DNA from: Acidobacteriota bacterium
GTDB lineage: Bacteria > Acidobacteriota > Holophagae > Holophagales > Holophagaceae
Length of the DNA stretch: 64,000 nt
Direction: 5' to 3'
Assembly: GCA_016213735.1 (NCBI GenBank)
Contig: JACQZU010000027.1
Span: forward strand, 1 to 64,000
The notes under the pieces were generated by a model, which did no database searches, was not told the DNA's origin, and saw only the letters and a list, made by a program, of their open reading frames with translations. Positions 1-64,000 of this stretch are shown in pieces; positions within the stretch are counted from its first letter, which is position 1; every line of letters begins with the position of its first letter. Made by a program: the position numbers and the translations under genes.

Positions 1-2
1 AC

Positions 3-113
3 CTGGTGGAGGTCTATATCAATTTCCTAAGGAAAAAGGTCGACCCGAGCGCCTCCGTGAAGCTCATCCATACCGTCCGGGGTGCCGGTTATGTGCTGCG
101 GGAGCCCGCATGA
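3..113 (+). CDS. OmpR/PhoB-family response regulator, C-terminal end (partial)
   Basis: Only the last 36 codons are inside the window. They encode the end of a winged-helix DNA-binding domain: the residues VRGAGYVL are the hallmark of the C-terminal wing of OmpR/PhoB regulators. The stop codon overlaps the start of the next gene in an ATGA arrangement, so regulator and kinase are translationally coupled. The partner kinase resembles metal sensors, so a CusR/CzcR-like role is inferred. The receiver domain lies outside the window. Confidence 0.85.
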
Positions 114-1510
114 TCAAGCTGCAGCGGACCCTCCGAGGCAGACTGACCTACTGGTACTGCGGTGCGCTCACGGTGTTCCTTGCGCTGTTTGGTCCGGCCC
201 TCTACCTGCTGGTCCGGCACCACCTTGCCCATCATCACGACTTCGGGCTTCGGGCCGAATCCGCCAAGGTGCTCCAGATCCTTGCCGAACATGAAGACTG
301 TCTCAACCTCACTGAGCAGCAGCAGGAGAGCCTGAATGGGATCGGCCGATTGATGGTGATCCACGAAGTCGGCGGTTTACGCCAACCGTTTTTCAAGTCC
401 GCAGAACTGGCCTCGCATCCACTCGCCGCCGCCCTGGCGCAGCGGGTATCGGAGATTCCTGCGGTCGCCTCCTTCGAGACCTTCGAGCAGGACGGGAATC
501 TTTGGCGTGTCATCTCGGTCCCGTACAGCTCCCATGTCGGGCGGAAGGGTGTCATCCGGCTCATGGTGGAGATGGGGGATATCCAGGAAATCCTCCAGAC
601 GCTGCGCATTTCCCTGTTCTGGCTCACCGGACTGGGAATCGGCCTGTCCTGGGCGGGCGGGTACTGGATTTCCGGAAAAGCGCTCCGGCCGATCCATGAC
701 TTGGCCGACCGCGCCCAGAAAATCAACGCCGGCAACCTGGGTGAGCGCCTGCCTCACCCAGGCGTGGACAGCGAAATCGGCCGACTCGTGGAGACGCTAA
801 ACCGAGCCTTTGCCCGCCTGGATGAAGCCTTCGCGACCATGCGTCGGTTTACGGCAGACGCTTCCCACGAGTTGCGCAATCCCTTGGCGACCTTGCAAAA
901 CAGCATCGAAGTCGCCTTGGAGAAGCCTCGAAGCCAGGAGGAGCATGCCCGCATCCTGGCGAGCCTTGGAGAAGAAACCAGTCGGCTGCGAATGTTGGTG
1001 AACGACCTACTGTTGCTTGCACGCGCCGATGCGGGAGCAGTGAAATTGCAGAAAGGGCCCGTGAGACTGGACCAGGTTGTGGAGGACCAAGTCAGCGCAT
1101 TTCTGTCGCAGGCAGAAGAGCGGACGATCATTCTGCAATACACGCCGAGCCAGCCGATCGTCGTAGCGGGCGATGAGCGATGGCTTCATCAGCTCCTGGG
1201 GAACCTCCTGGAAAATGCGCTCAAGTTCACACCGTCCGGCGGAAGCGTGGTGGTAAGCCTGGACAAGGACGATGGCGGCATCCGACTTTCGGTTGCCGAC
1301 ACCGGCCCCGGCATTCCGCCGGAGGATCTGACTCGGATCTTTAACCGTTTTTATCGAGGGGATCCGGCGCGTTCGCACGGTTCGATTCCCGGTACCGGGC
1401 TGGGGCTTTCAATCGCTTCCTGGATCGCGAAGATGCATGAAGGTGAACTGCGCGCAGAGAACCGGCCTGGGGGCGGCGCAGTCCTAGTCTTGCAAATTCC
1501 AAGTCAGTGA
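110..1510 (+). CDS. Sensor histidine kinase, CusS/heavy-metal-sensor-like
   Basis: This is a 466-residue inner-membrane kinase. TM1 is near residues 15-37 and TM2 near 166-188, leaving a periplasmic sensor of about 125 residues. A HAMP linker follows (about 190-245). The H-box is [13 protein letters not shown] with His253. The N-box is NLLENALKF, and the G-boxes are [10 protein letters not shown] and GTGLGLSI. The HAMP-HisKA-HATPase_c order and the short His-containing stretch after TM1 (HHLAHHH) fit metal-sensor kinases of the CusS/IrlS type. It starts in the stop codon of the preceding regulator. A metal ligand is inferred from the family and from the metal-resistance genes 5 kb away; the sequence does not show which metal. 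Confidence 0.85.
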
Positions 1511-1690
1511 CAAGGTATCCATTCGAAGGCGAACGGGAGAACTAGTCCAACATCACCAACCAGGATCACTCTGCCGACAAAGTGCTTCAAGGAAACCCAG
1601 CCGGTACGAAAGTTTATCAAACAGGGTCCGCTTCTACTTTGCCCCTGGTGACAATAACGTTGGGATTACCCCTCCTGCGATGCCGGAGCC

Positions 1691-2389
1691 TCAATGATGC
1701 ATATGACCGGAGCCTCCTCCGGAGGGCATACCCTTGGGCATGGTACCGCCGGGGGACATTCCCCCTGGCGCCATGGTCCCATTGGGGCGCATCCCCTGGC
1801 CCCAGGATTGCTCCCCGAATCCGCGGGCGTGCATCGACTCGGCTTTGGGCTGAACCTCGGGGCCAAAGGTGGACCATTCCCCGGCCTTCACCTTGATGGG
1901 CTGCATTCCAGGCGAGGTGCAGAGAACCTCGACCACGCCCTCGAAAACCGCCAGAGTGGATTTCCCTTTCTTGTCCACTTCGACGCCGTACTTGGTTCCG
2001 CGCACAGCCAGCAGCGCTCCTGGAACCGCAACCCGACGCTCGACGGTTGTTCCACCCACCAGGGCCTGGAAAATGGCCTTGAGGCGCCCGTGGCTGAGTA
2101 CCACCAGGACCCCTGGCTCGCCACTGGAAAGCTGGACCTGGGTGTCGGCGAACACCTCGAAGCGGGCGTTCCGATCCGGCACGGAAATCACGGTCTGGCC
2201 GAGCCACCCCGTCCGGACCATGTCCCCCGAACGGGCTGCATCACCCCTGGCGGCCTTGGTCTCCTTTCCCTGGTCCCCTCCAGGCCAACGGTAGACGGTT
2301 CGCTTCACCTCGTCGAAGCGGTACACGAGCATCTCGGGAGCCGGGGCCTGGATCAGGCCCAGGATCAGCGGTAAACACATCGGAATCAT
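1691..2389 (-). CDS. FecR-domain secreted protein with Met/Gly/His-rich tail
   Basis: This 232-residue protein has a short hydrophobic N-terminus (MIPMCLPLILGLI) that could act as a signal peptide. A FecR-type beta-rich domain covers about residues 35-165; the stretches GDMVRTGWLGQTVI and VAVPGALLAVRGT are typical of it. The last 40 residues are an unusual low-complexity tail with six Met-Gly or Gly-Met steps, ending in GHMHH. Its start overlaps the stop of the NtrC-type regulator by 4 bases, so it is the third gene of that operon. FecR domains sense or bind ligands in the periplasm; a link to the CHASE2 kinase is inferred from the operon. The tail could bind a soft metal such as copper, but this is unproven. 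Confidence 0.75.
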   Translation of the reverse strand: MIPMCLPLILGLIQAPAPEMLVYRFDEVKRTVYRWPGGDQGKETKAARGDAARSGDMVRTGWLGQTVISVPDRNARFEVFADTQVQLSSGEPGVLVVLSHGRLKAIFQALVGGTTVERRVAVPGALLAVRGTKYGVEVDKKGKSTLAVFEGVVEVLCTSPGMQPIKVKAGEWSTFGPEVQPKAESMHARGFGEQSWGQGMRPNGTMAPGGMSPGGTMPKGMPSGGGSGHMHH

Positions 2390-3768
2390 GATTCGCCTCC
2401 TTCGGGATCTTCCACGTCACCACTTTCGCTTCGCTTGAGCTTGCGTGCCAGGGTCTTCCGTTCAATTCCCAGGATCCGGGCCGCCTCGGTCTTGTTCCCA
2501 CCGGTGGAGGACAGCACTGCAAGGATGTACATGCGTTCCACCTCCTCCAGCGGGACGAAGGGCTCCTGGAAACTCCAGAGGGTTGGACCCGCCATGGATC
2601 CTATTGCCTCTGGTACTTCAGTACGGCCAAGCACGCGTTCGACCGCCGCGGCATCCCGGAGTGAACCCACCTCGATGAGCACCCGCCGAACCACGTGCCC
2701 CAGTTCCCGGACGTTGCCTGGCCAGGAATGGGCGGAGAGAAGAGCCATCACGTCAGGAGGAGGGCTGCCGCTCTCCCCGAGTCCAAGATCCTGGAGGAAT
2801 CGGTGCTGGAAGTGCGCGATCAGGGCCGGAAGATCCGAGATCCGATCCCGAAGGGGGGGGATCCGGATCTCGAAGCCAGCCAACCGGTAGTAAAGGTCCT
2901 CCCGGAAGGATCCGGCAGCGATCATGGCTTTCAAGTCCCGATGAGTCGCGGCCACGACTCGCACCTTCACGGGCTCAGCGCCCTCCGCACCCAGGGGCTG
3001 AACGAGACCGTCCTCCAGGAATCTCAGGAGCTTGACCTGGAACATCGGGGAAATCTCGCCGATCTCGTCGAGGAAGACTGTGCCGCCGTTGGCTTGGGCC
3101 AGAGCCCCCTTGCGGTCCCGTTGAGCGTCGGTGAAGGCGCCTTTCCGATGCCCGAAGAGTTCGCTCTCGATTAAGGAGTCCGGGATGGCGCCGCAGTGGA
3201 CAGGAACGAGGGGGCCTTCTGGATGCGCCCCGAAACGATGAAGGGCATGAGCTACAAGCTCCTTTCCCGTCCCTGTCTCGCCCAGGATCAGGACCGGGAC
3301 GGGCAGGGGGGCAACCTTCCCCGCAGCCTTGTAGACTTCCACGATGGCTGGATGGGAGCCGATGATCAGGCTTTCGGGACCCCTGGCCTCGCTAGGGACC
3401 GCGATCACATGGGTGGCCAGAGCGACCTTCACTCGATCCAGCATGACGTCCAGATCGAAGGGCTTGGCCAGGTAGTCGAAAACGCCGTCCTTCAGGGCCA
3501 AGGCCGCCGTTTCAATGCTGCCTTTGGCGGTCATCAGGATGAGGGGTGGGGGATCGGGTAGGCCCTGGACCTCCTGTAACAGATCCAACCCCGTTCCGCC
3601 CGGCATGTAGATGTCGCTGACAATGAGATCCGGCTTTCTACCTTGGATCGCCGTCAGGGCAGCCGCGAATCCTTCAGCCCGGTCCACCAGGTAGCCGCTT
3701 TTCTCCAGCGCCATCGCGACCATCTCGCGAATTGCCAGGTTGTCGTCCACTACCAGGATTCGTGCCAT
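2386..3768 (-). CDS. NtrC-family sigma54-dependent response regulator
   Basis: The protein is 460 residues from the chosen ATG, which has GAGG about 8 bases upstream; longer in-frame starts lack a ribosome site. The receiver domain (1-120) has the acidic pair VDD and phospho-acceptor Asp52 (IVSDIYMP). The AAA+ domain has Walker A GETGTGKE, the sigma54-contact loop GAFTDA instead of the usual GAFTGA, and Walker B FLDEIGEIS. The C-terminus is a Fis-type helix-turn-helix (NKTEAARILGIERKTLARKL). It lies 7 bases downstream of the CHASE2 kinase stop and overlaps the FecR gene, so it is the cognate regulator. It should activate sigma54 promoters; its targets are not visible here. Confidence 0.9.
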   Translation of the reverse strand: MARILVVDDNLAIREMVAMALEKSGYLVDRAEGFAAALTAIQGRKPDLIVSDIYMPGGTGLDLLQEVQGLPDPPPLILMTAKGSIETAALALKDGVFDYLAKPFDLDVMLDRVKVALATHVIAVPSEARGPESLIIGSHPAIVEVYKAAGKVAPLPVPVLILGETGTGKELVAHALHRFGAHPEGPLVPVHCGAIPDSLIESELFGHRKGAFTDAQRDRKGALAQANGGTVFLDEIGEISPMFQVKLLRFLEDGLVQPLGAEGAEPVKVRVVAATHRDLKAMIAAGSFREDLYYRLAGFEIRIPPLRDRISDLPALIAHFQHRFLQDLGLGESGSPPPDVMALLSAHSWPGNVRELGHVVRRVLIEVGSLRDAAAVERVLGRTEVPEAIGSMAGPTLWSFQEPFVPLEEVERMYILAVLSSTGGNKTEAARILGIERKTLARKLKRSESGDVEDPEGGES

Positions 3769-3775
3769 ACCTACC

Positions 3776-5515
3776 TCAATCGGTGCCACCGACGACGGTG
3801 AGCGGGAGTCTAACCCGGAAGAGACCTCCGCCATGGGGTCCATCGTCGGCTTCCACTGATCCCCGGTGCCAAGTGACAACCTCGGCCACCAATGCCAAAC
3901 CCAGACCGAGCCCCATGGCGAGCCCTTGGGCGCTGCCCCTGGCGAAGCGCCCGAAGATCCGGGTGCGCTCCTCTACAGGTACTCCGGACCCCTGGTCCTC
4001 GATTTCCAGCATCGCGTGGAAACCCGCCTGCCCAAGACTGAACCGGACCGGCGTCCCTTCGGGCGAAAACTTGAAGGCATTGGACACCAGGTTTTCGATC
4101 ACGCGATCAAGGAGGGCCTTGTCACCCAGGATCCACAGGCCGGGCGCGAGGTCGACCTCGATCTTCCGTGGTGTCCCTGCCTTGATGACCTCCACCCGTT
4201 GGGTGCATAGGGCCGAGAAATCCAGAGGTTGGGCGTCCCGGTCGTAATTCCGCAGACGCAAACGCTCCAGGTCAAGGAGCGCATCCACCATCTGGGCCAA
4301 TCGGGCAGTCTCGGAGACCACCATCTGGGCCACCCGGTTGCGTTCCGAGGGCGAAAGGTCGAACTGGGCGAGGAGCTGGGCCAGGCCCTTCACCGACGTC
4401 AGAGGGGTCTTCAGTTCATGGGCGACCACCCGCTGTGCTTCTGCATTCTGCATCCTGGCTTCGGCAATGGATTCCTGGAGGTGCTCAAGCTCCGCAATCC
4501 GGTGTCTGGCGTCGCCCATGGCTACCTTGGTGCGGCGCGACCGGTCCGCTCCCGCAGCGGCGCCGGCCAAAAGAAGGGCGGAGAAGGCCGCCAGGGGAGC
4601 CATCTCGGTGTTGAGGACCTGGAGCGAAGCTGCGGACAGAAGGAATGGCGCCACTGCGATCATCGGGACGAACAGAATTTGAGCGCGGGCCGATGCCGTC
4701 AACAGAAGGTTGCCCAGCAGACCCAGTCCCAGGGCCATGAAAGCGGTGATGAGGGGCGGGGCGGTGCCCAGCAGATCCTTCGACAGGATGGCCTCGGTCG
4801 AAAGCGCCTCGATCAGGACACCGGGTTCGGGCGATCCACCTTTAGAAACGGGAGAGATGAATCGGTCGCCGATCCCGGCGGCGCTCGTGCCAATGAAAAC
4901 GACTCGACCCCGGAGGGCTTCCCTGCGGCGCCCTCCCAGGATCGATGCGGCGCTGACAACCGGAACGGGCCTTGTCCGGAAGGCGGGGCGAAGGATGACA
5001 TTGACAGGGATGGGGAGCTGAGGGTTGCCGAGTCGTGCCGCCGCCACAGGCAGGGCAGGCAGGGTCCGTCCGTCCACCTGTTTGGTCGAGGAGAATCGCC
5101 GCACCACGCCATCCCGGTCGAGGTCGAAACTCACGTGACCTACGGCACCGACTTTCAGCACCTGGTTCGGCAGCAGCCAATGACCCTCATCATCCACTCC
5201 GGCGGCCAAGGCTGATGGGCCCTTGGCAAGAGCCAGGGCCAACCGATCATCTCCCGTCCGCTCCTCTGGCGTGAGCAGATCGACTACCACTCCCCTGGCC
5301 TCCGCAGCAAATATCCCATCAACCAGTTGCCCGAGCCGCGATCTATCCCAGGGCCATGGTCCGCTGGATCGGAGGGCTTCCTCGTCGATCAGCACCACTG
5401 CAACCCTGGCGGCTGGTTTCGGTGGGAGGCCCCGCAGAATGGCATCACGGACGAGCAATTCCCCCGAAGCCAAGGCTCCCGACAAGTGCAGGACTAGGGC
5501 AAGAATGGCAGCCAT
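3776..5515 (-). CDS. CHASE2-domain sensor histidine kinase
   Basis: This is a 579-residue membrane kinase from the ATG used here. An N-terminal hydrophobic anchor is followed by an extracytoplasmic CHASE2 domain (about 35-260; VAVVLIDEEAL, GPWPWDR and VFIGTSAAGIGDRF are diagnostic). Three closely spaced TM helices (about 255-325) and a short coiled coil come next. The H-box is AHELKTPLTS, followed by HATPase_c with an N-box (ENLVSNAFKF) and G-boxes (DQGSGVP, GLGLGLAL). CHASE2 kinases typically have this 1+3 TM layout. Upstream there is a perfect AGGAGG at 5543-5548 set 6 bases before an in-frame CTG at 5536, which would add KLLWPA before the anchor; this may be the true start. It forms an operon with the regulator and FecR genes downstream. 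Confidence 0.85.
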   Translation of the reverse strand: MAAILALVLHLSGALASGELLVRDAILRGLPPKPAARVAVVLIDEEALRSSGPWPWDRSRLGQLVDGIFAAEARGVVVDLLTPEERTGDDRLALALAKGPSALAAGVDDEGHWLLPNQVLKVGAVGHVSFDLDRDGVVRRFSSTKQVDGRTLPALPVAAARLGNPQLPIPVNVILRPAFRTRPVPVVSAASILGGRRREALRGRVVFIGTSAAGIGDRFISPVSKGGSPEPGVLIEALSTEAILSKDLLGTAPPLITAFMALGLGLLGNLLLTASARAQILFVPMIAVAPFLLSAASLQVLNTEMAPLAAFSALLLAGAAAGADRSRRTKVAMGDARHRIAELEHLQESIAEARMQNAEAQRVVAHELKTPLTSVKGLAQLLAQFDLSPSERNRVAQMVVSETARLAQMVDALLDLERLRLRNYDRDAQPLDFSALCTQRVEVIKAGTPRKIEVDLAPGLWILGDKALLDRVIENLVSNAFKFSPEGTPVRFSLGQAGFHAMLEIEDQGSGVPVEERTRIFGRFARGSAQGLAMGLGLGLALVAEVVTWHRGSVEADDGPHGGGLFRVRLPLTVVGGTD

Positions 5516-5536
5516 CGCGGGCCAGAGCAGCTTCAG

Positions 5537-5869
5537 GGGGCACCTCCTAGGAATTTACTTCTGGCGGTGACGGACAAGTGTTTCCTTGGATTGTCACCCA
5601 TCCTGGCGGAGGGTCCACGGGGTCCAACAGCCCTGGCTGATGGCCCAGGGTGGCCAAGTGCTCGTCCACTTGACGTCGTCTTTGGGATGTTTGGGAATGA
5701 CCCCCGTACACGAGGAAAGCCGTTCGCCTGTCCAAAAGGGTCGCTCCAAGATTTCCAGACCATTCAACCACCCGGTGGAAAGCCATTAACAACGGGTAAT
5801 CCCAACAATCGTTCAACCAGGGATCAAATTGCGTTCGCGTGCCGGGAAAGAAAAAGGTTCGGCCACCCC
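5537..5869. other. Divergent intergenic region between CHASE2 kinase and merR
   Basis: About 330 bases without a convincing gene. It holds the ribosome site of the leftward kinase operon (AGGAGG at 5543-5548 on the minus strand) and should hold that operon's promoter, which I could not identify. Small open frames here lack ribosome sites and family motifs. Confidence 0.5.
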
Positions 5870-5901
5870 TTGAGTTTGTACCAGGGTATAGACCTTAGCC
5901 T
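5870..5901 (+). promoter_or_regulatory. Probable MerR-type operator/promoter of the mercury module
   Basis: A -35-like TTGAGT (5870-5875) is followed, after an over-long spacer of 19-20 bases, by a weak -10 (TAGCCT, 5896-5901). Between them is an imperfect dyad, GTTTGTACC (5874-5882) and GGTATAGAC (5885-5893), with 7 of 9 positions pairing. A long spacer carrying a dyad is the signature of promoters that MerR proteins untwist to activate. The merR start codon is 18 bases downstream, so merR would regulate itself and the gene behind it. Confidence 0.6.
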
Positions 5902-5918
5902 TTCCCTGGGAGGCGAGC

Positions 5919-6383
5919 ATGGGTTCCGGACACCTCAAGATGGGCGATCTCACCAAGGCCTGCGGGGTGAGCGACCAGGCGGTGCGGCTCTACGAGCGAC
6001 TGGGACTGCTGAAGCCCGTCGCCAAGACCTCCAAGGGCTACCGCCTCTACGATGCCGCCTCGGTGGAGACCCTGCGCTTCATCAAGCAGGCCCAGCGTAG
6101 CGGCTTCACCCTGGAGGAGATCGGGGTCCTGCTCCATACGGACATCCGGGACGCGAGGGCCTGCGCCGCCATAAAGGCCCTGCTGGACCGGAAGCTCCAC
6201 GCCCTGACCGAGCGAATGGTGGAAATCCAGGGGGTGAAGGATGTCCTCCACAGTCTGCGCCAGGCCTGCGAGGGGGAGCCGGGGTCCATGTGTCCGGCCT
6301 TCCTGAGGCTCTGCACACCCCACTGCGCCGTTCCCGATCCCAACGGGCCGCGTCCTCTCCATGAGGTGAACCATGCGGATTGA
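5919..6383 (+). CDS. merR: MerR-family mercury-responsive regulator
   Basis: This 154-residue protein has an N-terminal winged HTH (GDLTKACGVSDQAVRLYERLGLL) and a long dimerisation helix. Cysteines fall at 82, 117 and 125, plus C132 and C136. In Tn501 MerR the Hg(II) ligands are Cys82, Cys117 and Cys126, and the local pattern (Cys, eight residues, then Cys-Pro) is conserved, so Hg(II) sensing is well supported. The start has GGGAGG 5 bases upstream. It overlaps the downstream transporter-fusion gene by 11 bases. As the first gene of its own operon it resembles the Gram-positive mer layout rather than the divergent Gram-negative one. The extra CTPHC tail is not in Tn501 MerR. Confidence 0.85.
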   Translation: MGSGHLKMGDLTKACGVSDQAVRLYERLGLLKPVAKTSKGYRLYDAASVETLRFIKQAQRSGFTLEEIGVLLHTDIRDARACAAIKALLDRKLHALTERMVEIQGVKDVLHSLRQACEGEPGSMCPAFLRLCTPHCAVPDPNGPRPLHEVNHAD

Positions 6384-7860
6384 ACTGCTCGTCTTCGAGG
6401 GCTGCCCCAACTGGGAACCGGCTCGGGCTCTGTTCCAGGAGGCCATGGCCGCCCTGGGCATCGCAGGGGAGGTCCAGGAGATCCAGGTGGATTCCCTGGA
6501 GAAGGCCCAGGCGCTCCGCTTTCCGGGCTCCCCCACCCTGCGGGTGAACGGGGAAGACGTGGCGCCCCTTCCGGAAGGCTTCGAGCCCGCTCTCGGATGC
6601 CGGACCTACGTGGTCCATGGGCGCCGCCAGGGCCTGCCCGACCAGGAAGGGGTGTTGGCAAGCCTGCGCAAGGCCCAGGAAGGAGAGGCCCATGCCTGCT
6701 GCACCCCCCTGGCCAAGCCCAAGGCGGCAGCCGTCTGCCCGGCCTGCGGGACGGAAGGCAAGCCCGTGAAGCCAGTCACCCTTCGCGCCTTGCTCCAGTC
6801 TCATCTCAAGGCGTCCGTCCGGGACGAGGTGTACCGCTTCTGCGCCCATCCCGAATGCGCCATCGTGTACTTCAGCGCGGACACGGATCAGAATTTCACG
6901 CGGGCCGACCTCACGGTACGCGTGGGCGTAAAGGAACGGAGCGAACCGCGCCCCCTCTGCTACTGCTTTGGCCACAGCGCGGAGAGCATCCGGGAGGAGT
7001 GGAGCCGCACCGGGAAGAGCACCGTCCTGGACGCCATCAAGGCCGAGGTCAAGGCCGGGACCTGCCATTGCGAGGTGACCAACCCCGGCGGCGGCTGCTG
7101 TCTGGGGGACATTACCAAGGCGGTGAAGGCCCTGACGGCGGAACCCACCGAACCCGTTTCTGCCCAGGACTGCTGCCCACTTCGGGGCCCTCAAACCGGG
7201 ATGTGCCCTACGGAACCGTCGGACCTGAGCCCCCAGGTTGGACATCGGACGGTCTTGTCCGCCGTGCTCCTCGGCCTCGCGGCCTCCGCTTGCTGCTGGC
7301 TGCCCCTCGCCCTGGCGGGCCTGGGTGTGGCCACAGGCACCATGGGCGCCAGGATCGCCTGGATCCGGCCATGGGCCCTGGGGGCGCTGGCCGTGCTCTT
7401 GGTCGGGGTGATCGGCTGGTGGGCATTGAAGCGCTACGGCGGACCCGGAGAAAAGGACCGCTGCTGCATGGAACCGCCGCGCTTCCCCACGCTGCCCGTC
7501 GTCATCCTTGGCTTCTCGTTCCTCGGGGCCGCCGCCGCGCCGGGGCTGCTGCATCCGGGGCGGAACTCCACCCTCACGGCGGACGCGCCGCCCGGGCCTT
7601 CCGGAGGAATGCTCGTTGTGCTCTCCACCCCCAAGTTCGATTGCCCGCCCTGTGTCGGGACCCTTCCTCAGACCCTGGCAAAGACCCCCGGAGTGGCCTC
7701 CGTCCAGATGGACTTCGACAAGCGGGAAACCCGCATCGTCTTTCAGCCTGGCGCCGCTGCGGACGCAACCTTGGCGCGGTGGAAAAAGGAACTGGGATTC
7801 GAGGGGAAGGAGGCCCGGCGCGAGGCAAGGGCAACTGGCGGAACACCAACGGTCCAGTAG
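6373..7860 (+). CDS. Thioredoxin-like / CopZ-type / MerT / HMA (MerP-like) fusion, mercury transport
   Basis: This 495-residue protein joins four modules. Residues 1-105 are a thioredoxin-like domain of the type found beside mer genes (FEGCPNW, Cys11; GCRTY, Cys76), followed by Cys109-Cys110. Residues 120-255 match the N-terminal Zn/[2Fe-2S] domain of CopZ (CPAC at 122-125; Cys157, 162, 196, 198, 231, 233, 242, 243). Residues 291-392 are MerT-like with three TM helices, Cys307-Cys308 in TM1 and Cys364-Cys365 in the loop before TM3. Residues 412-480 are an HMA fold with FDCPPC (Cys424, Cys427). Topology by analogy to MerT puts the first two domains in the cytoplasm and the HMA domain in the periplasm, a continuous thiol relay inward. 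The gene overlaps merR by 11 bases and should be induced by Hg(II). No merA follows. The mercury role is inferred from MerR and the MerT motifs; the CopZ domain could instead handle copper. Confidence 0.8.
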   Translation: MRIELLVFEGCPNWEPARALFQEAMAALGIAGEVQEIQVDSLEKAQALRFPGSPTLRVNGEDVAPLPEGFEPALGCRTYVVHGRRQGLPDQEGVLASLRKAQEGEAHACCTPLAKPKAAAVCPACGTEGKPVKPVTLRALLQSHLKASVRDEVYRFCAHPECAIVYFSADTDQNFTRADLTVRVGVKERSEPRPLCYCFGHSAESIREEWSRTGKSTVLDAIKAEVKAGTCHCEVTNPGGGCCLGDITKAVKALTAEPTEPVSAQDCCPLRGPQTGMCPTEPSDLSPQVGHRTVLSAVLLGLAASACCWLPLALAGLGVATGTMGARIAWIRPWALGALAVLLVGVIGWWALKRYGGPGEKDRCCMEPPRFPTLPVVILGFSFLGAAAAPGLLHPGRNSTLTADAPPGPSGGMLVVLSTPKFDCPPCVGTLPQTLAKTPGVASVQMDFDKRETRIVFQPGAAADATLARWKKELGFEGKEARREARATGGTPTVQ

Positions 7861-7892
7861 GGCTCCACCCCCTTCCTTTCGGGGCTCTTGGG

Positions 7893-10073
7893 TCATGCCT
7901 TGGAATTCAACATTCTCAGCCCATTGAAGACCACCAGGAGCGAAGCCCCCATGTCAGCCGCGATAGCCGCCCACAGTGAGGCGTGACCGGCCAGGGTGAG
8001 GAGAATGAATACCGCCTTAACGCTCAAGGAGAATGTGATGTTCTGCCGGATGATGCGCAGCGTTTTCTGGGCGTGGGAGATCAGCCAGGGAAGGCGCGTA
8101 AGGTCGTCGGACATCAAGGCGATATCGGCGGTCTCGATGGCGGTGTCGCTGCCCGCCGTGCCCATGGCGATGCCGATGGTGGCGTGAGCCATGGCGGGTG
8201 CGTCATTCACCCCGTCTCCCACCATGGCCACGCATCCATAGGTTTTCACCAGGGCCTCGACGGCCTGAACCTTTTGCTCGGGCAGAAGATCGGCCTGCAC
8301 TTCCTCCAGCCCCAGGGCTTTCGCCACCCGATGAGCCGCTCCCGCGTGATCTCCGGTGAGCATGACTAAGTGCTGGAGCCCGACCTGCCTGAGCTTGGCG
8401 AGGATTTCGGCCCCTTCGGAGCGGACCTCGTCCGCCAAGGAGATGAGCCCCAACACGCCGGTGGCGTCACCCACCAGGATGACGGTGGCTCCTGTTTCTG
8501 AAGCCTGCCGGATCTGTTCATTGAGGGTGGTGGAATCAGATCCCTGTTCCGTGCCCCAACGAGGCGAACCAACCCATGCTGCCCTTTCGCCAACCAGCCC
8601 TCGTGCCCCCTTGCCGGGGATGATCTCGAAATCCCTGACTATGTCTAGTGTGATCCCTTGAGCCTTGGCATGGGCCAGGATGGCGCGGGCAACGGGGTGG
8701 TCGGTTTGTGCCTCCAGGCTCGCGGCGAGCTTAAGCACGCCGGATTTGGACAGCGCAACCAAAGGGATGACCGTGGCCACTTCCAGGGTCCCTCGGGTGA
8801 GGGTGCCGGTCTTGTCGAAGGCGATGGCCTTGAGGTGGGCCGGGGCCTCCAGAAAAGCGCCACCCTTGATCAGAACGCCGTGGCGGGCCGCCGAGGCGAG
8901 CCCGGAAACGATGCTAACGGGGGTGGAGATGACGAGCGCACAGGGGCAGGCGATCACCAGCAGCACCAGGGCGCGGTAGAACCAAGTGGACCACGGGCCC
9001 AACCCCAGCAACGGCGGAAGCAGGGCGACCAGGATGGCCAGGACCATGACGACGGGCGTGTAGATCCGGGCGAAGCGGTCCACCCACTGCTCCGCCGGGG
9101 CCCGGCGGTGTTGAGCCTCACCCACCATGCGGATGATACGGGCCAGCACTGTGTCGGAGGCAGGATGCGTGGAGACACCCACCAGTGTGGTATTGCCGTT
9201 GATGCTGCCTGCGTAAAGCGCCGCACCTGGAGCCTTCGCAACAGGAAGGCTTTCCCCTGTGATCGCGGCCTCGTTGATCTCGCCTTCCCCATCGACCACC
9301 TGGCCATCGAGCGGAACCCGTTCGCCGGGGCGGATCTGGAAGTGTGCCCCCACCGTCACTTGGGCGGGAGGAAGGTCCTGCGTCTCTCCGCTCCCGCCGG
9401 TCGTAAGCACATGCACCGTGTCTGGGGCCAGCTTGAGCAGGGATTGGACTGCACGCCGAGCCCGGCCCAGACTCCAGGCTTCCAAGACGAGCGAAACGGC
9501 AAACAGGGAGGCGACCGTGGCCGCCTCCAGCCATTCCCCGATGCCGATGGCCCCCAGCACGGCGATGGTCATAAGCAAGTTCATGTCCGGGCGCAGCCGT
9601 CGGGCTGAAAACCAGGCCTTGGGGAGGATGAACCAGGCTGCGGCGAGGGAGGCAGCTCCGTAGAAAATTCTGGTCATCACCGGAATCGAGTGGGCTCCCT
9701 CGACCTCCTTCCATCCCAAGGCACCCAGGACCCCAGCCCCTCCAAGCGCGTGGCTCGCCAAGCCCAGAAGGATCAAGATCGCGCTGATCACCGTCAGGGC
9801 GGTTCGGGCCTGGATGGCCAAGGGACGCCCTTGCCGATCTCTTTGGGTTTCTTCAACCCATGGTTCTCCCTGCATACCGGTGGCACGGACGGCCTGGAGG
9901 ACCGCCTCGGAGGAGGCCGGGGCCCCCTCCGAGAGGATCATCTTCCCGTTCAGCAAGTCGAAGGCGAGGTTTGCCTCACCCCCTACCAGCGGGCCCACCT
10001 CCCGCTTGAGAACAGCAATCTCCTCGGCGCAGTCCATGCCATGGATCTTGAAGGATCGCTTAGGCGTGCTCAT
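7893..10073 (-). CDS. P1B-type heavy-metal ATPase (Zn/Cd/Pb subgroup)
   Basis: The protein is 726 residues from the chosen ATG (MSTPKRSF). An N-terminal HMA-like domain carries only one metal-site cysteine (GMDCAEE, Cys15). Eight TM helices follow, with the CPC motif (VIACPCALVIS), the phosphorylation motif DKTGTLT, the HP locus (HPVARAI) and MVGDGVNDAPA. The last TM helix contains AADMGASLLVV, whose Asp is the extra ligand of the P1B-2 (Zn/Cd/Pb) group, so zinc, cadmium or lead export is the likely job, rather than copper. It is the last gene of the czc-type operon and overlaps czcA by 14 bases. It converges with the mercury fusion gene, 32 bases apart. Confidence 0.9.
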   Translation of the reverse strand: MSTPKRSFKIHGMDCAEEIAVLKREVGPLVGGEANLAFDLLNGKMILSEGAPASSEAVLQAVRATGMQGEPWVEETQRDRQGRPLAIQARTALTVISAILILLGLASHALGGAGVLGALGWKEVEGAHSIPVMTRIFYGAASLAAAWFILPKAWFSARRLRPDMNLLMTIAVLGAIGIGEWLEAATVASLFAVSLVLEAWSLGRARRAVQSLLKLAPDTVHVLTTGGSGETQDLPPAQVTVGAHFQIRPGERVPLDGQVVDGEGEINEAAITGESLPVAKAPGAALYAGSINGNTTLVGVSTHPASDTVLARIIRMVGEAQHRRAPAEQWVDRFARIYTPVVMVLAILVALLPPLLGLGPWSTWFYRALVLLVIACPCALVISTPVSIVSGLASAARHGVLIKGGAFLEAPAHLKAIAFDKTGTLTRGTLEVATVIPLVALSKSGVLKLAASLEAQTDHPVARAILAHAKAQGITLDIVRDFEIIPGKGARGLVGERAAWVGSPRWGTEQGSDSTTLNEQIRQASETGATVILVGDATGVLGLISLADEVRSEGAEILAKLRQVGLQHLVMLTGDHAGAAHRVAKALGLEEVQADLLPEQKVQAVEALVKTYGCVAMVGDGVNDAPAMAHATIGIAMGTAGSDTAIETADIALMSDDLTRLPWLISHAQKTLRIIRQNITFSLSVKAVFILLTLAGHASLWAAIAADMGASLLVVFNGLRMLNSKA

Positions 10074-13000
10074 GATCCGTCTCCTTCGGTTTCCCCACCC
10101 AGGCATAGAAACTCGGGAGGGCCAACAAGGTAAACAGGGTGCTGGTGATGAGGCCGCCCACCATGACGATCGCCAGGGGGCGCTCCAGTTCGCTCCCGCC
10201 GATGCCTAGCAGCATGGGCATGAGGCCAAGGATGGCGCTCCCGGCGGTCATGAGCTTGGGGCGCACGCGGCCCAGGCTCGCTTCCTTGAGGGCCTCGTGG
10301 AACGGCATCCCGGCGGCGACCAGATGCTTGGCCTGGGAAATGAGAACGAGGCTGTTCTGCACGGCCACGCCGAAGAGGCCGATCATCCCCACGATGGAGC
10401 TGATGTTCCAGGTCTCCCCCGCGAGCCAAAGGGCGAAGAGCCCCCCGGCGAAGGCGTCCGGCAGGGTCAGCACGACCACCATGACCTCTCGCCAGCGCCC
10501 CAGGGCTAGGTAGAGCAGGCCGACCACCAGCGCCAGGGCGGCCCCGATGGCTACTACCAGCCGCTTTTGGGTTTCCCGGGCCTCCTCAATCTTCCCACCC
10601 AGCTTCACGACGGTGCCCTTGGGCAGGGTCAAGCCCTTCAGGGCCTTCTCCAGACGATCCGCCGTGCCACCGAGGTCGCCCGTGGTGCGGACGTTCAGGG
10701 CCAGGCGCCGCTGGGCCGACTCACGCCGGATCAGGCTAGGGGTGCTGGCCTCCTCGAAGCGGGCGACCTGACCCAGTTCCACCACGCGGCCATCGTCGAG
10801 CACAAGTGGTAGACGCTTGAGGGTCTCGGGGCTGGTGCGGCCATCATCCGGGAAGCGGACCACCCGTTCGATGCGCTGAGGGCCGTCGAACCGGGGCGAG
10901 GTCTCGGTGCCTTGGAGGGCCGTCTTCAAGGTCCTCACGATCAGCGGTCGTGGGACATCGAGGCGCCGCAGGGCGTCTTCGTCCGGAACCACAGTCCACT
11001 TCGGCAGAGCCCCAGCCCCTTCGGGGGTAATGGACGCGACACCCGGCACCTTCGCCAGTGATTCCTGAATCTCGGGGAGCTTGGCTTGCAGGGCGGCCAG
11101 ATCCGGGTGGAAGAGCTTCACCTGGATGTCTGCCGGAGTGCCCCCGATGCCTTCGGCGATGCGCATCTGCATGGGCGTGGTCAGTTCGACTGGATAGGGC
11201 AGTTCCTCGGAGATCTCAGCGACCTCCTTTTGCACTTCGGGGGTCCGCTTGGTGCCATCCAGCACCACCAGCACGTCAGAGATCGTGTGGGGCATGGGGT
11301 CCTCGGTCAACTCGGAGCGCCCGGTCCGGCGGTAGACGGACGAGACGCCGGGGAGCTTCACGAGCTTCTGTTCGAGCTGGAAGTTGGCCTCATCCACTGC
11401 GGCAAGGCTGGTTTCCGCAGGCAGGATGCTGTTGAGGAGGAGGGCGCCTTCATCCAGGTTGGGCAGGAAGTTGCTTCCCAGGTGCAGGGCCAGCCAGAGG
11501 CTGGGGATGGTCAGGCCCAGGGCCAGCACCCGCACAATGGCGCCATGGCCCATGGCCCAGTCGAGGGCAGGGCGGTAGACGCGCTTCAGGGCCACCACCA
11601 GACGGGGCTCTTCAAGCTGCGCACCGGGTGGCAGGAACCGCTCCACGAGGGCGGGCACCAGGGTGAAGCTCAAGACCAGACTGAGGGTCATGGCCGTGGC
11701 GATGGCGACGGCCAGCGGCGCATAGAGCCTGCCCGCCAAGCCCCCGATGGCCAACAGGGGAATGAAGACCGCCAGGATGACCAGCACCGCCGTGAGGACA
11801 GGAACCCCTACTTCAGCGGCAGCCCGGGTGAGGGCAACGCGCCGGGGCTCGATGTGATCCCGGTGCTCATGCAGTCGGTGGGCGAGGTTCTCCACCATGA
11901 TCACGGCGGCGTCCACCAGGAGACCCACGGCGATGGCGAGGCCGCCCAGGGTCATGGCATTGAGGCCCATACCGGCGGCGTTCAGGGGGATGGCCGCCCC
12001 GAGGGTGGCCAAGGGCAGCACGGCGATGACGATCAGGGCCGCTCGGAGGTTCCCCAGCAGGAGCACGAGCACCCCGGCCACGAAGAGCCCGCCCAGCAGG
12101 AGGGCCAAGGTAACGCCGTTGAGGGCGTGGGTGACGAGTCCTCCCTGGTCATACATGAGGGTCAGTTCCATGCCCTCCGGGAGACTCTGGCGGAGTTCGT
12201 CCAGGGCCTTTCGGGTCTCCTGGGACACGGTCAGAGTCTCCGCCGTGGGCTGTCGGACCACCCGAAGGCTCACGTCTTCGTGGCCCTGGTGCCGGGCGAG
12301 CCCGCGCCGGAACCCAGCACCTTCCCGAACTTCAGCGACATCGCCCAGGAGGACCGTTCCCCGGGGGGTCTTCAGTCGGAGCTTCTTCACGGCCTCGGGC
12401 GAGGCCGCGAGGCTGCCAACGGTGATGAACCAGCCCTTGTCCTGGATCTCCATCACCCCGGCGGCGCTGTCCTGATGGGAGCCGTCCATGGCGTCGATGA
12501 TCTGGGTGAGACTCACGCCCTGGAGCCTCATGCGCTCGGGCTGGACGATGACCTGAAGCTGGCGCTCCTCACCCCCCAACCGTTCAACACGGGCGACCCC
12601 GGGGACGGCTTGAAGCCTGGGGATGAGCACCTTCTCCGTGTGGTCCCGCAGCTTCATGGGATCCGTGGCGGGGCCTTCCAGCACGATCTCCATGATCTCC
12701 TGGAGGCGTCCGGCGGCGCTGGAAACGAGCGGGGCCCGGGTCCCCTCGGGGAAGTTGGCGATGATGCCTGCCAGGCGTTCGGCCACGAGCTGCCGGGCCC
12801 GCCAAGGATCTGTGTCGCCCTCGAAGGACACCACGACCTGGACCACTTCGGCCTGCACGGTGCTCACCACGCGCTTGACGCCGGGAAGGCCACCGATGGC
12901 CTGTTCCACCGGTTGGGCCACGGTCAGTTCCAGCTCCGTGGCGGCCCGTCCCGGGCTCTGGATGAGGAGGTTGAGGCTGGGGAGAGTGAGGTCCGGGAAG

Positions 13001-13212
13001 AGGTCGCGCTTCAGGGTGGCGAAGCTGGCGAGCCCCGCGACGCCCCAGACCATGGCCAGGGCGAAGACCCACCCCTTGCGGGGGAGCATCCAGTCAAACC
13101 AGCGGCGGATCAGGGTCCGGTGCTGGGGCGTGTAGACCTTGTAGGGGTCGTCGGGCATCGCCGGATCGAGGGGAATGTCCGGATCCTGCGGAAGATTCGG
13201 CTCAGTGGTCAT
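10060..13212 (-). CDS. czcA: Heavy-metal RND efflux pump, inner-membrane permease (CzcA/CusA family)
   Basis: This is a 1050-residue RND permease of normal family length. TM1 near residues 48-68 is followed by the porter domain. A TM2-TM6 block includes GLAIAVGLLVDAAVIMVEN, which carries the conserved acidic proton-relay residues of metal RND pumps. A second porter repeat and TM7-TM12 complete the fold. It takes divalent metal from periplasm or cytoplasm and passes it to the adaptor and outer-membrane channel encoded just upstream. It overlaps czcB by 11 bases and the ATPase by 14. The C-terminus ends in DHEHA. Zn/Cd/Co is inferred from the ArsR regulator and P1B-2 ATPase; Ag/Cu cannot be excluded from sequence alone. 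Confidence 0.9.
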   Translation of the reverse strand: MTTEPNLPQDPDIPLDPAMPDDPYKVYTPQHRTLIRRWFDWMLPRKGWVFALAMVWGVAGLASFATLKRDLFPDLTLPSLNLLIQSPGRAATELELTVAQPVEQAIGGLPGVKRVVSTVQAEVVQVVVSFEGDTDPWRARQLVAERLAGIIANFPEGTRAPLVSSAAGRLQEIMEIVLEGPATDPMKLRDHTEKVLIPRLQAVPGVARVERLGGEERQLQVIVQPERMRLQGVSLTQIIDAMDGSHQDSAAGVMEIQDKGWFITVGSLAASPEAVKKLRLKTPRGTVLLGDVAEVREGAGFRRGLARHQGHEDVSLRVVRQPTAETLTVSQETRKALDELRQSLPEGMELTLMYDQGGLVTHALNGVTLALLLGGLFVAGVLVLLLGNLRAALIVIAVLPLATLGAAIPLNAAGMGLNAMTLGGLAIAVGLLVDAAVIMVENLAHRLHEHRDHIEPRRVALTRAAAEVGVPVLTAVLVILAVFIPLLAIGGLAGRLYAPLAVAIATAMTLSLVLSFTLVPALVERFLPPGAQLEEPRLVVALKRVYRPALDWAMGHGAIVRVLALGLTIPSLWLALHLGSNFLPNLDEGALLLNSILPAETSLAAVDEANFQLEQKLVKLPGVSSVYRRTGRSELTEDPMPHTISDVLVVLDGTKRTPEVQKEVAEISEELPYPVELTTPMQMRIAEGIGGTPADIQVKLFHPDLAALQAKLPEIQESLAKVPGVASITPEGAGALPKWTVVPDEDALRRLDVPRPLIVRTLKTALQGTETSPRFDGPQRIERVVRFPDDGRTSPETLKRLPLVLDDGRVVELGQVARFEEASTPSLIRRESAQRRLALNVRTTGDLGGTADRLEKALKGLTLPKGTVVKLGGKIEEARETQKRLVVAIGAALALVVGLLYLALGRWREVMVVVLTLPDAFAGGLFALWLAGETWNISSIVGMIGLFGVAVQNSLVLISQAKHLVAAGMPFHEALKEASLGRVRPKLMTAGSAILGLMPMLLGIGGSELERPLAIVMVGGLITSTLFTLLALPSFYAWVGKPKETDHEHA

Positions 13213-14335
13213 GGTCTTCCCCTCCGCTCTTGCGCTTGATCTGGAGGGACTTCAGCAGGTAGGCGCCCTCGCCGACCACGGTCTCGCCGGGCTTCACCCC
13301 GTCGAGCACCATCACGTCGGTTCCGAACTCGGGGCCCCGGTGCACGGGGCGGAACATGGCCTCGTCACCCTCCTTCACGAAGACACCCCAGGTGCCTTCC
13401 ACCTGTTGCAGGGCGCTCTGAGGGAGGACCACGGTTTTTGCCAGAGGCACATGGACCTCCAGCGGCGTGCCGGGGATCGGGAGTGGGCCGCCCAGCAGGC
13501 GCAGGCGGTAGCTGAGGCGTCGGGTGTCTGTGGTGAGGGTCATGGGGGTGCCCTCCAGTCGCGCCTTCCACCGCTGGCCGTCCCCCTTGCGGACCTCGGT
13601 CACGGCGCCGGTCTGCCAGTTCTGGGGTGCGGGGAGTGGCAGTTCCAGGCGGGCGATGGCGGCGGAAGCAGCCTGGAAGCTGCCCAGTTCCTGTCCGGCT
13701 TCGACCCCCTGGCCGAGCTGGATCTTGTAGGCGGTGACCGTGCCAGCCTTCGGAGCTTTCACGGTCAGGGCGGCGCCAGTGGTCTCGGGGTTCTGCCCTC
13801 GGGCCTCCAGGGCAAGGCGGGCCGCTTCTTCGTCGGCGCGGGCTGTGGCGGCTTCGCTCTTGGCAACTTCCAGCTCGCGCCGGGATCCCGCTTGGGCGTC
13901 GAAGAGGCGCTGCTCGCGGGCCAGTTCGGACTCGGTGCGTTCGCGCTTTGCCCGAGTGGACAGCCAGTCAGCTTTCAGTCGGGCCAGCTCGGGACTCTGG
14001 ATGGTGAACAACCCGGCACCGGCTGCGACGTGCTGGCCGGGCGGGACCTGGATTGCCGAGACGATGCCCTTCACGGGGCTGCTGAGGATGGCCTGGGCGG
14101 ACTCATCCCCGATGGCCTCAGCGGGATACCACGCGCCCTCGGCCTTGGGCTCGGGGACGACGAGGAAGCGGAGCCCCCGGATGTCCTTCAGCGGGAGGTG
14201 CATGTGCTCGTCGCCCTTGGTGGCCTCATCCTTGTGGGCCTCCTTGGTTTCAGGGGGCGCAGCAGCCTTGCGGTCGCAGGCAACTGTGGCCACCAGTGCG
14301 AGGGTCAGGAGGGAGAGACGTAGGACGTGGTTCAT
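13202..14335 (-). CDS. czcB: Heavy-metal RND efflux periplasmic adaptor lipoprotein (CzcB family)
   Basis: This 377-residue membrane-fusion protein starts with a lipoprotein signal (LALVATVAC, lipidation at about Cys20). Met/His residues follow (EHMHL), then a biotinyl-lipoyl half (SSPVKGIVSAIQVPPGQHV), an alpha-hairpin (about 125-185), the second lipoyl half and a beta-barrel domain. The C-terminus is DHDH, a possible metal-binding tail. It bridges CzcA and CzcC. Its start overlaps the czcC stop by 4 bases (ATGA), and its own stop overlaps czcA. Confidence 0.88.
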   Translation of the reverse strand: MNHVLRLSLLTLALVATVACDRKAAAPPETKEAHKDEATKGDEHMHLPLKDIRGLRFLVVPEPKAEGAWYPAEAIGDESAQAILSSPVKGIVSAIQVPPGQHVAAGAGLFTIQSPELARLKADWLSTRAKRERTESELAREQRLFDAQAGSRRELEVAKSEAATARADEEAARLALEARGQNPETTGAALTVKAPKAGTVTAYKIQLGQGVEAGQELGSFQAASAAIARLELPLPAPQNWQTGAVTEVRKGDGQRWKARLEGTPMTLTTDTRRLSYRLRLLGGPLPIPGTPLEVHVPLAKTVVLPQSALQQVEGTWGVFVKEGDEAMFRPVHRGPEFGTDVMVLDGVKPGETVVGEGAYLLKSLQIKRKSGGEDHDH

Positions 14336-15507
14336 GGGTTCACCCCGTTGGTGAGGGCCTGGACTTCGGCGGACAGAAGGTGGGCGGCGTGGAGGCGGCG
14401 GAAGGAAGCGGCCTTCGCCTCCAGGAGCTGGCGGCGGATGGGCAGGGCCTCGGAAGGCCGCTCCTTGCCCTCGCTGAGGCGCAAGCTGATCGCCTTGAGG
14501 GACTGCTCGAAGCCCATGAAGGGCAAGGGTGGTGTGGCGGTCTGAAGCCGGGCCAAGGCGGATTGGAAGCGGGCATCCAGCTCCAGCAGGGCCGTCTCCA
14601 GCTCACGCTTGGTGGCCTGGAAGGTGGCCTCCGTCTCCCGCCGGACGGCCTGACCTTCACCGGGGCGGGGGAAGCGATACGCGAAGCCCACCTTGCCGAT
14701 GCGGTCCTCCCCCTCCTTCCCGTAGCTACCCCGGAGGCTCCACCGGCTGGTGGCGATGGCCTCCTGGTGCCTGAGGGCTTGCTCCTCCAGATCCAGGCGA
14801 TCCTGGATGGCTCGACGCAGGGTGCTTTCCTCGAACTTGGCCTGAAGGCCATCGGCGGGTAGCAGGGACGGATCCCCCGGGGCGGCCAGCGCGGTGGGTG
14901 CTGGGGGAACATCAGCCAGAGACCGCAGCACGGCCCAGGTGTTCAGCCGCAGGCGGCGGGCCTCGTCCAGATCAGCCTGGGCGCGGAGCTGCTCGCCTTC
15001 GACCAAGGTCACTTGGAACGCGGGGTCTGCACCGGCCTCCAGGCGCACCTGGGCGGCTTTGAACCACGCTTGCACCGTCACGAGATCCGCCTCGCGGAGG
15101 TGCAGGACCTCCTCGGCCAGCCAGGCGTCCAAGTAGGCTTGGCGAAGACGGAACCGGGCCTCGACCATGGCGGCGCCACGAAGGGCGGGGTCGGCATGTC
15201 CGAGGGATGCCTCCAGGCGGCTCCGGGTGCCCTGCGACAAGAACAACGGCAAGTCCAGATCCACGGTCTGGTCCGTCGTCGTCGGAGCGACGGGGTTCGT
15301 GCGCGGCCCGGCGGAGAGGCCAAGGGCAGGCCCCTCGCGCAGGAAGCCGCGTGTGCTGGCCAGGGCCCGGTGGCGTTCGGCGAGGAGGGCCTCAGTCCGG
15401 AACTGTTCGGGGCTGGTCCGGGCCCGTTGGACGATGTCGTCATAGGAGAGGGGCGGCGCCTGCGCAAAGAGCAGGCAGGGCATCACCCCGAGAAGGAGAG
15501 ATCGCAT
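14332..15507 (-). CDS. czcC: TolC-like outer-membrane efflux protein (CzcC family)
   Basis: This is a 391-residue protein with an N-terminal signal peptide (MRSLLLGVMPCLLFAQA) and two long alpha-helical repeats (Ala/Leu/Glu/Arg-rich, about 25-210 and 215-390), as in trimeric TolC-type channels. It forms the outer-membrane exit duct of the Czc pump. It overlaps czcB by 4 bases and is separated from the small Cys-rich protein gene by 72 bases, the only real gap in the operon. It is somewhat shorter than many CzcC proteins (about 420 residues). Confidence 0.85.
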   Translation of the reverse strand: MRSLLLGVMPCLLFAQAPPLSYDDIVQRARTSPEQFRTEALLAERHRALASTRGFLREGPALGLSAGPRTNPVAPTTTDQTVDLDLPLFLSQGTRSRLEASLGHADPALRGAAMVEARFRLRQAYLDAWLAEEVLHLREADLVTVQAWFKAAQVRLEAGADPAFQVTLVEGEQLRAQADLDEARRLRLNTWAVLRSLADVPPAPTALAAPGDPSLLPADGLQAKFEESTLRRAIQDRLDLEEQALRHQEAIATSRWSLRGSYGKEGEDRIGKVGFAYRFPRPGEGQAVRRETEATFQATKRELETALLELDARFQSALARLQTATPPLPFMGFEQSLKAISLRLSEGKERPSEALPIRRQLLEAKAASFRRLHAAHLLSAEVQALTNGVNP

Positions 15508-15579
15508 GGGAGCCTCAGTAGGTTCGAGTGGATGGCACGGCAGGGCGAGGCCCAGCCGTGGCTTCGGGGCTTGGATAGC

Positions 15580-15849
15580 TCAGACCCGGGGGGGATCCTT
15601 CTCGGGCTCGATGACCAGGCTGACGAGGTGCTCGGCCCGCTCGGCCTCGTAGCTAGGCTGCGGTAGCGGATCTGGAGGGGGCGCCATGGGGGCTTCTGGC
15701 ACGGGGGCTGTCGCGCATCCATCCACACAAAGGATGTGGCAAAGCGGGGCGCAATCGTCGCCAGGACCCTCGGCGCAAGGATCCGCGCTGTAGGCCCTGA
15801 GGTACGCGACCGCCAAAAGAAGAAGAAGGACCGCAGCCCACCTCCTCAT
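15580..15849 (-). CDS. Small secreted Cys-rich protein of the metal-efflux operon
   Basis: This 89-residue protein has a clear signal peptide or anchor (MRRWAAVLLLLLAVAYLRAYS). Five cysteines then fall within 21 residues (DPCAEGPGDDCAPLCHILCVDGC), followed by a Pro-rich linker and an acidic C-terminus. I do not recognise a named family. Its start overlaps the ArsR regulator stop by 4 bases (15846-15849) and it precedes czcC, so it is co-expressed with the pump. The spacing of Cys and His suggests a periplasmic metal-binding or metal-buffering role; that is inference. Confidence 0.65.
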   Translation of the reverse strand: MRRWAAVLLLLLAVAYLRAYSADPCAEGPGDDCAPLCHILCVDGCATAPVPEAPMAPPPDPLPQPSYEAERAEHLVSLVIEPEKDPPRV

Positions 15850-16220
15850 GAGGCGTTCATCCTTGCCTTGACGCGGGTTTCCTCATTCAGGCAGAGGCCG
15901 TGATACATGAGCTTCGCCACGCAGGTGTCCACGATGCTGTAGTGGATGTGGGTGCCATGGCGGCGGGTGGCGAGGATGCCCAGGTCCACCAGGCGACGGA
16001 GCTGGTTAGAGACAGCCTGGGGCTTCATGCCCACCGCCTCCGCCAAGTCGCCCATGCACGGGTCGCCCTTGAGCACTAGGGTGTGCAACAGGCGCAGGCG
16101 CGTCTCGGATGACAATACGCCGAAGAGTTGCGCTAGTTCGTCGGCCATTTTCATAGATAGGAGCGGACGTTCTTCCAGCGGGGCCTTCAACGAACAGGTT
16201 GGTGGACCAAGGCGTGGCAT
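15846..16220 (-). CDS. ArsR/SmtB-family metal-responsive repressor
   Basis: This 124-residue winged-helix protein has a recognition region MKPQAVSNQLRRLVDLGIL and a wing RRHGTHIHYSI. Cysteines are at 9, 55 (DPCMGD, at the alpha-3N position used by CadC), 100 and 110, with His107 also near the C-terminal helix. Cys9 plus Cys55 resembles the CadC thiolate site, and DTC..H..C in the last helix suggests a second site. The chosen start has GAGG 9 bases upstream and keeps Cys9; a shorter start at 16154 has no ribosome site. As first gene of the minus-strand operon it should repress arsR through the P-type ATPase until metal is bound. Confidence 0.85.
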   Translation of the reverse strand: MPRLGPPTCSLKAPLEERPLLSMKMADELAQLFGVLSSETRLRLLHTLVLKGDPCMGDLAEAVGMKPQAVSNQLRRLVDLGILATRRHGTHIHYSIVDTCVAKLMYHGLCLNEETRVKARMNAS

Positions 16221-16667
16221 GGAGAAGTACCTCTTCTACACCACTCAATGTAATTATGAAATCAATCCGGGGCAATGCTTTTCTTTGACCTTGCCCGGTG
16301 AGAACCCACCTAAGGAAAAACCCGGATCAGGGCCACTCCAAAGCCCTCCTTCGGTACTCCACCACTGAGGCCCACCGCGACGAGGGCATTGTCTCAGCCA
16401 TTTCCGCTTCTTTTCCTGGCCCACTGGGCTGCCTGCTCCAATACCTATCCGTTCACTCTAGAAAGTTCAGTAAACAGTTGAGGCTGGTGGGACAGCGGGT
16501 TAGGTGTTGAAAATAAAATACCTAACCCTGTCTCAGCCGTGTCCTGACCCCAAGCTACCAATTCAAATCTTGTCTTTGTCGGTTGGTCATCAAGGACAGG
16601 AATGCAACACCAATTCAAACAGTCGATTTTTCTGAAGAAGTGCGACTTTCTATATGGGCCTTGTTCA
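16221..16667. other. AT-richer intergenic region between arsR operon and mobile-element remnant
   Basis: About 450 bases with no supported gene. It must hold the arsR-operon promoter near 16221-16270 (AT-rich, no clear ArsR dyad found). It also holds a perfect 9-bp inverted repeat (16497-16528) and two copies of the 11-mer ACCAATTCAAA (16557-16567 and 16609-16619). The last two lie just downstream of the DNA polymerase gene and may mark the left end of the element. Confidence 0.5.
16497..16528. repeat. Perfect inverted repeat with AT-rich loop
   Basis: GGGTTAGGT (16497-16505) and ACCTAACCC (16520-16528) pair perfectly around a 14-base A/T-rich loop. Outer bases GACA and TGTC can extend the stem with a 2-base bulge. 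It lies 140 bases past the DNA polymerase stop. It could act as a terminator or transcript-end structure, or as a protein-binding site near the element boundary. There is no T-tract. Confidence 0.55.
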
Positions 16668-18515
16668 TCATGACTTATTCATATCACACCAATTAGTGCC
16701 ACTTTTCCCATCAGAAATCATCGGAACATCGAATCCAACGCCAGCCATAGCCAATTTCAGAAGATTCATTTCATGGGTAACTTCACTTTTTGTAACGGAA
16801 ATCAACAGTTCGTCATGAACAGTAACAAGCAGATGGCCACGATGGGGGGTACGGTAATAGTTGAGAATCGCTTGCTTGGTGCAATCGGCCGCAGAACCCT
16901 GGATGAGAACGTTGATCATTTTGTATTCAAAAGTCCTCATTTCCCCATCTTTGTACACCGGCGATTCACAGTGATACTCGCGACCGCCCCAAGTGCGCAG
17001 TGGCTGCCTGCGCTCAGCCTTGGCCCGCATGGCCTGGTTGATCTCGCGGATGCCTGGGAACAGGGCCAGCACACCTTCCTTGATGGCTCTGGCAGTGGCG
17101 ATGTCAACTCCGCCTGACTCTGCCATCCGGCTTACGCCCATGCCATAAATCAGGCCGAACACCACTGTCTTGACTGGCTTTCGCTCAAGTCGGTAACCCA
17201 ACATTTCAGACAGTTGGGCGCGCACCAATTCGTGCAGGTCAAGGTCCGGCTTGGATGCGTAGGCACCGAACAGCGCGCCACCGGCGTACTCAGCCAAAAT
17301 GCGTAATTCCTGCTGAGAGTAATCCCGATCGATCAGGATGTGTCCTTCCTCGGGGACGATGTAGCGCCGGACCCTGGGCAGGACAGGCAGCGCGAAGGGC
17401 GGCGGCGTACCCTGCGGGAAGAAGTCAGGGAATCCCCCCGGGATGTTCTGGAAGTTGGGGGAACTGGACAGCCGGCCGGTCACCGCCCCGGCCGCCTTTC
17501 CCTTCTCGAAGTTGCGGGTCTGCGACCAGGAGGTATGAATGCGACCACCAGTGGCCTCCGCCTGCCGCAGCCAGGGTGTCATGAATGTCGCCAAGCAGGT
17601 CTTCAGGCTTGCACGGTATCCCAGGACTGCCTTGAGGGTCGGGTCTAGGACAGCCCGCGATAGGTTTTCCTTGTCGAACTTGTGCTTGCCGGTGGGAGTA
17701 AGATCCAGGAGGTCCAGATCAATTTTGTTGGCACGGCGCAAGGCGTCGAGCAGTTCCCGGCCCGCATCAAGGTTCAGGTCGGGCATCCCCAGCGTGAGGA
17801 GAATCCAGGCTTCCAGTTCCGTCTGGGCGCGAGTGAACCGCTCCACGTCCTCGGATAGGCGCTGAAGATCCACGGGGATCCCCCGGCGCTCATTTTCGAG
17901 GAGGATCAACATGAGTTCACGTTCCCGGTCGTAGGGTTCGACCATCCCCCTGTCGATGATCTCCGGCATGAGAAACTGGAACAGGGCGCCGGTGCGCTCC
18001 ACATCGCCCACCGCGTATCGGCCCACCAAGTCGCCGGGAGCCTGGGCGATGAAGGCCCCCCAGCCCTTCACCCCCTTTTGGACGATGCGGTGGTGGACGA
18101 GCCAATCATGGAGTTCCGTGGCCTCTTCCGGGGCGCGTCCGAGCAATCGCTCCGCCGAAGGCTTTAAGGCGAACGATGGCGCGTGGGGATCGCTCAGGAA
18201 GAGCAGGAATAGTGTGTCGTGGTAGTGATGCCAAGGCAGGCGGGGCATACCCATGTGTGTCTCCGCCACGTCGATGTCGAACTTGCCGTTGTGGAAGAGC
18301 AGGCCATCGGGATGGTCCCACACGGCCCGGAGTTCCGACTGCACCGCCTCGACCGTGGAGTTGTTGCCGGCAGGGTGATCAAACGCAAGGTATTTGGGTG
18401 GATGCCCAGGAATCTGGAGGGCAACCCCGACTGGAATAGGCGGGTATTCCGGCCGGGGCAGGATCGGATGGGTTTCAAAATCGATGACTACCGGCTGTGG
18501 GATGGGCGTAGCCAT
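16668..18515 (-). CDS. Family A DNA polymerase with 3'-5' exonuclease domain (phage/mobile-element type)
   Basis: The protein is 615 residues from MATPIPQP. Exonuclease motifs are IDFET (Asp12, Glu14), HNGKFDID and YAVGDVERT. Polymerase motif A is DRDYSQQELR, motif B RKPVKTVVFGLIYGMG and motif C VHDELL. It has no 5'-nuclease domain and is much shorter than cellular PolI (about 930), as in phages and plasmids. Its start overlaps the primase stop by one base (TAATG), so the two are coupled. A longer in-frame start at 18599 lies wholly inside the primase gene and has no family support. Codon use is less GC-rich than in the flanking genes. It probably replicates the element that carries it. Confidence 0.9.
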   Translation of the reverse strand: MATPIPQPVVIDFETHPILPRPEYPPIPVGVALQIPGHPPKYLAFDHPAGNNSTVEAVQSELRAVWDHPDGLLFHNGKFDIDVAETHMGMPRLPWHHYHDTLFLLFLSDPHAPSFALKPSAERLLGRAPEEATELHDWLVHHRIVQKGVKGWGAFIAQAPGDLVGRYAVGDVERTGALFQFLMPEIIDRGMVEPYDRERELMLILLENERRGIPVDLQRLSEDVERFTRAQTELEAWILLTLGMPDLNLDAGRELLDALRRANKIDLDLLDLTPTGKHKFDKENLSRAVLDPTLKAVLGYRASLKTCLATFMTPWLRQAEATGGRIHTSWSQTRNFEKGKAAGAVTGRLSSSPNFQNIPGGFPDFFPQGTPPPFALPVLPRVRRYIVPEEGHILIDRDYSQQELRILAEYAGGALFGAYASKPDLDLHELVRAQLSEMLGYRLERKPVKTVVFGLIYGMGVSRMAESGGVDIATARAIKEGVLALFPGIREINQAMRAKAERRQPLRTWGGREYHCESPVYKDGEMRTFEYKMINVLIQGSAADCTKQAILNYYRTPHRGHLLVTVHDELLISVTKSEVTHEMNLLKLAMAGVGFDVPMISDGKSGTNWCDMNKS

Positions 18516-21022
18516 TAGAATGGCCTGCCCTTCCGGGGAGCCGCACCCGGGGTACCAGGTGCCTCCACAGGACCGGTTGTGGCATCCGCCGTTCCGCAAC
18601 CGCCCAAGTCTGGTGCGGGTCCCGCGGTTGCGACAGGGTCACTGGTGGCGGAGTCTTCCGCAACCAGATCACCCTGGGTAGTGGCAGGATCCGCTTCCGC
18701 TACCTTGCCGCAACCCGGAGTCTCGCTCTGGGGCTTGGTCGGCGCGGGTGGCGGGGCTGGTATCCCCTCCACAGGAGGAAGGTACCTGTCGAACACTTCC
18801 AAAAATTCCACGCGAACGTAACCCTTGGGCGATCGACCACCAACCTTGATGCTTTTGCTGTGGATGCCGAATTCCCCAAGACGCTTTCCGAGCTGTCGGG
18901 CGGTAATGGGCTTGCCGTGCGAATACTCTCCCCAGGCCTTGCTGCTATCCGATGCGAGTTCCTTGATGAGATCCTCCGTGGTGATTTTTTCAACCTTCTT
19001 GGCTAAGAAAGCCCCCCGGATATCGGCAAGCAGTTCGATGGATGTGGAAGGTGAAACCGCCCCATCCTGGGATAATTTCAGGGCAGCATTCCTAGCGAGG
19101 CTGGGCCAGTCTCCACCGGCCAAATCTGCGATTGCCAGGAGGCTTTCCCAATTGTCCTGCGCCCGGTCGTGCAGTTCGTCCGGCAAGCTGGGGCGTGCTT
19201 CAGCCAGAAATGGACCAGCATCCTGCGCGAACCTAGCCAGTTTTGAGGCAAGATCGCTGAACAGCCGCGGGTCAGCATGGCGGAGGCGTTCACTTCTCTC
19301 CGATTGCAGTTTTCGGCGTAGCACGACAAGGATGGACCGATCGACGATTGTGGCAGACAGGTGGCCAATCCCCGCAATGGCCTTGGCTGCCCAGGTGGAG
19401 AACGGTACCGGGTCCTGATCTTCACCAACGCAGCGCCAAACATAGGAAGTCTGGCGTGTATGTCCAGAGTTGATGATGCCCCGGAGTTCTTCGTTCTCCT
19501 TCATGAACGCATCAGCCTCATCGATCAGCAGCGTCGGGCAGAACGCTTCGATCACGCGGTAGACCGCTGCAGGTGAAATGTTTGAAGCAACCAAGGCCCG
19601 GTAGGCAAGCCGGTTGATGAAATCAATAGCTTGGGTCTTACCGCAGCGGGGTTCGGGGGAGCTGAAGACAAGCAGCGGGGCCACCTTGAACCAAGTGATC
19701 AGCCATGTGAAGGCCACCCAGAGGGCAATGGCGATTCCCACTGCAGGATCCGCAACGACAAACCGATTGAAGGCCTGACGGATCTCCTCCAGGAGTGAGG
19801 CACCATCAACCGGCTCCGGCCAGGGCTCAATCTCCTGGAACACGAGGGGCTTGTGGTTTGTCGCCTGACCAATGGGGCGCTCGTTCTCCACCGCCTTGTC
19901 TAGGGCGCTCACTCGAATACCCAGGGCAGCAGCTTCTTGCACCCGCACTTGTTCATATTCCAGCGGAGCAAGTGCGGCCAGACGCTTCACCACATCAGCG
20001 GTGGTTTCGGGTGGCGGCTCGTGGGTCGTTCCTTCAATGCAAGCTCGGACAGCTTCAAGGCCCTGATCCAATGCCATGTCATTGAAGTCGGTGGCCTTTT
20101 CGGAGCGCCTGTCACCCCAGCAGGGCTGTACCATCCGGCCGCCCACAGCCCGGGCCGTTGCCGAAGCCAGAGTTAGCCCTGGGTTACCTTCGGAAAGGTC
20201 ATCATCAGCGCACAAGACGATTTCGTTGCCTGGGTATTTCGACCGGATCGCCTTTGCTACTGATTCCAAGTTGCCAGCGTCAAAGGCCACCACCACACAT
20301 CCTTCGGTAGCCTCGTGTACACTCGCGGCCGTAGCGTAACCTTCCGCGATGTAGATTGGCCCAGGGGTGACCTCCCCGATCCGGAAACTGCAGCCTTTCT
20401 TCCGACCGTGCTTCAGGAACAGCTTCCCGCCTTTGGGGTTGATAAATTGCAGGCTGGTGATTTCGCCATCGGCGTCGTAGAGCGGAATGAGCAAAGTTTC
20501 CCCGCGAACGCGGAGCCCATGAGACACGACCTTTTTCGTGGTCAAGTAGGGATGACTTCCGAAAGGTGTGGCTGACTCCCACAACTTCCTCGCCCTTGCT
20601 GCCGCGGCGGACCTGTGTGCCGCCTCATCCGCCTCGAACTGGATGCGATCGGCTTCCGCCTGGGTGTAAAAAGCGGACTCCTCCTCCGGCGTCAGGCTGC
20701 GGCCAAGGTCCGCACGCCAGCGGACCCAGCCGTGGCCATCAGCGTGGTTCTGGTAACCACCGCTGGGGATTGGGCCAGGACGGAGAAGGTATGCCCCATC
20801 CATTCCATTGCGCCCGGAAATTGGGGTGCGGTGGATATGACCATCGGCGGTGGGGGAATCGGGAAACACCAGTCCCCTCGCGGAGGCCGCATCCATGAAT
20901 TGGTTGACATAGAAGGCCAGGCTTGGCGAACCGAGTGGATTTCCATCGAAGTTGAAGCTGGAATCTGTCTGCATTGGGAACCTAAAATTGGAGTCGGAGC
21001 GAAAGGTGACCAGGCTGATCAC
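18515..21022 (-). CDS. TOPRIM primase / DUF3631-type helicase protein
   Basis: This protein is up to 835 residues (an alternative ATG at 20974 gives 819). The N-terminal part contains a TOPRIM fold: the Glu motif in IYIAEGYATA and the acidic pair in IVLCADDD. A C-terminal P-loop domain of the DUF3631 type has Walker A SSPEPRCGKTQ and Walker B PTLLIDEADAF. The last 90 residues are a Pro/Ala/Gly-rich tail. Such proteins prime and unwind DNA for phages and integrative elements. It sits directly upstream of, and is coupled to, the family A polymerase, making a compact two-gene replisome. The GTG at 21022 lacks a good ribosome site, so the start is uncertain. Confidence 0.82.
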   Translation of the reverse strand: MISLVTFRSDSNFRFPMQTDSSFNFDGNPLGSPSLAFYVNQFMDAASARGLVFPDSPTADGHIHRTPISGRNGMDGAYLLRPGPIPSGGYQNHADGHGWVRWRADLGRSLTPEEESAFYTQAEADRIQFEADEAAHRSAAAARARKLWESATPFGSHPYLTTKKVVSHGLRVRGETLLIPLYDADGEITSLQFINPKGGKLFLKHGRKKGCSFRIGEVTPGPIYIAEGYATAASVHEATEGCVVVAFDAGNLESVAKAIRSKYPGNEIVLCADDDLSEGNPGLTLASATARAVGGRMVQPCWGDRRSEKATDFNDMALDQGLEAVRACIEGTTHEPPPETTADVVKRLAALAPLEYEQVRVQEAAALGIRVSALDKAVENERPIGQATNHKPLVFQEIEPWPEPVDGASLLEEIRQAFNRFVVADPAVGIAIALWVAFTWLITWFKVAPLLVFSSPEPRCGKTQAIDFINRLAYRALVASNISPAAVYRVIEAFCPTLLIDEADAFMKENEELRGIINSGHTRQTSYVWRCVGEDQDPVPFSTWAAKAIAGIGHLSATIVDRSILVVLRRKLQSERSERLRHADPRLFSDLASKLARFAQDAGPFLAEARPSLPDELHDRAQDNWESLLAIADLAGGDWPSLARNAALKLSQDGAVSPSTSIELLADIRGAFLAKKVEKITTEDLIKELASDSSKAWGEYSHGKPITARQLGKRLGEFGIHSKSIKVGGRSPKGYVRVEFLEVFDRYLPPVEGIPAPPPAPTKPQSETPGCGKVAEADPATTQGDLVAEDSATSDPVATAGPAPDLGGCGTADATTGPVEAPGTPGAAPRKGRPF

Positions 21023-21057
21023 CCGAGGAGCCTTTCGGTCTCACGTGAAAGTGAGGA

Positions 21058-21091
21058 TGCCCCTGGGAAGATGCGCTTCTCCCCAGGGGCA
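21058..21091 (-). terminator. GC-rich stem-loop between element genes
   Basis: TGCCCCTGGG (21058-21067) and CCCAGGGGCA (21082-21091) form a perfect 10-bp stem with a 14-base loop. It is just past the stop of the 192-residue gene and before the primase gene on the minus strand. No T-tract follows, so it is a transcript-end or attenuation hairpin rather than a proven intrinsic terminator. Confidence 0.5.
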
Positions 21092-21096
21092 GGGTT

Positions 21097-21675
21097 CTAG
21101 TGCAACTGAGTCTTAGTGTTATTGAACTGGCGGGACATCTGATCGGCCTTGGCCAATGCCTCGATGAAAGGCCGAATGTCTCTCAAGCTCAAGGTGAGCC
21201 AATACGGTGTTTTCGACCAGTTTCCATCCAGCAGCTCGGCTACGGACAACTTGATGAACCATGAAACAGGAGAGCCCGTTCTAGCGTATTTACAGACCGC
21301 AACCCGCAGCTCGCGGTTCCCTGCCTCATTGGGAACACTGCCAACATGGGTGGTCTCATCCAACGAAGGGTTGTTGTTCGCCCCCTCAGTGATTTTTCCA
21401 GCCTTTGCACAGGTGGCTGCGACCGGGTAAGCCAGGCTTGCTGGAAACACCACCCCCCGAAGGAGGTCCTTCTTCCCATCGTTCTTGGAGAATGCAAGTG
21501 CGCGCACCCGCCCATGCTCGTTGATGGGTTCGAAGTAAAGCTCCAAAGATTCTGCATCCATTCGTCGGGGGATTGATGCAATCAAGCTTGCCGACGGCGG
21601 CGGAATCAGCTTTTCGAGGGAATCGGACGAACCGAGATCCGAAAGCAAGGTCCTGAAATCTGGCAGGTCACTCAT
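21097..21675 (-). CDS. Hypothetical protein of the mobile-element remnant
   Basis: This is a 192-residue protein of no family I recognise. It has no signal peptide or TM segment. The middle contains a stretch with conserved-looking aromatic and charged residues (SPVSWFIKLSVAELLDG). The start MSDLPDF has GGGAG 8 bases upstream and overlaps the excisionase-like gene stop by 8 bases. The position between an excisionase-like protein and the primase suggests a replication accessory or recombination role, which is only a guess. Confidence 0.6.
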   Translation of the reverse strand: MSDLPDFRTLLSDLGSSDSLEKLIPPPSASLIASIPRRMDAESLELYFEPINEHGRVRALAFSKNDGKKDLLRGVVFPASLAYPVAATCAKAGKITEGANNNPSLDETTHVGSVPNEAGNRELRVAVCKYARTGSPVSWFIKLSVAELLDGNWSKTPYWLTLSLRDIRPFIEALAKADQMSRQFNNTKTQLH

Positions 21676-21880
21676 CCGAGGCTCCCTTCTCGGAGGTCTT
21701 GAGCCCGGCGATCCATGCTGACTCATGTTCAGCAAGGACGACCGTGCGGGAGCCGATCTTGGTGGCGATCAGCTTCCCGCTTCTGATCTGCTCCCAAACC
21801 TTCCCTACTGAAATACTGAGGGATGCGGCAATTTCAGGGACGGAGCGGCCCCTCGGGGCCGGGGGTGAAGTGGGCTTCAT
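21668..21880 (-). CDS. Excisionase/MerR-like helix-turn-helix protein
   Basis: This is a 70-residue protein. The start at 21880 has a strong AGGAGG 5 bases upstream; the longer frame to 21946 does not. Residues RSVPEIAASLSISVGKVWEQ followed by IRSGKLIATKIGSRTVV form the HTH-plus-wing pattern of excisionases (helix_turn_helix_17 type). Such proteins direct excision or act as small regulators in integrative elements. It heads the operon with the 192-residue protein, primase and polymerase. No partner integrase is found in the window. Confidence 0.7.
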   Translation of the reverse strand: MKPTSPPAPRGRSVPEIAASLSISVGKVWEQIRSGKLIATKIGSRTVVLAEHESAWIAGLKTSEKGASDE

Positions 21881-22014
21881 GAAACCTCCTGTGTTTTCCG
21901 GTTCACGGGTCTCGTGATCGGTACACAGAGGTTCAGGTCGGGACACTCAATGGACCCGCATCTAAGCCGCCTCAATTCCGCTGCTCTTACCTCACATCTG
22001 TGAGACCAGGAGGC

Positions 22015-23325
22015 CTAACGAACAACGCCACTGAGGAAGGTTCTCCCAGGCGGCAACGGCCTGGAGCCGGGCATTCGGAACTCGCTACCCTGCGCAGGAG
22101 CCCGGGAAACCAAGTCTTCCAGGCCAGAGATCATCATCTGAAGACGGGATTGGGCTGGACCGCGGCTAATTGTATCGAGGTCAGTCCGTGTACGAAGATC
22201 CTGCATTAGCAATACCGCAGTTCTATAAGACAGCCATAGAAATGGGTCTGGAGAGTGTGGTGGTGCCCAGCCCGTTTTGTGCTTTTCCATGGGATCTCGC
22301 ATCAAGTCCAGGCCTGGCTCTTTTCCAGTGAGGCTGGTCAAGACCGTCCAGACCAACTTCTTCAGGTAGCGGGTTGGGTGGATTCCCTTTGTGGGTGGGT
22401 GGCTGGCGCAGTACAGGTCTCCATATTTTGGGACGCCCAACGGAGTATTCAAAGATTCCAGCAGGTTCGGCTTTGGGGCTGCTGCCTGGAGAATGGCTTC
22501 ACATTCCCTGATCAGCAGCAATACCGGGTAGCCACCCAAGAGGCCCTTGGCACTTTCTTTCTTGCGCACTCCGATAAATTCCCGCGGGCCGGCGGTTGAT
22601 ATGGGTTCTGGGGTTCTTGTGGCTTCGGCGTCAGGGGTGGGTTCGTCCACTCCTGTTTCAGGATTGAAAAAGGGTTGCGACGCCAATTCCAAGAGAGTTT
22701 CCAGTCCTTGAAGCTGGCTTGGCCACCATGGTTCGAGCCTTGGATCGGCGAGTCCCTCGGCATGGAACTTCAGGAACTCTACATCCTGTTGTGGTACTCC
22801 ATCCCAGTCCGATTTCTCAAGGCCTTTGTTATGTTCCTGTGCGCGTTTCTGGGCTTTCTCCAGGCCCAACTCCATCAAGCTCTTGGGGAACATGTATTCC
22901 GTACGGCTTCCCTCGAATGGCTTTTGCCATGCCCAATCTGATGCGAGGGCCCCGATCCTCCATCGAGCCTCTGGCGTCAGATTCCGAAGTTGCTCGGCTA
23001 GATTTCCTGCGGTCCGGGCCGCGGATTTCAATTCGCGTTTCACCGCCGTGGTGACGGTCTCGCGGTTTCTAGATTTGCTCCAAGCGGCGGATTCGATCTT
23101 GAAGGCGCCACAGGCAGCCAGGATCGCCCGCTCAATCCCAGCAAGAGTCAACTGGGCGCCATTTGGAGCTTCCGGCCGAGAACCACCTGGAGTGGCATCG
23201 AGAACGATGCACACCATTTTCTTGAGGTCGTCTGTGGCCGGAGCGGAAGCCACCTCAGGGTCAGCCCGATTCCTTTCGTCCTGGGGCTGCTGGTCCGATC
23301 GCTGGGATGGCTTTGAATGGTTCAC
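22015..23325 (-). CDS. Hypothetical protein of the mobile-element remnant
   Basis: This is a 436-residue soluble-looking protein of no family I recognise, with a GTG start and only a weak ribosome site. The first 30 residues are polar and disordered (Gln, Asp, Pro). A basic helical region follows (about 85-115). A Pro-rich linker (about 225-250) separates N- and C-terminal halves. No nuclease, HTH or P-loop motif is visible. It is the first gene downstream of tRNA-Phe in the element and shares the lower GC of its neighbours. A role in replication or regulation of the element is possible but not shown. Confidence 0.6.
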   Translation of the reverse strand: MNHSKPSQRSDQQPQDERNRADPEVASAPATDDLKKMVCIVLDATPGGSRPEAPNGAQLTLAGIERAILAACGAFKIESAAWSKSRNRETVTTAVKRELKSAARTAGNLAEQLRNLTPEARWRIGALASDWAWQKPFEGSRTEYMFPKSLMELGLEKAQKRAQEHNKGLEKSDWDGVPQQDVEFLKFHAEGLADPRLEPWWPSQLQGLETLLELASQPFFNPETGVDEPTPDAEATRTPEPISTAGPREFIGVRKKESAKGLLGGYPVLLLIRECEAILQAAAPKPNLLESLNTPLGVPKYGDLYCASHPPTKGIHPTRYLKKLVWTVLTSLTGKEPGLDLMRDPMEKHKTGWAPPHSPDPFLWLSYRTAVLLMQDLRTRTDLDTISRGPAQSRLQMMISGLEDLVSRAPAQGSEFRMPGSRPLPPGRTFLSGVVR

Positions 23326-23435
23326 AGCACAACTCTGAGGGTCAACTCAGAGTATGCCGGTTCATGGGCCGTCTTCGAGGACCGGTCTGCCTACTCTTCT
23401 TGCCCCAAAGTGACTTGGAAGTGACTACAGCAAGA

Positions 23436-23458
23436 AGCCCCGGGGTTCGCCCGGGGCT
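23436..23458 (-). terminator. Probable terminator of tRNA-Phe
   Basis: AGCCCCGGG and CCCGGGGCT form a perfect 9-bp stem with a 5-base loop, 17 bases past the tRNA 3' end on the minus strand. It is followed by a modestly T-rich run (TTCTTGCTG). It would end tRNA transcription before the element genes. Confidence 0.65.
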
Positions 23459-23474
23459 AGAACCGCATGATTAC

Positions 23475-23550
23475 TGGTGCCTGGAGCCGGAATCGAACCA
23501 GCGACACATGGATTTTCAGTCCATTGCTCTACCAACTGAGCTACCCAGGC
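23475..23550 (-). tRNA. tRNA-Phe(GAA)
   Basis: The full 76-base cloverleaf is visible. The acceptor stem GCCTGGG pairs with TCCAGGC and is followed by encoded ACCA. The D-stem is GCTC/GAGC, the anticodon stem is ATGGA/TCCAT with loop CTGAAAA (anticodon GAA at 23515-23517), and the T-stem is GCTGG/CCGGC with TTCGATT. The 3' end points towards the mobile-element remnant, the usual orientation for a tRNA used as an integration site. Confidence 0.97.
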
Positions 23551-23641
23551 GGGAAGGCCCAGACTAGCAGAGGGGGGCGCTTTTTCAAGTGCCGGAGGGC
23601 CGGATTTGGGGCATCCTCGATAGGTTCGGGAGAACTTGATC

Positions 23642-24319
23642 ATGGCCGTGAACCGCAACAAGGAAATCCAGGTCCAGCGCCCCGCCCAGAGCCTGGAACA
23701 TTTCAAGAGCAAGGTGGCCAGCGCCGAGGACGTGCCCTCGGGGATCCTCAAGCCGGTCCTGATGGGCGCCGGGGTGCTGGTGCTGGGCCTGCTGGCCTGG
23801 GGGGGCATCTCCACCATCCGGACCCGGGCGGTGGAACGCCACGAGGCCGCCCTGGCCAGCATCCTGCGCGAAGTGGAGGGCAGCGCCTCCAACCCCCTCG
23901 CCCCTGCCGACATGGAAAAGCGGATGCGCGAGAAGCTGCCCGCCCTGGAGGCCCTGGCCAGCGCCGCGCCCTCCTCCCGCAAGGCGGTGGCCCTGGGCCT
24001 GGCCGCCAAGTGGCGGCTGGCGGTGGACGGCAAGGCGACCCCCCCCGCGGAGGCCGGTGATCCCTGGGGCCGTCTGCGCCTGGCCCAGCAGAAGCTCGCC
24101 CTGGGCCAGGGACCGGAGGCCCAGGCCCTCCTCGCCCCGCTCCAGAAGGACGCCACCCCCCAGGAAGCCTGGAGCAGCCTCTTCTGGACCACCCTGATGG
24201 AGAGCCACCGCCTCACGGGGAACCGGGCCCAGGCCCTGAAGGACTTCTCGGAATACCGGGACCGCTTCAAGGCCCAGGGGGACCCCTTCGGCCTGGACAA
24301 CCTGCTCAAGAGCATCTGA
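23642..24319 (+). CDS. Membrane-anchored TPR-like protein, unknown function
   Basis: The protein is 225 residues from the ATG preceded by GGGAGAA. A short basic cytoplasmic N-terminus is followed by one TM helix (about 38-58; VLMGAGVLVLGLLAWGGI). The Ala/Leu-rich helical domain behind it has repeats like LRLAQQKLALGQGPEAQALLAPL that look like degenerate TPR units. The layout resembles YfgM-type cell-envelope proteins, but I cannot assign a function. It is separated from the nucleoside phosphorylase gene by 18 bases and probably co-transcribed with it. Confidence 0.7.
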   Translation: MAVNRNKEIQVQRPAQSLEHFKSKVASAEDVPSGILKPVLMGAGVLVLGLLAWGGISTIRTRAVERHEAALASILREVEGSASNPLAPADMEKRMREKLPALEALASAAPSSRKAVALGLAAKWRLAVDGKATPPAEAGDPWGRLRLAQQKLALGQGPEAQALLAPLQKDATPQEAWSSLFWTTLMESHRLTGNRAQALKDFSEYRDRFKAQGDPFGLDNLLKSI

Positions 24320-24337
24320 GGCCCCCGGGGGTACCCC

Positions 24338-25633
24338 ATGCGGATGTACGACCTCATCTACAAGAAGAAGATGGGGGGCGCCCTCACCCCTGAGCAGATC
24401 GCCTTCTGGGTGGAGGGGGCCGCCCAGGGGCGCCTTCCCGACGAGCAGAGCGCGGCCCTGCTCATGGCCATCTGCTGGCGGGGGATGGACACCGAGGAGA
24501 CCCTGGCCCTCACCCTGGCCATGCGGGACTCGGGGGACCGGGTGGACCTCTCCGGGATCCCGGGGGTCAAGGTGGACAAGCACAGCACCGGCGGCGTGGG
24601 GGACAAGACCACCCTCGTCCTGGGGCCCATCGTGGCCGCCTGCGGCGTGCCCTGCGCCATGTTCTCCGGGCGGGGCCTCGGCCACACCGGCGGCACGGTG
24701 GACAAGTACGCGGCCATTCCCGGCCTCCGGGTGGAACTCAGCCAGGACCAATTCCGGGAGAGCCTCCGCCGCACGGGCTTCGCCAACAGCGCCCAGACGG
24801 GCGACATCTGCCCGGCCGACCGCAAGCTCTACGCCCTCCGGGACGTCACGGCCACGGTGGAGAGCATCCCGCTGATCACCGCCAGCATCATGTCCAAGAA
24901 GCTGGCGGGCGGCTCCGACGCCCTGGTGCTGGACGTCAAGTGCGGGGACGGCGCCTTCATGAAGACGCTGGACGACGCCACCGCCCTGGCTCGCAGCATG
25001 GTCCAGGTGGGCCAGGCCCACGGAATGCGCATCAAGGCCCTCATCACCCGCATGGAAGAGCCCCTGGGCTGGGCCATCGGCAACGCCCTGGAAATCATGG
25101 AGGCCGTCGAGATCCTCAAGGGGATGCACGGCGAAGGGGACTTGGCGAGGATGAGTCTCCGCCTCGCCGCGGAGATGCTGGTGCTCGGAGGGGCGGCCCC
25201 GGACCTCCCCGCCGCCGAGGCCCGTGTGGCCGAGGTGGTGCGGAATGGCCGGGCCTTGCAGGTGTTCCGCGACTGGGTCCGGGAGAACGGTGGCGACCCC
25301 CTCGCCCTGGACGACTTCACCCGCCTGCCCCAGGCCTCCCACTTCATCAAGGTCCCCGCCCCCAGGAGCGGCTTCGTCCACACGGTGGACAGCCGCGCCC
25401 TGGGAATCCTGGCCATGGAACTCGGGGCCGGACGCCGAAACAAGGACGATCAACTTGATCTGGGAGTCGGCATCAGGGTCCATGTCCGGCCCGGCGACCG
25501 GGTGGAGCAGGGGCAACCCCTGGTCACCCTCCACGCCCGCGGCCCCGCCGTACCCCCCTGGCCCGAGGACCTGATCCAGGTTTTTGACCAGGCCCCTGAA
25601 GTCACCCCATGGCTTTTGGGGGAAATTTCCTGA
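24338..25633 (+). CDS. pdp: Pyrimidine-nucleoside/thymidine phosphorylase
   Basis: This 431-residue protein has the usual length and organisation of family II nucleoside phosphorylases. The signature KHSTGGVGDKTTL binds phosphate and FSGRGLGHTGGTVDK follows. SIMSKKLAGGSDALVLDVK carries the pyrimidine-contacting Ser and Lys. The C-terminal alpha/beta domain ends in a lipoyl-like fold (RVEQGQPLVTLHA). It splits uridine or thymidine with phosphate into base and (deoxy)ribose-1-phosphate in the cytoplasm, for salvage. Bacterial Pdp and DeoA are hard to separate without alignment, so deoA is the alternative name. Confidence 0.92.
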   Translation: MRMYDLIYKKKMGGALTPEQIAFWVEGAAQGRLPDEQSAALLMAICWRGMDTEETLALTLAMRDSGDRVDLSGIPGVKVDKHSTGGVGDKTTLVLGPIVAACGVPCAMFSGRGLGHTGGTVDKYAAIPGLRVELSQDQFRESLRRTGFANSAQTGDICPADRKLYALRDVTATVESIPLITASIMSKKLAGGSDALVLDVKCGDGAFMKTLDDATALARSMVQVGQAHGMRIKALITRMEEPLGWAIGNALEIMEAVEILKGMHGEGDLARMSLRLAAEMLVLGGAAPDLPAAEARVAEVVRNGRALQVFRDWVRENGGDPLALDDFTRLPQASHFIKVPAPRSGFVHTVDSRALGILAMELGAGRRNKDDQLDLGVGIRVHVRPGDRVEQGQPLVTLHARGPAVPPWPEDLIQVFDQAPEVTPWLLGEIS

Positions 25634-25894
25634 GGAACCTCATGTGACGAGGGGATTTTGTGAGGTGCGTCAAAGTCCCCGGAAGTTCCACAGCAATGGC
25701 CGCCTTTGCGTTTTTTCCACTTGCCATCGACGCCATTACCCGGGCAAATGGTAGGGTCTCCCAGGAATTATGGATCGACCCCTTCCTAATACTGCTGAAC
25801 AGCCTGTTCCCCACCGGGAGCCCCCCGAGGGTCTGGCCGTCCACCACCTGCCTTCCACCTGCGGCCCGACCGCACCTTTTCTAGGAGTTCCTCT

Positions 25895-28800
25895 ATGAAC
25901 CGTTTCGCTCACCGACTGGGCTTCACCGGCCTCGCTCTGGTGGCCGGAGTCGTGGCCCATGCTCAGAGCCCGACCACCGGTCTCGTCCAGGGTAAAGTCG
26001 TTGACAGCACTGGCGCCGCCGTTGCGGGCGCCACCGTCACGCTCTCCGGCCCGGCCCTGCAGGGCACCCGCGTTTCCGTCACCGACCGGGAAGGGAACTA
26101 TCGTATTCCACTTATTCCGGTTGGCGCCGGCTTCCAGCTGAGGGTCGTCGCCCAGGGCGGCGGAGCCGAGGCCAAGAACCTGGTCATCGAGGCCTGGAAG
26201 AGCTCCGTGCAGAACTTCTCCATCAAGAAGGCCGGCGACGCCAGTGCCGTGGTGGTGGTCACCGCCACCTCCAACGCCGTGGACGCCACCACCGTGGTGG
26301 ACTCCCGCACCTACAGCACCGAGACCCTCCAGTCCCTGCCCCTGGCCGGCCGCGACTTCATCAGCGCGGCCTACCTGACCCCGGGCGTGGTGGACGGCGG
26401 CCGCGGCGCGGCCAATCCGAACATCGGCGGCTCCACCGCCTTCGAGAACAACTACATCGTGGACGGCCTGAACGTGACGGACCCCTTCCTGGGGACCAAC
26501 ATGAACCGCATCAACACCCTGGCCCTGGAGAGCGTGCAGGTCCAGACGGGCGGCTACGAGCCCGAGTACGGCCGCGCCCTCGGCGGCGTGATCTCCGTGG
26601 TCACCAAGACGGGGTCCAACGACTTCCACGGGGATATTGAACTCACCTACCAGCCCAGCAGTTCCATCGCCAAGGTGGAGACCACCGACCTGCCGTACTA
26701 CTCCCAGCGTCCCAAGCAGGGCAACGTGAGCACCCTGGCCCTCTGGGTGGGCGGCCCCCTGGTGAAGGACAAGCTCTGGTACAGCCTGGGCTACTCCACC
26801 TCTTCCAACCAGACCCTGCCCAGCTACGGGCCGGTCTATTTCCTGGATCCCTACCTCGCCACCAACAACCCCAAGGCCGTGCCCGCCGGCACCGGCGGCA
26901 CGCCCCTGCCCGGGGGTTTCCGCAACACCGGCACCAGCTATGACCTCAAGGATCAGGTCGGGGCGTTGACCAGCAAGTTCACCTTCTCGCCGAACCAGAA
27001 CCACACCTTCGAGGCGGGCATCAACAGCAGCCGCCGGAAGGCCGACACCCGCCTCCAGGGCTTCACCTTCACCGACTGGGGCACCACCTACAAGGCCAAC
27101 GAGAACGTGGACACCGCCACCGTCAACTGGCGCGCCACCTTCACGCCTTCCTGGCTGCTGGACGTCCGGGCCGGAACCTACAAGCGCAAGAGCTTCAACG
27201 ACACCAACGCCGACTACATGCGCAGCGGCCTGCTCTACTCCGGCGCCAACGCCTACTATTCGGGCGCGCTCAACACGGACGGCACCCCGGTCTTCCCCGG
27301 CGTCCCGGCCCGCGCCTTCTCCAACGTGACCGGCGGCGGAAACCTGGCCGACGGCCGCACCGAGATCACCCGCCAGCAGTTCACCATCAAGGGCACCAAC
27401 TTCGTGGGCGACCACATCATCAAGTACGGCCTGGACGTGGACAACACCACGGACAAGCAGTTCAGCCGCTACACGGGCGACTTCTACATCACCCGTTCGG
27501 CCCGCTACGACCCGGTGACGGCCGCATTCGTCCGCTTCGACGACACCTACCGCTTCCGCATGGGCGCCCTGGGCCATCCGGTCCGCAACACCTCCGGCGT
27601 GGTCTACCCCAACAGCAACGTCCTTTTCAACGGCGCCGGCCTGGACCTCGAGGCCAAGACCAAGAACCAGGCCTACTTCATCCAGGACTCCTGGCAGATC
27701 AACCCCAAGTGGATGGTGGTGTTCGGCGTGCGCATGGACCAGCAGAAGGTCTTCGGCGGCGACGGCCAGGAATACATCAGCTTCAAGGGCGCTGACATGA
27801 TGGCTCCCCGGCTGGGCGTCACCTTCAACCCCGGGGGCGATGGCAAGACCAAGCTCTCCGCCAGCTTCGGGCGCTTCTTCGAGACGATTCCCATGGACCT
27901 CAACCTCCGGGCCGGGTCCATCGAAGGCTTCTTCTCCTTCGCCCGCCGCTACAGCGGCGCCTCCGCCCCCAGCCCCTTCTGGCTCCCGACCCTCGGCCAG
28001 CTGTTTGACACCAGCACCTGGACGCAGCGCGGTGCCGATGCCTCCATCGGCGCCGGCAGCCCCAGCAGCAACCGCGTGATCGGCGGCGAGAAGTCCCTGA
28101 TTCAGGACGGCATCAAGCCCCAGAGCATCAACGAGATCGGCCTCGGCGTCGAACACCAGCTGACCGACCTCTGGAAACTCGGGGCCAAGTGGAAGTACCG
28201 CTACTACAACCACGTCGTGGAAGACTACAGCTTCGACTTCGGCACCACCTACGTGCTGGGCAACCCCGGCCAGGGTGGCCAGGGCTCCGAGCCCGTCCAC
28301 GTGGTGGATTACGACTACCCGGGCCAGAACGACTTCCTTATCTTCCCCAAGCCCCGCCGCGACTACCGCGAGCTGGTCCTGAGCGTGGACAAGGCCAAGG
28401 GCGGCGACCGCTGGGCCCTCAACAGCAGCTTCACCTTCGCCAGCAACTGGGGCAACTTCGCGGGCCTGGACGAACCCCTCACGGGCCAGTCCGACCCCAA
28501 CATCACGGGCGTGTATGACCTGCCCACCCTGATGAAGAACACCACGGGCCCCCTGCCCAACACGCCCCGCTACAACTTCCAGGCCTACGGCACCTGGGAC
28601 TTCGGTTCCGGCTTCACCTCCGGCCTGCGCTTCATCTACCGCGCGGGCGTGGCCATCAGCGCCACCGGCCCGGACCTGGGCTACCTCTACGGGCCCAACA
28701 ATCCCAGCAGCGGCCCCTCCGGCTCCTACGCCTTCAACGGCCAGCTCCTCCACGAGGGGAACTACCTGGGCCAGTACGCGGTGGTCGAACCCCGCGGCTC

Positions 28801-29113
28801 CCGCGGCACCACCGCGGACGTGACCCGCTTCGACCTGCACCTGGAGTGGCAGACCAAGATCTTCAACACCGGCAAGGCCACCATCTTCCTGGACATCTTC
28901 AACCTCTTCAACCAGCAGATGGTGCTGACGGTGAACCAGTCCAAGCAGACCGGCCAGCTGGTGGAAGGCGCCCTGTCGAACTCCTTCGGCAACGTGATCG
29001 ATCCCACCGACACGACCCTCGGCTACGTCGCCATGGAGAACCCCTACTTCCTGCGTCCGACCTCCCGTCAGGCGCCCCGAAGCATGCAGTTCGGCGTCCG
29101 CCTGAACTTCTAG
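25895..29113 (+). CDS. TonB-dependent receptor with carboxypeptidase-regulatory-like domain (copy 1)
   Basis: This 1072-residue outer-membrane protein has a signal peptide (cleavage near VVAHAQ). A carboxypeptidase-regulatory-like beta-sandwich covers about 25-110 (GLVQGKVVDSTGAAVAGATV). The plug domain carries the motif NNYIVDGLNVTDP, and the beta-barrel ends in the aromatic signature FGVRLNF. Receptors of this build are abundant in Acidobacteriota and import large substrates such as oligosaccharides, peptides or chelates; the substrate is unknown. AGGAG lies 9 bases before the start. It is followed by an intrinsic-type hairpin and a redoxin gene, an arrangement repeated by the second receptor 1.3 kb downstream. 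Confidence 0.9.
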   Translation: MNRFAHRLGFTGLALVAGVVAHAQSPTTGLVQGKVVDSTGAAVAGATVTLSGPALQGTRVSVTDREGNYRIPLIPVGAGFQLRVVAQGGGAEAKNLVIEAWKSSVQNFSIKKAGDASAVVVVTATSNAVDATTVVDSRTYSTETLQSLPLAGRDFISAAYLTPGVVDGGRGAANPNIGGSTAFENNYIVDGLNVTDPFLGTNMNRINTLALESVQVQTGGYEPEYGRALGGVISVVTKTGSNDFHGDIELTYQPSSSIAKVETTDLPYYSQRPKQGNVSTLALWVGGPLVKDKLWYSLGYSTSSNQTLPSYGPVYFLDPYLATNNPKAVPAGTGGTPLPGGFRNTGTSYDLKDQVGALTSKFTFSPNQNHTFEAGINSSRRKADTRLQGFTFTDWGTTYKANENVDTATVNWRATFTPSWLLDVRAGTYKRKSFNDTNADYMRSGLLYSGANAYYSGALNTDGTPVFPGVPARAFSNVTGGGNLADGRTEITRQQFTIKGTNFVGDHIIKYGLDVDNTTDKQFSRYTGDFYITRSARYDPVTAAFVRFDDTYRFRMGALGHPVRNTSGVVYPNSNVLFNGAGLDLEAKTKNQAYFIQDSWQINPKWMVVFGVRMDQQKVFGGDGQEYISFKGADMMAPRLGVTFNPGGDGKTKLSASFGRFFETIPMDLNLRAGSIEGFFSFARRYSGASAPSPFWLPTLGQLFDTSTWTQRGADASIGAGSPSSNRVIGGEKSLIQDGIKPQSINEIGLGVEHQLTDLWKLGAKWKYRYYNHVVEDYSFDFGTTYVLGNPGQGGQGSEPVHVVDYDYPGQNDFLIFPKPRRDYRELVLSVDKAKGGDRWALNSSFTFASNWGNFAGLDEPLTGQSDPNITGVYDLPTLMKNTTGPLPNTPRYNFQAYGTWDFGSGFTSGLRFIYRAGVAISATGPDLGYLYGPNNPSSGPSGSYAFNGQLLHEGNYLGQYAVVEPRGSRGTTADVTRFDLHLEWQTKIFNTGKATIFLDIFNLFNQQMVLTVNQSKQTGQLVEGALSNSFGNVIDPTDTTLGYVAMENPYFLRPTSRQAPRSMQFGVRLNF

Positions 29114-29145
29114 CGTCCAGAGCGGCCCAGCCGCACGCCATCCGG

Positions 29146-29167
29146 AGAGGGGGGGAAACCCCCCTCT
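29146..29167 (+). terminator. Hairpin downstream of TonB-receptor copy 1
   Basis: AGAGGGGGG (29146-29154) and CCCCCCTCT (29159-29167) form a 9-bp stem with a GAAA tetraloop, 33 bases after the receptor stop, followed by TCGTTGTTG. It probably reduces read-through into the redoxin gene. The T-run is weak. Confidence 0.65.
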
Positions 29168-29226
29168 TCGTTGTTGAAAGGGGGTTCCTCGAGGTGCATC
29201 CTGGGGGCGCCCTCCGGGAGTTCCCG

Positions 29227-29991
29227 ATGCTTGCCTTCTCCCTTCCACTGATGTTGGCCTCCGCCACCCAGGCGCCCCCTTCGCCCCCGCCGCCCGCAGA
29301 CATCGTGGCCCGGTTGCGGGACAAGGCCACCGACCCCCAGACCCTGAAGAAAGAGGCGGGGCAGGTGAAAACCTGTGCCCTGCAGACCGACGGCCGCGCC
29401 CCGGATCCCAAGGACAAGTGGCGGGCGTCCGCCGGAACGGGATTCACGGCCGCGCCCAGCCCCACCGCCGACCCCCAGTTCGTACCCGACGAAGAGCGCA
29501 CCCCGACCTATTTCCCCGCGGGGCACAGACCCGATGCCAGCGCCTTCACGGTGGTGGGGCCCGACGGGAAGAGCCTGTCGGTCTCGGCCTTCGCAGGTCG
29601 GCCCGTCATCGTCTTCTTCTTCCGGCTGGATTGCCTCCACGCGCTGGAGATGATGCCCGAGGTGGCTCGCCTGCACCCGGTGGAGAACCGATTCGGTTTC
29701 AAGGTGCTGCCGGTGTGCATCTCAGGTGAGGGTTGGGGCGCCATCGAGCATTTCCAGAAGCAGAACGAGAAGGTCCTTCCCCCGGGCTTCAGCATCTACA
29801 AACCGAGCCTCACTCCCGGGCAGGGAACCAGCCTCTTCCCGCTGCTCCGCTTCGCCCCCACGACCTACCTATTGGACGACACCGGTCGGGTGGGCTGGCG
29901 GGTCGTCGGTCGCGTGATCGGCTCCCTCAGCGATAAATTGAACCTTCTCCTGGCGGAACGGAACCTCCGGAATTCCCAGGCCGGGAAGTAA
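29227..29991 (+). CDS. Redoxin (TlpA/AhpC-like fold) exported protein (copy 1)
   Basis: The protein is 254 residues from the ATG preceded by GGGAG. A probable signal peptide (MLAFSLPLMLASATQA) is followed by a 90-residue low-complexity stretch and a thioredoxin-fold domain (about 100-245; PVIVFFFRLDCLHALEMMPE). Only one cysteine is at the active-site position (DCLH instead of CxxC), so this is not a standard disulfide reductase. The cis-Pro region APTTYLLDD is present. It follows a TonB receptor, and a diverged paralogue follows the second receptor, so a role tied to these receptors or their cargo is likely. A peroxiredoxin-like single-Cys activity is possible. Confidence 0.75.
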   Translation: MLAFSLPLMLASATQAPPSPPPPADIVARLRDKATDPQTLKKEAGQVKTCALQTDGRAPDPKDKWRASAGTGFTAAPSPTADPQFVPDEERTPTYFPAGHRPDASAFTVVGPDGKSLSVSAFAGRPVIVFFFRLDCLHALEMMPEVARLHPVENRFGFKVLPVCISGEGWGAIEHFQKQNEKVLPPGFSIYKPSLTPGQGTSLFPLLRFAPTTYLLDDTGRVGWRVVGRVIGSLSDKLNLLLAERNLRNSQAGK

Positions 29992-30409
29992 GGGACGAAA
30001 CATATCACTGGATGGTAATCAATTGATAATCCCAGCCGGGACGGGTTCTCCCCTGGCCGTCCCTGCTTTCAAGATCCCTTGGGACCAAGGGCGAGATCGC
30101 TTTCGGCGCTGACGGTTACCGGAATAGTGCAATGGGGCCCCAAGCCGGCGCGGCCCTGCGTGAGGAAATTCCCCAGGTGGGTTATCCTGGAGGTCGCGGG
30201 ATCGCACCCCTGCCCCGGATCCTGGGGTCCCGGAAGGGGAAATGGCTTGGACCTCCCGCGAGGAAATTTTGCTTGCCCCGGTGAATTCCTTGAGGGGATA
30301 ACCTATGACAAGGCGATGACAATGCTTCATTTCACAAGCCCCCGACTCGCCCAGCCCCACTTCCCGTTTCCCATTTGACCCATCCCCTCACCTTCACAGG
30401 AGCAACCTC
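29992..30409 (+). other. Long leader region upstream of TonB-receptor copy 2
   Basis: About 420 bases without a gene. Visible structure includes GGTTATCC (30180-30187) and its complement GGATAACC (30296-30303), 108 bases apart, and the 8-mer GAGGAAAT occurring near both. A GC hairpin (CCCCGG/CCGGGG-like) sits between them. This could be a structured 5' leader, but it matches no riboswitch I know. The receptor ribosome site (AGGAG) is at its end. Confidence 0.4.
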
Positions 30410-33211
30410 ATGCACAAAAGCTTGTTTTCCATAGGCCGGGTGGCCGCTCTCATCGCCCTCGGTGCACCCATCCTTCTGGCCGATGGCGCGCAGACCGGAA
30501 CCATTTCCGGCACGGTCAAGTCCACCGCCGGGGTCCCCCTGGCGGGGGCGACCGTCCAGATCCAGGGGCCCTCCATGCAGGGCACCCGTCGTGCCGCCAC
30601 CGAAGCGAACGGCGAGTACCGGTTCCTCCTCGTTCCGCCCGGGGTGTACCGTGCCACCGTCACCAAGGACGGGTTCCAGCCCCTCACGGTTTCCATCACG
30701 GTGGCCCTCAACCAGACCACCCGCGCCGATCTGCCCATGGCCGCGGTGGGCGCTGCCACCGTCGAAGTGGTGGCATCGGTGTCCACCATCGAGACCGAAT
30801 CCGTCACGAACCAGACCAATGTGACCAAGGAGCTCGTGGACCGCCTTCCGGTGGGCCGCACCTACCAGGGCATGATGCTGCTGACCCCCGGCGTGACCGG
30901 AGGGTCCAACCCGACGGTCCTCGGCGGCTACAGCGGATCCAACATCTACCTGATCGACGGCGTGGACACGACCGACCCCACGACGGGCACCTTCGGCCTG
31001 AACCTCGCCGAGGATTCCATCGAGGAAGTCCAGGTGCTCACCAGCGGCATCAGCGCCGAATTCGGACGCTTCCAGGGCGCCGTGGCCAACGTGCTGACCA
31101 AGTCGGGATCCAACAAGTGGGAAGGCAGCGTCCGGTACAACTTCTCCAACGTGGCGTGGAATGCCGACGCTCCCATGACCACCACCAAGCCGCCCAGCAA
31201 CCTGGTGAAGACCCCCTTCGTCACCCTCAGCGGGCCCATCCTCAAGGATCGCCTCTGGTTCTTCGCCAGCTTCCAGATTCCCAAGACCAGTTCCACGCAG
31301 TACACCACCGGCCCCCTGGGCAGCGGGGGCGTGGCGTTCGACCGCGTCTTCAAGGCCGACCCCCAGTGGTACAGCGCCAAGCTGACCTGGGCCATGACGC
31401 CCAACCACACCCTGATCCTCCAGTCCACCGGAGACCCCGCGATCATCCCCTACGTCCTCTACGGGACGACCACCACCCTCGACACCACCACCAAGCAGGG
31501 CCAGGGTGGCAACTTCTACTCCCTGTCCTATCGCGGCATGCTGGGTAAAAACGTGACCCTCGAGGCCAAGTACGCCAAGCAGGAGAGCAAGATCGAGGTC
31601 TGGGGCAACGGCGGGAACCGCTGGATCTTCTACGACCAGAACGATGCCGCGGGCCGGCAGTACGAGAACGGCCCCTTCGAGGGCTACGTGAAGCGGCCCC
31701 GCACGCAGTTCAACCTGGCCCTCTCCTGGTTCCCCGAGGCCGCGGGCTCCCACGAGATCCGCGTGGGAATGGACAGCCAGAAGACGGACAGCAAGAACAA
31801 ATTCGGGGCCATCGGCGACACCGAGGTGTACTTCTCGGGCTTCACCGGCTCCACCGGGTATCCCGTCTTCTCCAACGGCATTCCGACCAACTACAACATC
31901 GACCCCGACTACGACTTCCTGGCGGTGTATTCCCACCCCGTGGAAAGCAAGAGCACCCAGAAGTTCACGGCCATCTACATCAACGACAAGTGGAAGTTCA
32001 ACAAGAACTGGGGCGCCAACATCGGCCTGCGGTACGAGAAGGTCGACGGCACCAACGACGTGGGGCAGAACATCTGGAACTACAACACGGTTTCCCCGCG
32101 CATGGGCCTGACCTACGACCTCGACGGGGACTCCCGACGCACGCTCAGCCTCTTCTACGGCGTGTACTACCAGGCCCCCTGGCAGGACGGCCTGGACCAG
32201 TACAACAAACTATCGCAGAGCTACAGCCTCTACGGGTATGCCGGGGGCAATCCCCACAGCCGCTCCAGCTGGGACAGTTCGCCCTTCTACACCTTCAACC
32301 CCACGAGCGATCCCGGTCTGATCACGGCGCCGGACCTCAAGGGACCCCGCACCAACGAGACCACCCTCATCTACAAGTGGCAGGTCACCTCGCGCTTCTC
32401 CTTCACCGCCTCCGGGGTGTACAAGGAGTTCAAGGACCAGATCGTCCAGGCCAAGTACTATGACTACGCCCCTGGCTCCACCACCAACGTGATCAAGTAC
32501 TTCCGGTTGGAGAACGCCAAGAATTCCATCCGCCACTACGCAGGCCTGATGGCCACCGGGGAATACCGCGGCGACAAGTGGTATTTCATGGGCAACTACA
32601 CCTACAGCGAGCTCCGGGGGAACATCGACCAGGGCGGAATCACCGGCAGCTTCAACGCCTTCAACCGGGGCCTCTGGATCCCTGCCCAGCCTCTGGCGGG
32701 CAACCTGAACGGCATCCTCGGCGCAGACCAGCCCCATGTCCTTCGCCTCTTCCTGGCCCGGCGGGCCACCGTGCTGGACTGGTTCACGATCGACAACGGA
32801 TTCCGGTTCACCTACTCGTCCGGTACCCCGTACAACATCGCGGCCACATGGTCCATGCTCGGATCCCAGCAGCCGAGCTTCGTCCTGTCCTCGGACCGCT
32901 CCCAGACCGTGTACTACGGGAACGTCCGCGGCCTCGGGCGCTTCAACAGCACCTACGGGTTGGACTACACCGTGACCTTCGACTGGGCCATCGCGAAGAA
33001 ATACCATTTCTTCCTGCGCGCCGACATCACCAACATCCTGAACCACCAGGAACAGGCCACCTGGAGCACCTCCTCCACGCTCGCCTACCCCTCCACCTCG
33101 GATCGCAGCCGCTACTACTTCGTACCGGGCTCCACCTTCGGGAAGCCCACGGGCTCCGGGAACTACATCACTCCCAGGACGCTCGGATTCAGCGCCGGCT
33201 TCAAATTCTGA
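30410..33211 (+). CDS. TonB-dependent receptor with carboxypeptidase-regulatory-like domain (copy 2)
   Basis: This 933-residue outer-membrane protein has the same layout as copy 1 but is shorter. It has a signal peptide (MHKSLFSIGRVAALIALGAP), a regulatory-like beta-sandwich (about 28-115; GTISGTVKSTAGVPLAGATV), a plug (NIYLIDGVDTTDP; GISAEFGRFQGAVANVLTKSGSN) and a barrel ending in FSAGFKF. AGGAG is 8 bases upstream. The sequences of the two receptors are clearly related but far from identical, so they probably take up different substrates. A strong terminator follows. Confidence 0.9.
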   Translation: MHKSLFSIGRVAALIALGAPILLADGAQTGTISGTVKSTAGVPLAGATVQIQGPSMQGTRRAATEANGEYRFLLVPPGVYRATVTKDGFQPLTVSITVALNQTTRADLPMAAVGAATVEVVASVSTIETESVTNQTNVTKELVDRLPVGRTYQGMMLLTPGVTGGSNPTVLGGYSGSNIYLIDGVDTTDPTTGTFGLNLAEDSIEEVQVLTSGISAEFGRFQGAVANVLTKSGSNKWEGSVRYNFSNVAWNADAPMTTTKPPSNLVKTPFVTLSGPILKDRLWFFASFQIPKTSSTQYTTGPLGSGGVAFDRVFKADPQWYSAKLTWAMTPNHTLILQSTGDPAIIPYVLYGTTTTLDTTTKQGQGGNFYSLSYRGMLGKNVTLEAKYAKQESKIEVWGNGGNRWIFYDQNDAAGRQYENGPFEGYVKRPRTQFNLALSWFPEAAGSHEIRVGMDSQKTDSKNKFGAIGDTEVYFSGFTGSTGYPVFSNGIPTNYNIDPDYDFLAVYSHPVESKSTQKFTAIYINDKWKFNKNWGANIGLRYEKVDGTNDVGQNIWNYNTVSPRMGLTYDLDGDSRRTLSLFYGVYYQAPWQDGLDQYNKLSQSYSLYGYAGGNPHSRSSWDSSPFYTFNPTSDPGLITAPDLKGPRTNETTLIYKWQVTSRFSFTASGVYKEFKDQIVQAKYYDYAPGSTTNVIKYFRLENAKNSIRHYAGLMATGEYRGDKWYFMGNYTYSELRGNIDQGGITGSFNAFNRGLWIPAQPLAGNLNGILGADQPHVLRLFLARRATVLDWFTIDNGFRFTYSSGTPYNIAATWSMLGSQQPSFVLSSDRSQTVYYGNVRGLGRFNSTYGLDYTVTFDWAIAKKYHFFLRADITNILNHQEQATWSTSSTLAYPSTSDRSRYYFVPGSTFGKPTGSGNYITPRTLGFSAGFKF

Positions 33212-33231
33212 CCGGTCACCCTGCCTCAGGA

Positions 33232-33259
33232 AGCGCCCGGGTCCAACCGGGCGCTTTTT
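33232..33259 (+). terminator. Intrinsic terminator after TonB-receptor copy 2
   Basis: AGCGCCCGG (33232-33240) and CCGGGCGCT (33247-33255) form a perfect 9-bp stem with a 6-base loop, directly followed by TTTTT. This is a textbook rho-independent terminator 20 bases past the receptor stop. Confidence 0.92.
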
Positions 33260-33363
33260 CTGTCCTGGGGGCCTCTCCGGGCCCAGGGACGCCAACGGGG
33301 GCGATATCCTTGGGAGCGCAGGAGGCCTCTTGATCGGTGGGCCGTCCAGCGGGAGCGAAACTC

Positions 33364-34119
33364 ATGAAGCGCAGGAACCGAATCCAGTCTCCCCTGACCG
33401 GAGCCTTGGTGTTCTCCATGGCCCTCAGCTCCCTTGGGGCCCAGTCACCTCAGGAGATCCTCTTCCGCCAAATTTCCGAGAAAGCCCTGAACCCGAAGGA
33501 ACTGGCCCGGCAGGCCGATACCGCCCATGGTTGCCGCCCGGATGAGCGCAGCCTCTCGGATCCCAAGTACCGAGAATCGGACTACCGTGGTTCGGGCCGT
33601 TCCAATTTCGGATCCATGGCCTCGGAGACGAATCCGATTCCCCCGAACCTGCGACAGCCCCGCTTCTTCCCGACTCAGGATCGGAAAGGAATCGGCGCCT
33701 ATACCGTGGCCGGAGAGGATTCCCGAGAAGTCACCGTGGACGCCCTTAGGGGGAAGGTCGTGGTCCTTTTCCTGTTCCGTCCCGAATGCCGCTGGAGCAA
33801 CGAGACCCTTCCTGAAATCATCCGACTCCAGGCCCAGGAAGAAAAAGCGGGCATCAAGGTCCTGTGCGTGTCCCTGGGGGACGGGGGGTGGCCCGCGGTC
33901 CAGGAATTCAAAACCAAGCAGCGGGAGGCCGTTCCTTAGGCCTTCCCGATCCTCAGGCCCATCCTGGACGAGGCCAAGGGGACTCGGCTCCTTCCCGAAA
34001 TCGTCGTGATCCCGACCACCTTCATCCTGGACCGGCAGGGACGCATCGCCTGGCAGATCCTGGGCGGGGTCCGTGGTGCCCTCCAGGACAAGGTGAACCA
34101 CATCCGGCTGGAGCCTTGA
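33364..34119 (+). pseudogene. Redoxin copy 2, interrupted by an in-frame amber codon
   Basis: The reading frame starts at an ATG with GGGAG upstream and a signal-peptide-like N-terminus (LVFSMALSSLGAQS). It encodes a thioredoxin-fold domain with a single active-site cysteine (RPECRWSNETLP). At 33937-33939 a TAG stops translation after 191 residues. The same frame then continues for 59 more codons (AFPILRP, VIPTTFILDRQGRIAWQILGG), which match the last third of the redoxin that follows receptor copy 1. Read through, it would be about 251 residues, against 254 for the paralogue. Without that part the fold lacks its cis-Pro loop and last strands. It is most simply a recent nonsense mutation; a sequencing error or stop read-through are the alternatives. 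Confidence 0.8.
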
Positions 34120-34125
34120 GAAGGT

Positions 34126-37011
34126 TCAGTCCCGCTCCTTCGGGGTCTCCACTTCCATCGCCTGGCTCAGCTTCTGTCCCGCGGCCTCCAGTTCCAGGCG
34201 GTACTTTCCGGGCCTGACGAAGGGGCGCCGTCCATCCGGGACACCGCCCAGGGCTTGGGGTTCCACCAGGAGGTCCCAGTCCACCCGGTTGAGCCCGGCC
34301 TTCGCATCCAGGCTCCAGCGGCGGAGGACCGCATCCTTCTCCCCCACGATGCGGAGGTCGGCCTTGCTCCCGGCCTTGAGGTGGAACCAGAGGGGCACCG
34401 GATCTGCCTCCCGCGGGGTGAACCAGGTGGGGCGGTCCGTCTTCCACCACCCCTGGGCTTTCTGCTTGGGAACCTCGAAGAGGTGGGCGGGCTTGGCCCG
34501 CAACTCCGCGGTCAGCAGCTGCAGGGCGGCCACGGGCGCCACGAAGACGCTTCGGCCGTGGGTGGCCGCGACCAGTTCCTTCGCTTTGGCCTGGACGGCC
34601 ACATCGTGGACGGGCACGTGGGGCAGGCCCTCCCCGAGGACCTCCCAGCGCTTCCCGCCGTCCAGACTGGCGAAGAGCCCGAAGTCGCTCCCCGCGTAGA
34701 GGAGGTCCGGGTTCGCGGGATCCTCGCGAACCGTGTTCAGGTTTTCGGCGGGGAGGTTCCCGGCGATGGAAATCCAGCTGACCCCGTAGTCGTCGGAACG
34801 GAAGAGCAGAGCCTCGGCGGTGTCGTTCCGGTAGGCGTTGAAGGCCGCGTAGACCCGGCCTTCCACGTGGGAACTGGCCTCCACCCGCACGACCCAGCGG
34901 TTGAGGGGCAGGCCCTGAGCCTCCTTCCAGGAGAAGCCCCCGTCGCGGCTGGTCCACACCCGTCCCTCGTCCGTCCCCGCGTAGAGCAGGCCGAAGCGCT
35001 TGGGGCTCTCCGCCAGGGTCGTGATGGTGCCGAAGGGGACATTGCCGCCCCCGCCGACGAAGGGGGCCTTGCCGCTGCTCAAATCCCCGCTCACCTTGGC
35101 CCAGGTGTCTCCCCGGTCCAGGCTGCGCACCACGAACTGGGTGCCCGCGTAGAGGATGTCGGGGCTGTGGGGGGACATGAGGATGGGGGTCAGCCAGTTG
35201 AAACGGAAGGTGGGCTCCTTCAGTTGGTGAAGGGGGCGGATGCTGGCGCGGCCGGTGCCCTTGAGGTCCAGGCGGCTCATGTGGCCGAACTGGCTTTCGG
35301 TGTAGACCGTGGCGTTGTCCCTGGGGCTCACCTGGACGAAGGCCCCGTCCCCGCCGTAGATCGAGCGCCAGCCGTCCTTCGCCTGGCGGGGCTTGAGGGG
35401 CCGGGCCGGACCCATCATCACGCCGTTGTCCTGGAGGCCCGTGTAGATCCGGTAGGGATCGGCCTGGTCCACGGCCACGGTGTAGCACTGGCCCACCGGA
35501 AGGTTCTTCACCGCTCGCCAGGTGGCGCCCTTGTCCATGGAGACGTTCAGGCCCCCGTCGTTGCCCAGCACCAGGCGGTTGGGGTTCCGCGGGTCGATCC
35601 AGAGGTCGTGGTGGTCCGGATGCATCGTGTCCCAGTCCTCGCCGTTCAGGCCCTTGAAGGTCTTCCCCCCGTCGTCGGAAACCACCAGGGGCATGCCCAG
35701 GAGGTAGACCCGCTGGTCGTTGCCGGGGTCCACCCGCACCTGGGCGAAGTAGTAGCCGTAGGTGTAGGTCACCGCATCCAAGCGCCTGGCGTGGGTGCGG
35801 GACCAGGTGGCTCCGCCATCGGTTGTGGCGTAGAGCTCGGGCCCCACGATGTCGGTCTGGAAGAGGTCCCGGTCCGCGTCGCCCAGGTAGTCCAGGAGAT
35901 CCTTGACGGTGATCTTTCCGGCCTTCAGGTCCTCCCTCACCTTCTCGGCCGTGAGGTCCTTGTGGAACCCGTTCTCCCTCAGGAAGGCCTTCACACGCTT
36001 CAGGTCCAGCTTCAGGAACTCCTCGCGACCCATGCCCGTCAGGGTCTTGGCGGTGAGGGCCTCCGGATCCTGGAGGGGATCCTTCTCGTCCTTGCCCCGC
36101 AGGGCGTGGTTGTCCACGAAGACATAGAGCTTCCGCGCGTCCTGGCGGCTCTGGGCGAGGCCCATGCGCCCCACCGTGGTGCCGGAGGGGAGGCCCGAGG
36201 TCAGGCGGGTCCAGGTCTTCCCGCCGTCGGTGGACTTGTGCAGGCCCGAGCCGGCTCCACACTCCAGGAAGTCCCAGGGCTTCCGGTCCTTCTCCCAGAG
36301 CGCGGCGTACAGGGTCTGGGGATCCTTCCAGTCCATGAGAAGATCCGCGGCCCCCGTCCGGGGTCCCCCGGGCAACACGCCATTCCAGGTCTTGCCGCCG
36401 TCGGTGGTCTTGAAGATGCCCCGCAAGCCGCCCTCGGTGTAGAGGGGGCCCTGGGCCGCCACGTAGACGGTGTCGGGATCCGCAGGGTGGACCAGAACCT
36501 TGGCGATGCGGTGGCTGTCGCGGAGGCCGGTGTTGCGCCAGGTCTTTCCGCCGTCGTCGCTTCGGAACACGCCTGCACCAGCGTAGGAGCTGCGGCTGGC
36601 GTTGGGCTCCCCCGTGCCGACCCAGAGGGTCCTCGGCACGCCGGGATCCCCCCACACCACGGCCACGTCCCCAAGGGCGAAGGCCTCTTCGGCGTCGAAA
36701 AGAGGCTCCCAGCTTCCCCCGTCGTTGCGGGTGATCCAGAGTCCCCCCGTGGCGAAGGCCGCGAGCCAGACCTCGGGTTTCCGTGGATCCGCCGCGAGGG
36801 CCACCACGCGCCCGCCCTGGCCCATGGGGCCCACGTTGCGGAAGGGGATGGCGCGCAGGGGGCTGGTGGCCCGGAGGGCCTGACGCTGCTGGAAGGCCCG
36901 GATCCGGGGAGTTGAATCGGGTGCGGGCGCGGAGGGGTGGAGAAGGGCCCGGTCCGTGGGCCCCGCGGCCAGCAGGAGGGTGGGAAGGAGGGGAAGCAGG
37001 CTGCGGCGCAT
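34126..37011 (-). CDS. Secreted BNR/Asp-box repeat (sortilin/VPS10-like propeller) protein
   Basis: The protein is 961 residues from the ATG at 37011, which has GAGG 5 bases upstream; the longer frame to 37668 runs into the neighbouring regulator. A signal peptide (LLPLLPTLLLAAG) is followed by two beta-propeller regions with many Asp-box repeats of the form S.DGG.TW (FRSDDGGKTW, FKTTDGGKTW, WTSRDGGFSW). The C-terminal domain (about 830-961) looks like an immunoglobulin-type beta fold. Such proteins are often labelled glycosyl hydrolases, but no catalytic residue can be pointed to here. The family is common in Acidobacteriota and has no settled function; binding of carbohydrate or protein at the cell surface is possible. 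Confidence 0.8.
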   Translation of the reverse strand: MRRSLLPLLPTLLLAAGPTDRALLHPSAPAPDSTPRIRAFQQRQALRATSPLRAIPFRNVGPMGQGGRVVALAADPRKPEVWLAAFATGGLWITRNDGGSWEPLFDAEEAFALGDVAVVWGDPGVPRTLWVGTGEPNASRSSYAGAGVFRSDDGGKTWRNTGLRDSHRIAKVLVHPADPDTVYVAAQGPLYTEGGLRGIFKTTDGGKTWNGVLPGGPRTGAADLLMDWKDPQTLYAALWEKDRKPWDFLECGAGSGLHKSTDGGKTWTRLTSGLPSGTTVGRMGLAQSRQDARKLYVFVDNHALRGKDEKDPLQDPEALTAKTLTGMGREEFLKLDLKRVKAFLRENGFHKDLTAEKVREDLKAGKITVKDLLDYLGDADRDLFQTDIVGPELYATTDGGATWSRTHARRLDAVTYTYGYYFAQVRVDPGNDQRVYLLGMPLVVSDDGGKTFKGLNGEDWDTMHPDHHDLWIDPRNPNRLVLGNDGGLNVSMDKGATWRAVKNLPVGQCYTVAVDQADPYRIYTGLQDNGVMMGPARPLKPRQAKDGWRSIYGGDGAFVQVSPRDNATVYTESQFGHMSRLDLKGTGRASIRPLHQLKEPTFRFNWLTPILMSPHSPDILYAGTQFVVRSLDRGDTWAKVSGDLSSGKAPFVGGGGNVPFGTITTLAESPKRFGLLYAGTDEGRVWTSRDGGFSWKEAQGLPLNRWVVRVEASSHVEGRVYAAFNAYRNDTAEALLFRSDDYGVSWISIAGNLPAENLNTVREDPANPDLLYAGSDFGLFASLDGGKRWEVLGEGLPHVPVHDVAVQAKAKELVAATHGRSVFVAPVAALQLLTAELRAKPAHLFEVPKQKAQGWWKTDRPTWFTPREADPVPLWFHLKAGSKADLRIVGEKDAVLRRWSLDAKAGLNRVDWDLLVEPQALGGVPDGRRPFVRPGKYRLELEAAGQKLSQAMEVETPKERD

Positions 37012-37052
37012 GACTACCTCGTGAGTCGAGGCCAGTCTAGGGCACCCCGCGA

Positions 37053-37787
37053 TCAAAGTCCCAGGACTTCCTTGAGGCGCGGGGTGGAGGAGCGGGAGAC
37101 TTCCAGATCCATGCCTTCGGCCACCCGAACGGAAGCGCGGCCGCCCTCGAGGGGCTTGAGGCCCAGGACCGCCTCGGGCCTCAGCAACAGGTGACGCTGG
37201 ATGCGCATCAGGCCCGCCTCGGGGAAGGCCTCCTCCACCTCGGAGAGGCTGGTCCAGTCGGTGGGATGGCGGTGGGGGGAGCCCGAGGCGAGGGTCCAGG
37301 CCCAGACCTCCTCGTCCACCACCTCGAAGTGGGTGACCCGCCGGATGTCCAGGAACACATGGCCTTCCCCGGCCCGCACCGGGAAGCGGGTGGCCGACAG
37401 GAGGGATTTGAGCTCCGCCGCGCTGCGCCGGGGGACCTCGTGACGGCGCAGCTTCCCCAGGGTCTTCTCCAGGCGCTCCGCCGAGATGGGCTTGAGGATG
37501 TAGTCCACGGCGTCGGTCTCGAAGGCACGCACGGCGTGTTCCGAGAAGGCGGTGACGAAGACCACCGGCGGAGGATCCTTCAACTCCGCGACGATTTCCA
37601 GGCCCGAAGCGCCCGGCATGTGGATGTCCAGGAAGAGGGCGTCCAGCTTGGGGGCGGTCTTCATCCACTCCAGGAGGGAAGGTCCGTCGGGCAGTTCCGC
37701 CAGGACCTCGCAGCCAGCCTCCCGGAGCAGCCGGCCCAGGCGGGCCCGGGCCAGGGGTTCATCGTCGGCCAGAACGACTTTCAGCAT
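37053..37787 (-). CDS. LytTR-family response regulator (start supplied by a repeat copy)
   Basis: This is a 244-residue protein. The receiver domain has the acidic pair ADDEP, phospho-acceptor in LFLDIHMPG and conserved Lys in ILKP. A LytTR DNA-binding domain follows (about 135-244; HVFLDIRRVTHFEV, MRIQRHLLLRPEAVLGL). The partner kinase lies upstream on the same strand. The ATG at 37787 and its GGGGGA ribosome site sit inside the first copy of a 173-bp tandem repeat. The ancestral start appears to be the GTG at 38139 that overlaps the kinase stop, now cut off from the body of the gene. Expression is therefore probably altered but the protein is intact. Confidence 0.88.
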   Translation of the reverse strand: MLKVVLADDEPLARARLGRLLREAGCEVLAELPDGPSLLEWMKTAPKLDALFLDIHMPGASGLEIVAELKDPPPVVFVTAFSEHAVRAFETDAVDYILKPISAERLEKTLGKLRRHEVPRRSAAELKSLLSATRFPVRAGEGHVFLDIRRVTHFEVVDEEVWAWTLASGSPHRHPTDWTSLSEVEEAFPEAGLMRIQRHLLLRPEAVLGLKPLEGGRASVRVAEGMDLEVSRSSTPRLKEVLGL

Positions 37788-38131
37788 CGTGGTCGTCCCC
37801 CATGTGAGCTTCGGTTGGACGGTGGACAACCCGTGGCCTCGCGCTCGCGCGCTCGGAGCGGCTGATTCGCTCCCTGTGGGGGCCCCGCTTCGCACGCCGT
37901 GCGTGCTCCGCGACCCACATGGTCGCGAGGTTCATCGTCGGCCAGAACGACTTTCAGCATCGTGGTCGTCCCCCATGTGAGCTTCGGTTGGACGGTGGAC
38001 AACCCGTGGCCTCGCGCTCGCGCGCTCGGAGCGGCTGATTCGCTCCTTGTGGGGGCCCCGCTTCGCACGCCGTGCGTGCTCCGCGACCCACATGGTCGCG
38101 AGGTTCATCGTCGGCCAGAACGGCTTTCAGC
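37757..38131. repeat. 173-bp tandem repeat (two full copies plus a 29-bp partial)
   Basis: Copy A is 37757-37929, copy B is 37930-38102, and a partial third copy is 38103-38131. The full copies differ at one base (37874 C, 38047 T). Each unit contains the first codons of the response regulator and about 140 bases of non-coding sequence with small palindromes, for example CGCGACC/GGTCGCG with loop CACAT at 37909-37927. The partial copy is the 5' end of the regulator gene that still overlaps the kinase stop. The unit therefore separates kinase from regulator and has duplicated the regulator's start. Confidence 0.92.
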
Positions 38132-38139
38132 GTGCTCAC
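37954..38139 (-). pseudogene. Orphaned 5' end of the response regulator gene
   Basis: The GTG at 38139 overlaps the kinase stop (GTGA), the coupling expected for a kinase-regulator pair. It encodes VSTLKAVLADDEP, almost the same start as the intact regulator, then runs into repeat sequence and ends after 61 residues. It carries no complete domain. It marks where the regulator began before the repeat was inserted. Confidence 0.7.
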
Positions 38140-39206
38140 GCATAGCCTCCCTTCGCTTCCATGGGCAGCAGCAGGTCCGCCACCACCCATTCTCCCTCGG
38201 AGCGCAGGCGGAGGGAGGCGGCCTTCCCGTAGGCCAGCTCGAGGCGGGCCTCCAGGTTGCGCAGGCCCGTGCCGTTCCCGAGCACGAGGGGGAGGGCGCG
38301 CCCGGTGTTCGCCACCTGCAGCCTCATCCCTCCCCCCTCGCGGGTGAGAGAGATGCGCAGCTCCCCGCCTTTCGGGAAGGGGGCGATGCCGTGCTTCAGG
38401 GCGTTCTCCACCAGGGGCTGCAGGATGAAGGGTGGGGTGCGCACCTCGTCCAGGGTGGGGTCCCAGGCCCAGGTCACCTTCAAGCGCTCCCCGAGCCTCG
38501 TGTGCTCCACCGCGAGGTACCGCTCCACGAGCATGCGCTCCTGCCGCAGCACCTCCAGCGGTTCGTCGCCGTGGGTGAGCAGGCCCCGGTAGAGTTCGGC
38601 GAGGTCGAGCAGGGCCTTCTCCGCCGCATCGGCGTCCGTGTGCACCAGTTCCGCCAGGCCGTTCAGCGCGTTGAAGAGGAAGTGGGGGCTGAGCTGACCC
38701 TTCAGCAGGATCCACTGGGCCTCCGCGGCCCGGTGCTCCGCGGCCCGCTTCTCCCGCTCGGTGCGTTCCCCGCTCATGATGAACCAGCCCACCAGCGTGC
38801 TGGCGGGAGCGTGCAGGGCCAGATTCGAGAGCAGGACCGGACCGAAGGGAAGGGGGGCCTTCAATCCGGCGAGCCTGAGCAGGAAGACCTCGAACAGGAC
38901 GATGGCCATCATCGACGCCCCGTTGAAGACCAGGGCCTGGGGGATGGCTCGGAGAAAGGGGGCCTCGAGGCGGCTGTCCCCGGTCCAGAGCCAGCCCAGG
39001 GGGGAGAGGACGGCGTAGAAGAAGGCCACCGCCATGGGACAGAGCAGGGAACTCGCCCCGGCCAGGAGGGCGTTTTCGTAGCCGATCTTCCGGTACAGGA
39101 ACAGGGAGATGCCGGCGAAGGGCAGCCAGAACACGAGGATGGAGGCCCACACCCAGGGCTTCCGCAGGCGCGAGGCCACATGGTGCCGCAACGCCCCCAG
39201 TCGCAT
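38136..39206 (-). CDS. LytS-type sensor histidine kinase (His_kinase family)
   Basis: The protein is 356 residues from MRLGALRHHV, with GGAGGG about 9 bases upstream. Four TM helices fill roughly residues 17-155 (for example LLAGASSLLCPMAVAFFYAVL). A short linker is followed by the His_kinase motif QLSPHFLFNALNGLAELV with the phospho-acceptor His. An HATPase_c domain follows, with PLVENALKHGI and GTGLRNLEARL. There is no separate sensor domain, so the signal is probably membrane-borne or hydrophobic. It pairs with the LytTR regulator downstream, from which it is now separated by the 173-bp repeat. Confidence 0.88.
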   Translation of the reverse strand: MRLGALRHHVASRLRKPWVWASILVFWLPFAGISLFLYRKIGYENALLAGASSLLCPMAVAFFYAVLSPLGWLWTGDSRLEAPFLRAIPQALVFNGASMMAIVLFEVFLLRLAGLKAPLPFGPVLLSNLALHAPASTLVGWFIMSGERTEREKRAAEHRAAEAQWILLKGQLSPHFLFNALNGLAELVHTDADAAEKALLDLAELYRGLLTHGDEPLEVLRQERMLVERYLAVEHTRLGERLKVTWAWDPTLDEVRTPPFILQPLVENALKHGIAPFPKGGELRISLTREGGGMRLQVANTGRALPLVLGNGTGLRNLEARLELAYGKAASLRLRSEGEWVVADLLLPMEAKGGYA

Positions 39207-39502
39207 TCCGGTTCCCTCCCTGTTCAGGTGATGACCTGTGCCTGGGGGGAATCCTCCCAGATCCCCCGGGGGTCGGGAAGGCTGCAGGGCCCAGGGGCCG
39301 CCCCGGAGGGCCAAGCGGAGGGTCCTCCGTGGCCTCTCGCATCCCTCCGGGATCCTCCTGTTGCAAATCGCGGAAGGGCCCCGCGTAAACCTTTCCCATT
39401 TCGCTGGGGCCCAAGAACATGCCGAAATGGCACGGGGCGTGATACCTACGGCCCGTGGGACGATCCCACCCCTCCCGCGAAACGCGGAACAAGGAGATGG
39501 AC

Positions 39503-39847
39503 ATGAAATTCCAAAGAATCGCCCTCCTGCTCGCGGGCACCCTCATCGCCGGGAGCGCCCTGCTGGCCCAGGACACGGCCACCCCCAAGCGTGAAGCCCA
39601 GGTGGAGCGCCGCGCCGCACGGCAGCAGAAGCGCATCGCCCAGGGCGTGGCCACCGGCCAGCTCACCCCCAAGGAGGCTGCCAGGCTCGAGAAGCGCGAG
39701 GCCCACATCCAGAAGGACATCGCCAAGGCCGAGGCCGACGGCAAGATCACCCGGAAGGAGCAGGCCCATATCAACGCCGAGGAGAACAAGGCCTCCCGGA
39801 AGATCTACCAGAAGAAGCACAATCCCCGCAGCGTGCCCAAGAAGTGA
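39503..39847 (+). CDS. Small secreted basic helical protein
   Basis: The protein is 114 residues from the ATG at 39503. The AAGGAG at 39491-39496 is 6 bases from it but touches the ATG at 39497, which decides the start. A signal peptide (KFQRIALLLAGTLIAGSALLAQ) is followed by a Lys/Arg/Glu/Ala-rich helical region with two similar units (GQLTPKEAARLEKRE and GKITRKEQAHINAEE). I know of no function. Basic, helical secreted proteins with such repeats are common in Acidobacteriota and Proteobacteria. Upstream at 39396-39430 is an inverted repeat, CCATTTCG/CGAAATGG. Confidence 0.7.
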   Translation: MKFQRIALLLAGTLIAGSALLAQDTATPKREAQVERRAARQQKRIAQGVATGQLTPKEAARLEKREAHIQKDIAKAEADGKITRKEQAHINAEENKASRKIYQKKHNPRSVPKK

Positions 39848-40032
39848 TTCACCCGGGGGCTGACCGGCCCCGGGCATAGACGGAGGATCCCTCCCTCGAG
39901 GCGCCGCCGACCCCGTGCGCCCGGGCGGGGGCCCGTCCGGCCGGGGGCGGAGCATCGCCCCCGGCCCCTTCCGCCCGGAGCGGCCGTTCTCCCTTCATCC
40001 CGCCACCCGTTGTCTTGACTGAGGAGCATCCC

Positions 40033-40227
40033 GTGAAACTGCTCAAGCCTTTTGCCCTGTTGCTGGTGGCGTGGCCCCTGGCCGCCCACCCGGTCCCGCC
40101 GTGTCCCCGGCCCCCGGGGCTCTTCCTGTCCGTCCGCCCCGGGCGGCACTTCCGGCCCCTGCCGCCCCCGGTGCCCCACGGTTGGCGTCACCACCGGCGC
40201 GGGCACCACCGCGGGCCTTGCCGCTGA
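40033..40227 (+). CDS. Tiny secreted Pro/His/Arg-rich protein
   Basis: This 64-residue product starts at a GTG with GAGGAG 6 bases upstream. The signal peptide (KLLKPFALLLVAWPLAAHP) is followed by 45 residues almost free of acidic side chains, rich in Pro, Arg and His, ending HHRRGHHRGPCR. No family is recognised. The good ribosome site and signal peptide argue for a real gene; the composition could reflect metal or nucleic-acid contact. It ends 9 bases from the convergent phosphatase gene. Confidence 0.5.
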   Translation: MKLLKPFALLLVAWPLAAHPVPPCPRPPGLFLSVRPGRHFRPLPPPVPHGWRHHRRGHHRGPCR

Positions 40228-40236
40228 CCCGGGGCG

Positions 40237-41856
40237 TCACTTCGGCGCTGGATTGAGTTCGAGGGCCTGGCCGTCCAGGGGTTCGGGGATGGCCAGACCC
40301 AGCTCTTTCGCGAGGGTGGGCGCCAGGTCCACGGTGCGCACGGGCTCCTCGCGGGCTCCCGCCTTCCAAGGCCCCACGAAGACCATGGGCACCCTCCGGT
40401 CAGGGTCGTGAGGATTGCCGTGGTTCACCAGGTAGGGTGGATCATCGAAGGTGAGGAGGGGCTTCAGGGCCGCCACGATGTCGCCGGAGCGGCCCGGCAC
40501 GAAGCTGAGCCTGAGGCGCTCGGCCAGGCTTCGGGCTCCGGGAGCCACTCCGGGGTCCGGGCGCAGGGCGGCCAGTTCGGCGGCGCTCCAGGCTCCCGCC
40601 AGCTCGGGCTGGGCCCGAAGCACCTCAAGGGCCGCGGTCAGGATCTCCCCTCGGTCCGGGCGTCCGGACTTGGTCCCCTCCTCCTTCAACCAGAAACTGC
40701 CCGTCCGGGTTCCCCTGAGGAAGGGCCCCCGAGCCTGCAGGCGGGCCGAAAGCTCGGATTCCACCCGTTCCATGAAGGCGGGGAAGGGCACCCTCTGTGC
40801 GGGAAGCCCGCGTTCCTTGAGCCGCTCGCAGAAGTCCGAGCACCCGTGGTCGGAGGTGAGCACCACCCACGCCTCCGGATGATTCCTGCGCAGCGTGCGG
40901 AGCCATGCTCCCAGACGGGCGTCGAGGCGGAGGAGCTGGTCCCGCATCTCGGGACCTGCGTTCCCGTAGTGGTGGCCGATGTAGTCCGTGGCAGAAAGCC
41001 CCACCATCAGGAGGTCGGTCCCGGGCCCCCGCCCGAGCCTTTCACCTTCCAGGAGGCGGTTCGCGGCGTCGAGAATCGCCTCGTCGAAGAACGGCGAGAC
41101 GCGGAAGCGTTCCCAGAAGGACGGGTCCAATTCGCCGTTCTTGGTCTTAATGAGCCGGGGCAGGCCCATGACCACGGTGCGTCCCGGCAATTGGTAGCGC
41201 CCGCCCTTGGGCAGTTCCTCCCTGGGGCGAAGGGGAGTCCACACCAGGCGGTGGGTCCGCAGACCTTCCAGAAGGGCCTTGTTCGAGGCCTCAAGCCAGG
41301 GGGGCAGGGCCTGGACGTAGGCCGTCGAGCTGGTGAACCCCTCGTTCGATAGCCAGAAGACTCCCGACACCCTCGGGCCCGCCATCAGGATGGCGGAACG
41401 GTCCTTCCCGCTCACGCAGAAGGCCCGGGACCCAGGCACCTGGTCCAGCAGCCAGCCAGGGAGGGCGCTTCCGATGAACCAGCGGGGGCTGCTGCCGGGC
41501 GGGGGCGTCCCGTCGAGGTTGCGGACCAGGGGATCCTCCACGCAGTAGACGAATTTCCCCGTGGCCCGGTCCAGCCACCTGTTCTCTGGAATCCCCGTGT
41601 GGGCAGGATGCCGGCCGCTGAGGAGCACGGAATGTCCCGGCCCCGTTTCCGTGTACCCATGCTCGTGGTAGGCGGCGGCGAAGTGGACCCCCTCCCGCAG
41701 GAGGGTCCCCAGGCCTCCGCCCAGGTCCCCCCCCCATCGGCCAATGAGGTCCGCGGACAGTTGGTCCACGGACAGGACCACCACCAGCTTGGGGCGCGGG
41801 GCTCCCCAGGCGGCGAGGCCGAGAAACAGGAGGGCAAGGAGTCTCAGGAGATGCAC
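40237..41856 (-). CDS. Secreted alkaline-phosphatase-superfamily enzyme (PafA-like)
   Basis: The protein is 539 residues from a GTG start giving a signal peptide (HLLRLLALLFLGLAAWGAP). Metal and active-site motifs of the superfamily are present: VVVLSVDQLSADL (Asp ligand), ETGPGHSVLLSG (Thr nucleophile), GLSATDYIGHHYG (Asp and His ligands) and VLTSDHGCSDF (Asp-His ligands). The C-terminus has GNPHDPDRRVPMVFVG. The Thr nucleophile and layout match PafA-type phosphate-irrepressible phosphatases. It would hydrolyse phosphomonoesters in the periplasm and so supply phosphate. It is transcribed away from the MFS gene; the 180 bases between them should hold both promoters. Confidence 0.82.
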   Translation of the reverse strand: MHLLRLLALLFLGLAAWGAPRPKLVVVLSVDQLSADLIGRWGGDLGGGLGTLLREGVHFAAAYHEHGYTETGPGHSVLLSGRHPAHTGIPENRWLDRATGKFVYCVEDPLVRNLDGTPPPGSSPRWFIGSALPGWLLDQVPGSRAFCVSGKDRSAILMAGPRVSGVFWLSNEGFTSSTAYVQALPPWLEASNKALLEGLRTHRLVWTPLRPREELPKGGRYQLPGRTVVMGLPRLIKTKNGELDPSFWERFRVSPFFDEAILDAANRLLEGERLGRGPGTDLLMVGLSATDYIGHHYGNAGPEMRDQLLRLDARLGAWLRTLRRNHPEAWVVLTSDHGCSDFCERLKERGLPAQRVPFPAFMERVESELSARLQARGPFLRGTRTGSFWLKEEGTKSGRPDRGEILTAALEVLRAQPELAGAWSAAELAALRPDPGVAPGARSLAERLRLSFVPGRSGDIVAALKPLLTFDDPPYLVNHGNPHDPDRRVPMVFVGPWKAGAREEPVRTVDLAPTLAKELGLAIPEPLDGQALELNPAPK

Positions 41857-42040
41857 GGTACCGTCCCGATCCAGTCTGTCTTCTCGGGGCCCGTCTGCGC
41901 CAGGGGCCCATGCAGGATGGCGGGCCGCCCTGGCCCCAAGGAGCCCTTCGCCTGGAACGATGTCCGCCGGAAGGAAGGGAGGGGTGCGGGCCCCTGCTAC
42001 AGTGATGGGTTCGGGCGGGAACCGTCCGCAGGGAGAGGGC

Positions 42041-43348
42041 ATGGCTGAAGGTCAGGGCGGACAGGGTGGGGCCCCTCCCCCGCCGCCCCCTTTTTTCCGC
42101 TGGCTGGTCCTGGTGGTCATCAGCCTGGCCATGTTCGGCAACTACTACGTCTATGACTGCATCGGCCCCATGGCCAAGCTGTTGTCGGCACAGCTTGGTT
42201 ACAGCGACAGCCAGATCGGGCTGCTCCAGGCCATCTACAGTTTCCCGAACCTCTTCATGGTGCTCGTGGGCGGCATCATCATCGACCGCATCGGCGTCAA
42301 GCGCAGCGTCTTCCTCTTTGCGGCGCTCTGTCTGGCGGGGGCCCTGGTCACGGCCCTGAGCCCCAAGCTGGGGGTGATGGCCACCGGGCGGCTCATCTTC
42401 GGCCTCGGGGCCGAGAGCCTCATCGTGGGCGTGACCACGGGCATTGCGAAATGGTTCCGGGGCAAGGAGTTGAGTTTTGCCTTCGGCCTGAACCTCACCA
42501 TCAGCCGCCTGGGGTCCCTGGCCGCCCAGGTGAGCCCCACCTGGGCGAAGGACGCTTTCGATTCCTGGCAGGGTCCGCTCCGGATCGCCCTCGTCTTCGC
42601 CCTGGTCTGCGTGGTGGCCGCGGGCTTGTACTGGGCCCTGGAGAACCGGGCGGCCGCCCGCTACGCCCTGGGAAATCAGGGGGGAACCGACAAAATCGTC
42701 TGGGGCGACCTCCTGCGCTTCCCCGCCAGCTTCTGGTACGTGGTGGCCCTCTGCCTCACCTTCTACAGCGGCATTTTCCCCTTCCAGACCTTCGCCCAGA
42801 AATTCTTCGTGGACGCCCACGGGGCCAGCGCGGACCGGGCGAGCCTCCTGGTGGGGATGCTCACGGTGTTCGCGATGGTGGCCACCCCCCTCTTCGGGCT
42901 CCTGGCGGACCGGATCGGGAAACGGGCCCTCCTCATGATCCTGGGGAGCTTCCTGCTGCTTCCCGTCTACTGGATCATGGGCTACACCCGGATGGACCTC
43001 GTGGTGCCCATGGCCATGATGGGGGTGGCCTTCAGCCTCATCCCCGCCGTGATGTGGCCCTCCGTGGCCTACATGGTGGCCGAGGAGAAACTGGGCACCG
43101 CCTACGGCCTCATGACCCTGATCCAGAATGTGGGCCTTTTCGGATTCAACCTGCTGGTGGGCTGGGCCAACGACCTCGGCCGGGCCGGGGCCGCCCATCC
43201 GGAAGGGTACCGCCTGGGCATGTGGATCTTCAGCAGCCTTGGATTCTCGGCACTGCTCTTCGCCGTCCTCCTGCGGCGGAGCGAACGGGGCCCCGGCGGG
43301 CACGGCCTTGAGGAGGTCACCCCGGACGCCCCCGCGACGAACAGATAG
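42041..43348 (+). CDS. Major facilitator superfamily transporter
   Basis: The protein is 435 residues from the ATG with GGGAGAGGG just upstream. After a Gly/Pro-rich N-terminus it has 12 predicted TM helices in two halves. The loop motif GGIIIDRIGVKRS lies between TM2 and TM3, with a matching GLLADRIGKRA in the second half, both MFS signature A. The stretch WFRGKELSFAFGLNLTISRLGS recalls the MFSD1-like branch, which exports dipeptides in eukaryotes; that is only a similarity. The substrate is unknown. It is 19 bases upstream of the ribonuclease gene. Confidence 0.85.
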   Translation: MAEGQGGQGGAPPPPPPFFRWLVLVVISLAMFGNYYVYDCIGPMAKLLSAQLGYSDSQIGLLQAIYSFPNLFMVLVGGIIIDRIGVKRSVFLFAALCLAGALVTALSPKLGVMATGRLIFGLGAESLIVGVTTGIAKWFRGKELSFAFGLNLTISRLGSLAAQVSPTWAKDAFDSWQGPLRIALVFALVCVVAAGLYWALENRAAARYALGNQGGTDKIVWGDLLRFPASFWYVVALCLTFYSGIFPFQTFAQKFFVDAHGASADRASLLVGMLTVFAMVATPLFGLLADRIGKRALLMILGSFLLLPVYWIMGYTRMDLVVPMAMMGVAFSLIPAVMWPSVAYMVAEEKLGTAYGLMTLIQNVGLFGFNLLVGWANDLGRAGAAHPEGYRLGMWIFSSLGFSALLFAVLLRRSERGPGGHGLEEVTPDAPATNR

Positions 43349-43367
43349 CCGCCCTCGGGGACCGGTC

Positions 43368-43739
43368 GTGCGTACCCTCCTCCTCTCCTTCTTGCTATTC
43401 CTGGGCCTCCAAGGGCCCCTGGGAGCGGATTGCCGGCCCCACACCGTCGCGCCCGCCCAGATCCCCTCGGCTGCATGGCGCACCCTGGAGCACGTCCGAC
43501 GGACGGGCGAGGCGCCCCCGGGGCAGGTGGGAGGCCGGCGCTTCGGGAATTTCGGGAGCGGGGGAGAACAGAAGCTGCCGACGCGGGGGGGGCGGGGCCG
43601 CATCGAGTACCGGGAGTGGGACATCCATCCGAAGCGGCCCGGGGTGAACCGAGGCCCGGAGCGGTTGGTGACCGGCTCCGACGGGCGGGCCTGGTACACC
43701 GCGGACCACTACTGCAGTTTCACGGAGATGAGGCGGTGA
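43368..43739 (+). CDS. Secreted guanyl-specific ribonuclease, barnase-like
   Basis: This 123-residue protein has a signal peptide (RTLLLSFLLFLGLQGPLGA) and a microbial ribonuclease domain (about 35-123). The barnase catalytic residues are all visible: Glu83 (YREWDI, matching Glu73), Arg95 and Arg99 (NRGPERLV, matching Arg83 and Arg87) and His114 (DHYCSF, matching His102). It should cut RNA after guanine outside the cytoplasm. The stop overlaps the barstar-like gene start (GTGA), so enzyme and inhibitor are made together. It may serve RNA scavenging or competition. The GTG start is chosen because it opens the signal peptide. Confidence 0.88.
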   Translation: MRTLLLSFLLFLGLQGPLGADCRPHTVAPAQIPSAAWRTLEHVRRTGEAPPGQVGGRRFGNFGSGGEQKLPTRGGRGRIEYREWDIHPKRPGVNRGPERLVTGSDGRAWYTADHYCSFTEMRR

Positions 43740-44239
43740 GCGCCCTGCGGCGGCTTCTCGAGCGGGACACCCCCCCTGTCCAGGTTTGGGTCTGCGAGGG
43801 GGGCCTCCTCGAGGCCTTCGCGGGCGAGGCAAGCCTCCGGCCGGACCTCCGCCTTCTCACCCTGGACGGATCCCAGGCGAGGACCAGTCCCCGACTCTTC
43901 GAGGCCCTGGCCCAGGGCCTTTCCTTCCCTCCCCATTTCGGACACAACTGGGATGCCCTGGACGAGTGCCTGCACGACCTCGAATGGATCCCCCAATCCA
44001 CCCTGGTGCTCCTGGTGGGCCACTCGGAGCAACTGCTGGTCGATGAGGAGGAGGGCCTGGCGCTCCTCCTGGGCATCCTGGCAAGCGCAGCCAAGGAATT
44101 GGAGGAGCCCGTGATGGGGAATGTCTGCCTGCGACGGGCGCCCCTTGCCCTTCGGGTGCTGCTCCAGGTGAATCCGGCGGTGGCGTCCTTGCTGCGCGGG
44201 CGGCTTCGGGCCGCGGGACGAGAACTTCCCCACTGGTGA
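43736..44239 (+). CDS. Barstar-like ribonuclease inhibitor
   Basis: The protein is 167 residues from a GTG that overlaps the ribonuclease stop. The central region (LRLLTLDGSQARTSPRLFEAL, then GLSFPPHFGHNWDALDECLHDL) is the barstar signature, including the acidic residues Asp73 and Glu77 that match barstar Asp35 and Asp39. These plug the ribonuclease active site. It would act in the cytoplasm to neutralise unexported enzyme. About 35 residues at the N-terminus and 30 at the C-terminus exceed the classical 90-residue barstar. Confidence 0.85.
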   Translation: MSALRRLLERDTPPVQVWVCEGGLLEAFAGEASLRPDLRLLTLDGSQARTSPRLFEALAQGLSFPPHFGHNWDALDECLHDLEWIPQSTLVLLVGHSEQLLVDEEEGLALLLGILASAAKELEEPVMGNVCLRRAPLALRVLLQVNPAVASLLRGRLRAAGRELPHW

Positions 44240-44261
44240 CGGAGTGGACCCTGGGGTCTCC

Positions 44262-44732
44262 CTAGGGATTCGCGTCCATGAAGCGTTGCAGGGTGCGCCG
44301 CGCCTCCTTCTGGAAGGCCCGCTGGAACCAGTCCATTCCCCCGAAGAGGCGCCCCTTCCAGCCCAGGGCCTGGGCGGCCCAGGCATGGAAGTCGAATCCG
44401 TCCCGGTGCGCGAAGATGAGGCCGTCCCGGAAGGCGAAGCGGGCCTGGATGAGGTTGTGCACAGGCCGGCCCGTCTTGGTGAAGGTGTAGTCCGCCTCCC
44501 ATCGGGCTTCTCCCTGCCCTTCGTCGGCGCCCAGAACCTCGAATCGCACGGCCAGGTCCCGGCTACGCCCAAGCAGCATGCGCCACATGCTGCAGGCATG
44601 GTCGCGATCCAGCAGCCCGAAGGCCGGATCGCTGAAAGCGGCTTCGGGGTGGTAGCAGGCGGCCATGCCTTCCGCGTCCTTGCGCGCGAAGGACTCGTAG
44701 AAGCGGGTGAGGAGTTGGGCGTGGGGGTGCAT
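44262..44732 (-). CDS. NTF2/SnoaL-like fold protein
   Basis: The protein is 156 residues from MHPHAQLL. A start at 44804 (GTG) is possible but lacks a ribosome site. The pattern LLTRFYESFARKDAEGMAACYHPEAAFSDPAF, then FEVLGADE and HNLIQARFAFRDGLIFAHRDGFDFHAW, is the cone-shaped SnoaL-like fold, covering about residues 5-125. Members act as small enzymes or binding proteins with varied substrates; no catalytic dyad can be assigned here. It converges with the barstar gene and does not form an obvious operon. Confidence 0.75.
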   Translation of the reverse strand: MHPHAQLLTRFYESFARKDAEGMAACYHPEAAFSDPAFGLLDRDHACSMWRMLLGRSRDLAVRFEVLGADEGQGEARWEADYTFTKTGRPVHNLIQARFAFRDGLIFAHRDGFDFHAWAAQALGWKGRLFGGMDWFQRAFQKEARRTLQRFMDANP

Positions 44733-44948
44733 CAGGGTGTCCCGGATTCGATACAGGCTGAGTCGATCCCTCGGCCGGCATGGCCCGAACCGGGCCTGTT
44801 CCACAGGGGGGCCGCCCCCGGCTCCTTCAGTGATTCCGGTCGACCGGCCTCGTGGAGGCCGTGGAGTGAAACCGCTGGGCGGGGCAGCCGTGCTTCAGGG
44901 GTCATGAAGCCATTCTTCCAGGAAGGGGAGCGGCATCCTTACGGAGAA

Positions 44949-45722
44949 TCACCCCCCCACCACCCCCTCCACCGGGCTGCTGGCGCTGGCGTAGAGGCGC
45001 TTCGGCATGCGGCCCGCCTCGAAGGCGGCCCGCCCCGCCCGGACGGCGTCGCGCATGGCGGCTGCCATCTTCTCCGGGACCGGGGACTCGGCCACCGCGG
45101 TGTTGAGAAGCACCGCGTCGGCGCCCAACTCCATGGCCAGGGTGGCGTCTGAGGCGGTACCCACCCCGGCGTCCACCACCAGGGGCAGCCTGTAAGGTTC
45201 CAGGACCTCCTTGATCAGCATCAAGGTGTAGGGATTCTGCACTCCCAGACCCGAGCCGATGGCGCTGCCCAGGGGCATCACCGCCGCGCAGCCCGCCTCC
45301 GCCAACTTCTTGGCCAGGATGGGGTCGGCGTTGACGTAGGGGAGGACGACGAAGCCTTCCTTCACGAGGATCCTCGCCGCCTCCAGGGTCTCCTCGTTGT
45401 CGGGATAGAGGGACTTCGGGTCGCCGATGACTTCCAGCTTGATCCAGGGGGTCTGCAGGGCCTCCCGGGCCAGGCGGGAGACCCTCAGGGCCTCGTCCCG
45501 GGTGTAGCAGCCGGCCGTGTTGGGCAGGAGGGAGATCTCCTTGGGAATCCAGTTGAGGATGTTGTCCTGCCCCTTCGCCCCGAGGTCGAAGCGCCGCACC
45601 GCCAGGGTCACCATGTCCACCTCGGCGGCCCGGTAGCAGGCCTGCATCGTGGCGAAGTCCTTGTACTTGCCCGTGCCCAGGACCAGGCGGCTGGTGAAGG
45701 TGCGGTCGGCGATGCGAAGCAT
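44949..45722 (-). CDS. thiG: Thiazole synthase
   Basis: The protein is 257 residues from the ATG with GGGGGGAG 7 bases upstream, the usual ThiG length. Motifs include FTSRLVLGTGKYKD at the N-terminus and TPWIKLEVIGDPKSLYPD, with the Schiff-base Lys. The phosphate-binding loops are MPLGSAIGSGLGVQNP and VDAGVGTASDA, and the C-terminus contains RMPKRLYASASSP. It makes the thiazole moiety of thiamin from deoxyxylulose phosphate, dehydroglycine and ThiS-thiocarboxylate. No thiS, thiF or thiE lies nearby. It is 14 bases downstream of the membrane-protein gene and probably shares its transcript. Confidence 0.95.
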   Translation of the reverse strand: MLRIADRTFTSRLVLGTGKYKDFATMQACYRAAEVDMVTLAVRRFDLGAKGQDNILNWIPKEISLLPNTAGCYTRDEALRVSRLAREALQTPWIKLEVIGDPKSLYPDNEETLEAARILVKEGFVVLPYVNADPILAKKLAEAGCAAVMPLGSAIGSGLGVQNPYTLMLIKEVLEPYRLPLVVDAGVGTASDATLAMELGADAVLLNTAVAESPVPEKMAAAMRDAVRAGRAAFEAGRMPKRLYASASSPVEGVVGG

Positions 45723-45736
45723 GGCGGTCTCCCCCC

Positions 45737-46642
45737 TCAGGATGGCAGAGGCGCGCCGGCCCGCCGCAGGGCATCCAGGAAGGCCCCGGGGTCGTCCACG
45801 GAGAGGACCACCCGGTCCCGGGCCCTGACAGGGCCGAAGGGCCCGATGCCCGGCGCGGGCGTGGCCAGGCGCAGCTCCCACAGGGAGTCCCGGGTCGCCT
45901 CGAGGCGGTGGGCGCCCTTGAGAGCGGCGTGGCGATCCCAGTCGTCGTGGAAGTCGGGCAGCGCCCGGAAATCCAGGATGTCCGTCGTTTCAAGTTCCAG
46001 TCGCTTGAACAGCCCCTTGTGGAGGATCACTCCCTCCGGCCGGATCTGGTGGGGCCGTGAACGCCAACTCGCCCAGAGGCCCACGAGCCAGAGCAGGCTG
46101 TAGAGGCCCAGGGCGTGGATCCCGAGGCGCCAAGCCGTGGGAACCCTGCGCAGAAGAACCTCCAGGAGAAACACGTCGGCCAGCATCAGCAGGGGCAGCA
46201 CCGGCAGCAGGGTTCCAAGGGGGCTGGAGCGGTGGTAGCTGAACCCGCCCGGCAGGGGTCTTCTCCAGCCGCGGAAGAGAAAGCGGAATGCCCCCGCGAG
46301 GAGCACCCCTTCCAGGGCGGCGAGCCGGGCCACCGCGGGAGGAAGGAATTCCCCGAGCGCCTTGGCCACGGTCTCCTCCGGCCACGACCCCGAGGGCGCG
46401 TGGGCGAGGCCCCGCCAGAGGAGGAAGAGGAAGAACGCCTCCAGGGCACCGGCCGTGGCCCCGAGGATCCAAGGGCGATGGGCCTGCCCGGAGAGCAGGG
46501 CCTCGACCCCGAGGATCCCGGGAAGGAGGGCCCGGGTCCAGGGGCCCCGCCGGCGCAGGGCCGCCGCGACGTCCCAGGCGGTCCGGACCAGGGCCAACCC
46601 CAGGACGATCTGCCGCCAGGAAGGGTGCCAGAACTGCGCCAT
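45737..46642 (-). CDS. Hypothetical multi-pass membrane protein
   Basis: The protein is 301 residues from MAQFWHPSW, which has GGAG 8 bases upstream. The longer frame to 46864 reads through an intergenic repeat. About six TM helices fill residues 1-190 (for example ALLPGILGVEALLSG, GTLLPVLPLLMLADVFLLEVLL). A cytoplasmic domain of about 100 residues follows, with a PH-like look (RPEGVILHKGLFKRLELETTDILDF) that resembles YdbS/bPH2-type domains. No function is assigned. It is upstream of thiG on the same strand. Confidence 0.7.
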   Translation of the reverse strand: MAQFWHPSWRQIVLGLALVRTAWDVAAALRRRGPWTRALLPGILGVEALLSGQAHRPWILGATAGALEAFFLFLLWRGLAHAPSGSWPEETVAKALGEFLPPAVARLAALEGVLLAGAFRFLFRGWRRPLPGGFSYHRSSPLGTLLPVLPLLMLADVFLLEVLLRRVPTAWRLGIHALGLYSLLWLVGLWASWRSRPHQIRPEGVILHKGLFKRLELETTDILDFRALPDFHDDWDRHAALKGAHRLEATRDSLWELRLATPAPGIGPFGPVRARDRVVLSVDDPGAFLDALRRAGAPLPS

Positions 46643-46827
46643 CCACCATTCTCCCCCGGGGTGTTCCCTCGGTGGGGGGGGAAGGGCGCTGCGGATTGGG
46701 TTTCGAAACCCCTGGGCTGCTGCAGCCAGGAGCAACGCAGCCGCCGCGCCCTCGTCGCAGAGCCGTGGGAACCGTGCCTTCGAATCGCCGTCCACGCCGA
46801 CGGTGAAGGCAGGGCGGAATTCCTGCA

Positions 46828-46853
46828 TTTCTCTGTGCCCTCGGTGTCTCGGG
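46828..46853. repeat. Short intergenic repeat, CACAGAG-type
   Basis: The stretch TTTCTCTGTGCCCTCGGTGTCTC (read in two parts) belongs to the degenerate periodic repeats often seen between genes in environmental bacteria. It is similar in style to the inverted repeat at 59754-59843 but has one arm only. It lies in the 244-base gap between the membrane-protein gene and the activase fusion gene, which holds nothing else I can support. Confidence 0.35.
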
Positions 46854-46886
46854 GGTGAATCCAACCCCTTGCCGCCGGGCTCCGGA

Positions 46887-49800
46887 TCAAGCCACCGGGA
46901 TCCCCCGCCGTTCCGCCCAGCGCCGCTTCACGTCGAAGACGAAGTTGTCCAGGGGTTCGGGGTCGAGGGCGCCGCCGTTGACGGAGAGGGCCAGGACCGG
47001 CAGTCCTTCCCGCTCGGTGACGTGGCCGAGCTGGGCCTCGGCCAGCTTGTTGGGCATGCACTCCAGGGGGCCGACGATCACGGCGGCATCCATGCGCCCT
47101 TCCCGCCAGGCGTGGATCGGCGCGCCCAGGCTCAGCACGGTCTCGCCCTCGAGGTCGGCCCGCATGTAGGGGGCCGCCGCTTGGAGAAGGGCAGGAATCC
47201 CCCCCCGGACCGGAAGGCCGGGAAGCGCCGCGTTTCCCCGCTGGCACAAATCGAAGAGCCGCTCCTGGACCCAGCGCTCGAGGCGCTGGGCCAGGCCGCC
47301 CTTGGAGCCGGAGGCCCAGGCGGTGTGCTCCGCGTACCGGATCACCTCGGTGGTGGTCTCCAGGAGCACCCGGAGGCCCCGCCGCCCCAGTTCCCGGGCC
47401 AGGTTCCCGTTGGCGTAGGGATCCAGCCGCACGTAGATCTCCCCGGTGACGAGCACGCACGGAAGTTCTGCTCCGGAATCCAGCGCCCGGAACTCCTGCA
47501 GCGCCTCCTGGAGGAGCCGGGGAATCCCGTAGGCCCGCCCCGTGGAGGTCTCCCACAGCACGCGGGAGGCCGAAAGATCACTCCGGGCCTCCTCCTCCAG
47601 GCGGGACACCAGGCGCGCGGCCCACCGTTGGTTGGCGGCCTCGGCGCTCCCGGGGGATCGCTCGGCCGGCCGCACGAAATGCAGGGCCTCCTCCAGGATC
47701 CCCATGGCCGTGAGCCCCAGGAAGACCAGAGCGGAGAACCCCGAGGGAAGGCCCCGGAAGTAGTCGCCCCAGGGCGGGGACCAGATGCGCACCCGCTCCC
47801 GGAGGCCGAGCCGCTCCAGCACCAGCTGGTCCAGGGTGGCGTAGGCCCCCAGGCGGCAGGGGCCGCAGGCGGTGGGCATGAGGAAGAGGAAACGGCCCTC
47901 CGGGTCCTCGGCGACGCGGCGCAGGAGGGCCCCCAGGGTGAGCGTGAGGGGCAGACATTCCTTCCCGGAGGTGTGCCGCCGGCCCGCCTGGACGGTGGCG
48001 TCGTCGGTGGCCGACAGCACCTCCGCGTGGACCCCCATGCCTCGAAACACCGCCGCAGCCGCGGCGGCCTCCGGCCCCATGGCGGGCACCAGGAGGGTGT
48101 CTTCCGGGCGGACCATCTCCAGGAAGGGATGGGTTCCCACGCTGAGCCGGGCAGGGTCCCGGTCGAAGGCATTCCCCCCGCGACGGAGGTCCTCCCGCAC
48201 ACAGTGCAGGAAGGCCTCCACCCGGGTCCGGGTGCCTGCGTCCCCGGCGTGCCCGTCGGTCTCGATGACCGCGAAGGGCTTGCCTTCCATGAGCCACGCA
48301 AGAAGGGGGATGGTGAAACTGTCGGGCCCGCAGGCGTAGTTGGAGCAGAAGATGCCGTACAGCCCCGGGGTTCGGCGGACGTGGAGGGCGGCCCGGAGGA
48401 TGCGCTGGCTGTGCCCCCAGTAGACCTCGCGGAAGACCGGCAGGTCCTCGGGCAGGTCCAGGCAGTCCACCGGGATCGGAAGGGCCCCCTGCTCCCGGAG
48501 GATCGCCGGGACGTTGGAGTTCAGGACCTCGTTGTGGATGGTGTAGCCACGGCCCAGCACGGCCACCGCGACCAGCTTCCTCTCGCGGGCGAAGGCCAGG
48601 GCCCGGCGCCCCGCCTCTCGCAGACCCTCCTCGAAGCGGCCCTGGGCCCGGCGCGCCACCTCGAAGGCCGGCCGCCAGCGGTCTTCCTCCCGGAGGCCCA
48701 ACTCCGCGGCCAGGGAAGCGCAGGAGGCCGCGAAGGCGGGAGACTCGAAGAAGCCCGGGCCCATGTCCACCACGGGCGACAGGATCCGGGCGCCGGGGCG
48801 CAGTCCCAGGCGCAGGACGTCGGGGGCCCCCTGGGTGATGGGGCAGATGGCGCTGTGGGGCTCCCCGTCCACCCGCGGCAGCTCCCGGATCATGGGGAGG
48901 AAGAGATAGTCGGGATCCTCATCCGCGAGTCCCGCCACCAGGCCGTGGTACTGCTGCATGGGCGCGCAGAAGGGCACCGGGGCCACCTCGATGCCGCGCC
49001 GGAGCACGCTGCGCCCGGGCCTGGAGGCCACCCGAAGGTTGAAGCCCAGGCGGTGGAGGAAGGTGGCGAAGAAGGGGAGAATCCCCTGGAGCTGGAATTC
49101 GTCCGTCAGGGCGACGAGGGGCCGGCCCGGGTGCGCCTGGAGGCCTCCCAGCAATCCCTCCACCAGCTCCCGCCGTTCCCGGAAGGGATCGGGAGCCCGG
49201 TCCGGGAGTTTGGCCCGTCGGGCTCCCTTGTCCCAGAGGGAGCAGGCCCCGCCCCAGGTATGCCGCGAGTGTTCCTCGCCGACGGTGGTGTGGATCCGGT
49301 CAATGCGGCACTTGTTCCCCGAGCCCCCGCAGCCCTGCACGGAGGTGCACACGAACTGGTCCTTTCCCTCCACCCGGGCCTCGAGGAAGCGTGCGCCCTC
49401 CAGGACGGGTAGATCCGTTTCCAACTGCCCGGCGGCCAGACGGGCGATGCCAAGAGCCCCCATGAGCCCGGGTCGCGGAGGGACGATCACCTCGGCCCCG
49501 GTCTGCCGGGCCACCGCCGCCGCCAGGGCGTCCGAAGCGAAGGGCATGCCCTGGCAGAAGACCACCTGACCCACGTCCCGGGTCCCCTTCACCCGGTTCA
49601 GGTAGTTCGCCACCACCGAATCGTAGATGCCGGCCAGGATCTGGTCCCGGGGCAACCCCGTGGCCACGGCCTCGTCCATCACCTCGGCCATGAAGATCGA
49701 GCAGTGCTGGCCCAGGGAGGCGCAGGCCTCCGCCCCCAGGGCGGCCTCCGCGAGCTGGCCCAGGTCCTGGATGCCCGAGAAGCGCCTCCCCTGCTCCTCG

Positions 49801-51137
49801 ATGAAGGAGCCGGTGCCCGCCGAACAGGCCTCGTTCATGGCCGCGTCCACCACCCGGCCGGCGGCCAGGCGGATGTACTTGGCATCCTGGCCGCCGATCT
49901 CGAAGATGGTGTCCACCCGGGGATCGCAGGCCACCGCGCCCTCCGCATGGGCCGCGATCTCGTTCACCACGCAGGTCGCCCGGCTCCCATAGCAGCTCGA
50001 CAGGAGGGACCCCACCAGTTCCCTGCCTGAACCCGTCACGCCGAATCCGAGGAGCCGGTGTCGGGCCGCGGGCCCGGCGAGAAAGCGCCCCATCAGCGCC
50101 TGGGCAGCCCCGACGGGAGAACCCTCGGTGCCCAGGTAGGCGTCCCACAGGGGCTCCAGGCTGTGCCGGTCCACGGCCACGGCCTTGGAGCCGGTGGACC
50201 CGATGTCGAAACCCAGGAGAAGGTCCCGAACCCCGCTCTCCTCGGGCGGGGGCGGCGAAGGCAGACGGCGGACCCGGCCGAGGGAGGCCGCCAGGGGCGG
50301 GCCCAGGGGGACGCTGGGAGGGGCCGGAGGTTCCAGGAGCCCGGTCAGCGGAACCGCCTGGAGTCCAAGGTCCCGGGCCAGCCAGGCGGCACCCCAGGCC
50401 TCCAGGAAGAGGGCGTCCTCGGGGTCCCCCTCGGCCAACGTGAGGCCGTGGCGGGCTGCGAAAGTCCGGAAGTGGTCCCGGACCCGTGCGGCGCGGGCCA
50501 CCCCTCCTGCCAGGTGCAGGCGAGGTGGGCATGCACCGGGCCTCACCAGGGTCTCGACATTCTCCGCGATGGCATCCAGCAGCCCCGCCAGGATGCGGTC
50601 CTTCGCCTCCCCCTTGTTCGCCAGGTGGGTCAGGTCGGTCTTGAGGATCACCGGGCAGCGGCCAGAAAGGGGGGCGGCTTCAGAGGCCGATGCCGCCCGT
50701 TCGCAGGCCTCGGCCACGTCCAGACCCAGGCGGCCCACCAACTGCTGGAGGAAGTTGCCCGTGCCCTGGGCGCAGCGCCCGTTCTCCCGGTAGCGCTCCT
50801 GGCCGCCCTCCCGGAGTTCCAGGACCGAGAAGCCCCGGCTTCCGATGCTCACCACGGTGGCGGGGTCCGGGCCGCAGGCGTGGCGGAACCCTGCCGCAAG
50901 GGCCTGTTGGAGGGGAACCCGGGTCAGGGTCAACTGCCGGGCCAGGCGGCCCGTGGCCGCGGCGCCCGCCACCCCCCCCCAGTCCCAGTCCTTCAGGACC
51001 CCGAGCAGGAGGGGGCCTGGCGCCTTCCCGTGCGGGAGGCGCTCCCGCCGGACCAGAACCGGTCCCTCCGGATCGTCGGCGATCTCCACGAGCTTCAGGA
51101 ACTCGGCGCCGACGTCGATCCCGATGTAGCGTCCCAT
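46887..51137 (-). CDS. Fused BadF/HgdC-type activase and 2-hydroxyacyl-CoA-dehydratase-like (double-cubane-type) protein
   Basis: This 1416-residue protein has TGGAGG 5 bases before its ATG. Two ASKHA ATPase domains come first (about 1-265, YIGIDVGAEFLK; about 315-575, LLGFDIGSTGSKAV, EIGGQDAKYI). The second has the cluster-binding motif NEACSAGTGSFIEEQ and a second Cys in GQHCSIFM, where a [4Fe-4S] would bridge a dimer. A Cys-rich linker (CGGSGNKC) and a DUF2229 region (about 650-850) follow. The rest resembles HgdB-type subunits (CSNYACGPDSF, PTACGPCRLGAY, GPLECMPNKLAEAQ). Known relatives use ATP to push low-potential electrons into a dehydratase or a double-cubane cluster. Here activator and acceptor are one chain. 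The substrate is unknown; strict oxygen sensitivity is expected. Confidence 0.82.
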   Translation of the reverse strand: MGRYIGIDVGAEFLKLVEIADDPEGPVLVRRERLPHGKAPGPLLLGVLKDWDWGGVAGAAATGRLARQLTLTRVPLQQALAAGFRHACGPDPATVVSIGSRGFSVLELREGGQERYRENGRCAQGTGNFLQQLVGRLGLDVAEACERAASASEAAPLSGRCPVILKTDLTHLANKGEAKDRILAGLLDAIAENVETLVRPGACPPRLHLAGGVARAARVRDHFRTFAARHGLTLAEGDPEDALFLEAWGAAWLARDLGLQAVPLTGLLEPPAPPSVPLGPPLAASLGRVRRLPSPPPPEESGVRDLLLGFDIGSTGSKAVAVDRHSLEPLWDAYLGTEGSPVGAAQALMGRFLAGPAARHRLLGFGVTGSGRELVGSLLSSCYGSRATCVVNEIAAHAEGAVACDPRVDTIFEIGGQDAKYIRLAAGRVVDAAMNEACSAGTGSFIEEQGRRFSGIQDLGQLAEAALGAEACASLGQHCSIFMAEVMDEAVATGLPRDQILAGIYDSVVANYLNRVKGTRDVGQVVFCQGMPFASDALAAAVARQTGAEVIVPPRPGLMGALGIARLAAGQLETDLPVLEGARFLEARVEGKDQFVCTSVQGCGGSGNKCRIDRIHTTVGEEHSRHTWGGACSLWDKGARRAKLPDRAPDPFRERRELVEGLLGGLQAHPGRPLVALTDEFQLQGILPFFATFLHRLGFNLRVASRPGRSVLRRGIEVAPVPFCAPMQQYHGLVAGLADEDPDYLFLPMIRELPRVDGEPHSAICPITQGAPDVLRLGLRPGARILSPVVDMGPGFFESPAFAASCASLAAELGLREEDRWRPAFEVARRAQGRFEEGLREAGRRALAFARERKLVAVAVLGRGYTIHNEVLNSNVPAILREQGALPIPVDCLDLPEDLPVFREVYWGHSQRILRAALHVRRTPGLYGIFCSNYACGPDSFTIPLLAWLMEGKPFAVIETDGHAGDAGTRTRVEAFLHCVREDLRRGGNAFDRDPARLSVGTHPFLEMVRPEDTLLVPAMGPEAAAAAAVFRGMGVHAEVLSATDDATVQAGRRHTSGKECLPLTLTLGALLRRVAEDPEGRFLFLMPTACGPCRLGAYATLDQLVLERLGLRERVRIWSPPWGDYFRGLPSGFSALVFLGLTAMGILEEALHFVRPAERSPGSAEAANQRWAARLVSRLEEEARSDLSASRVLWETSTGRAYGIPRLLQEALQEFRALDSGAELPCVLVTGEIYVRLDPYANGNLARELGRRGLRVLLETTTEVIRYAEHTAWASGSKGGLAQRLERWVQERLFDLCQRGNAALPGLPVRGGIPALLQAAAPYMRADLEGETVLSLGAPIHAWREGRMDAAVIVGPLECMPNKLAEAQLGHVTEREGLPVLALSVNGGALDPEPLDNFVFDVKRRWAERRGIPVA

Positions 51138-51291
51138 CCACGCCTCCAGGCGAGGGGCTCGAGAGAATGCCCCAGACCGGTTCCCCGGGAGAAGGGGGGG
51201 TCGGAATGTCCGGAAAAGACCTTCAGCTTAGCTCCGGAGAGGTTCCGGGTGTAGGCTCCCACGGTTCCCCCGGGCGGGGCCGGGGCGCACA

Positions 51292-51837
51292 ATGGCCACG
51301 TCCCCCGAGGCCGCCATGCGCCCCATCCTCATCGTCCCCGGCTACCAGAACAGCGGCCCCGGCCACTGGCAGAGCCTCTGGGAGGCCTCCATGGGGGCCC
51401 GCCGCGTGGAGATGCCCAACTGGCATTTCCCCAGGAAGGTGCCCTGGGTGGACGCCCTGGACGAGGCCGTGGGCCGGGCGGGGGAGGCCCCCATCCTGGT
51501 GGCCCATGCCCTGGGCTGCATCGCCGTGGCCCACTGGGCCCGGGTAAGCAGCCGGGAGGTGGCGGCGGCCCTCCTGGTGGCCCCCGCCGACGTGGAGCGG
51601 AGCGACGGCCCCCAGGTCCTGCGCGGTTTCGCCCCCATTCCCAAGAGCCGCCTGCCCTTCCCGAGCCTCCTGGTGGCGTCTGCGGACGATCCCCACCTGG
51701 CCCCCGAAAGGGCCCGGGACCTGGCCGGCTTCTGGGGCTCCCGGCTGCGGCTGTTGCCGGAGGGCGGGCACCTGGACCCCGAGAGCGGCTACGGCCCCTG
51801 GCCCGCGGGGGAGGCCCTGCTGCAGGAGCTCCGTTGA
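51292..51837 (+). CDS. RBBP9/YdeN-family alpha/beta-hydrolase fold protein lacking the nucleophile
   Basis: The protein is 181 residues (an alternative ATG at 51316 gives 173). The fold is clear: ILIVPGYQNSGPGHWQSLWE at the first strand and oxyanion region, then VAHALGC at the nucleophile elbow, ASADDPH with the acid and GGHLDPESG with the His. The family normally reads AHSLGC. Here codon 73 is GCC (51508-51510), so Ala replaces the catalytic Ser while Asp and His (His160) remain. The protein is probably not a classical esterase; a binding or scaffolding role is likely. Its stop overlaps the next gene start (TTGA). Confidence 0.85.
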   Translation: MATSPEAAMRPILIVPGYQNSGPGHWQSLWEASMGARRVEMPNWHFPRKVPWVDALDEAVGRAGEAPILVAHALGCIAVAHWARVSSREVAAALLVAPADVERSDGPQVLRGFAPIPKSRLPFPSLLVASADDPHLAPERARDLAGFWGSRLRLLPEGGHLDPESGYGPWPAGEALLQELR

Positions 51838-52457
51838 TCTCCCTGGACCTGGACGCCGCCGAGCCCCGGGACGCCTACCGGGTGCTCTCGTCCCTGGTGA
51901 TCCCCCGACCCATCGCCTGGGTGCTCACCCTGGGGGAGGACGGGACCCCGAACCTGGCTCCCTTCTCCAGTTTCATGGGCATCTTCAAGCCCCCCGCGCT
52001 GGCCATCAGCTTCGGCCACCGGCGGGACGGCAGCCTCAAGGACACCCACCGGAACCTGAGGGCACGCCGGGAGGGGGTGGTCCACATCCCCGAGGGGTCC
52101 GACCTCCAGATGATGCACGACAGCGCCGCGGAGGCCCCCCCGGAGGTCAGCGAGGTGGGGCGCCTGGGACTGGCGACGCGGCCCTCGGAGCGGGTGGCGC
52201 CTCCCCGCCTGGCCCACGCCCGGGTGGCCCTGGAATGCCGCTACCGGGAGGAGCATCCCCTGGGGCCTGCCACGGACCTGGTGATCCTGGACGTGCTGAG
52301 GGTCCACGTGCACGAGGAGATCTGGGATGGGGCCCTGGCCTGCGCGGATTCCGCCCGCTGGGACCCCGTCAGCCGCCTGGGCTCCATCGCCGGCCCCAAC
52401 TATGCAGGGCTGGGAGAGCGGCTCCTGCTGCCGCCCTCCAGGCTGCCGGATGGATGA
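51834..52457 (+). CDS. Flavin-reductase-like (FMN split-barrel) protein
   Basis: The protein is 207 residues from a TTG start that overlaps the hydrolase stop. Residues VIPRPIAWVLTLGEDGTPNLAPFSSFMG and PPALAISFG are the FMN-binding split-barrel signature of the flavin reductase / DIM6-NTAB family. Other members reduce free flavins, act with oxygenases or simply carry FMN. The C-terminal half is variable. The pairing with the hydrolase-like protein by a 4-base overlap suggests a shared pathway that I cannot identify. Confidence 0.8.
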   Translation: MISLDLDAAEPRDAYRVLSSLVIPRPIAWVLTLGEDGTPNLAPFSSFMGIFKPPALAISFGHRRDGSLKDTHRNLRARREGVVHIPEGSDLQMMHDSAAEAPPEVSEVGRLGLATRPSERVAPPRLAHARVALECRYREEHPLGPATDLVILDVLRVHVHEEIWDGALACADSARWDPVSRLGSIAGPNYAGLGERLLLPPSRLPDG

Positions 52458-52514
52458 GGACCCTCGGGCCCGGTGGCTCCCGGCTTGCGGCCCCGGCGCC
52501 GCCCTGGCATCGTG

Positions 52515-52670
52515 GAAGTTCCGATGGAGGAGCGGCCCCCATCAGTAGCGTCGGCGAGGGGCGGGTCCCTGCTGACCCGGCGCGAAAGGGGAGGGTCGCC
52601 GAAGGGTTCGCGGGACTCGGCCGCGCCCCCTGGACGCAGTGGCTAAATCCCTGCGGCTGTCGCGCCGGCC
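52515..52670 (+). promoter_or_regulatory. Lysine riboswitch (L-box) aptamer
   Basis: Conserved L-box segments occur in order. GATGGAGGAGCGG (52523-52535) and CAGTAGCG (52543-52550) form the 5' side. GCGAAAGGGGAGGGT (52582-52596) and CGCCGAAG (52597-52604) are the most conserved core. CTGGACGCAGTGGCTAAAT and CTGCGGCTGTC (about 52630-52661) close the last helices. The same strings, with small changes, occur in the Bacillus lysC and Thermotoga asd lysine riboswitches. Position, 86 bases before the first gene of a lysine operon, agrees. Exact ends are approximate. Confidence 0.88.
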
Positions 52671-52755
52671 CACCCGGTGCGGAGTGCCTGAGGAGCGGTG
52701 GACCGGGTCCCCCCGGGGCGTCGTTTCAACGGACCCGTCGGAAGACAGGAACGCC
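52671..52755 (+). promoter_or_regulatory. Expression platform of the lysine riboswitch
   Basis: Between the aptamer and the GTG start is a GC-rich stretch in which CGGGTCC (near 52707) can pair with GGACCCG (near 52731). There is no long T-run, so repression by hiding the ribosome site (AGGA at 52747-52750) or by a Rho-type mechanism is as likely as intrinsic termination. Confidence 0.45.
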
Positions 52756-53790
52756 GTGAACGCCGCGACCGACACATTCCAGGATTGGCTCCTCCAGGGG
52801 CTGGTGCCCCTCTGCGGGGCCGACACCACCTCCGGCCGGGAGGACGCCGGGCTGCCGGTCCTGCGCTCCCTGCTGGAGGGCCTGGGGGCTGAACGGGTCG
52901 AACAGGCCGTGGCTCCGGGCCGTACCAATGTCCTGGCCCTCTGGGGCCAGCCCCGGGTGCTCTTCAGCACCCACCTGGACACGGTTCCGCCCTACCTTCC
53001 CCCCGTCCTCGAAGCCGACCGCGTCACCGGCCGGGGCAGTTGCGACGCCAAGGGCCAGATCATGGCCCAGCTCGGGGCGGTGAAGCGCCTCCTGGCCGAG
53101 GGCCGCGGGGGGCTGGCCTGGCTGGGGGTGGTGGGCGAGGAGACCGACAGCGCCGGTGCCGAGGCCGCCCTGGCCCTGGCGACGCGGATGCCGGACCTGA
53201 GGGCGCTCGTCAACGGCGAACCCACGGAGGGTCGGCTGGCCACCGGCCAGCGGGGGGTGCAGCGCTGGAGGCTGAGCACCACGGGGATCCCGGCCCACTC
53301 GGGAACCCCCGAGCTGGGGCGCAGCGCAGCCTGGCCCCTGCTGGACTGGCTCCAGCGGTTGCGGGCGGACGGTTTCCCCACGGACCCCGAGCTGGGGCCG
53401 GAGATCTGGAACCTCGGGCTCCTGGAGGCGGGCGAGGCGCCCAACGTGGTGCCGGCCCACGCCGAAGCCCAGCTGCTGGCCCGGGTGCTTCCGGATTCGG
53501 CCTTCGGACGGCGCCTCCGGGCGCTGGCTCCGCCGGAGGGCCGCGTCGAACTGCTTCTGGACGAGCCCCCGGACCGCTACCCCGAGCTGCCCGGGTTCCC
53601 CCGCGCCCCCATGCCCTTCGGGAGTGACGCCCCGAGGCTGCGGGCCCTGGTCCCGGACCGCACGGTCGTCCTGGCAGGCTGCGGCAGCATCGCCGTGGCC
53701 CACACGGACCACGAGCACCTGCTCCACGCCGACCTCCTGGCGGGGGTGGACCTGAACCGATCCCTCGCCCTTCACTTCCTGGAGTCCTGA
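52756..53790 (+). CDS. dapE: M20-family peptidase, probable succinyl-diaminopimelate desuccinylase
   Basis: The protein is 344 residues from a GTG with AGGA 7 bases upstream. M20 zinc-enzyme motifs are present: STHLDTVPP (first His and Asp), GRGSCDAKGQ (bridging Asp), GVVGEETDSAG (catalytic Glu and metal Glu) and DHEHLLHADL (last His). A dimerisation lid lies about residues 160-270. The family includes DapE, ArgE and LysK, which cannot be told apart by motifs alone. DapE is chosen because it is first behind the lysine riboswitch in an operon that has dapD, whose succinylated product needs this deacylase. The next gene starts 2 bases after its stop. Confidence 0.78.
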   Translation: MNAATDTFQDWLLQGLVPLCGADTTSGREDAGLPVLRSLLEGLGAERVEQAVAPGRTNVLALWGQPRVLFSTHLDTVPPYLPPVLEADRVTGRGSCDAKGQIMAQLGAVKRLLAEGRGGLAWLGVVGEETDSAGAEAALALATRMPDLRALVNGEPTEGRLATGQRGVQRWRLSTTGIPAHSGTPELGRSAAWPLLDWLQRLRADGFPTDPELGPEIWNLGLLEAGEAPNVVPAHAEAQLLARVLPDSAFGRRLRALAPPEGRVELLLDEPPDRYPELPGFPRAPMPFGSDAPRLRALVPDRTVVLAGCGSIAVAHTDHEHLLHADLLAGVDLNRSLALHFLES

Positions 53791-53791
53791 C

Positions 53792-54844
53792 ATGAGCGCG
53801 AAAATCCCCGTCACCGTCCTGGGCGCGACCGGCGTCGTGGGACAACGATTCGTGCGCCGCCTGGCCCACCACCCCTTCTTCGTGGTCCAGCACCTCGTCG
53901 CCAGCGAGCGGAGCGAGGGCAAGCGATACCGCGATGCCTGCGCCTGGCGCCTGGACGGCGAACCCTACGGCGGCCTGGGGGACCACGTGCTCGGTCCCGG
54001 CAGCGAGGAGGGGAGCTTCTCCCCGGTGGTCTTCAGCGCCCTGGACACGGGGCCGGCGAAGGAGATGGAGCCCGCCTTCGCCAAGGCCGGGGCCCTGGTG
54101 TTCAGCAATGCCAGCGCCTTCCGCATGGCGGAGACCGTGCCCCTCCTGGTGCCGGAAGTGAACGGGGAGCATCTGGGCCTGGTGGAGGCCCAGCGCCGCC
54201 ACCACGGCTGGAAGGGCGCCATCGTCACCAACCCCAACTGCACGGCCACCGTGCTGGTGATGGCCCTGGCCCCCCTGCACGCGACGTTCGGCATCGAGGC
54301 CGTGATGATGACGTCCATGCAGGCGGTGAGCGGCGCGGGCTATCCGGGCGTTCCCAGCCTCGACATCCTGGGCAACGTCATCCCCTTCATCCGCAACGAG
54401 GAGGAGAAGGTCGAGGAGGAGACCCCCAAGCTGCTGGGACGCTTCGCGCAGGACCACATCGAGATGGCCCCGATGGTGGTGACGGCCCTGTGCCACCGGG
54501 TGCCGGTGCTCGAAGGACACACCGAGGCCGTGAGCGTGCGCCTGAAGGGGAATCCCTCCCCCGAGGAGGTGGCGAAGACCCTGAGGGAATGGCGCGCCGA
54601 GCCCCAGGCCCTGGGCCTGCCCACGGCGCCCAGGATCCCGGTGCACGTGCACGACCTGCCGGACCGCCCCCAGGTCCGGAAGGACGTGGAGGGCGACGGC
54701 GGCATGTCCGTGCACGTGGGCCGCATCCGACCCTGCCCCCTGCTCGGGATCAAGTTCACCCTGCTGGGGCACAACACGGAACGGGGCGCGGCGGGCGCCT
54801 CCATCCTCAACGCCGAACTGGCCCACGCCAAGGGCCTCGCATGA
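53792..54844 (+). CDS. asd: Aspartate-semialdehyde dehydrogenase
   Basis: This 350-residue protein has N-terminal NADP-binding VTVLGATGVVGQRF and the catalytic cysteine in VTNPNCTATV. The residues MQAVSGAGYPG and the C-terminal substrate-binding His (HVHDLPDRPQVRKD region) are in place. The pattern is that of the archaeal/fungal-type Asd (about 350 residues), not the E. coli form. It reduces aspartyl phosphate to aspartate semialdehyde, the branch point to lysine and threonine/methionine. The gene is tightly packed between dapE and lysC and ends in the lysC start (ATGA). Confidence 0.93.
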   Translation: MSAKIPVTVLGATGVVGQRFVRRLAHHPFFVVQHLVASERSEGKRYRDACAWRLDGEPYGGLGDHVLGPGSEEGSFSPVVFSALDTGPAKEMEPAFAKAGALVFSNASAFRMAETVPLLVPEVNGEHLGLVEAQRRHHGWKGAIVTNPNCTATVLVMALAPLHATFGIEAVMMTSMQAVSGAGYPGVPSLDILGNVIPFIRNEEEKVEEETPKLLGRFAQDHIEMAPMVVTALCHRVPVLEGHTEAVSVRLKGNPSPEEVAKTLREWRAEPQALGLPTAPRIPVHVHDLPDRPQVRKDVEGDGGMSVHVGRIRPCPLLGIKFTLLGHNTERGAAGASILNAELAHAKGLA

Positions 54845-56205
54845 ACCCGGTGGTGATGAAGTTTGGCGGCTCCTCCGTCGCCGACGCCGCCTGCATGCGC
54901 CAGGTGGCCGCCCTGACCCGGGCCGCGCTGCCCCAGGCACCCCTGGTGGTGCTCTCCGCCATGGGCAAGACCACCAACGCCCTCTTCGCCGCCGGGAAGG
55001 CCGCCGAGTCCGGGGATCTGCCCGGAGCCCTGGAGGGCCACCGCGCCCTGGAGGCCGCCCACCGGAGGGCCGCCGCGGACCTCGTGGGCCAACCCCTGCC
55101 GCTGGCCCTGGACGAGACCCTCGCCGAGCTGTTCGGGGAGTTGGAACTGCTGCTGCGGGGGGTGGCCCTGCTCCGGGAGCTGAGCCCACGCTCCATGGAC
55201 GCCATCGCCGCCTTCGGCGAGCGCCTCTCCACCACCCTCTTCGCCGCCCACCTGAAGGCCGAGGGCCTGGACGCGGCCTGGGTGGATGCCCGGACCGTCA
55301 TGAGGACGGACGGAAATTTCGGTGCGGCCTCCCCCCTCTTCCAGGTTCTGGATCGGGAGGCCCGGGCCCGGTTCCTGCCCCTCCTCGGCCCGGGCAGGGT
55401 GCTGGTGACCCAGGGCTACATCGGCGCCACGGAGGACGGGTTGACCACCACCCTCGGCCGGGGGGGCAGCGACTACAGCGCCGCGATCTTCGGCGCCGCC
55501 CTGGGCGCGACGGAGGTGCAAATCTGGACCGACGTCGAGGGCGTGCTCACCTGCGACCCCCGGGTGGTGCCCGGCGCGCTGCCCATCCCCGAGATCAGCT
55601 TCTCGGAGGCGGGAGAGCTGGCCGCCTTCGGGGCCAAGGTGCTCCACCCGGCCACCATCCAGCCGGCCGTGGAGGCCCGGATCCCCGTGACCGTGCGCCA
55701 CACGCTGCGCCCCCAGGGCCGCTTCACCACGATCACGGGTGAGGTGCGCACGGGCCGGCCGGTGACCGCCCTCGCCAGCCGCGGGCCGATCACGGTGCTC
55801 ACGGTGGCCAGTTCCCGGATGCTGGCCCAGAGTGGATTCCTGGCCCGGCTCTTCGAGGTCTTCGCGCGGCACAAGGTCAGCGTGGACCTCATCGCCACCG
55901 CCGAGGTGAGCGTGTCCCTCACCGTGGAGGCCGACGCGCCCCTCAAGGCCTTGGCCGCCGACCTCTCCGCCTTCGCCACCGTCGAAGTCTCCGAGGACCG
56001 GGCCATCGTGGCCGTGGTGGGGGAGCGGCTCAAGCACACGCCGGGCGTGGCGGGCCGGGCCCTGGGCGCCCTGGGGGGCATCAACGTGGAGATGATCAGC
56101 ATGGGCGCCAACGAGATCAACCTCAGCCTGGTGCTCCGCCGCAGCGAGTCGGAGGAGGCCCTCCGGCGCCTGCACCGGGCGCTGATCGAGGAAGGAGTCG
56201 CCTGA
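54841..56205 (+). CDS. lysC: Aspartate kinase (monofunctional)
   Basis: The protein is 454 residues from the ATG overlapping the asd stop. The N-terminal VMKFGGSSVAD is the aspartokinase signature. GGSDYSAAIFGAALGATEVQIWTDVEGVLT is the ATP and Asp binding core. Two ACT domains fill about 300-454 (SVDLIATAEVSVSLTV; INVEMISMGANEINLSLV), which usually bind lysine or threonine as feedback inhibitors. There is no homoserine dehydrogenase domain. It catalyses the first step of the pathway. The stop overlaps the dapB start by one base (TGATG). Confidence 0.95.
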   Translation: MNPVVMKFGGSSVADAACMRQVAALTRAALPQAPLVVLSAMGKTTNALFAAGKAAESGDLPGALEGHRALEAAHRRAAADLVGQPLPLALDETLAELFGELELLLRGVALLRELSPRSMDAIAAFGERLSTTLFAAHLKAEGLDAAWVDARTVMRTDGNFGAASPLFQVLDREARARFLPLLGPGRVLVTQGYIGATEDGLTTTLGRGGSDYSAAIFGAALGATEVQIWTDVEGVLTCDPRVVPGALPIPEISFSEAGELAAFGAKVLHPATIQPAVEARIPVTVRHTLRPQGRFTTITGEVRTGRPVTALASRGPITVLTVASSRMLAQSGFLARLFEVFARHKVSVDLIATAEVSVSLTVEADAPLKALAADLSAFATVEVSEDRAIVAVVGERLKHTPGVAGRALGALGGINVEMISMGANEINLSLVLRRSESEEALRRLHRALIEEGVA

Positions 56206-56927
56206 TGCGCATCGGGGTGTTCGGGAAGGGGCGCCTGGGGTCGGCCGTCGCCCGGGCCGCCGGCGGCGAACTGGCCTGGCAGGTGGGACGCGAGGCGCCC
56301 CCCAGCGTCCCGGTGGACGCCGCCATCGAGGCCACGGTGGCCGCCCGGGTGCCCGATCGGCTGGACTGGGCCCTCGCCACGGGGGCCAACCTGCTCATCG
56401 GCACCACCGGCTGGGAGCTGCCGGACCTGGAAGCCCGGGTGGGGGGTCGCATCGGGGTCCTGGTGGCGCCCAATTTCTCTCTGACCGTGGCCCTCTACGC
56501 CCGCCTCTCCCTCGTGTTGGCCCGTTTCGCGGCCCTCTCCGAGGACCGGGATCCCTACCTGGTGGAGCACCACCACGCCCGGAAGCACGACGCGCCCAGC
56601 GGCACCGCCCGGCAGCTGGCGGCAACCCTGATGAAGGGCTGCCCGAGGAAGACCGAGTGGGTGATCCCCGCCGTGGGAGCCGCCGTGGCCCCCCACCAGC
56701 TCAATGTCAGCAGCATTCGCGCCGGGCACACCTACAGCAGCCACATCGTGGGCCTGGACAGTCCGGGCGAGGTCCTGGAACTGCACCACGCCGCCCGCAG
56801 CGCCATGCCCTACGCCGAGGGGGCCGTGGCCGCGGCCCGCTGGCTCCAGGGCCGGAAGGGTGTCTTTCGCATGGACGAGGTGGCGAAGGACTTGCTCGAC
56901 CCCCTCTTCCAGGAGGTGAAGCCGTGA
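56205..56927 (+). CDS. dapB: 4-hydroxy-tetrahydrodipicolinate reductase
   Basis: This 240-residue protein is slightly short for DapB (about 270). It has N-terminal VFGKGRLGSAV as a reduced nucleotide-binding loop. The conserved substrate motif EHHHARKHDAPSGTA has the catalytic His pair and Lys, and the GTTGW and PNFSL loops are present. It reduces the DapA product with NAD(P)H. It sits between lysC and dapA and ends in the dapA GTG start (GTGA). The short N-terminal loop resembles the Thermotoga-like subgroup. Confidence 0.93.
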   Translation: MRIGVFGKGRLGSAVARAAGGELAWQVGREAPPSVPVDAAIEATVAARVPDRLDWALATGANLLIGTTGWELPDLEARVGGRIGVLVAPNFSLTVALYARLSLVLARFAALSEDRDPYLVEHHHARKHDAPSGTARQLAATLMKGCPRKTEWVIPAVGAAVAPHQLNVSSIRAGHTYSSHIVGLDSPGEVLELHHAARSAMPYAEGAVAAARWLQGRKGVFRMDEVAKDLLDPLFQEVKP

Positions 56928-57820
56928 ACGCCGACTTTTCGGGCCTTGGCGTCGCCCTCGCCACCCCATTCACGCCGGAGGGAACCCTCGACCTCCCGGC
57001 CTACCGAAACCTGGTCCGGCGGGTCGCCGCCCACGCCGACGTGCTGGTGGTGCTGGGCACCACGGGCGAGGCCCCCACGATCCACGGAACGGAGCGCGAC
57101 ACCCTCATCGCCGCCACCCTGGAGGAGGCAGGGGGCAAGCGGGTCGTGGCCGGCACCGGGTCCAACGACACGGCCGCCGCCGCCGCCATGACCCGGCGGG
57201 CCCAGGAACTCGGGGTGCACGGCGCCCTGGTGGTGACCCCCTACTACAACAAGCCCACGCCCAGGGGCCTGGCCGCCCACTACGCCGCCCTGGCGGATGC
57301 GGCGCCGGGCTTGCCCCTCATCGCCTACAACGTCCCCGGGCGCACCGGCCTCAACGTGCTGCCCGGGGGACTGGCCCTGCTCTGGGAGAACCCCCAGGTG
57401 GTGGCGGTGAAGGAGAGCAGCGGCAACCTGGCGCAGATCGCCGAAATCGCGCGGACGCTGCCTCCGGGCAAGCAGCTCATCTCCGGGGACGACGGCTTCG
57501 CCCTGGCCTCCATCGCCGTGGGGGCCGTGGGGCTCACCTCCGTGCTCGGGAACCTCCTGCCCCGGGAGTCCAAGGCCCTGGTGGACCTGGCCCGCGCGGG
57601 GCGCATGGAGGAGGCCCGGGCCCTCAACGCCCGCCTCCTTCCCCTCATGGATGCGCTCTTCCTCGAGAGCAGTCCCGGGCCCCTCAAGGCGGGGCTGCGG
57701 CTCATGGGCCTGGCCGGGGACACCCTGCGCCTGCCCCTGGTGCCGCCGGAGCCCGCCACGGTCGGACGGATGAAGGCGGCCCTTCGTGGACTCGGCGTGG
57801 ACCTTCCGGGGGTGGAATGA
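56924..57820 (+). CDS. dapA: 4-hydroxy-tetrahydrodipicolinate synthase
   Basis: The protein is 298 residues from a GTG with AGGAGG 6 bases upstream, the usual DapA length. TIM-barrel motifs are VVLGTTGEAPT, VVTPYYNKPT (catalytic Tyr), LIAYNVPGRTGLNV, VVAVKESSGNL (Schiff-base Lys) and ISGDDGFALA. It condenses pyruvate and aspartate semialdehyde in the first step specific for lysine. It overlaps both neighbours by 4 bases. Confidence 0.96.
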   Translation: MNADFSGLGVALATPFTPEGTLDLPAYRNLVRRVAAHADVLVVLGTTGEAPTIHGTERDTLIAATLEEAGGKRVVAGTGSNDTAAAAAMTRRAQELGVHGALVVTPYYNKPTPRGLAAHYAALADAAPGLPLIAYNVPGRTGLNVLPGGLALLWENPQVVAVKESSGNLAQIAEIARTLPPGKQLISGDDGFALASIAVGAVGLTSVLGNLLPRESKALVDLARAGRMEEARALNARLLPLMDALFLESSPGPLKAGLRLMGLAGDTLRLPLVPPEPATVGRMKAALRGLGVDLPGVE

Positions 57821-58635
57821 TGGACGCCGCAGCCCTTCGGACTTTCTACGAACGGGACGCCGCCGCCGTGGCGGCGGATCCCCTGTTCCCCGAGGCCCAC
57901 GCCGCGCTCCTGGCCCACCTGGAGGCCGGGACGCTCCGCGCCGCCGAGCCCGACGGCGCGGGGGGCTGGCGGGTGAACGCCTGGGTGAAGGGGGCCATCC
58001 TGGCGGGCTTCCGCGCCCATCCCCTGGCGGAGCAGCCGGGAGGCCCCTGGCCCTTCTTCGACAAGGACGCCTACCCCGCGCGCCGCTTCACCCTGGCGGA
58101 CACCGTGCGCCTGGTGCCCGGGGGCAGTTCGGTGCGGCGTGGGGCCTTCGTGGCCAGGGGCGTGGTGGTGATGCCGCCGGCCTACATCAACGTGGGGGCC
58201 TTCGTGGACGAAGGCACCATGGTGGACAGCCACGCCCTGGTGGGCAGCTGCGCCCAGATCGGCAAGCGCGTCCACCTCAGCGCCGCGGCCCAGGTGGGCG
58301 GCGTGCTGGAGCCCGCGGGGGCGAGGCCCGTGGTGGTGGAGGACGAGGCCTTCGTCGGAGGCCTGGTGGGCCTCTTCGAGGGCATCCGCGTGGGCCGGCG
58401 CGCGGTGCTGGCCTCCGGCGTGATCATCACCGGCTCCACCCTGATCCAGGACCTGGTGCAGGGCCGCACCTGGCAGCGGGAGGTGCCGGAAGGGGCCGTG
58501 GTGGTGCCCGGGGTCCGGCCCGCTTCGGGGGACCATGCCCGGGCTCACGGTCTGGCCCTCTCGGTCCCGGTCATCGTGAAGTACCGGGACGGCCGCACCG
58601 ACGCCGCCACCGCCCTCGAGGACGCGTTGCGATGA
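57817..58635 (+). CDS. dapD: 2,3,4,5-tetrahydropyridine-2,6-dicarboxylate N-succinyltransferase
   Basis: This 272-residue protein has an N-terminal helical domain (about 1-100) and a left-handed beta-helix (about 105-235) made of hexapeptide repeats. Diagnostic stretches include PPAYINVGAFVDEGTMVDSHALVGSCAQIG and EDEAFVGGLVGLFEGIRVG. The size and motifs match the E. coli enzyme (274). It adds succinate from succinyl-CoA, so this organism uses the succinylase branch of diaminopimelate synthesis. Start and stop overlap dapA and the aminotransferase by 4 bases each. Confidence 0.95.
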   Translation: MMDAAALRTFYERDAAAVAADPLFPEAHAALLAHLEAGTLRAAEPDGAGGWRVNAWVKGAILAGFRAHPLAEQPGGPWPFFDKDAYPARRFTLADTVRLVPGGSSVRRGAFVARGVVVMPPAYINVGAFVDEGTMVDSHALVGSCAQIGKRVHLSAAAQVGGVLEPAGARPVVVEDEAFVGGLVGLFEGIRVGRRAVLASGVIITGSTLIQDLVQGRTWQREVPEGAVVVPGVRPASGDHARAHGLALSVPVIVKYRDGRTDAATALEDALR

Positions 58636-59747
58636 TCCAGCCTTCCCCGCGCCTCGCCGCCATCAAGCCCAGCCCCATCCGGGCCATCACGGACGGCACG
58701 CCGCCCGGGGCCATCGCCCTGGGCCTGGGGGAGCCCACCTGGGACCTCCCGGAGGCAGCGCGGAAGGCCCTGCTGCGGGATCCCGGGCCCTGCCCCTACG
58801 TGCCCCACGCGGGCCTGCCGGCGCTTCGCAAGGGGGTGGCGGCCTTCCACGGAGCGGCGGAGGAGGAAGTCCTCATCACCGCCGGGAGCCAGGGGGCCCT
58901 CTTCAGCCTCTTCCAGGCCTGGGTGGCCCCCGGCTCGGCGGTGCTGGTGCCGGACCCGGGCTTCGTGGCCTACCCCGCCCTGGCGGGCCTGGCGGGGGCC
59001 CGGGCCGTCCCCTACCCGCTCTCCCCGGAGCGCTTCCGCCTGGATCCTGAGGCCTTCCTGAAGGTCCTGGAGGCGACGCCGGACGCCCGCGCCGTGGTGC
59101 TGAACACCCCCTCCAACCCCACGGGCGGCGGGGGCTCCCTCGAGGCCTTGCGCCGGGTCGCGGAGGCCTGCGAAGCCCGGGGCCTGCTGCTCATCTCCGA
59201 CGAGGTGTACCGGGACCTGCACTTCGGGACCCGCCCGCCCAGTCTTCGGGACGTCACCGCCAAGGGCGTGGTGGTGAGTTCGGTGAGCAAGGGGTGGGGG
59301 GCGCCGGGACTGCGGGTGGGCTGGGCCCTGGGCGATCCCGCCTGGCTGCTTCCGGCGCGCACGGTCCACGGCTACGCGGTGACGGGCACGGCGACCCCCG
59401 CCCAGTGGGCCGCCCTGGCCCTGCTGGAGGACAGCGCGCGCATTCTGGCCGAGGCCCGCACGGCCATCCGGGAGCGCTGGGAGGCCCTGGCGGCGGCCCT
59501 GCGCGCCGAACTGGGCCTGACCTTCGACGCGCCGGACGGCACCTTCTACCACTTCATGCCGCTGCCCCCGTCCGCGTGGGCGGATCCCCTGGCCTTCGCC
59601 CTGCGGCTGCGGGACGAAGCCAAGGTGGTGATGATCCCCGGCCTCGCCTTCGGCGAAGGCGGCCGGCGGCACGTCCGGATCAGCTTCGCCGCCACGCCGG
59701 AACAGCTGGGGGAGGGCGTGCGGCGCCTGGCCCCCTACTGGAAATGA
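58632..59747 (+). CDS. dapC: Class I/II aminotransferase, probable N-succinyldiaminopimelate aminotransferase
   Basis: The protein is 371 residues from the ATG overlapping the dapD stop. Fold type I PLP motifs are NTPSNPTGG, LLISDEVYRDLHF and SSVSKGWGAPGLRVGW (Schiff-base Lys), with a C-terminal RISFA that binds the carboxylate. Many aminotransferases share these motifs; DapC is assigned because it fills the missing step between dapD and dapE inside the same operon. A 90-bp inverted repeat follows before lysA. Confidence 0.8.
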   Translation: MIQPSPRLAAIKPSPIRAITDGTPPGAIALGLGEPTWDLPEAARKALLRDPGPCPYVPHAGLPALRKGVAAFHGAAEEEVLITAGSQGALFSLFQAWVAPGSAVLVPDPGFVAYPALAGLAGARAVPYPLSPERFRLDPEAFLKVLEATPDARAVVLNTPSNPTGGGGSLEALRRVAEACEARGLLLISDEVYRDLHFGTRPPSLRDVTAKGVVVSSVSKGWGAPGLRVGWALGDPAWLLPARTVHGYAVTGTATPAQWAALALLEDSARILAEARTAIRERWEALAAALRAELGLTFDAPDGTFYHFMPLPPSAWADPLAFALRLRDEAKVVMIPGLAFGEGGRRHVRISFAATPEQLGEGVRRLAPYWK

Positions 59748-59753
59748 ACTTGG

Positions 59754-59843
59754 AACGCAAAGACGCAGAGACGCGAAGGGGTTCAGGAGGGATGGCCGTG
59801 GCCCGGGTCAACCCTCTTCTTCGCGCCTTTGCGCCTTTGCGTT
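59754..59843. repeat. Inverted repeat of 8-bp periodic units
   Basis: The left arm (59754-59778) is made of CGCAAAGA, CGCAGAGA and CGCGAAGG units. The right arm (59819-59843) is its complement with 3 mismatches in 25, separated by 40 bases. It fills the 104-base gap between dapC and lysA. It could fold into a long hairpin in the mRNA. It looks like a small dispersed intergenic repeat and may modulate expression or stability of the lysA end of the transcript. Confidence 0.85.
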
Positions 59844-59851
59844 GAAATGAA

Positions 59852-61009
59852 ATGCCGATGAACCTTTTCGCCTTCGACGACGAGACCCTCCTGGACCTGG
59901 CGGAGCGCCACGGCACGCCCCTCTTCGCCTACCACCTGCCCACCGCGGGGGCGCAGTTCCGGCGGCTCCGCGGGGCCCTCCCGGCGCGCGCTAGGATCGC
60001 CTACGCCGTGAAGGCCAACCCCCATCCCGGGCTCCTGGCAGGCTTCGCCGCCCTGGGGGCCTCCTTCGACTGCGCTTCCATCGGCGAGCTGGAGAGGGTG
60101 GCCGCGCTGGGGCTCCCGCCGGGGCGCACCTTCTTCGCCGGGCCCGGGAAGCGGGAGGCGGAACTTCGCCGGGCCCTGGAGCTGGGGGTCCGGGTGCAGG
60201 CCGAGGGCTGGGAGGACCTCCAGCGCCTGGAGGCTTTAGCGGAGCGCCCCGTGGCGGTGAACCTTCGGGTGCATCCGGCCCGGGGCATCGAGGAATCCAA
60301 CCGCATCATCGGCGGAGTCGGCCCCTCCGCCTTCGGGGTGGACGAGGAACAGCTGCCCGGACTGCTCGACCGCGCGGCGGCCCTCCGGCGTGTTCAGATC
60401 CGGGGCCTCCACGTCTTCGCCGCCAGCAACGAGCGCAGCGCGGAGAAGCTGCTGGCCACCCACGCCCTGGTCTTCGGGATCGCCCGGGAGCTGCAGGCAC
60501 GGCTGGGGCGGCCCCTGGAGCAGATCGACGTCGGCGGCGGCCTGGGTGTGCCCTACGATCCGGGGCAGGCGCCCCTGGACGTGGAGGGGCTCGGAACGGG
60601 GCTGTCCCGCCTCCTGGAGCAGAACCCATGGTTCGAGGGGGAACTCATCCTCGAACCGGGTCGCTTCCTGGTCGCCGCCTGCGGGGTCTACCTCTGCCGG
60701 GTGGTGCGGATGAAGGAGAGCCGGGGCGAACGCTTCGCCATTCTGGAGGGCGGCATCAACCACCTGCTGCGCCCCCTCCTCACCGGGGAGGCCTTTCCGG
60801 TGCGGGCGGTGGGTCTCGGGGGTCCGGGCCAGGCCACCACCCTGGCGGGCCCCCTGTGCACCAGCCTGGACCGCTTGGGCACGCTGTCCCTGCCCGACTT
60901 GGCGCCGGGGGGCCTTCTCGCCTTCGGCACCGCGGGGGCCTACGGCTTCACGGAGGGCATGACCCACTTCCTGAGCCACCCGGTGCCCAAGGAAATCACG
61001 GTGTCCTGA
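59852..61009 (+). CDS. lysA: PLP-dependent type III decarboxylase, probable diaminopimelate decarboxylase
   Basis: The protein is 385 residues (a second ATG is at 59858). Fold type III motifs are AYAVKANPHP (Schiff-base Lys), GGGLGVPYD, LEPGRFLVA and the active-site Cys in GPLCTSLD. The usual LysA HIGSQ is replaced by HVFAASN, and the C-terminal region TAGAYGFTEGMTHFLSH is also variant. This resembles the decarboxylase branch seen in exosortase and siderophore loci. Operon position still makes lysine formation from meso-diaminopimelate the best guess; no other decarboxylase is in the cluster. It overlaps the convergent neighbour by 14 bases. Confidence 0.7.
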   Translation: MPMNLFAFDDETLLDLAERHGTPLFAYHLPTAGAQFRRLRGALPARARIAYAVKANPHPGLLAGFAALGASFDCASIGELERVAALGLPPGRTFFAGPGKREAELRRALELGVRVQAEGWEDLQRLEALAERPVAVNLRVHPARGIEESNRIIGGVGPSAFGVDEEQLPGLLDRAAALRRVQIRGLHVFAASNERSAEKLLATHALVFGIARELQARLGRPLEQIDVGGGLGVPYDPGQAPLDVEGLGTGLSRLLEQNPWFEGELILEPGRFLVAACGVYLCRVVRMKESRGERFAILEGGINHLLRPLLTGEAFPVRAVGLGGPGQATTLAGPLCTSLDRLGTLSLPDLAPGGLLAFGTAGAYGFTEGMTHFLSHPVPKEITVS

Positions 61010-61511
61010 GGGCCCGGGGGGCGGCCAGGGCCGGCCACACGGCGAGGAGGTGCTCCCGTGCCGCCCTGGGGGCGGGGGCCCAGGCGGCCAGGGGCCGCCT
61101 TTCCAGGAGGGATTCCAGAACCGCCCGGGCCCCCTCTTCGGCCGCCCGGTCCAGGGCCGGGGCAGGCAGGGCACTCGAAACCCAATCCCTGAAGGCGAGG
61201 GTGAACCCGAGGGAACGCCCGCGGCTCCGGACTTCCCGGATCCACAAGGAGGGTAGATCTCCGGGAAGCGCGGCTTCCACGAGGGTGTGGCCTCCCCGCA
61301 GGCGCAGGACGGCTTCTCCCAGCGTCTCCAGGGTGGGCAGGATGAGCAGGCAGCCCTTCGGGGGCCCCAAAGCGTGGACCTGGGTGCCGACCTGGATCTC
61401 GAGGTCCCCCCAGTCCAGGGCCAGGGCATCGGCGGGATCGGGCGGCTCGACCCAGGAGAAGCGCAGGCTGAGTCCGGTCTCGGGGTCTTCCTTGACTGGC
61501 AGGATCAACAC
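60996..61511 (-). CDS. Hypothetical protein
   Basis: This is about 171 residues if it starts at the GTG at 61511 (preceded by a GAGGGGG run). A longer frame from the ATG at 61586 would cross the promoter of the epimerase gene and has no ribosome site. The sequence is soluble-looking, with a beta-rich first half (GLSLRFSWVEPPDPADAL, DLEIQVGTQVHALG) and an Ala/Leu helical C-terminus. I recognise no family with confidence. It converges with and slightly overlaps lysA. Confidence 0.55.
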   Translation of the reverse strand: MLILPVKEDPETGLSLRFSWVEPPDPADALALDWGDLEIQVGTQVHALGPPKGCLLILPTLETLGEAVLRLRGGHTLVEAALPGDLPSLWIREVRSRGRSLGFTLAFRDWVSSALPAPALDRAAEEGARAVLESLLERRPLAAWAPAPRAAREHLLAVWPALAAPRALRTP

Positions 61512-61557
61512 CTCTCCCCCTCGTCTGGCACCCTCTGGGGGCAGGTCCCGGATTTTC

Positions 61558-61585
61558 TTGCATTTCGTCGGATTGGGGATATACA
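61558..61585 (+). promoter_or_regulatory. Sigma70-type promoter for the epimerase gene
   Basis: TTGCAT (61558-61563) and TATACA (61580-61585) are 16 bases apart in an AT-rich patch that stands out from the flanking GC-rich sequence. Initiation near 61592 would give a leader of about 46 bases with AGGGAGG before the ATG at 61638. Confidence 0.65.
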
Positions 61586-61637
61586 TAGCGTCACGATGCA
61601 ATCTTTGAATGCCCTTCGGGGCCCGCAGGGAGGCCAC

Positions 61638-62753
61638 ATGCACCTCGACCGCCGTGATTTCCTCGCCCTCGGGGCCGCCGCCGGCGCCACCGCCGCCTTC
61701 GGGCTCGAGCCCACTCCGGGGGGAAAGGGCAAGTCCCTGCGCATCCTGATTCTGGGCGGCACGGGGTACCTGGGGCCCTCCACCATCGAGGTGGCCCTGG
61801 CCCGGGGCCACAAGGTGGCCATGTTCAACCGGGGGAAGACCCGTCCCGAGCTATTCCCCAATGTGGAAAAGCTCCACGGGGACCGCGATCCCAAGAAGGA
61901 CGAAGGCCTCAAGGCCCTGGAGAAGGGCGAGTGGGACGTGGTGATCGACAACAGCGGCTACTACCCCCGCATGGTGGGGGCCTCCGCCGCCCTGCTGGCG
62001 CCCCGGGCGAAGCGCTACATCTACATCTCGAGCATCAGCGCCTACAAGGACAACGACAAGGAAGGCGTGGACGAAAGCGCCGCCGTGGCCACCATCCCCG
62101 ATCCCACCGTCGAGACCATGGGCAAGCAGTTCGAGAACTACGGGGCCCTCAAGGCCCTCTGCGAACAGGCCGCGGAGAAGGCCATGCCGGGCCGGACCTG
62201 CGTGGTGCGCCCCGGGTACATCGTGGGGCCCGACGATCCCAGCGGCCGCTTCACCTACTGGCCGGCGCGCTTCGACCGGGGCGGGGAGGTGGCCGTCCCC
62301 GGCGCGCCCGCGGATCCCATCCAGGTCATCGACGTCCGCGACCTGGGGGCCTGGCTGGTCAAGCTCGCGGAAGACGGGACCACGGGTGTCTTCAATGCCT
62401 GCGGCCCCGAAAAGCCCCTGGCCTGGAAGCGGGTCGTCGAGGCCTGCGCGAAGGCGGCCTCCAAGCCGGCCACCCCGGTGTGGATGGACGCCGAATGGGT
62501 GGCCAAGCAGGAAGGCGCCCAATTCCCGATCTGGGCCCCCTACGCCGGCGAGACCAAGGGCTTCCATACCTGGAGCAATGCCCGGGCTCTCAAGGCCGGG
62601 CTGCGCTTCCGCCCCGTGGAGCAGACCGTCAAGGACACGCTGGCCTGGTTCAAGGAGCAGGAGAAGCTGGAGAAGGGCCGGAAGCGGCTGGCGGGTCCCA
62701 GCCCCGAGGCCGAGGCCAAGCTCCTGGCCGCATGGAAGGCGCGGAAAGGCTGA
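61638..62753 (+). CDS. NAD-dependent epimerase/dehydratase-like protein with Tat signal
   Basis: The protein is 371 residues from the ATG with AGGGAGG 7 bases upstream. The N-terminus DRRDFLALGAAAGATAAFG is a twin-arginine signal, so it is exported folded. The Rossmann motif is LILGGTGYLG. The region IYISSISAY followed by GALKALCE resembles the extended-SDR Ser/Tyr/Lys site, but the YxxxK is replaced (YGALK keeps Tyr and Lys). Members include isoflavone-reductase and mRNA-binding-like SDRs; the substrate is unknown. An exported SDR with bound NAD is unusual but recurs in Acidobacteriota and Planctomycetes. Confidence 0.8.
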   Translation: MHLDRRDFLALGAAAGATAAFGLEPTPGGKGKSLRILILGGTGYLGPSTIEVALARGHKVAMFNRGKTRPELFPNVEKLHGDRDPKKDEGLKALEKGEWDVVIDNSGYYPRMVGASAALLAPRAKRYIYISSISAYKDNDKEGVDESAAVATIPDPTVETMGKQFENYGALKALCEQAAEKAMPGRTCVVRPGYIVGPDDPSGRFTYWPARFDRGGEVAVPGAPADPIQVIDVRDLGAWLVKLAEDGTTGVFNACGPEKPLAWKRVVEACAKAASKPATPVWMDAEWVAKQEGAQFPIWAPYAGETKGFHTWSNARALKAGLRFRPVEQTVKDTLAWFKEQEKLEKGRKRLAGPSPEAEAKLLAAWKARKG

Positions 62754-62951
62754 TCCAGGCCGGGACCAACAAAGCACACGCGGCTGGAGGAGGGGGAGGG
62801 GTCGCCAAGGCCCCAATCCCGTGTCCTGGCCTGAAAAAGTCATTTGATCCGACGAGAACGCCGGCCATGGTGCGGTGCTTGACGCCCTGGAAACTGTGAC
62901 CCCACACCCCAGCGCCTCGTGGTGAAATCGGGGCTCCGCCGGAGGTCTCCC

Positions 62952-63944
62952 ATGGCCGTCAACCTGAAGGGCCGCAGCTTCCTCACCCTTCTGGACTTCA
63001 CCCCCGCCGAGGTGCGCCACCTGCTGGACCTCAGCCGGGACCTCAAGGCCAAGAAGCGCATGGGGATCCACCAAGAGCTGCTCAAGGGCAAGAACATCGT
63101 CCTGCTCTTCGAGAAGACCTCCACCCGCACCCGCTGCGCCTTCGAGGTGGCCGCCCTGGAGGAGGGCGCCCACGTCACCTTCCTGGACAGCGCCAGTTCC
63201 CAGGTCGGGAAGAAGGAGAGTCTGGAGGACAGCGCCAAGGTCCTGGGGCGCTTCTACGACGGCATCGAGTACCGGGGCTACAGCCAGGAGGTCGTGGAGC
63301 TGCTGGCCCGGCACGCGGGCGTGCCGGTCTGGAACGGCCTCACCGACACCGATCACCCCACCCAGATCCTGGCGGACTTCCTCACCATCGAGGAGCACTG
63401 CGCCAAGCCCCTCTCCAAGGTGAAGCTCGTCTTCTGCGGCGACATCCGCAACAACATGAGCTACGCCCTCATGTACGGCGCCGCCAAGACCGGGATGCAC
63501 ATGGTGGCCCTGGGTCCCAAGGCCCTGAGCCCCGATCCGGCCCTTCTCGCCAAGGTGCGGGAGATCGCGAAGGAGACCGGCGCCACGATCGAGGTGACCG
63601 CGGACGTGGCCAAGGCCGTGAAGGGCGCCGACGTCCTCTACACCGACGTCTGGGCCAGCATGGGCGAGGAGGCGCAGATCCCCGAGCGGGTCCGCCTGCT
63701 CACCCCCTTCAAGGTGACCATGGAGATGGTCGAGCAGACCGGCAATCCCGACGTCCTCTTCCTCCACTGCCTGCCCGCCTTCCACGATTTCGAGACCAAG
63801 CTGGCCAAGGAGATGAAGGCGCAGGGGCACGACATCCGGGAGGTCACGGACGAGGTCTTCCGCAGCCGCCACAGCGTGGTCTTCGACGAGGCCGAGAACC
63901 GCATGCACACCATCAAGGCGGTGATGGTGGCCACGATCGGGTAG
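62952..63944 (+). CDS. argF: Ornithine carbamoyltransferase
   Basis: The protein is 330 residues from the ATG with GGAGGT 5 bases upstream. Family motifs are [13 protein letters not shown] (carbamoyl phosphate binding), [11 protein letters not shown], the ornithine-side DVWASMGEE and [10 protein letters not shown] with the active-site Cys. It makes citrulline in arginine synthesis, or runs in reverse in the arginine deiminase route. No other arg gene is in the window. The 198 bases upstream (62754-62951) show no gene or clear promoter. Confidence 0.96.
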
Positions 63945-64000
63945 CCGGGCCGGACCAAGGTACCTGAGGTGCCATTCCAGGAGGGAAGCGGGCCCGGGCC

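Follow-up and report, generated by a model that had tools for sequence, protein, structure and literature searches.

What does a bacterium do with a single polypeptide that carries four metal-handling domains, and how did such a chain come about? In the window (the whole 64,000-nt stretch that we analysed, from contig JACQZU010000027.1 of an Acidobacteriota metagenome-assembled genome, MAG), one open frame of 495 codons encodes such a protein directly behind a MerR-family regulator gene (Table 1). The preliminary description of this DNA, drawn from its letters, had reported an uninterrupted frame with a cysteine in FEGCPNW (C11), the pairs C307-C308 and C364-C365 and a C-terminal FDCPPC (C424, C427). 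All of these are present, and profile matches along the gene reproduce the domain order that it proposed. Since the plus strand carries the real gene, an antisense frame of 596 amino acids (6106-7896) can most likely be dismissed as a high-GC shadow.

Table 1. Positions in the window of the fusion gene, its parts and the neighbouring metal-related features
Feature	Start	End	Strand	Basis or remark
MerR-type operator/promoter, TTGAGTTTGTACCAGGGTATAGAC	5870	5893	+	-35-like TTGAGT, 19-nt spacer, GTAC-N4-GTAT dyad
MerR-family regulator	5919	6383	+	Overlaps fusion gene start by 11 nt; NCBIfam ZntR/CueR/MerR matches
Four-domain fusion gene	6373	7860	+	495 aa
DF-family thioredoxin-fold domain, aa 1-104	6373	6684	+	NF049942; C11 and C76 conserved in alignment
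CopZ N-terminal-type [2Fe-2S]/Zn domain, aa 106-262	6688	7158	+	NF047645, PF18423, alignment with 2hu9
Fusion junction and linker, aa 266-286, DCC onward	7168	7230	+	ORF1/ORF2 ends of split loci L023 and L004
MerT-like three-helix part, aa 287-399	7231	7569	+	PF02411 below cut-off; hydropathy, charge; alignment with plasmid MerT
MerP-like HMA domain, aa 410-486, C424-P-P-C427	7600	7830	+	PF00403 below cut-off; MerP structures 1afi/1osd
P1B-type ATPase, Zn/Cd/Pb/Hg class	7893	10106	-	TIGR01512, 501.9 vs 313.5; convergent, 32 nt from fusion gene
CzcABC-type RND efflux genes	10060	15507	-	CzcA 10060-13212, CzcB 13202-14335, CzcC-like 14332-15507
ArsR/SmtB-family metalloregulator	15846	16220	-	NF033788, 73.9 vs 55; adjoins efflux genes

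The first two domains are members of curated families. The N-terminal one scores 84.7 bits against NF049942, the DF family (cut-off 70; residues 3-94), and the second 127.8 bits against NF047645, CopZ_Nterm_CC (cut-off 100; residues 108-247); zf_CopZ (PF18423) matches the protein with 69.6 bits against a cut-off of 28.4, and Fer2_BFD matches weakly in the CopZ part. The top PDB match of the whole protein is 2hu9, the N-terminal domain of CopZ (1e-19), followed by MerP and other HMA structures. The other two parts score below the curated cut-offs: residues 287-363 reach 16.4 bits against MerT (PF02411, cut-off 32.9; the split relative L023 reaches 20.2) and residues 423-477 reach 22.3 bits against PF00403, just under its cut-off of 24.8, while the protein scores 18.6 against 92.55 for MerP (TIGR02052) and 27.4 against 180 for MerTP (NF033556). 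What stands of their naming as MerT- and MerP-like is the character of the sequence and its cysteine pairs, namely three hydropathy peaks, C307-C308 in the first transmembrane helix (TM1), C364-C365 in the predicted cytosolic TM2-TM3 loop and the CxxC metal motif of the HMA part. An AlphaFold model computed from five sequences was unusable (mean pLDDT 40.8, pTM 0.23).

The CopZ part contains C122, C125, C157, C162, C196, C198, C233 and C243, in addition to C109-C110. The first eight all align with the metal ligands of 2hu9 from Archaeoglobus fulgidus CopZ, which upholds the CopZ-type identity proposed earlier, and C196 and C198 are invariant in all 46 sequences compared; from this alignment of ligand cysteines the domain is predicted to bind a [2Fe-2S] cluster and Zn. 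The first domain had been called thioredoxin-like, and this is true of its fold, but it belongs to a family of DF (seleno)proteins and has CPNW and no CxxC, C11 and C76 being the sole cysteines conserved among its relatives, so that a plain thioredoxin role is unlikely. Hydropathy indicates three membrane helices, and the TM2-TM3 loop holds five Lys and Arg residues against one in each other loop. By the positive-inside rule this excess predicts that the DF and CopZ-type domains lie in the cytosol and the HMA domain outside, in agreement with the N-in/C-out topology first suggested.

We found full-length copies of the fusion with 85% (G009, locus L021), 74% (L022) and 57% (G018) identity to that of the window, which makes four occurrences in about 500 genomes searched, with 396 drawn from across the phylum Acidobacteriota; the parts are thus not always separate genes elsewhere. 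The closest copy lies on contig JACPUT010000002.1, in a MAG different from the window's, and comparison of the two gave dN/dS values of 0.36 for the DF domain, 0.19 for CopZ, 0.40 for the linker, 0.22 (0.215) for MerT and 0.37 for HMA, and 0.28 overall. Purifying selection is thus seen in every domain. Since an 85% identical full-length gene exists in another MAG and dN/dS is 0.28, the gene is no assembly artefact, and a check of 6373-7860 for a frameshift or bad join revealed none. The low dN/dS of the MerT part also bears on the idea that the protein is a membrane-tethered scavenger or sensor accessory that performs no net transport and uses the MerT part as an anchor. Its divergent MerT scores would suit such a protein, but both MerT cysteine pairs are retained in fused and split forms, and we regard this idea as scarcely credible. 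L022 comes from a fragmented MAG (G177, identical to G100) whose contigs, with a low coverage of 1.4-2.2, are possibly misbinned, which makes the taxonomic assignment of this MAG unreliable. It holds three versions of the operon, one fused (L022), one with DF-CopZ and MerTP genes (L023) and one with CopZ and MerTP genes (L025). The contigs that carry them resemble another family most, which could reflect misbinning or transfer.

The split relatives indicate how the fusion gene was assembled. Adjacent genes for MerR, DF-CopZ and MerTP occur in L023 and in L004 (genome G014), and MerR, CopZ and MerTP genes, with no DF, in L005, L006 and L025 (G021, G038 and L025). In L023 and L004 the DF-CopZ frame (ORF1) ends in ..QDCCAPSKPxCC, the MerTP frame (ORF2) starts with MSTQDHDCCPPxGPQTG.., and between them lies a 47-aa, one-helix ORF that ends in CGC. 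This small ORF (MATAAVDPIREARRQERRGQLKLLAWVLGLVTLLVVLRILAGPGCGC, at L023:5122-5287, with a counterpart in L004) is missing from the fused genes. The window and G009 genes follow ORF1 through DCC and then continue with ORF2 past its DCC, as a deletion of ~220 nt between GA[CT]TG[CT]TGC repeats would give. The junction of L022 is different, with a longer ORF1 part (..DCCAPSKP) and a later entry into ORF2 (..KAGHRTVLS). Trees reject a single clade of fused forms (p-AU 9e-5 for concatenated DNA, 0.008 for codon positions 1+2 and 0.009 for MerTP protein) as well as a clade of window, G009 and L022 (p-AU 8e-4 and 0.014); in the tree of CopZ protein alone a single fused clade is borderline (p 0.048). 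A single origin of the fusion is therefore rejected by the trees, and at least three changes between fused and split states are needed. Because the junctions differ and the unfused gene order is found elsewhere, these changes were probably fusions rather than splits, with which the small junction ORF of the split forms agrees. The fusion gene would thus be the adjacent DF-CopZ and MerTP genes of a MerR-controlled operon, joined into one.

We then considered the control of the operon. The promoter 5' of the MerR gene reads TTGAGT-TTGTACCAGGGTATAGACC-TTAGCC in the window. In nine loci, window included, the operator is conserved without indels ahead of the operon and has in common a TTGA-type box, a 19-nt spacer and a GTAY-type dyad. 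This geometry is also that of the operator between merR and merT in a plasmid mer operon, TTGATTCCGTACTTTGGTACGGAGTTTAG (TTGATT-CCGTACTTTGGTACGGAGT-TTAG). The operator pattern matches once in the window and never in shuffled sequences; it matches once in the 3.59-Mb genome and is likewise single in G014, G018, G021 and G038. With the operator unique in the genome, the MerR regulon looks like this operon alone. Aligned with plasmid MerR, the regulator has cysteines at all three positions of the Hg-binding triad and a last loop that is one residue shorter. The NCBIfam models for ZntR, CueR and MerR all score 93-97 bits, none above its cut-off, and do not separate Hg from Zn, Cd or Cu.

Evidence on the metal comes from the company that the parts keep in other genomes. 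Among 25 fetched stretches with CopZ-N outside the window's family, 13 have a MerT-like ORF within 2.5 kb, and all six sampled MerT neighbours score above the Pfam cut-off, the one in G411 adjoining a DF gene and not CopZ-N; CopZ-N genes also occur without MerT. In G398 the order is CopZ-N (NF047645, 128.4 vs 100), MerT (59.9 vs 32.9) and MerA (524.6 vs 454). G087 has MerT/HMA, MerA (600.9) and CopZ-N in that order, and in G165 a MerA (568.6) lies ~2 kb from CopZ-N; both of these also exceed the curated cut-off. In G411 a MerR gene is followed by a true MerTP (NF033556, 214.6 vs 180) and a DF protein (109.4 vs 70). Each part of the fusion is hence independently tied to mercury transport genes. 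As CopZ-N lies beside merT and true merA, and DF follows a true merTP, the module appears to be of the mercury type, and mercury is the likely metal of the fusion protein.

The neighbourhood of the gene in the window, on the other hand, speaks for a second reading, in which the metal is thiophilic but not mercury (Cd, Pb, Zn or Cu), the CopZ-type domain feeds the P1B-type ATPase and CzcCBA, much as CopZ of A. fulgidus supplies a Cu-ATPase, and the MerT part has drifted from mercury. The TIGR01512 ATPase is a close neighbour, and five relatives (G009, G014, G021, G398 and G139) also encode a homologue in the vicinity of the module. The MerT and HMA scores below threshold, a MerR that scores as high for ZntR and CueR, and the lack of merA in the genome also fit this reading. 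Against it are the mer geometry of the operator and the occurrence of CopZ-N and DF genes in operons that also encode true MerT, MerTP and MerA, and we consider it possible but doubtful. The copper role that the CopZ name would suggest is kept within this reading. The CzcA assignment comes from TIGR00914 (640 bits vs a cut-off of 701), with further matches to TIGR00999/TIGR01730 among the efflux genes, and the CzcC-like gene is named by position alone. A tRNA-Arg called by ARAGORN within that gene (15045-15127, minus strand) is probably a false positive. Elsewhere in the window, DNA-polymerase-like and primase/helicase-like genes, recognized by eye at 16668-23325 beside a tRNA-Phe (23475-23550), are possibly an integrated mobile element, and a minus-strand frame of 1416 aa (46887-51137) resembles, by eye, a BcrAD/BadFG-type activator of 2-hydroxyacyl-CoA dehydratase in fusion with additional parts.

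The preliminary description had also noted the lack of merA and had suggested that the redox-active CopZ-type domain might replace or supplement reduction. The first claim extends to the whole genome (97.2% complete), where no MerA (TIGR02053) scores above the curated cut-off (best 319 bits vs 454); nor does one in any of the ten genomes searched that carry fused or closely related split forms, which would accord with MerA-independent detoxification in a single chain, the [2Fe-2S] CopZ-type or the DF domain reducing imported Hg(II). To our knowledge, no Hg(II) reduction by this fold has been described. A passage of PMC7558416, citing Sazinsky 2007, reports that the Fe-S domain of A. fulgidus CopZ reduces Cu(II), and the extension from Cu(II) to Hg(II) is an analogy that we count as unsupported speculation. 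CopZ-N coexists with MerA elsewhere, hence is no substitute for it there, and the DF domain is without CxxC, so the suggested reducing role is not supported and we hold it to be very improbable. A MerA-like protein close to the module in G038 falls under the MerA cut-off and represents a general FAD oxidoreductase. No HgcA was found in nine genomes, and none passes the cut-off in that of the window; mercury methylation was rejected as a reading. A MerB search gave no match, its control likewise matching nowhere. A selenocysteine reading was also rejected: the in-frame stops of some matches are ordinary gene ends, and G000 has no SelB above cut-off.

Taken together, we favour, with a probability of roughly 0.6, a mer-derived, membrane-anchored metal-relay protein under MerR control for Hg(II) or another thiophilic metal. 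This reading builds on the CopZ-N and DF genes in true mer operons, the operator geometry, the MerR cysteine triad, the conserved CopZ cysteines and purifying selection; the MerT and HMA scores, the MerR metal class left unassigned by NCBIfam, the lack of merA and the Zn/Cd/Pb/Hg-class efflux neighbours count against it. MerR, through its single dedicated operator, would turn the operon on, and C424/C427 of the periplasmic HMA domain would capture the ion. It would then move to C307-C308 within TM1, onward to C364-C365 in the TM2-TM3 loop and finally to the CopZ-type and DF domains, which are rich in cysteine and would buffer it in the cytosol. From these domains the metal may be delivered to thiols of the cell or to the efflux ATPase encoded next to the fusion gene. 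We infer the identity of the metal, its direction and the hand-over steps, as well as the part of the ATPase. According to a passage of PMC4570782, citing Nakahara 1979, import of Hg without MerA makes cells Hg-hypersensitive, which also counts against it. A complete mercury defence in one polypeptide without mercuric reductase, in which the metal is captured, passed on and sequestered or reduced in the cytosol on the [2Fe-2S] domain, favoured enough for repeated independent fusion, seems unlikely to us.

The locus ties to mercury transport two poorly understood accessory families, CopZ-N Fe-S and DF, both with selenoprotein members. It would offer a covalent relay made by nature, whose hand-over steps could each be addressed by mutating one cysteine pair. 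With a single gene reached from separate ones at least three times, the operon is also a clean example of repeated gene fusion. It also brings to notice mer transport modules without MerA, and raises the question of how the metal is disposed of.

Compared with known systems, the expectation that the parts are normally separate proved partly true, since MerTP has a family of its own (NF033556) and a plasmid from Planctomycetes encodes a CopZ-MerT-HMA fusion. The latter protein (QDV81057.1, 411 aa, Planctomycetes bacterium K2D plasmid pK2D_1) has CopZ-N, MerT and HMA in the order of the fusion protein and, unlike the MerT and HMA parts of the window, all three above Pfam cut-offs; it lacks the DF domain, comes from another phylum and has no MerR annotated alongside. 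Its gene (L047:5947-7182; CP036351.1 37939-39174) is annotated 'Mercuric reductase', a misannotation, as it has no MerA domain. A scan of IMG/VR with this protein gave no match. In the literature searched, with subscription journals mostly outside its reach, we found no paper on the four-domain order. Databases already contain the MerTP fusion and the CopZ/MerT/HMA chain; by contrast, within that literature the chain of four domains and the repeated way in which it arose seem not to have been described. NF033556 shares the MerT-like helices followed by HMA, to which the window protein adds two cytosolic domains. A. fulgidus CopZ, a soluble copper chaperone, shares the [2Fe-2S]/Zn domain and has its HMA fused directly behind it, whereas in the window protein a membrane part separates the two, which are predicted on opposite sides, so it does not qualify as such a chaperone. 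The DF family is normally a stand-alone gene, as beside MerTP in G411, and here forms the N-terminal domain. The closest parallels are the split operons L023, L004, L005, L006 and L025, which have domains, order, regulator and operator as in the window, with the genes separate.
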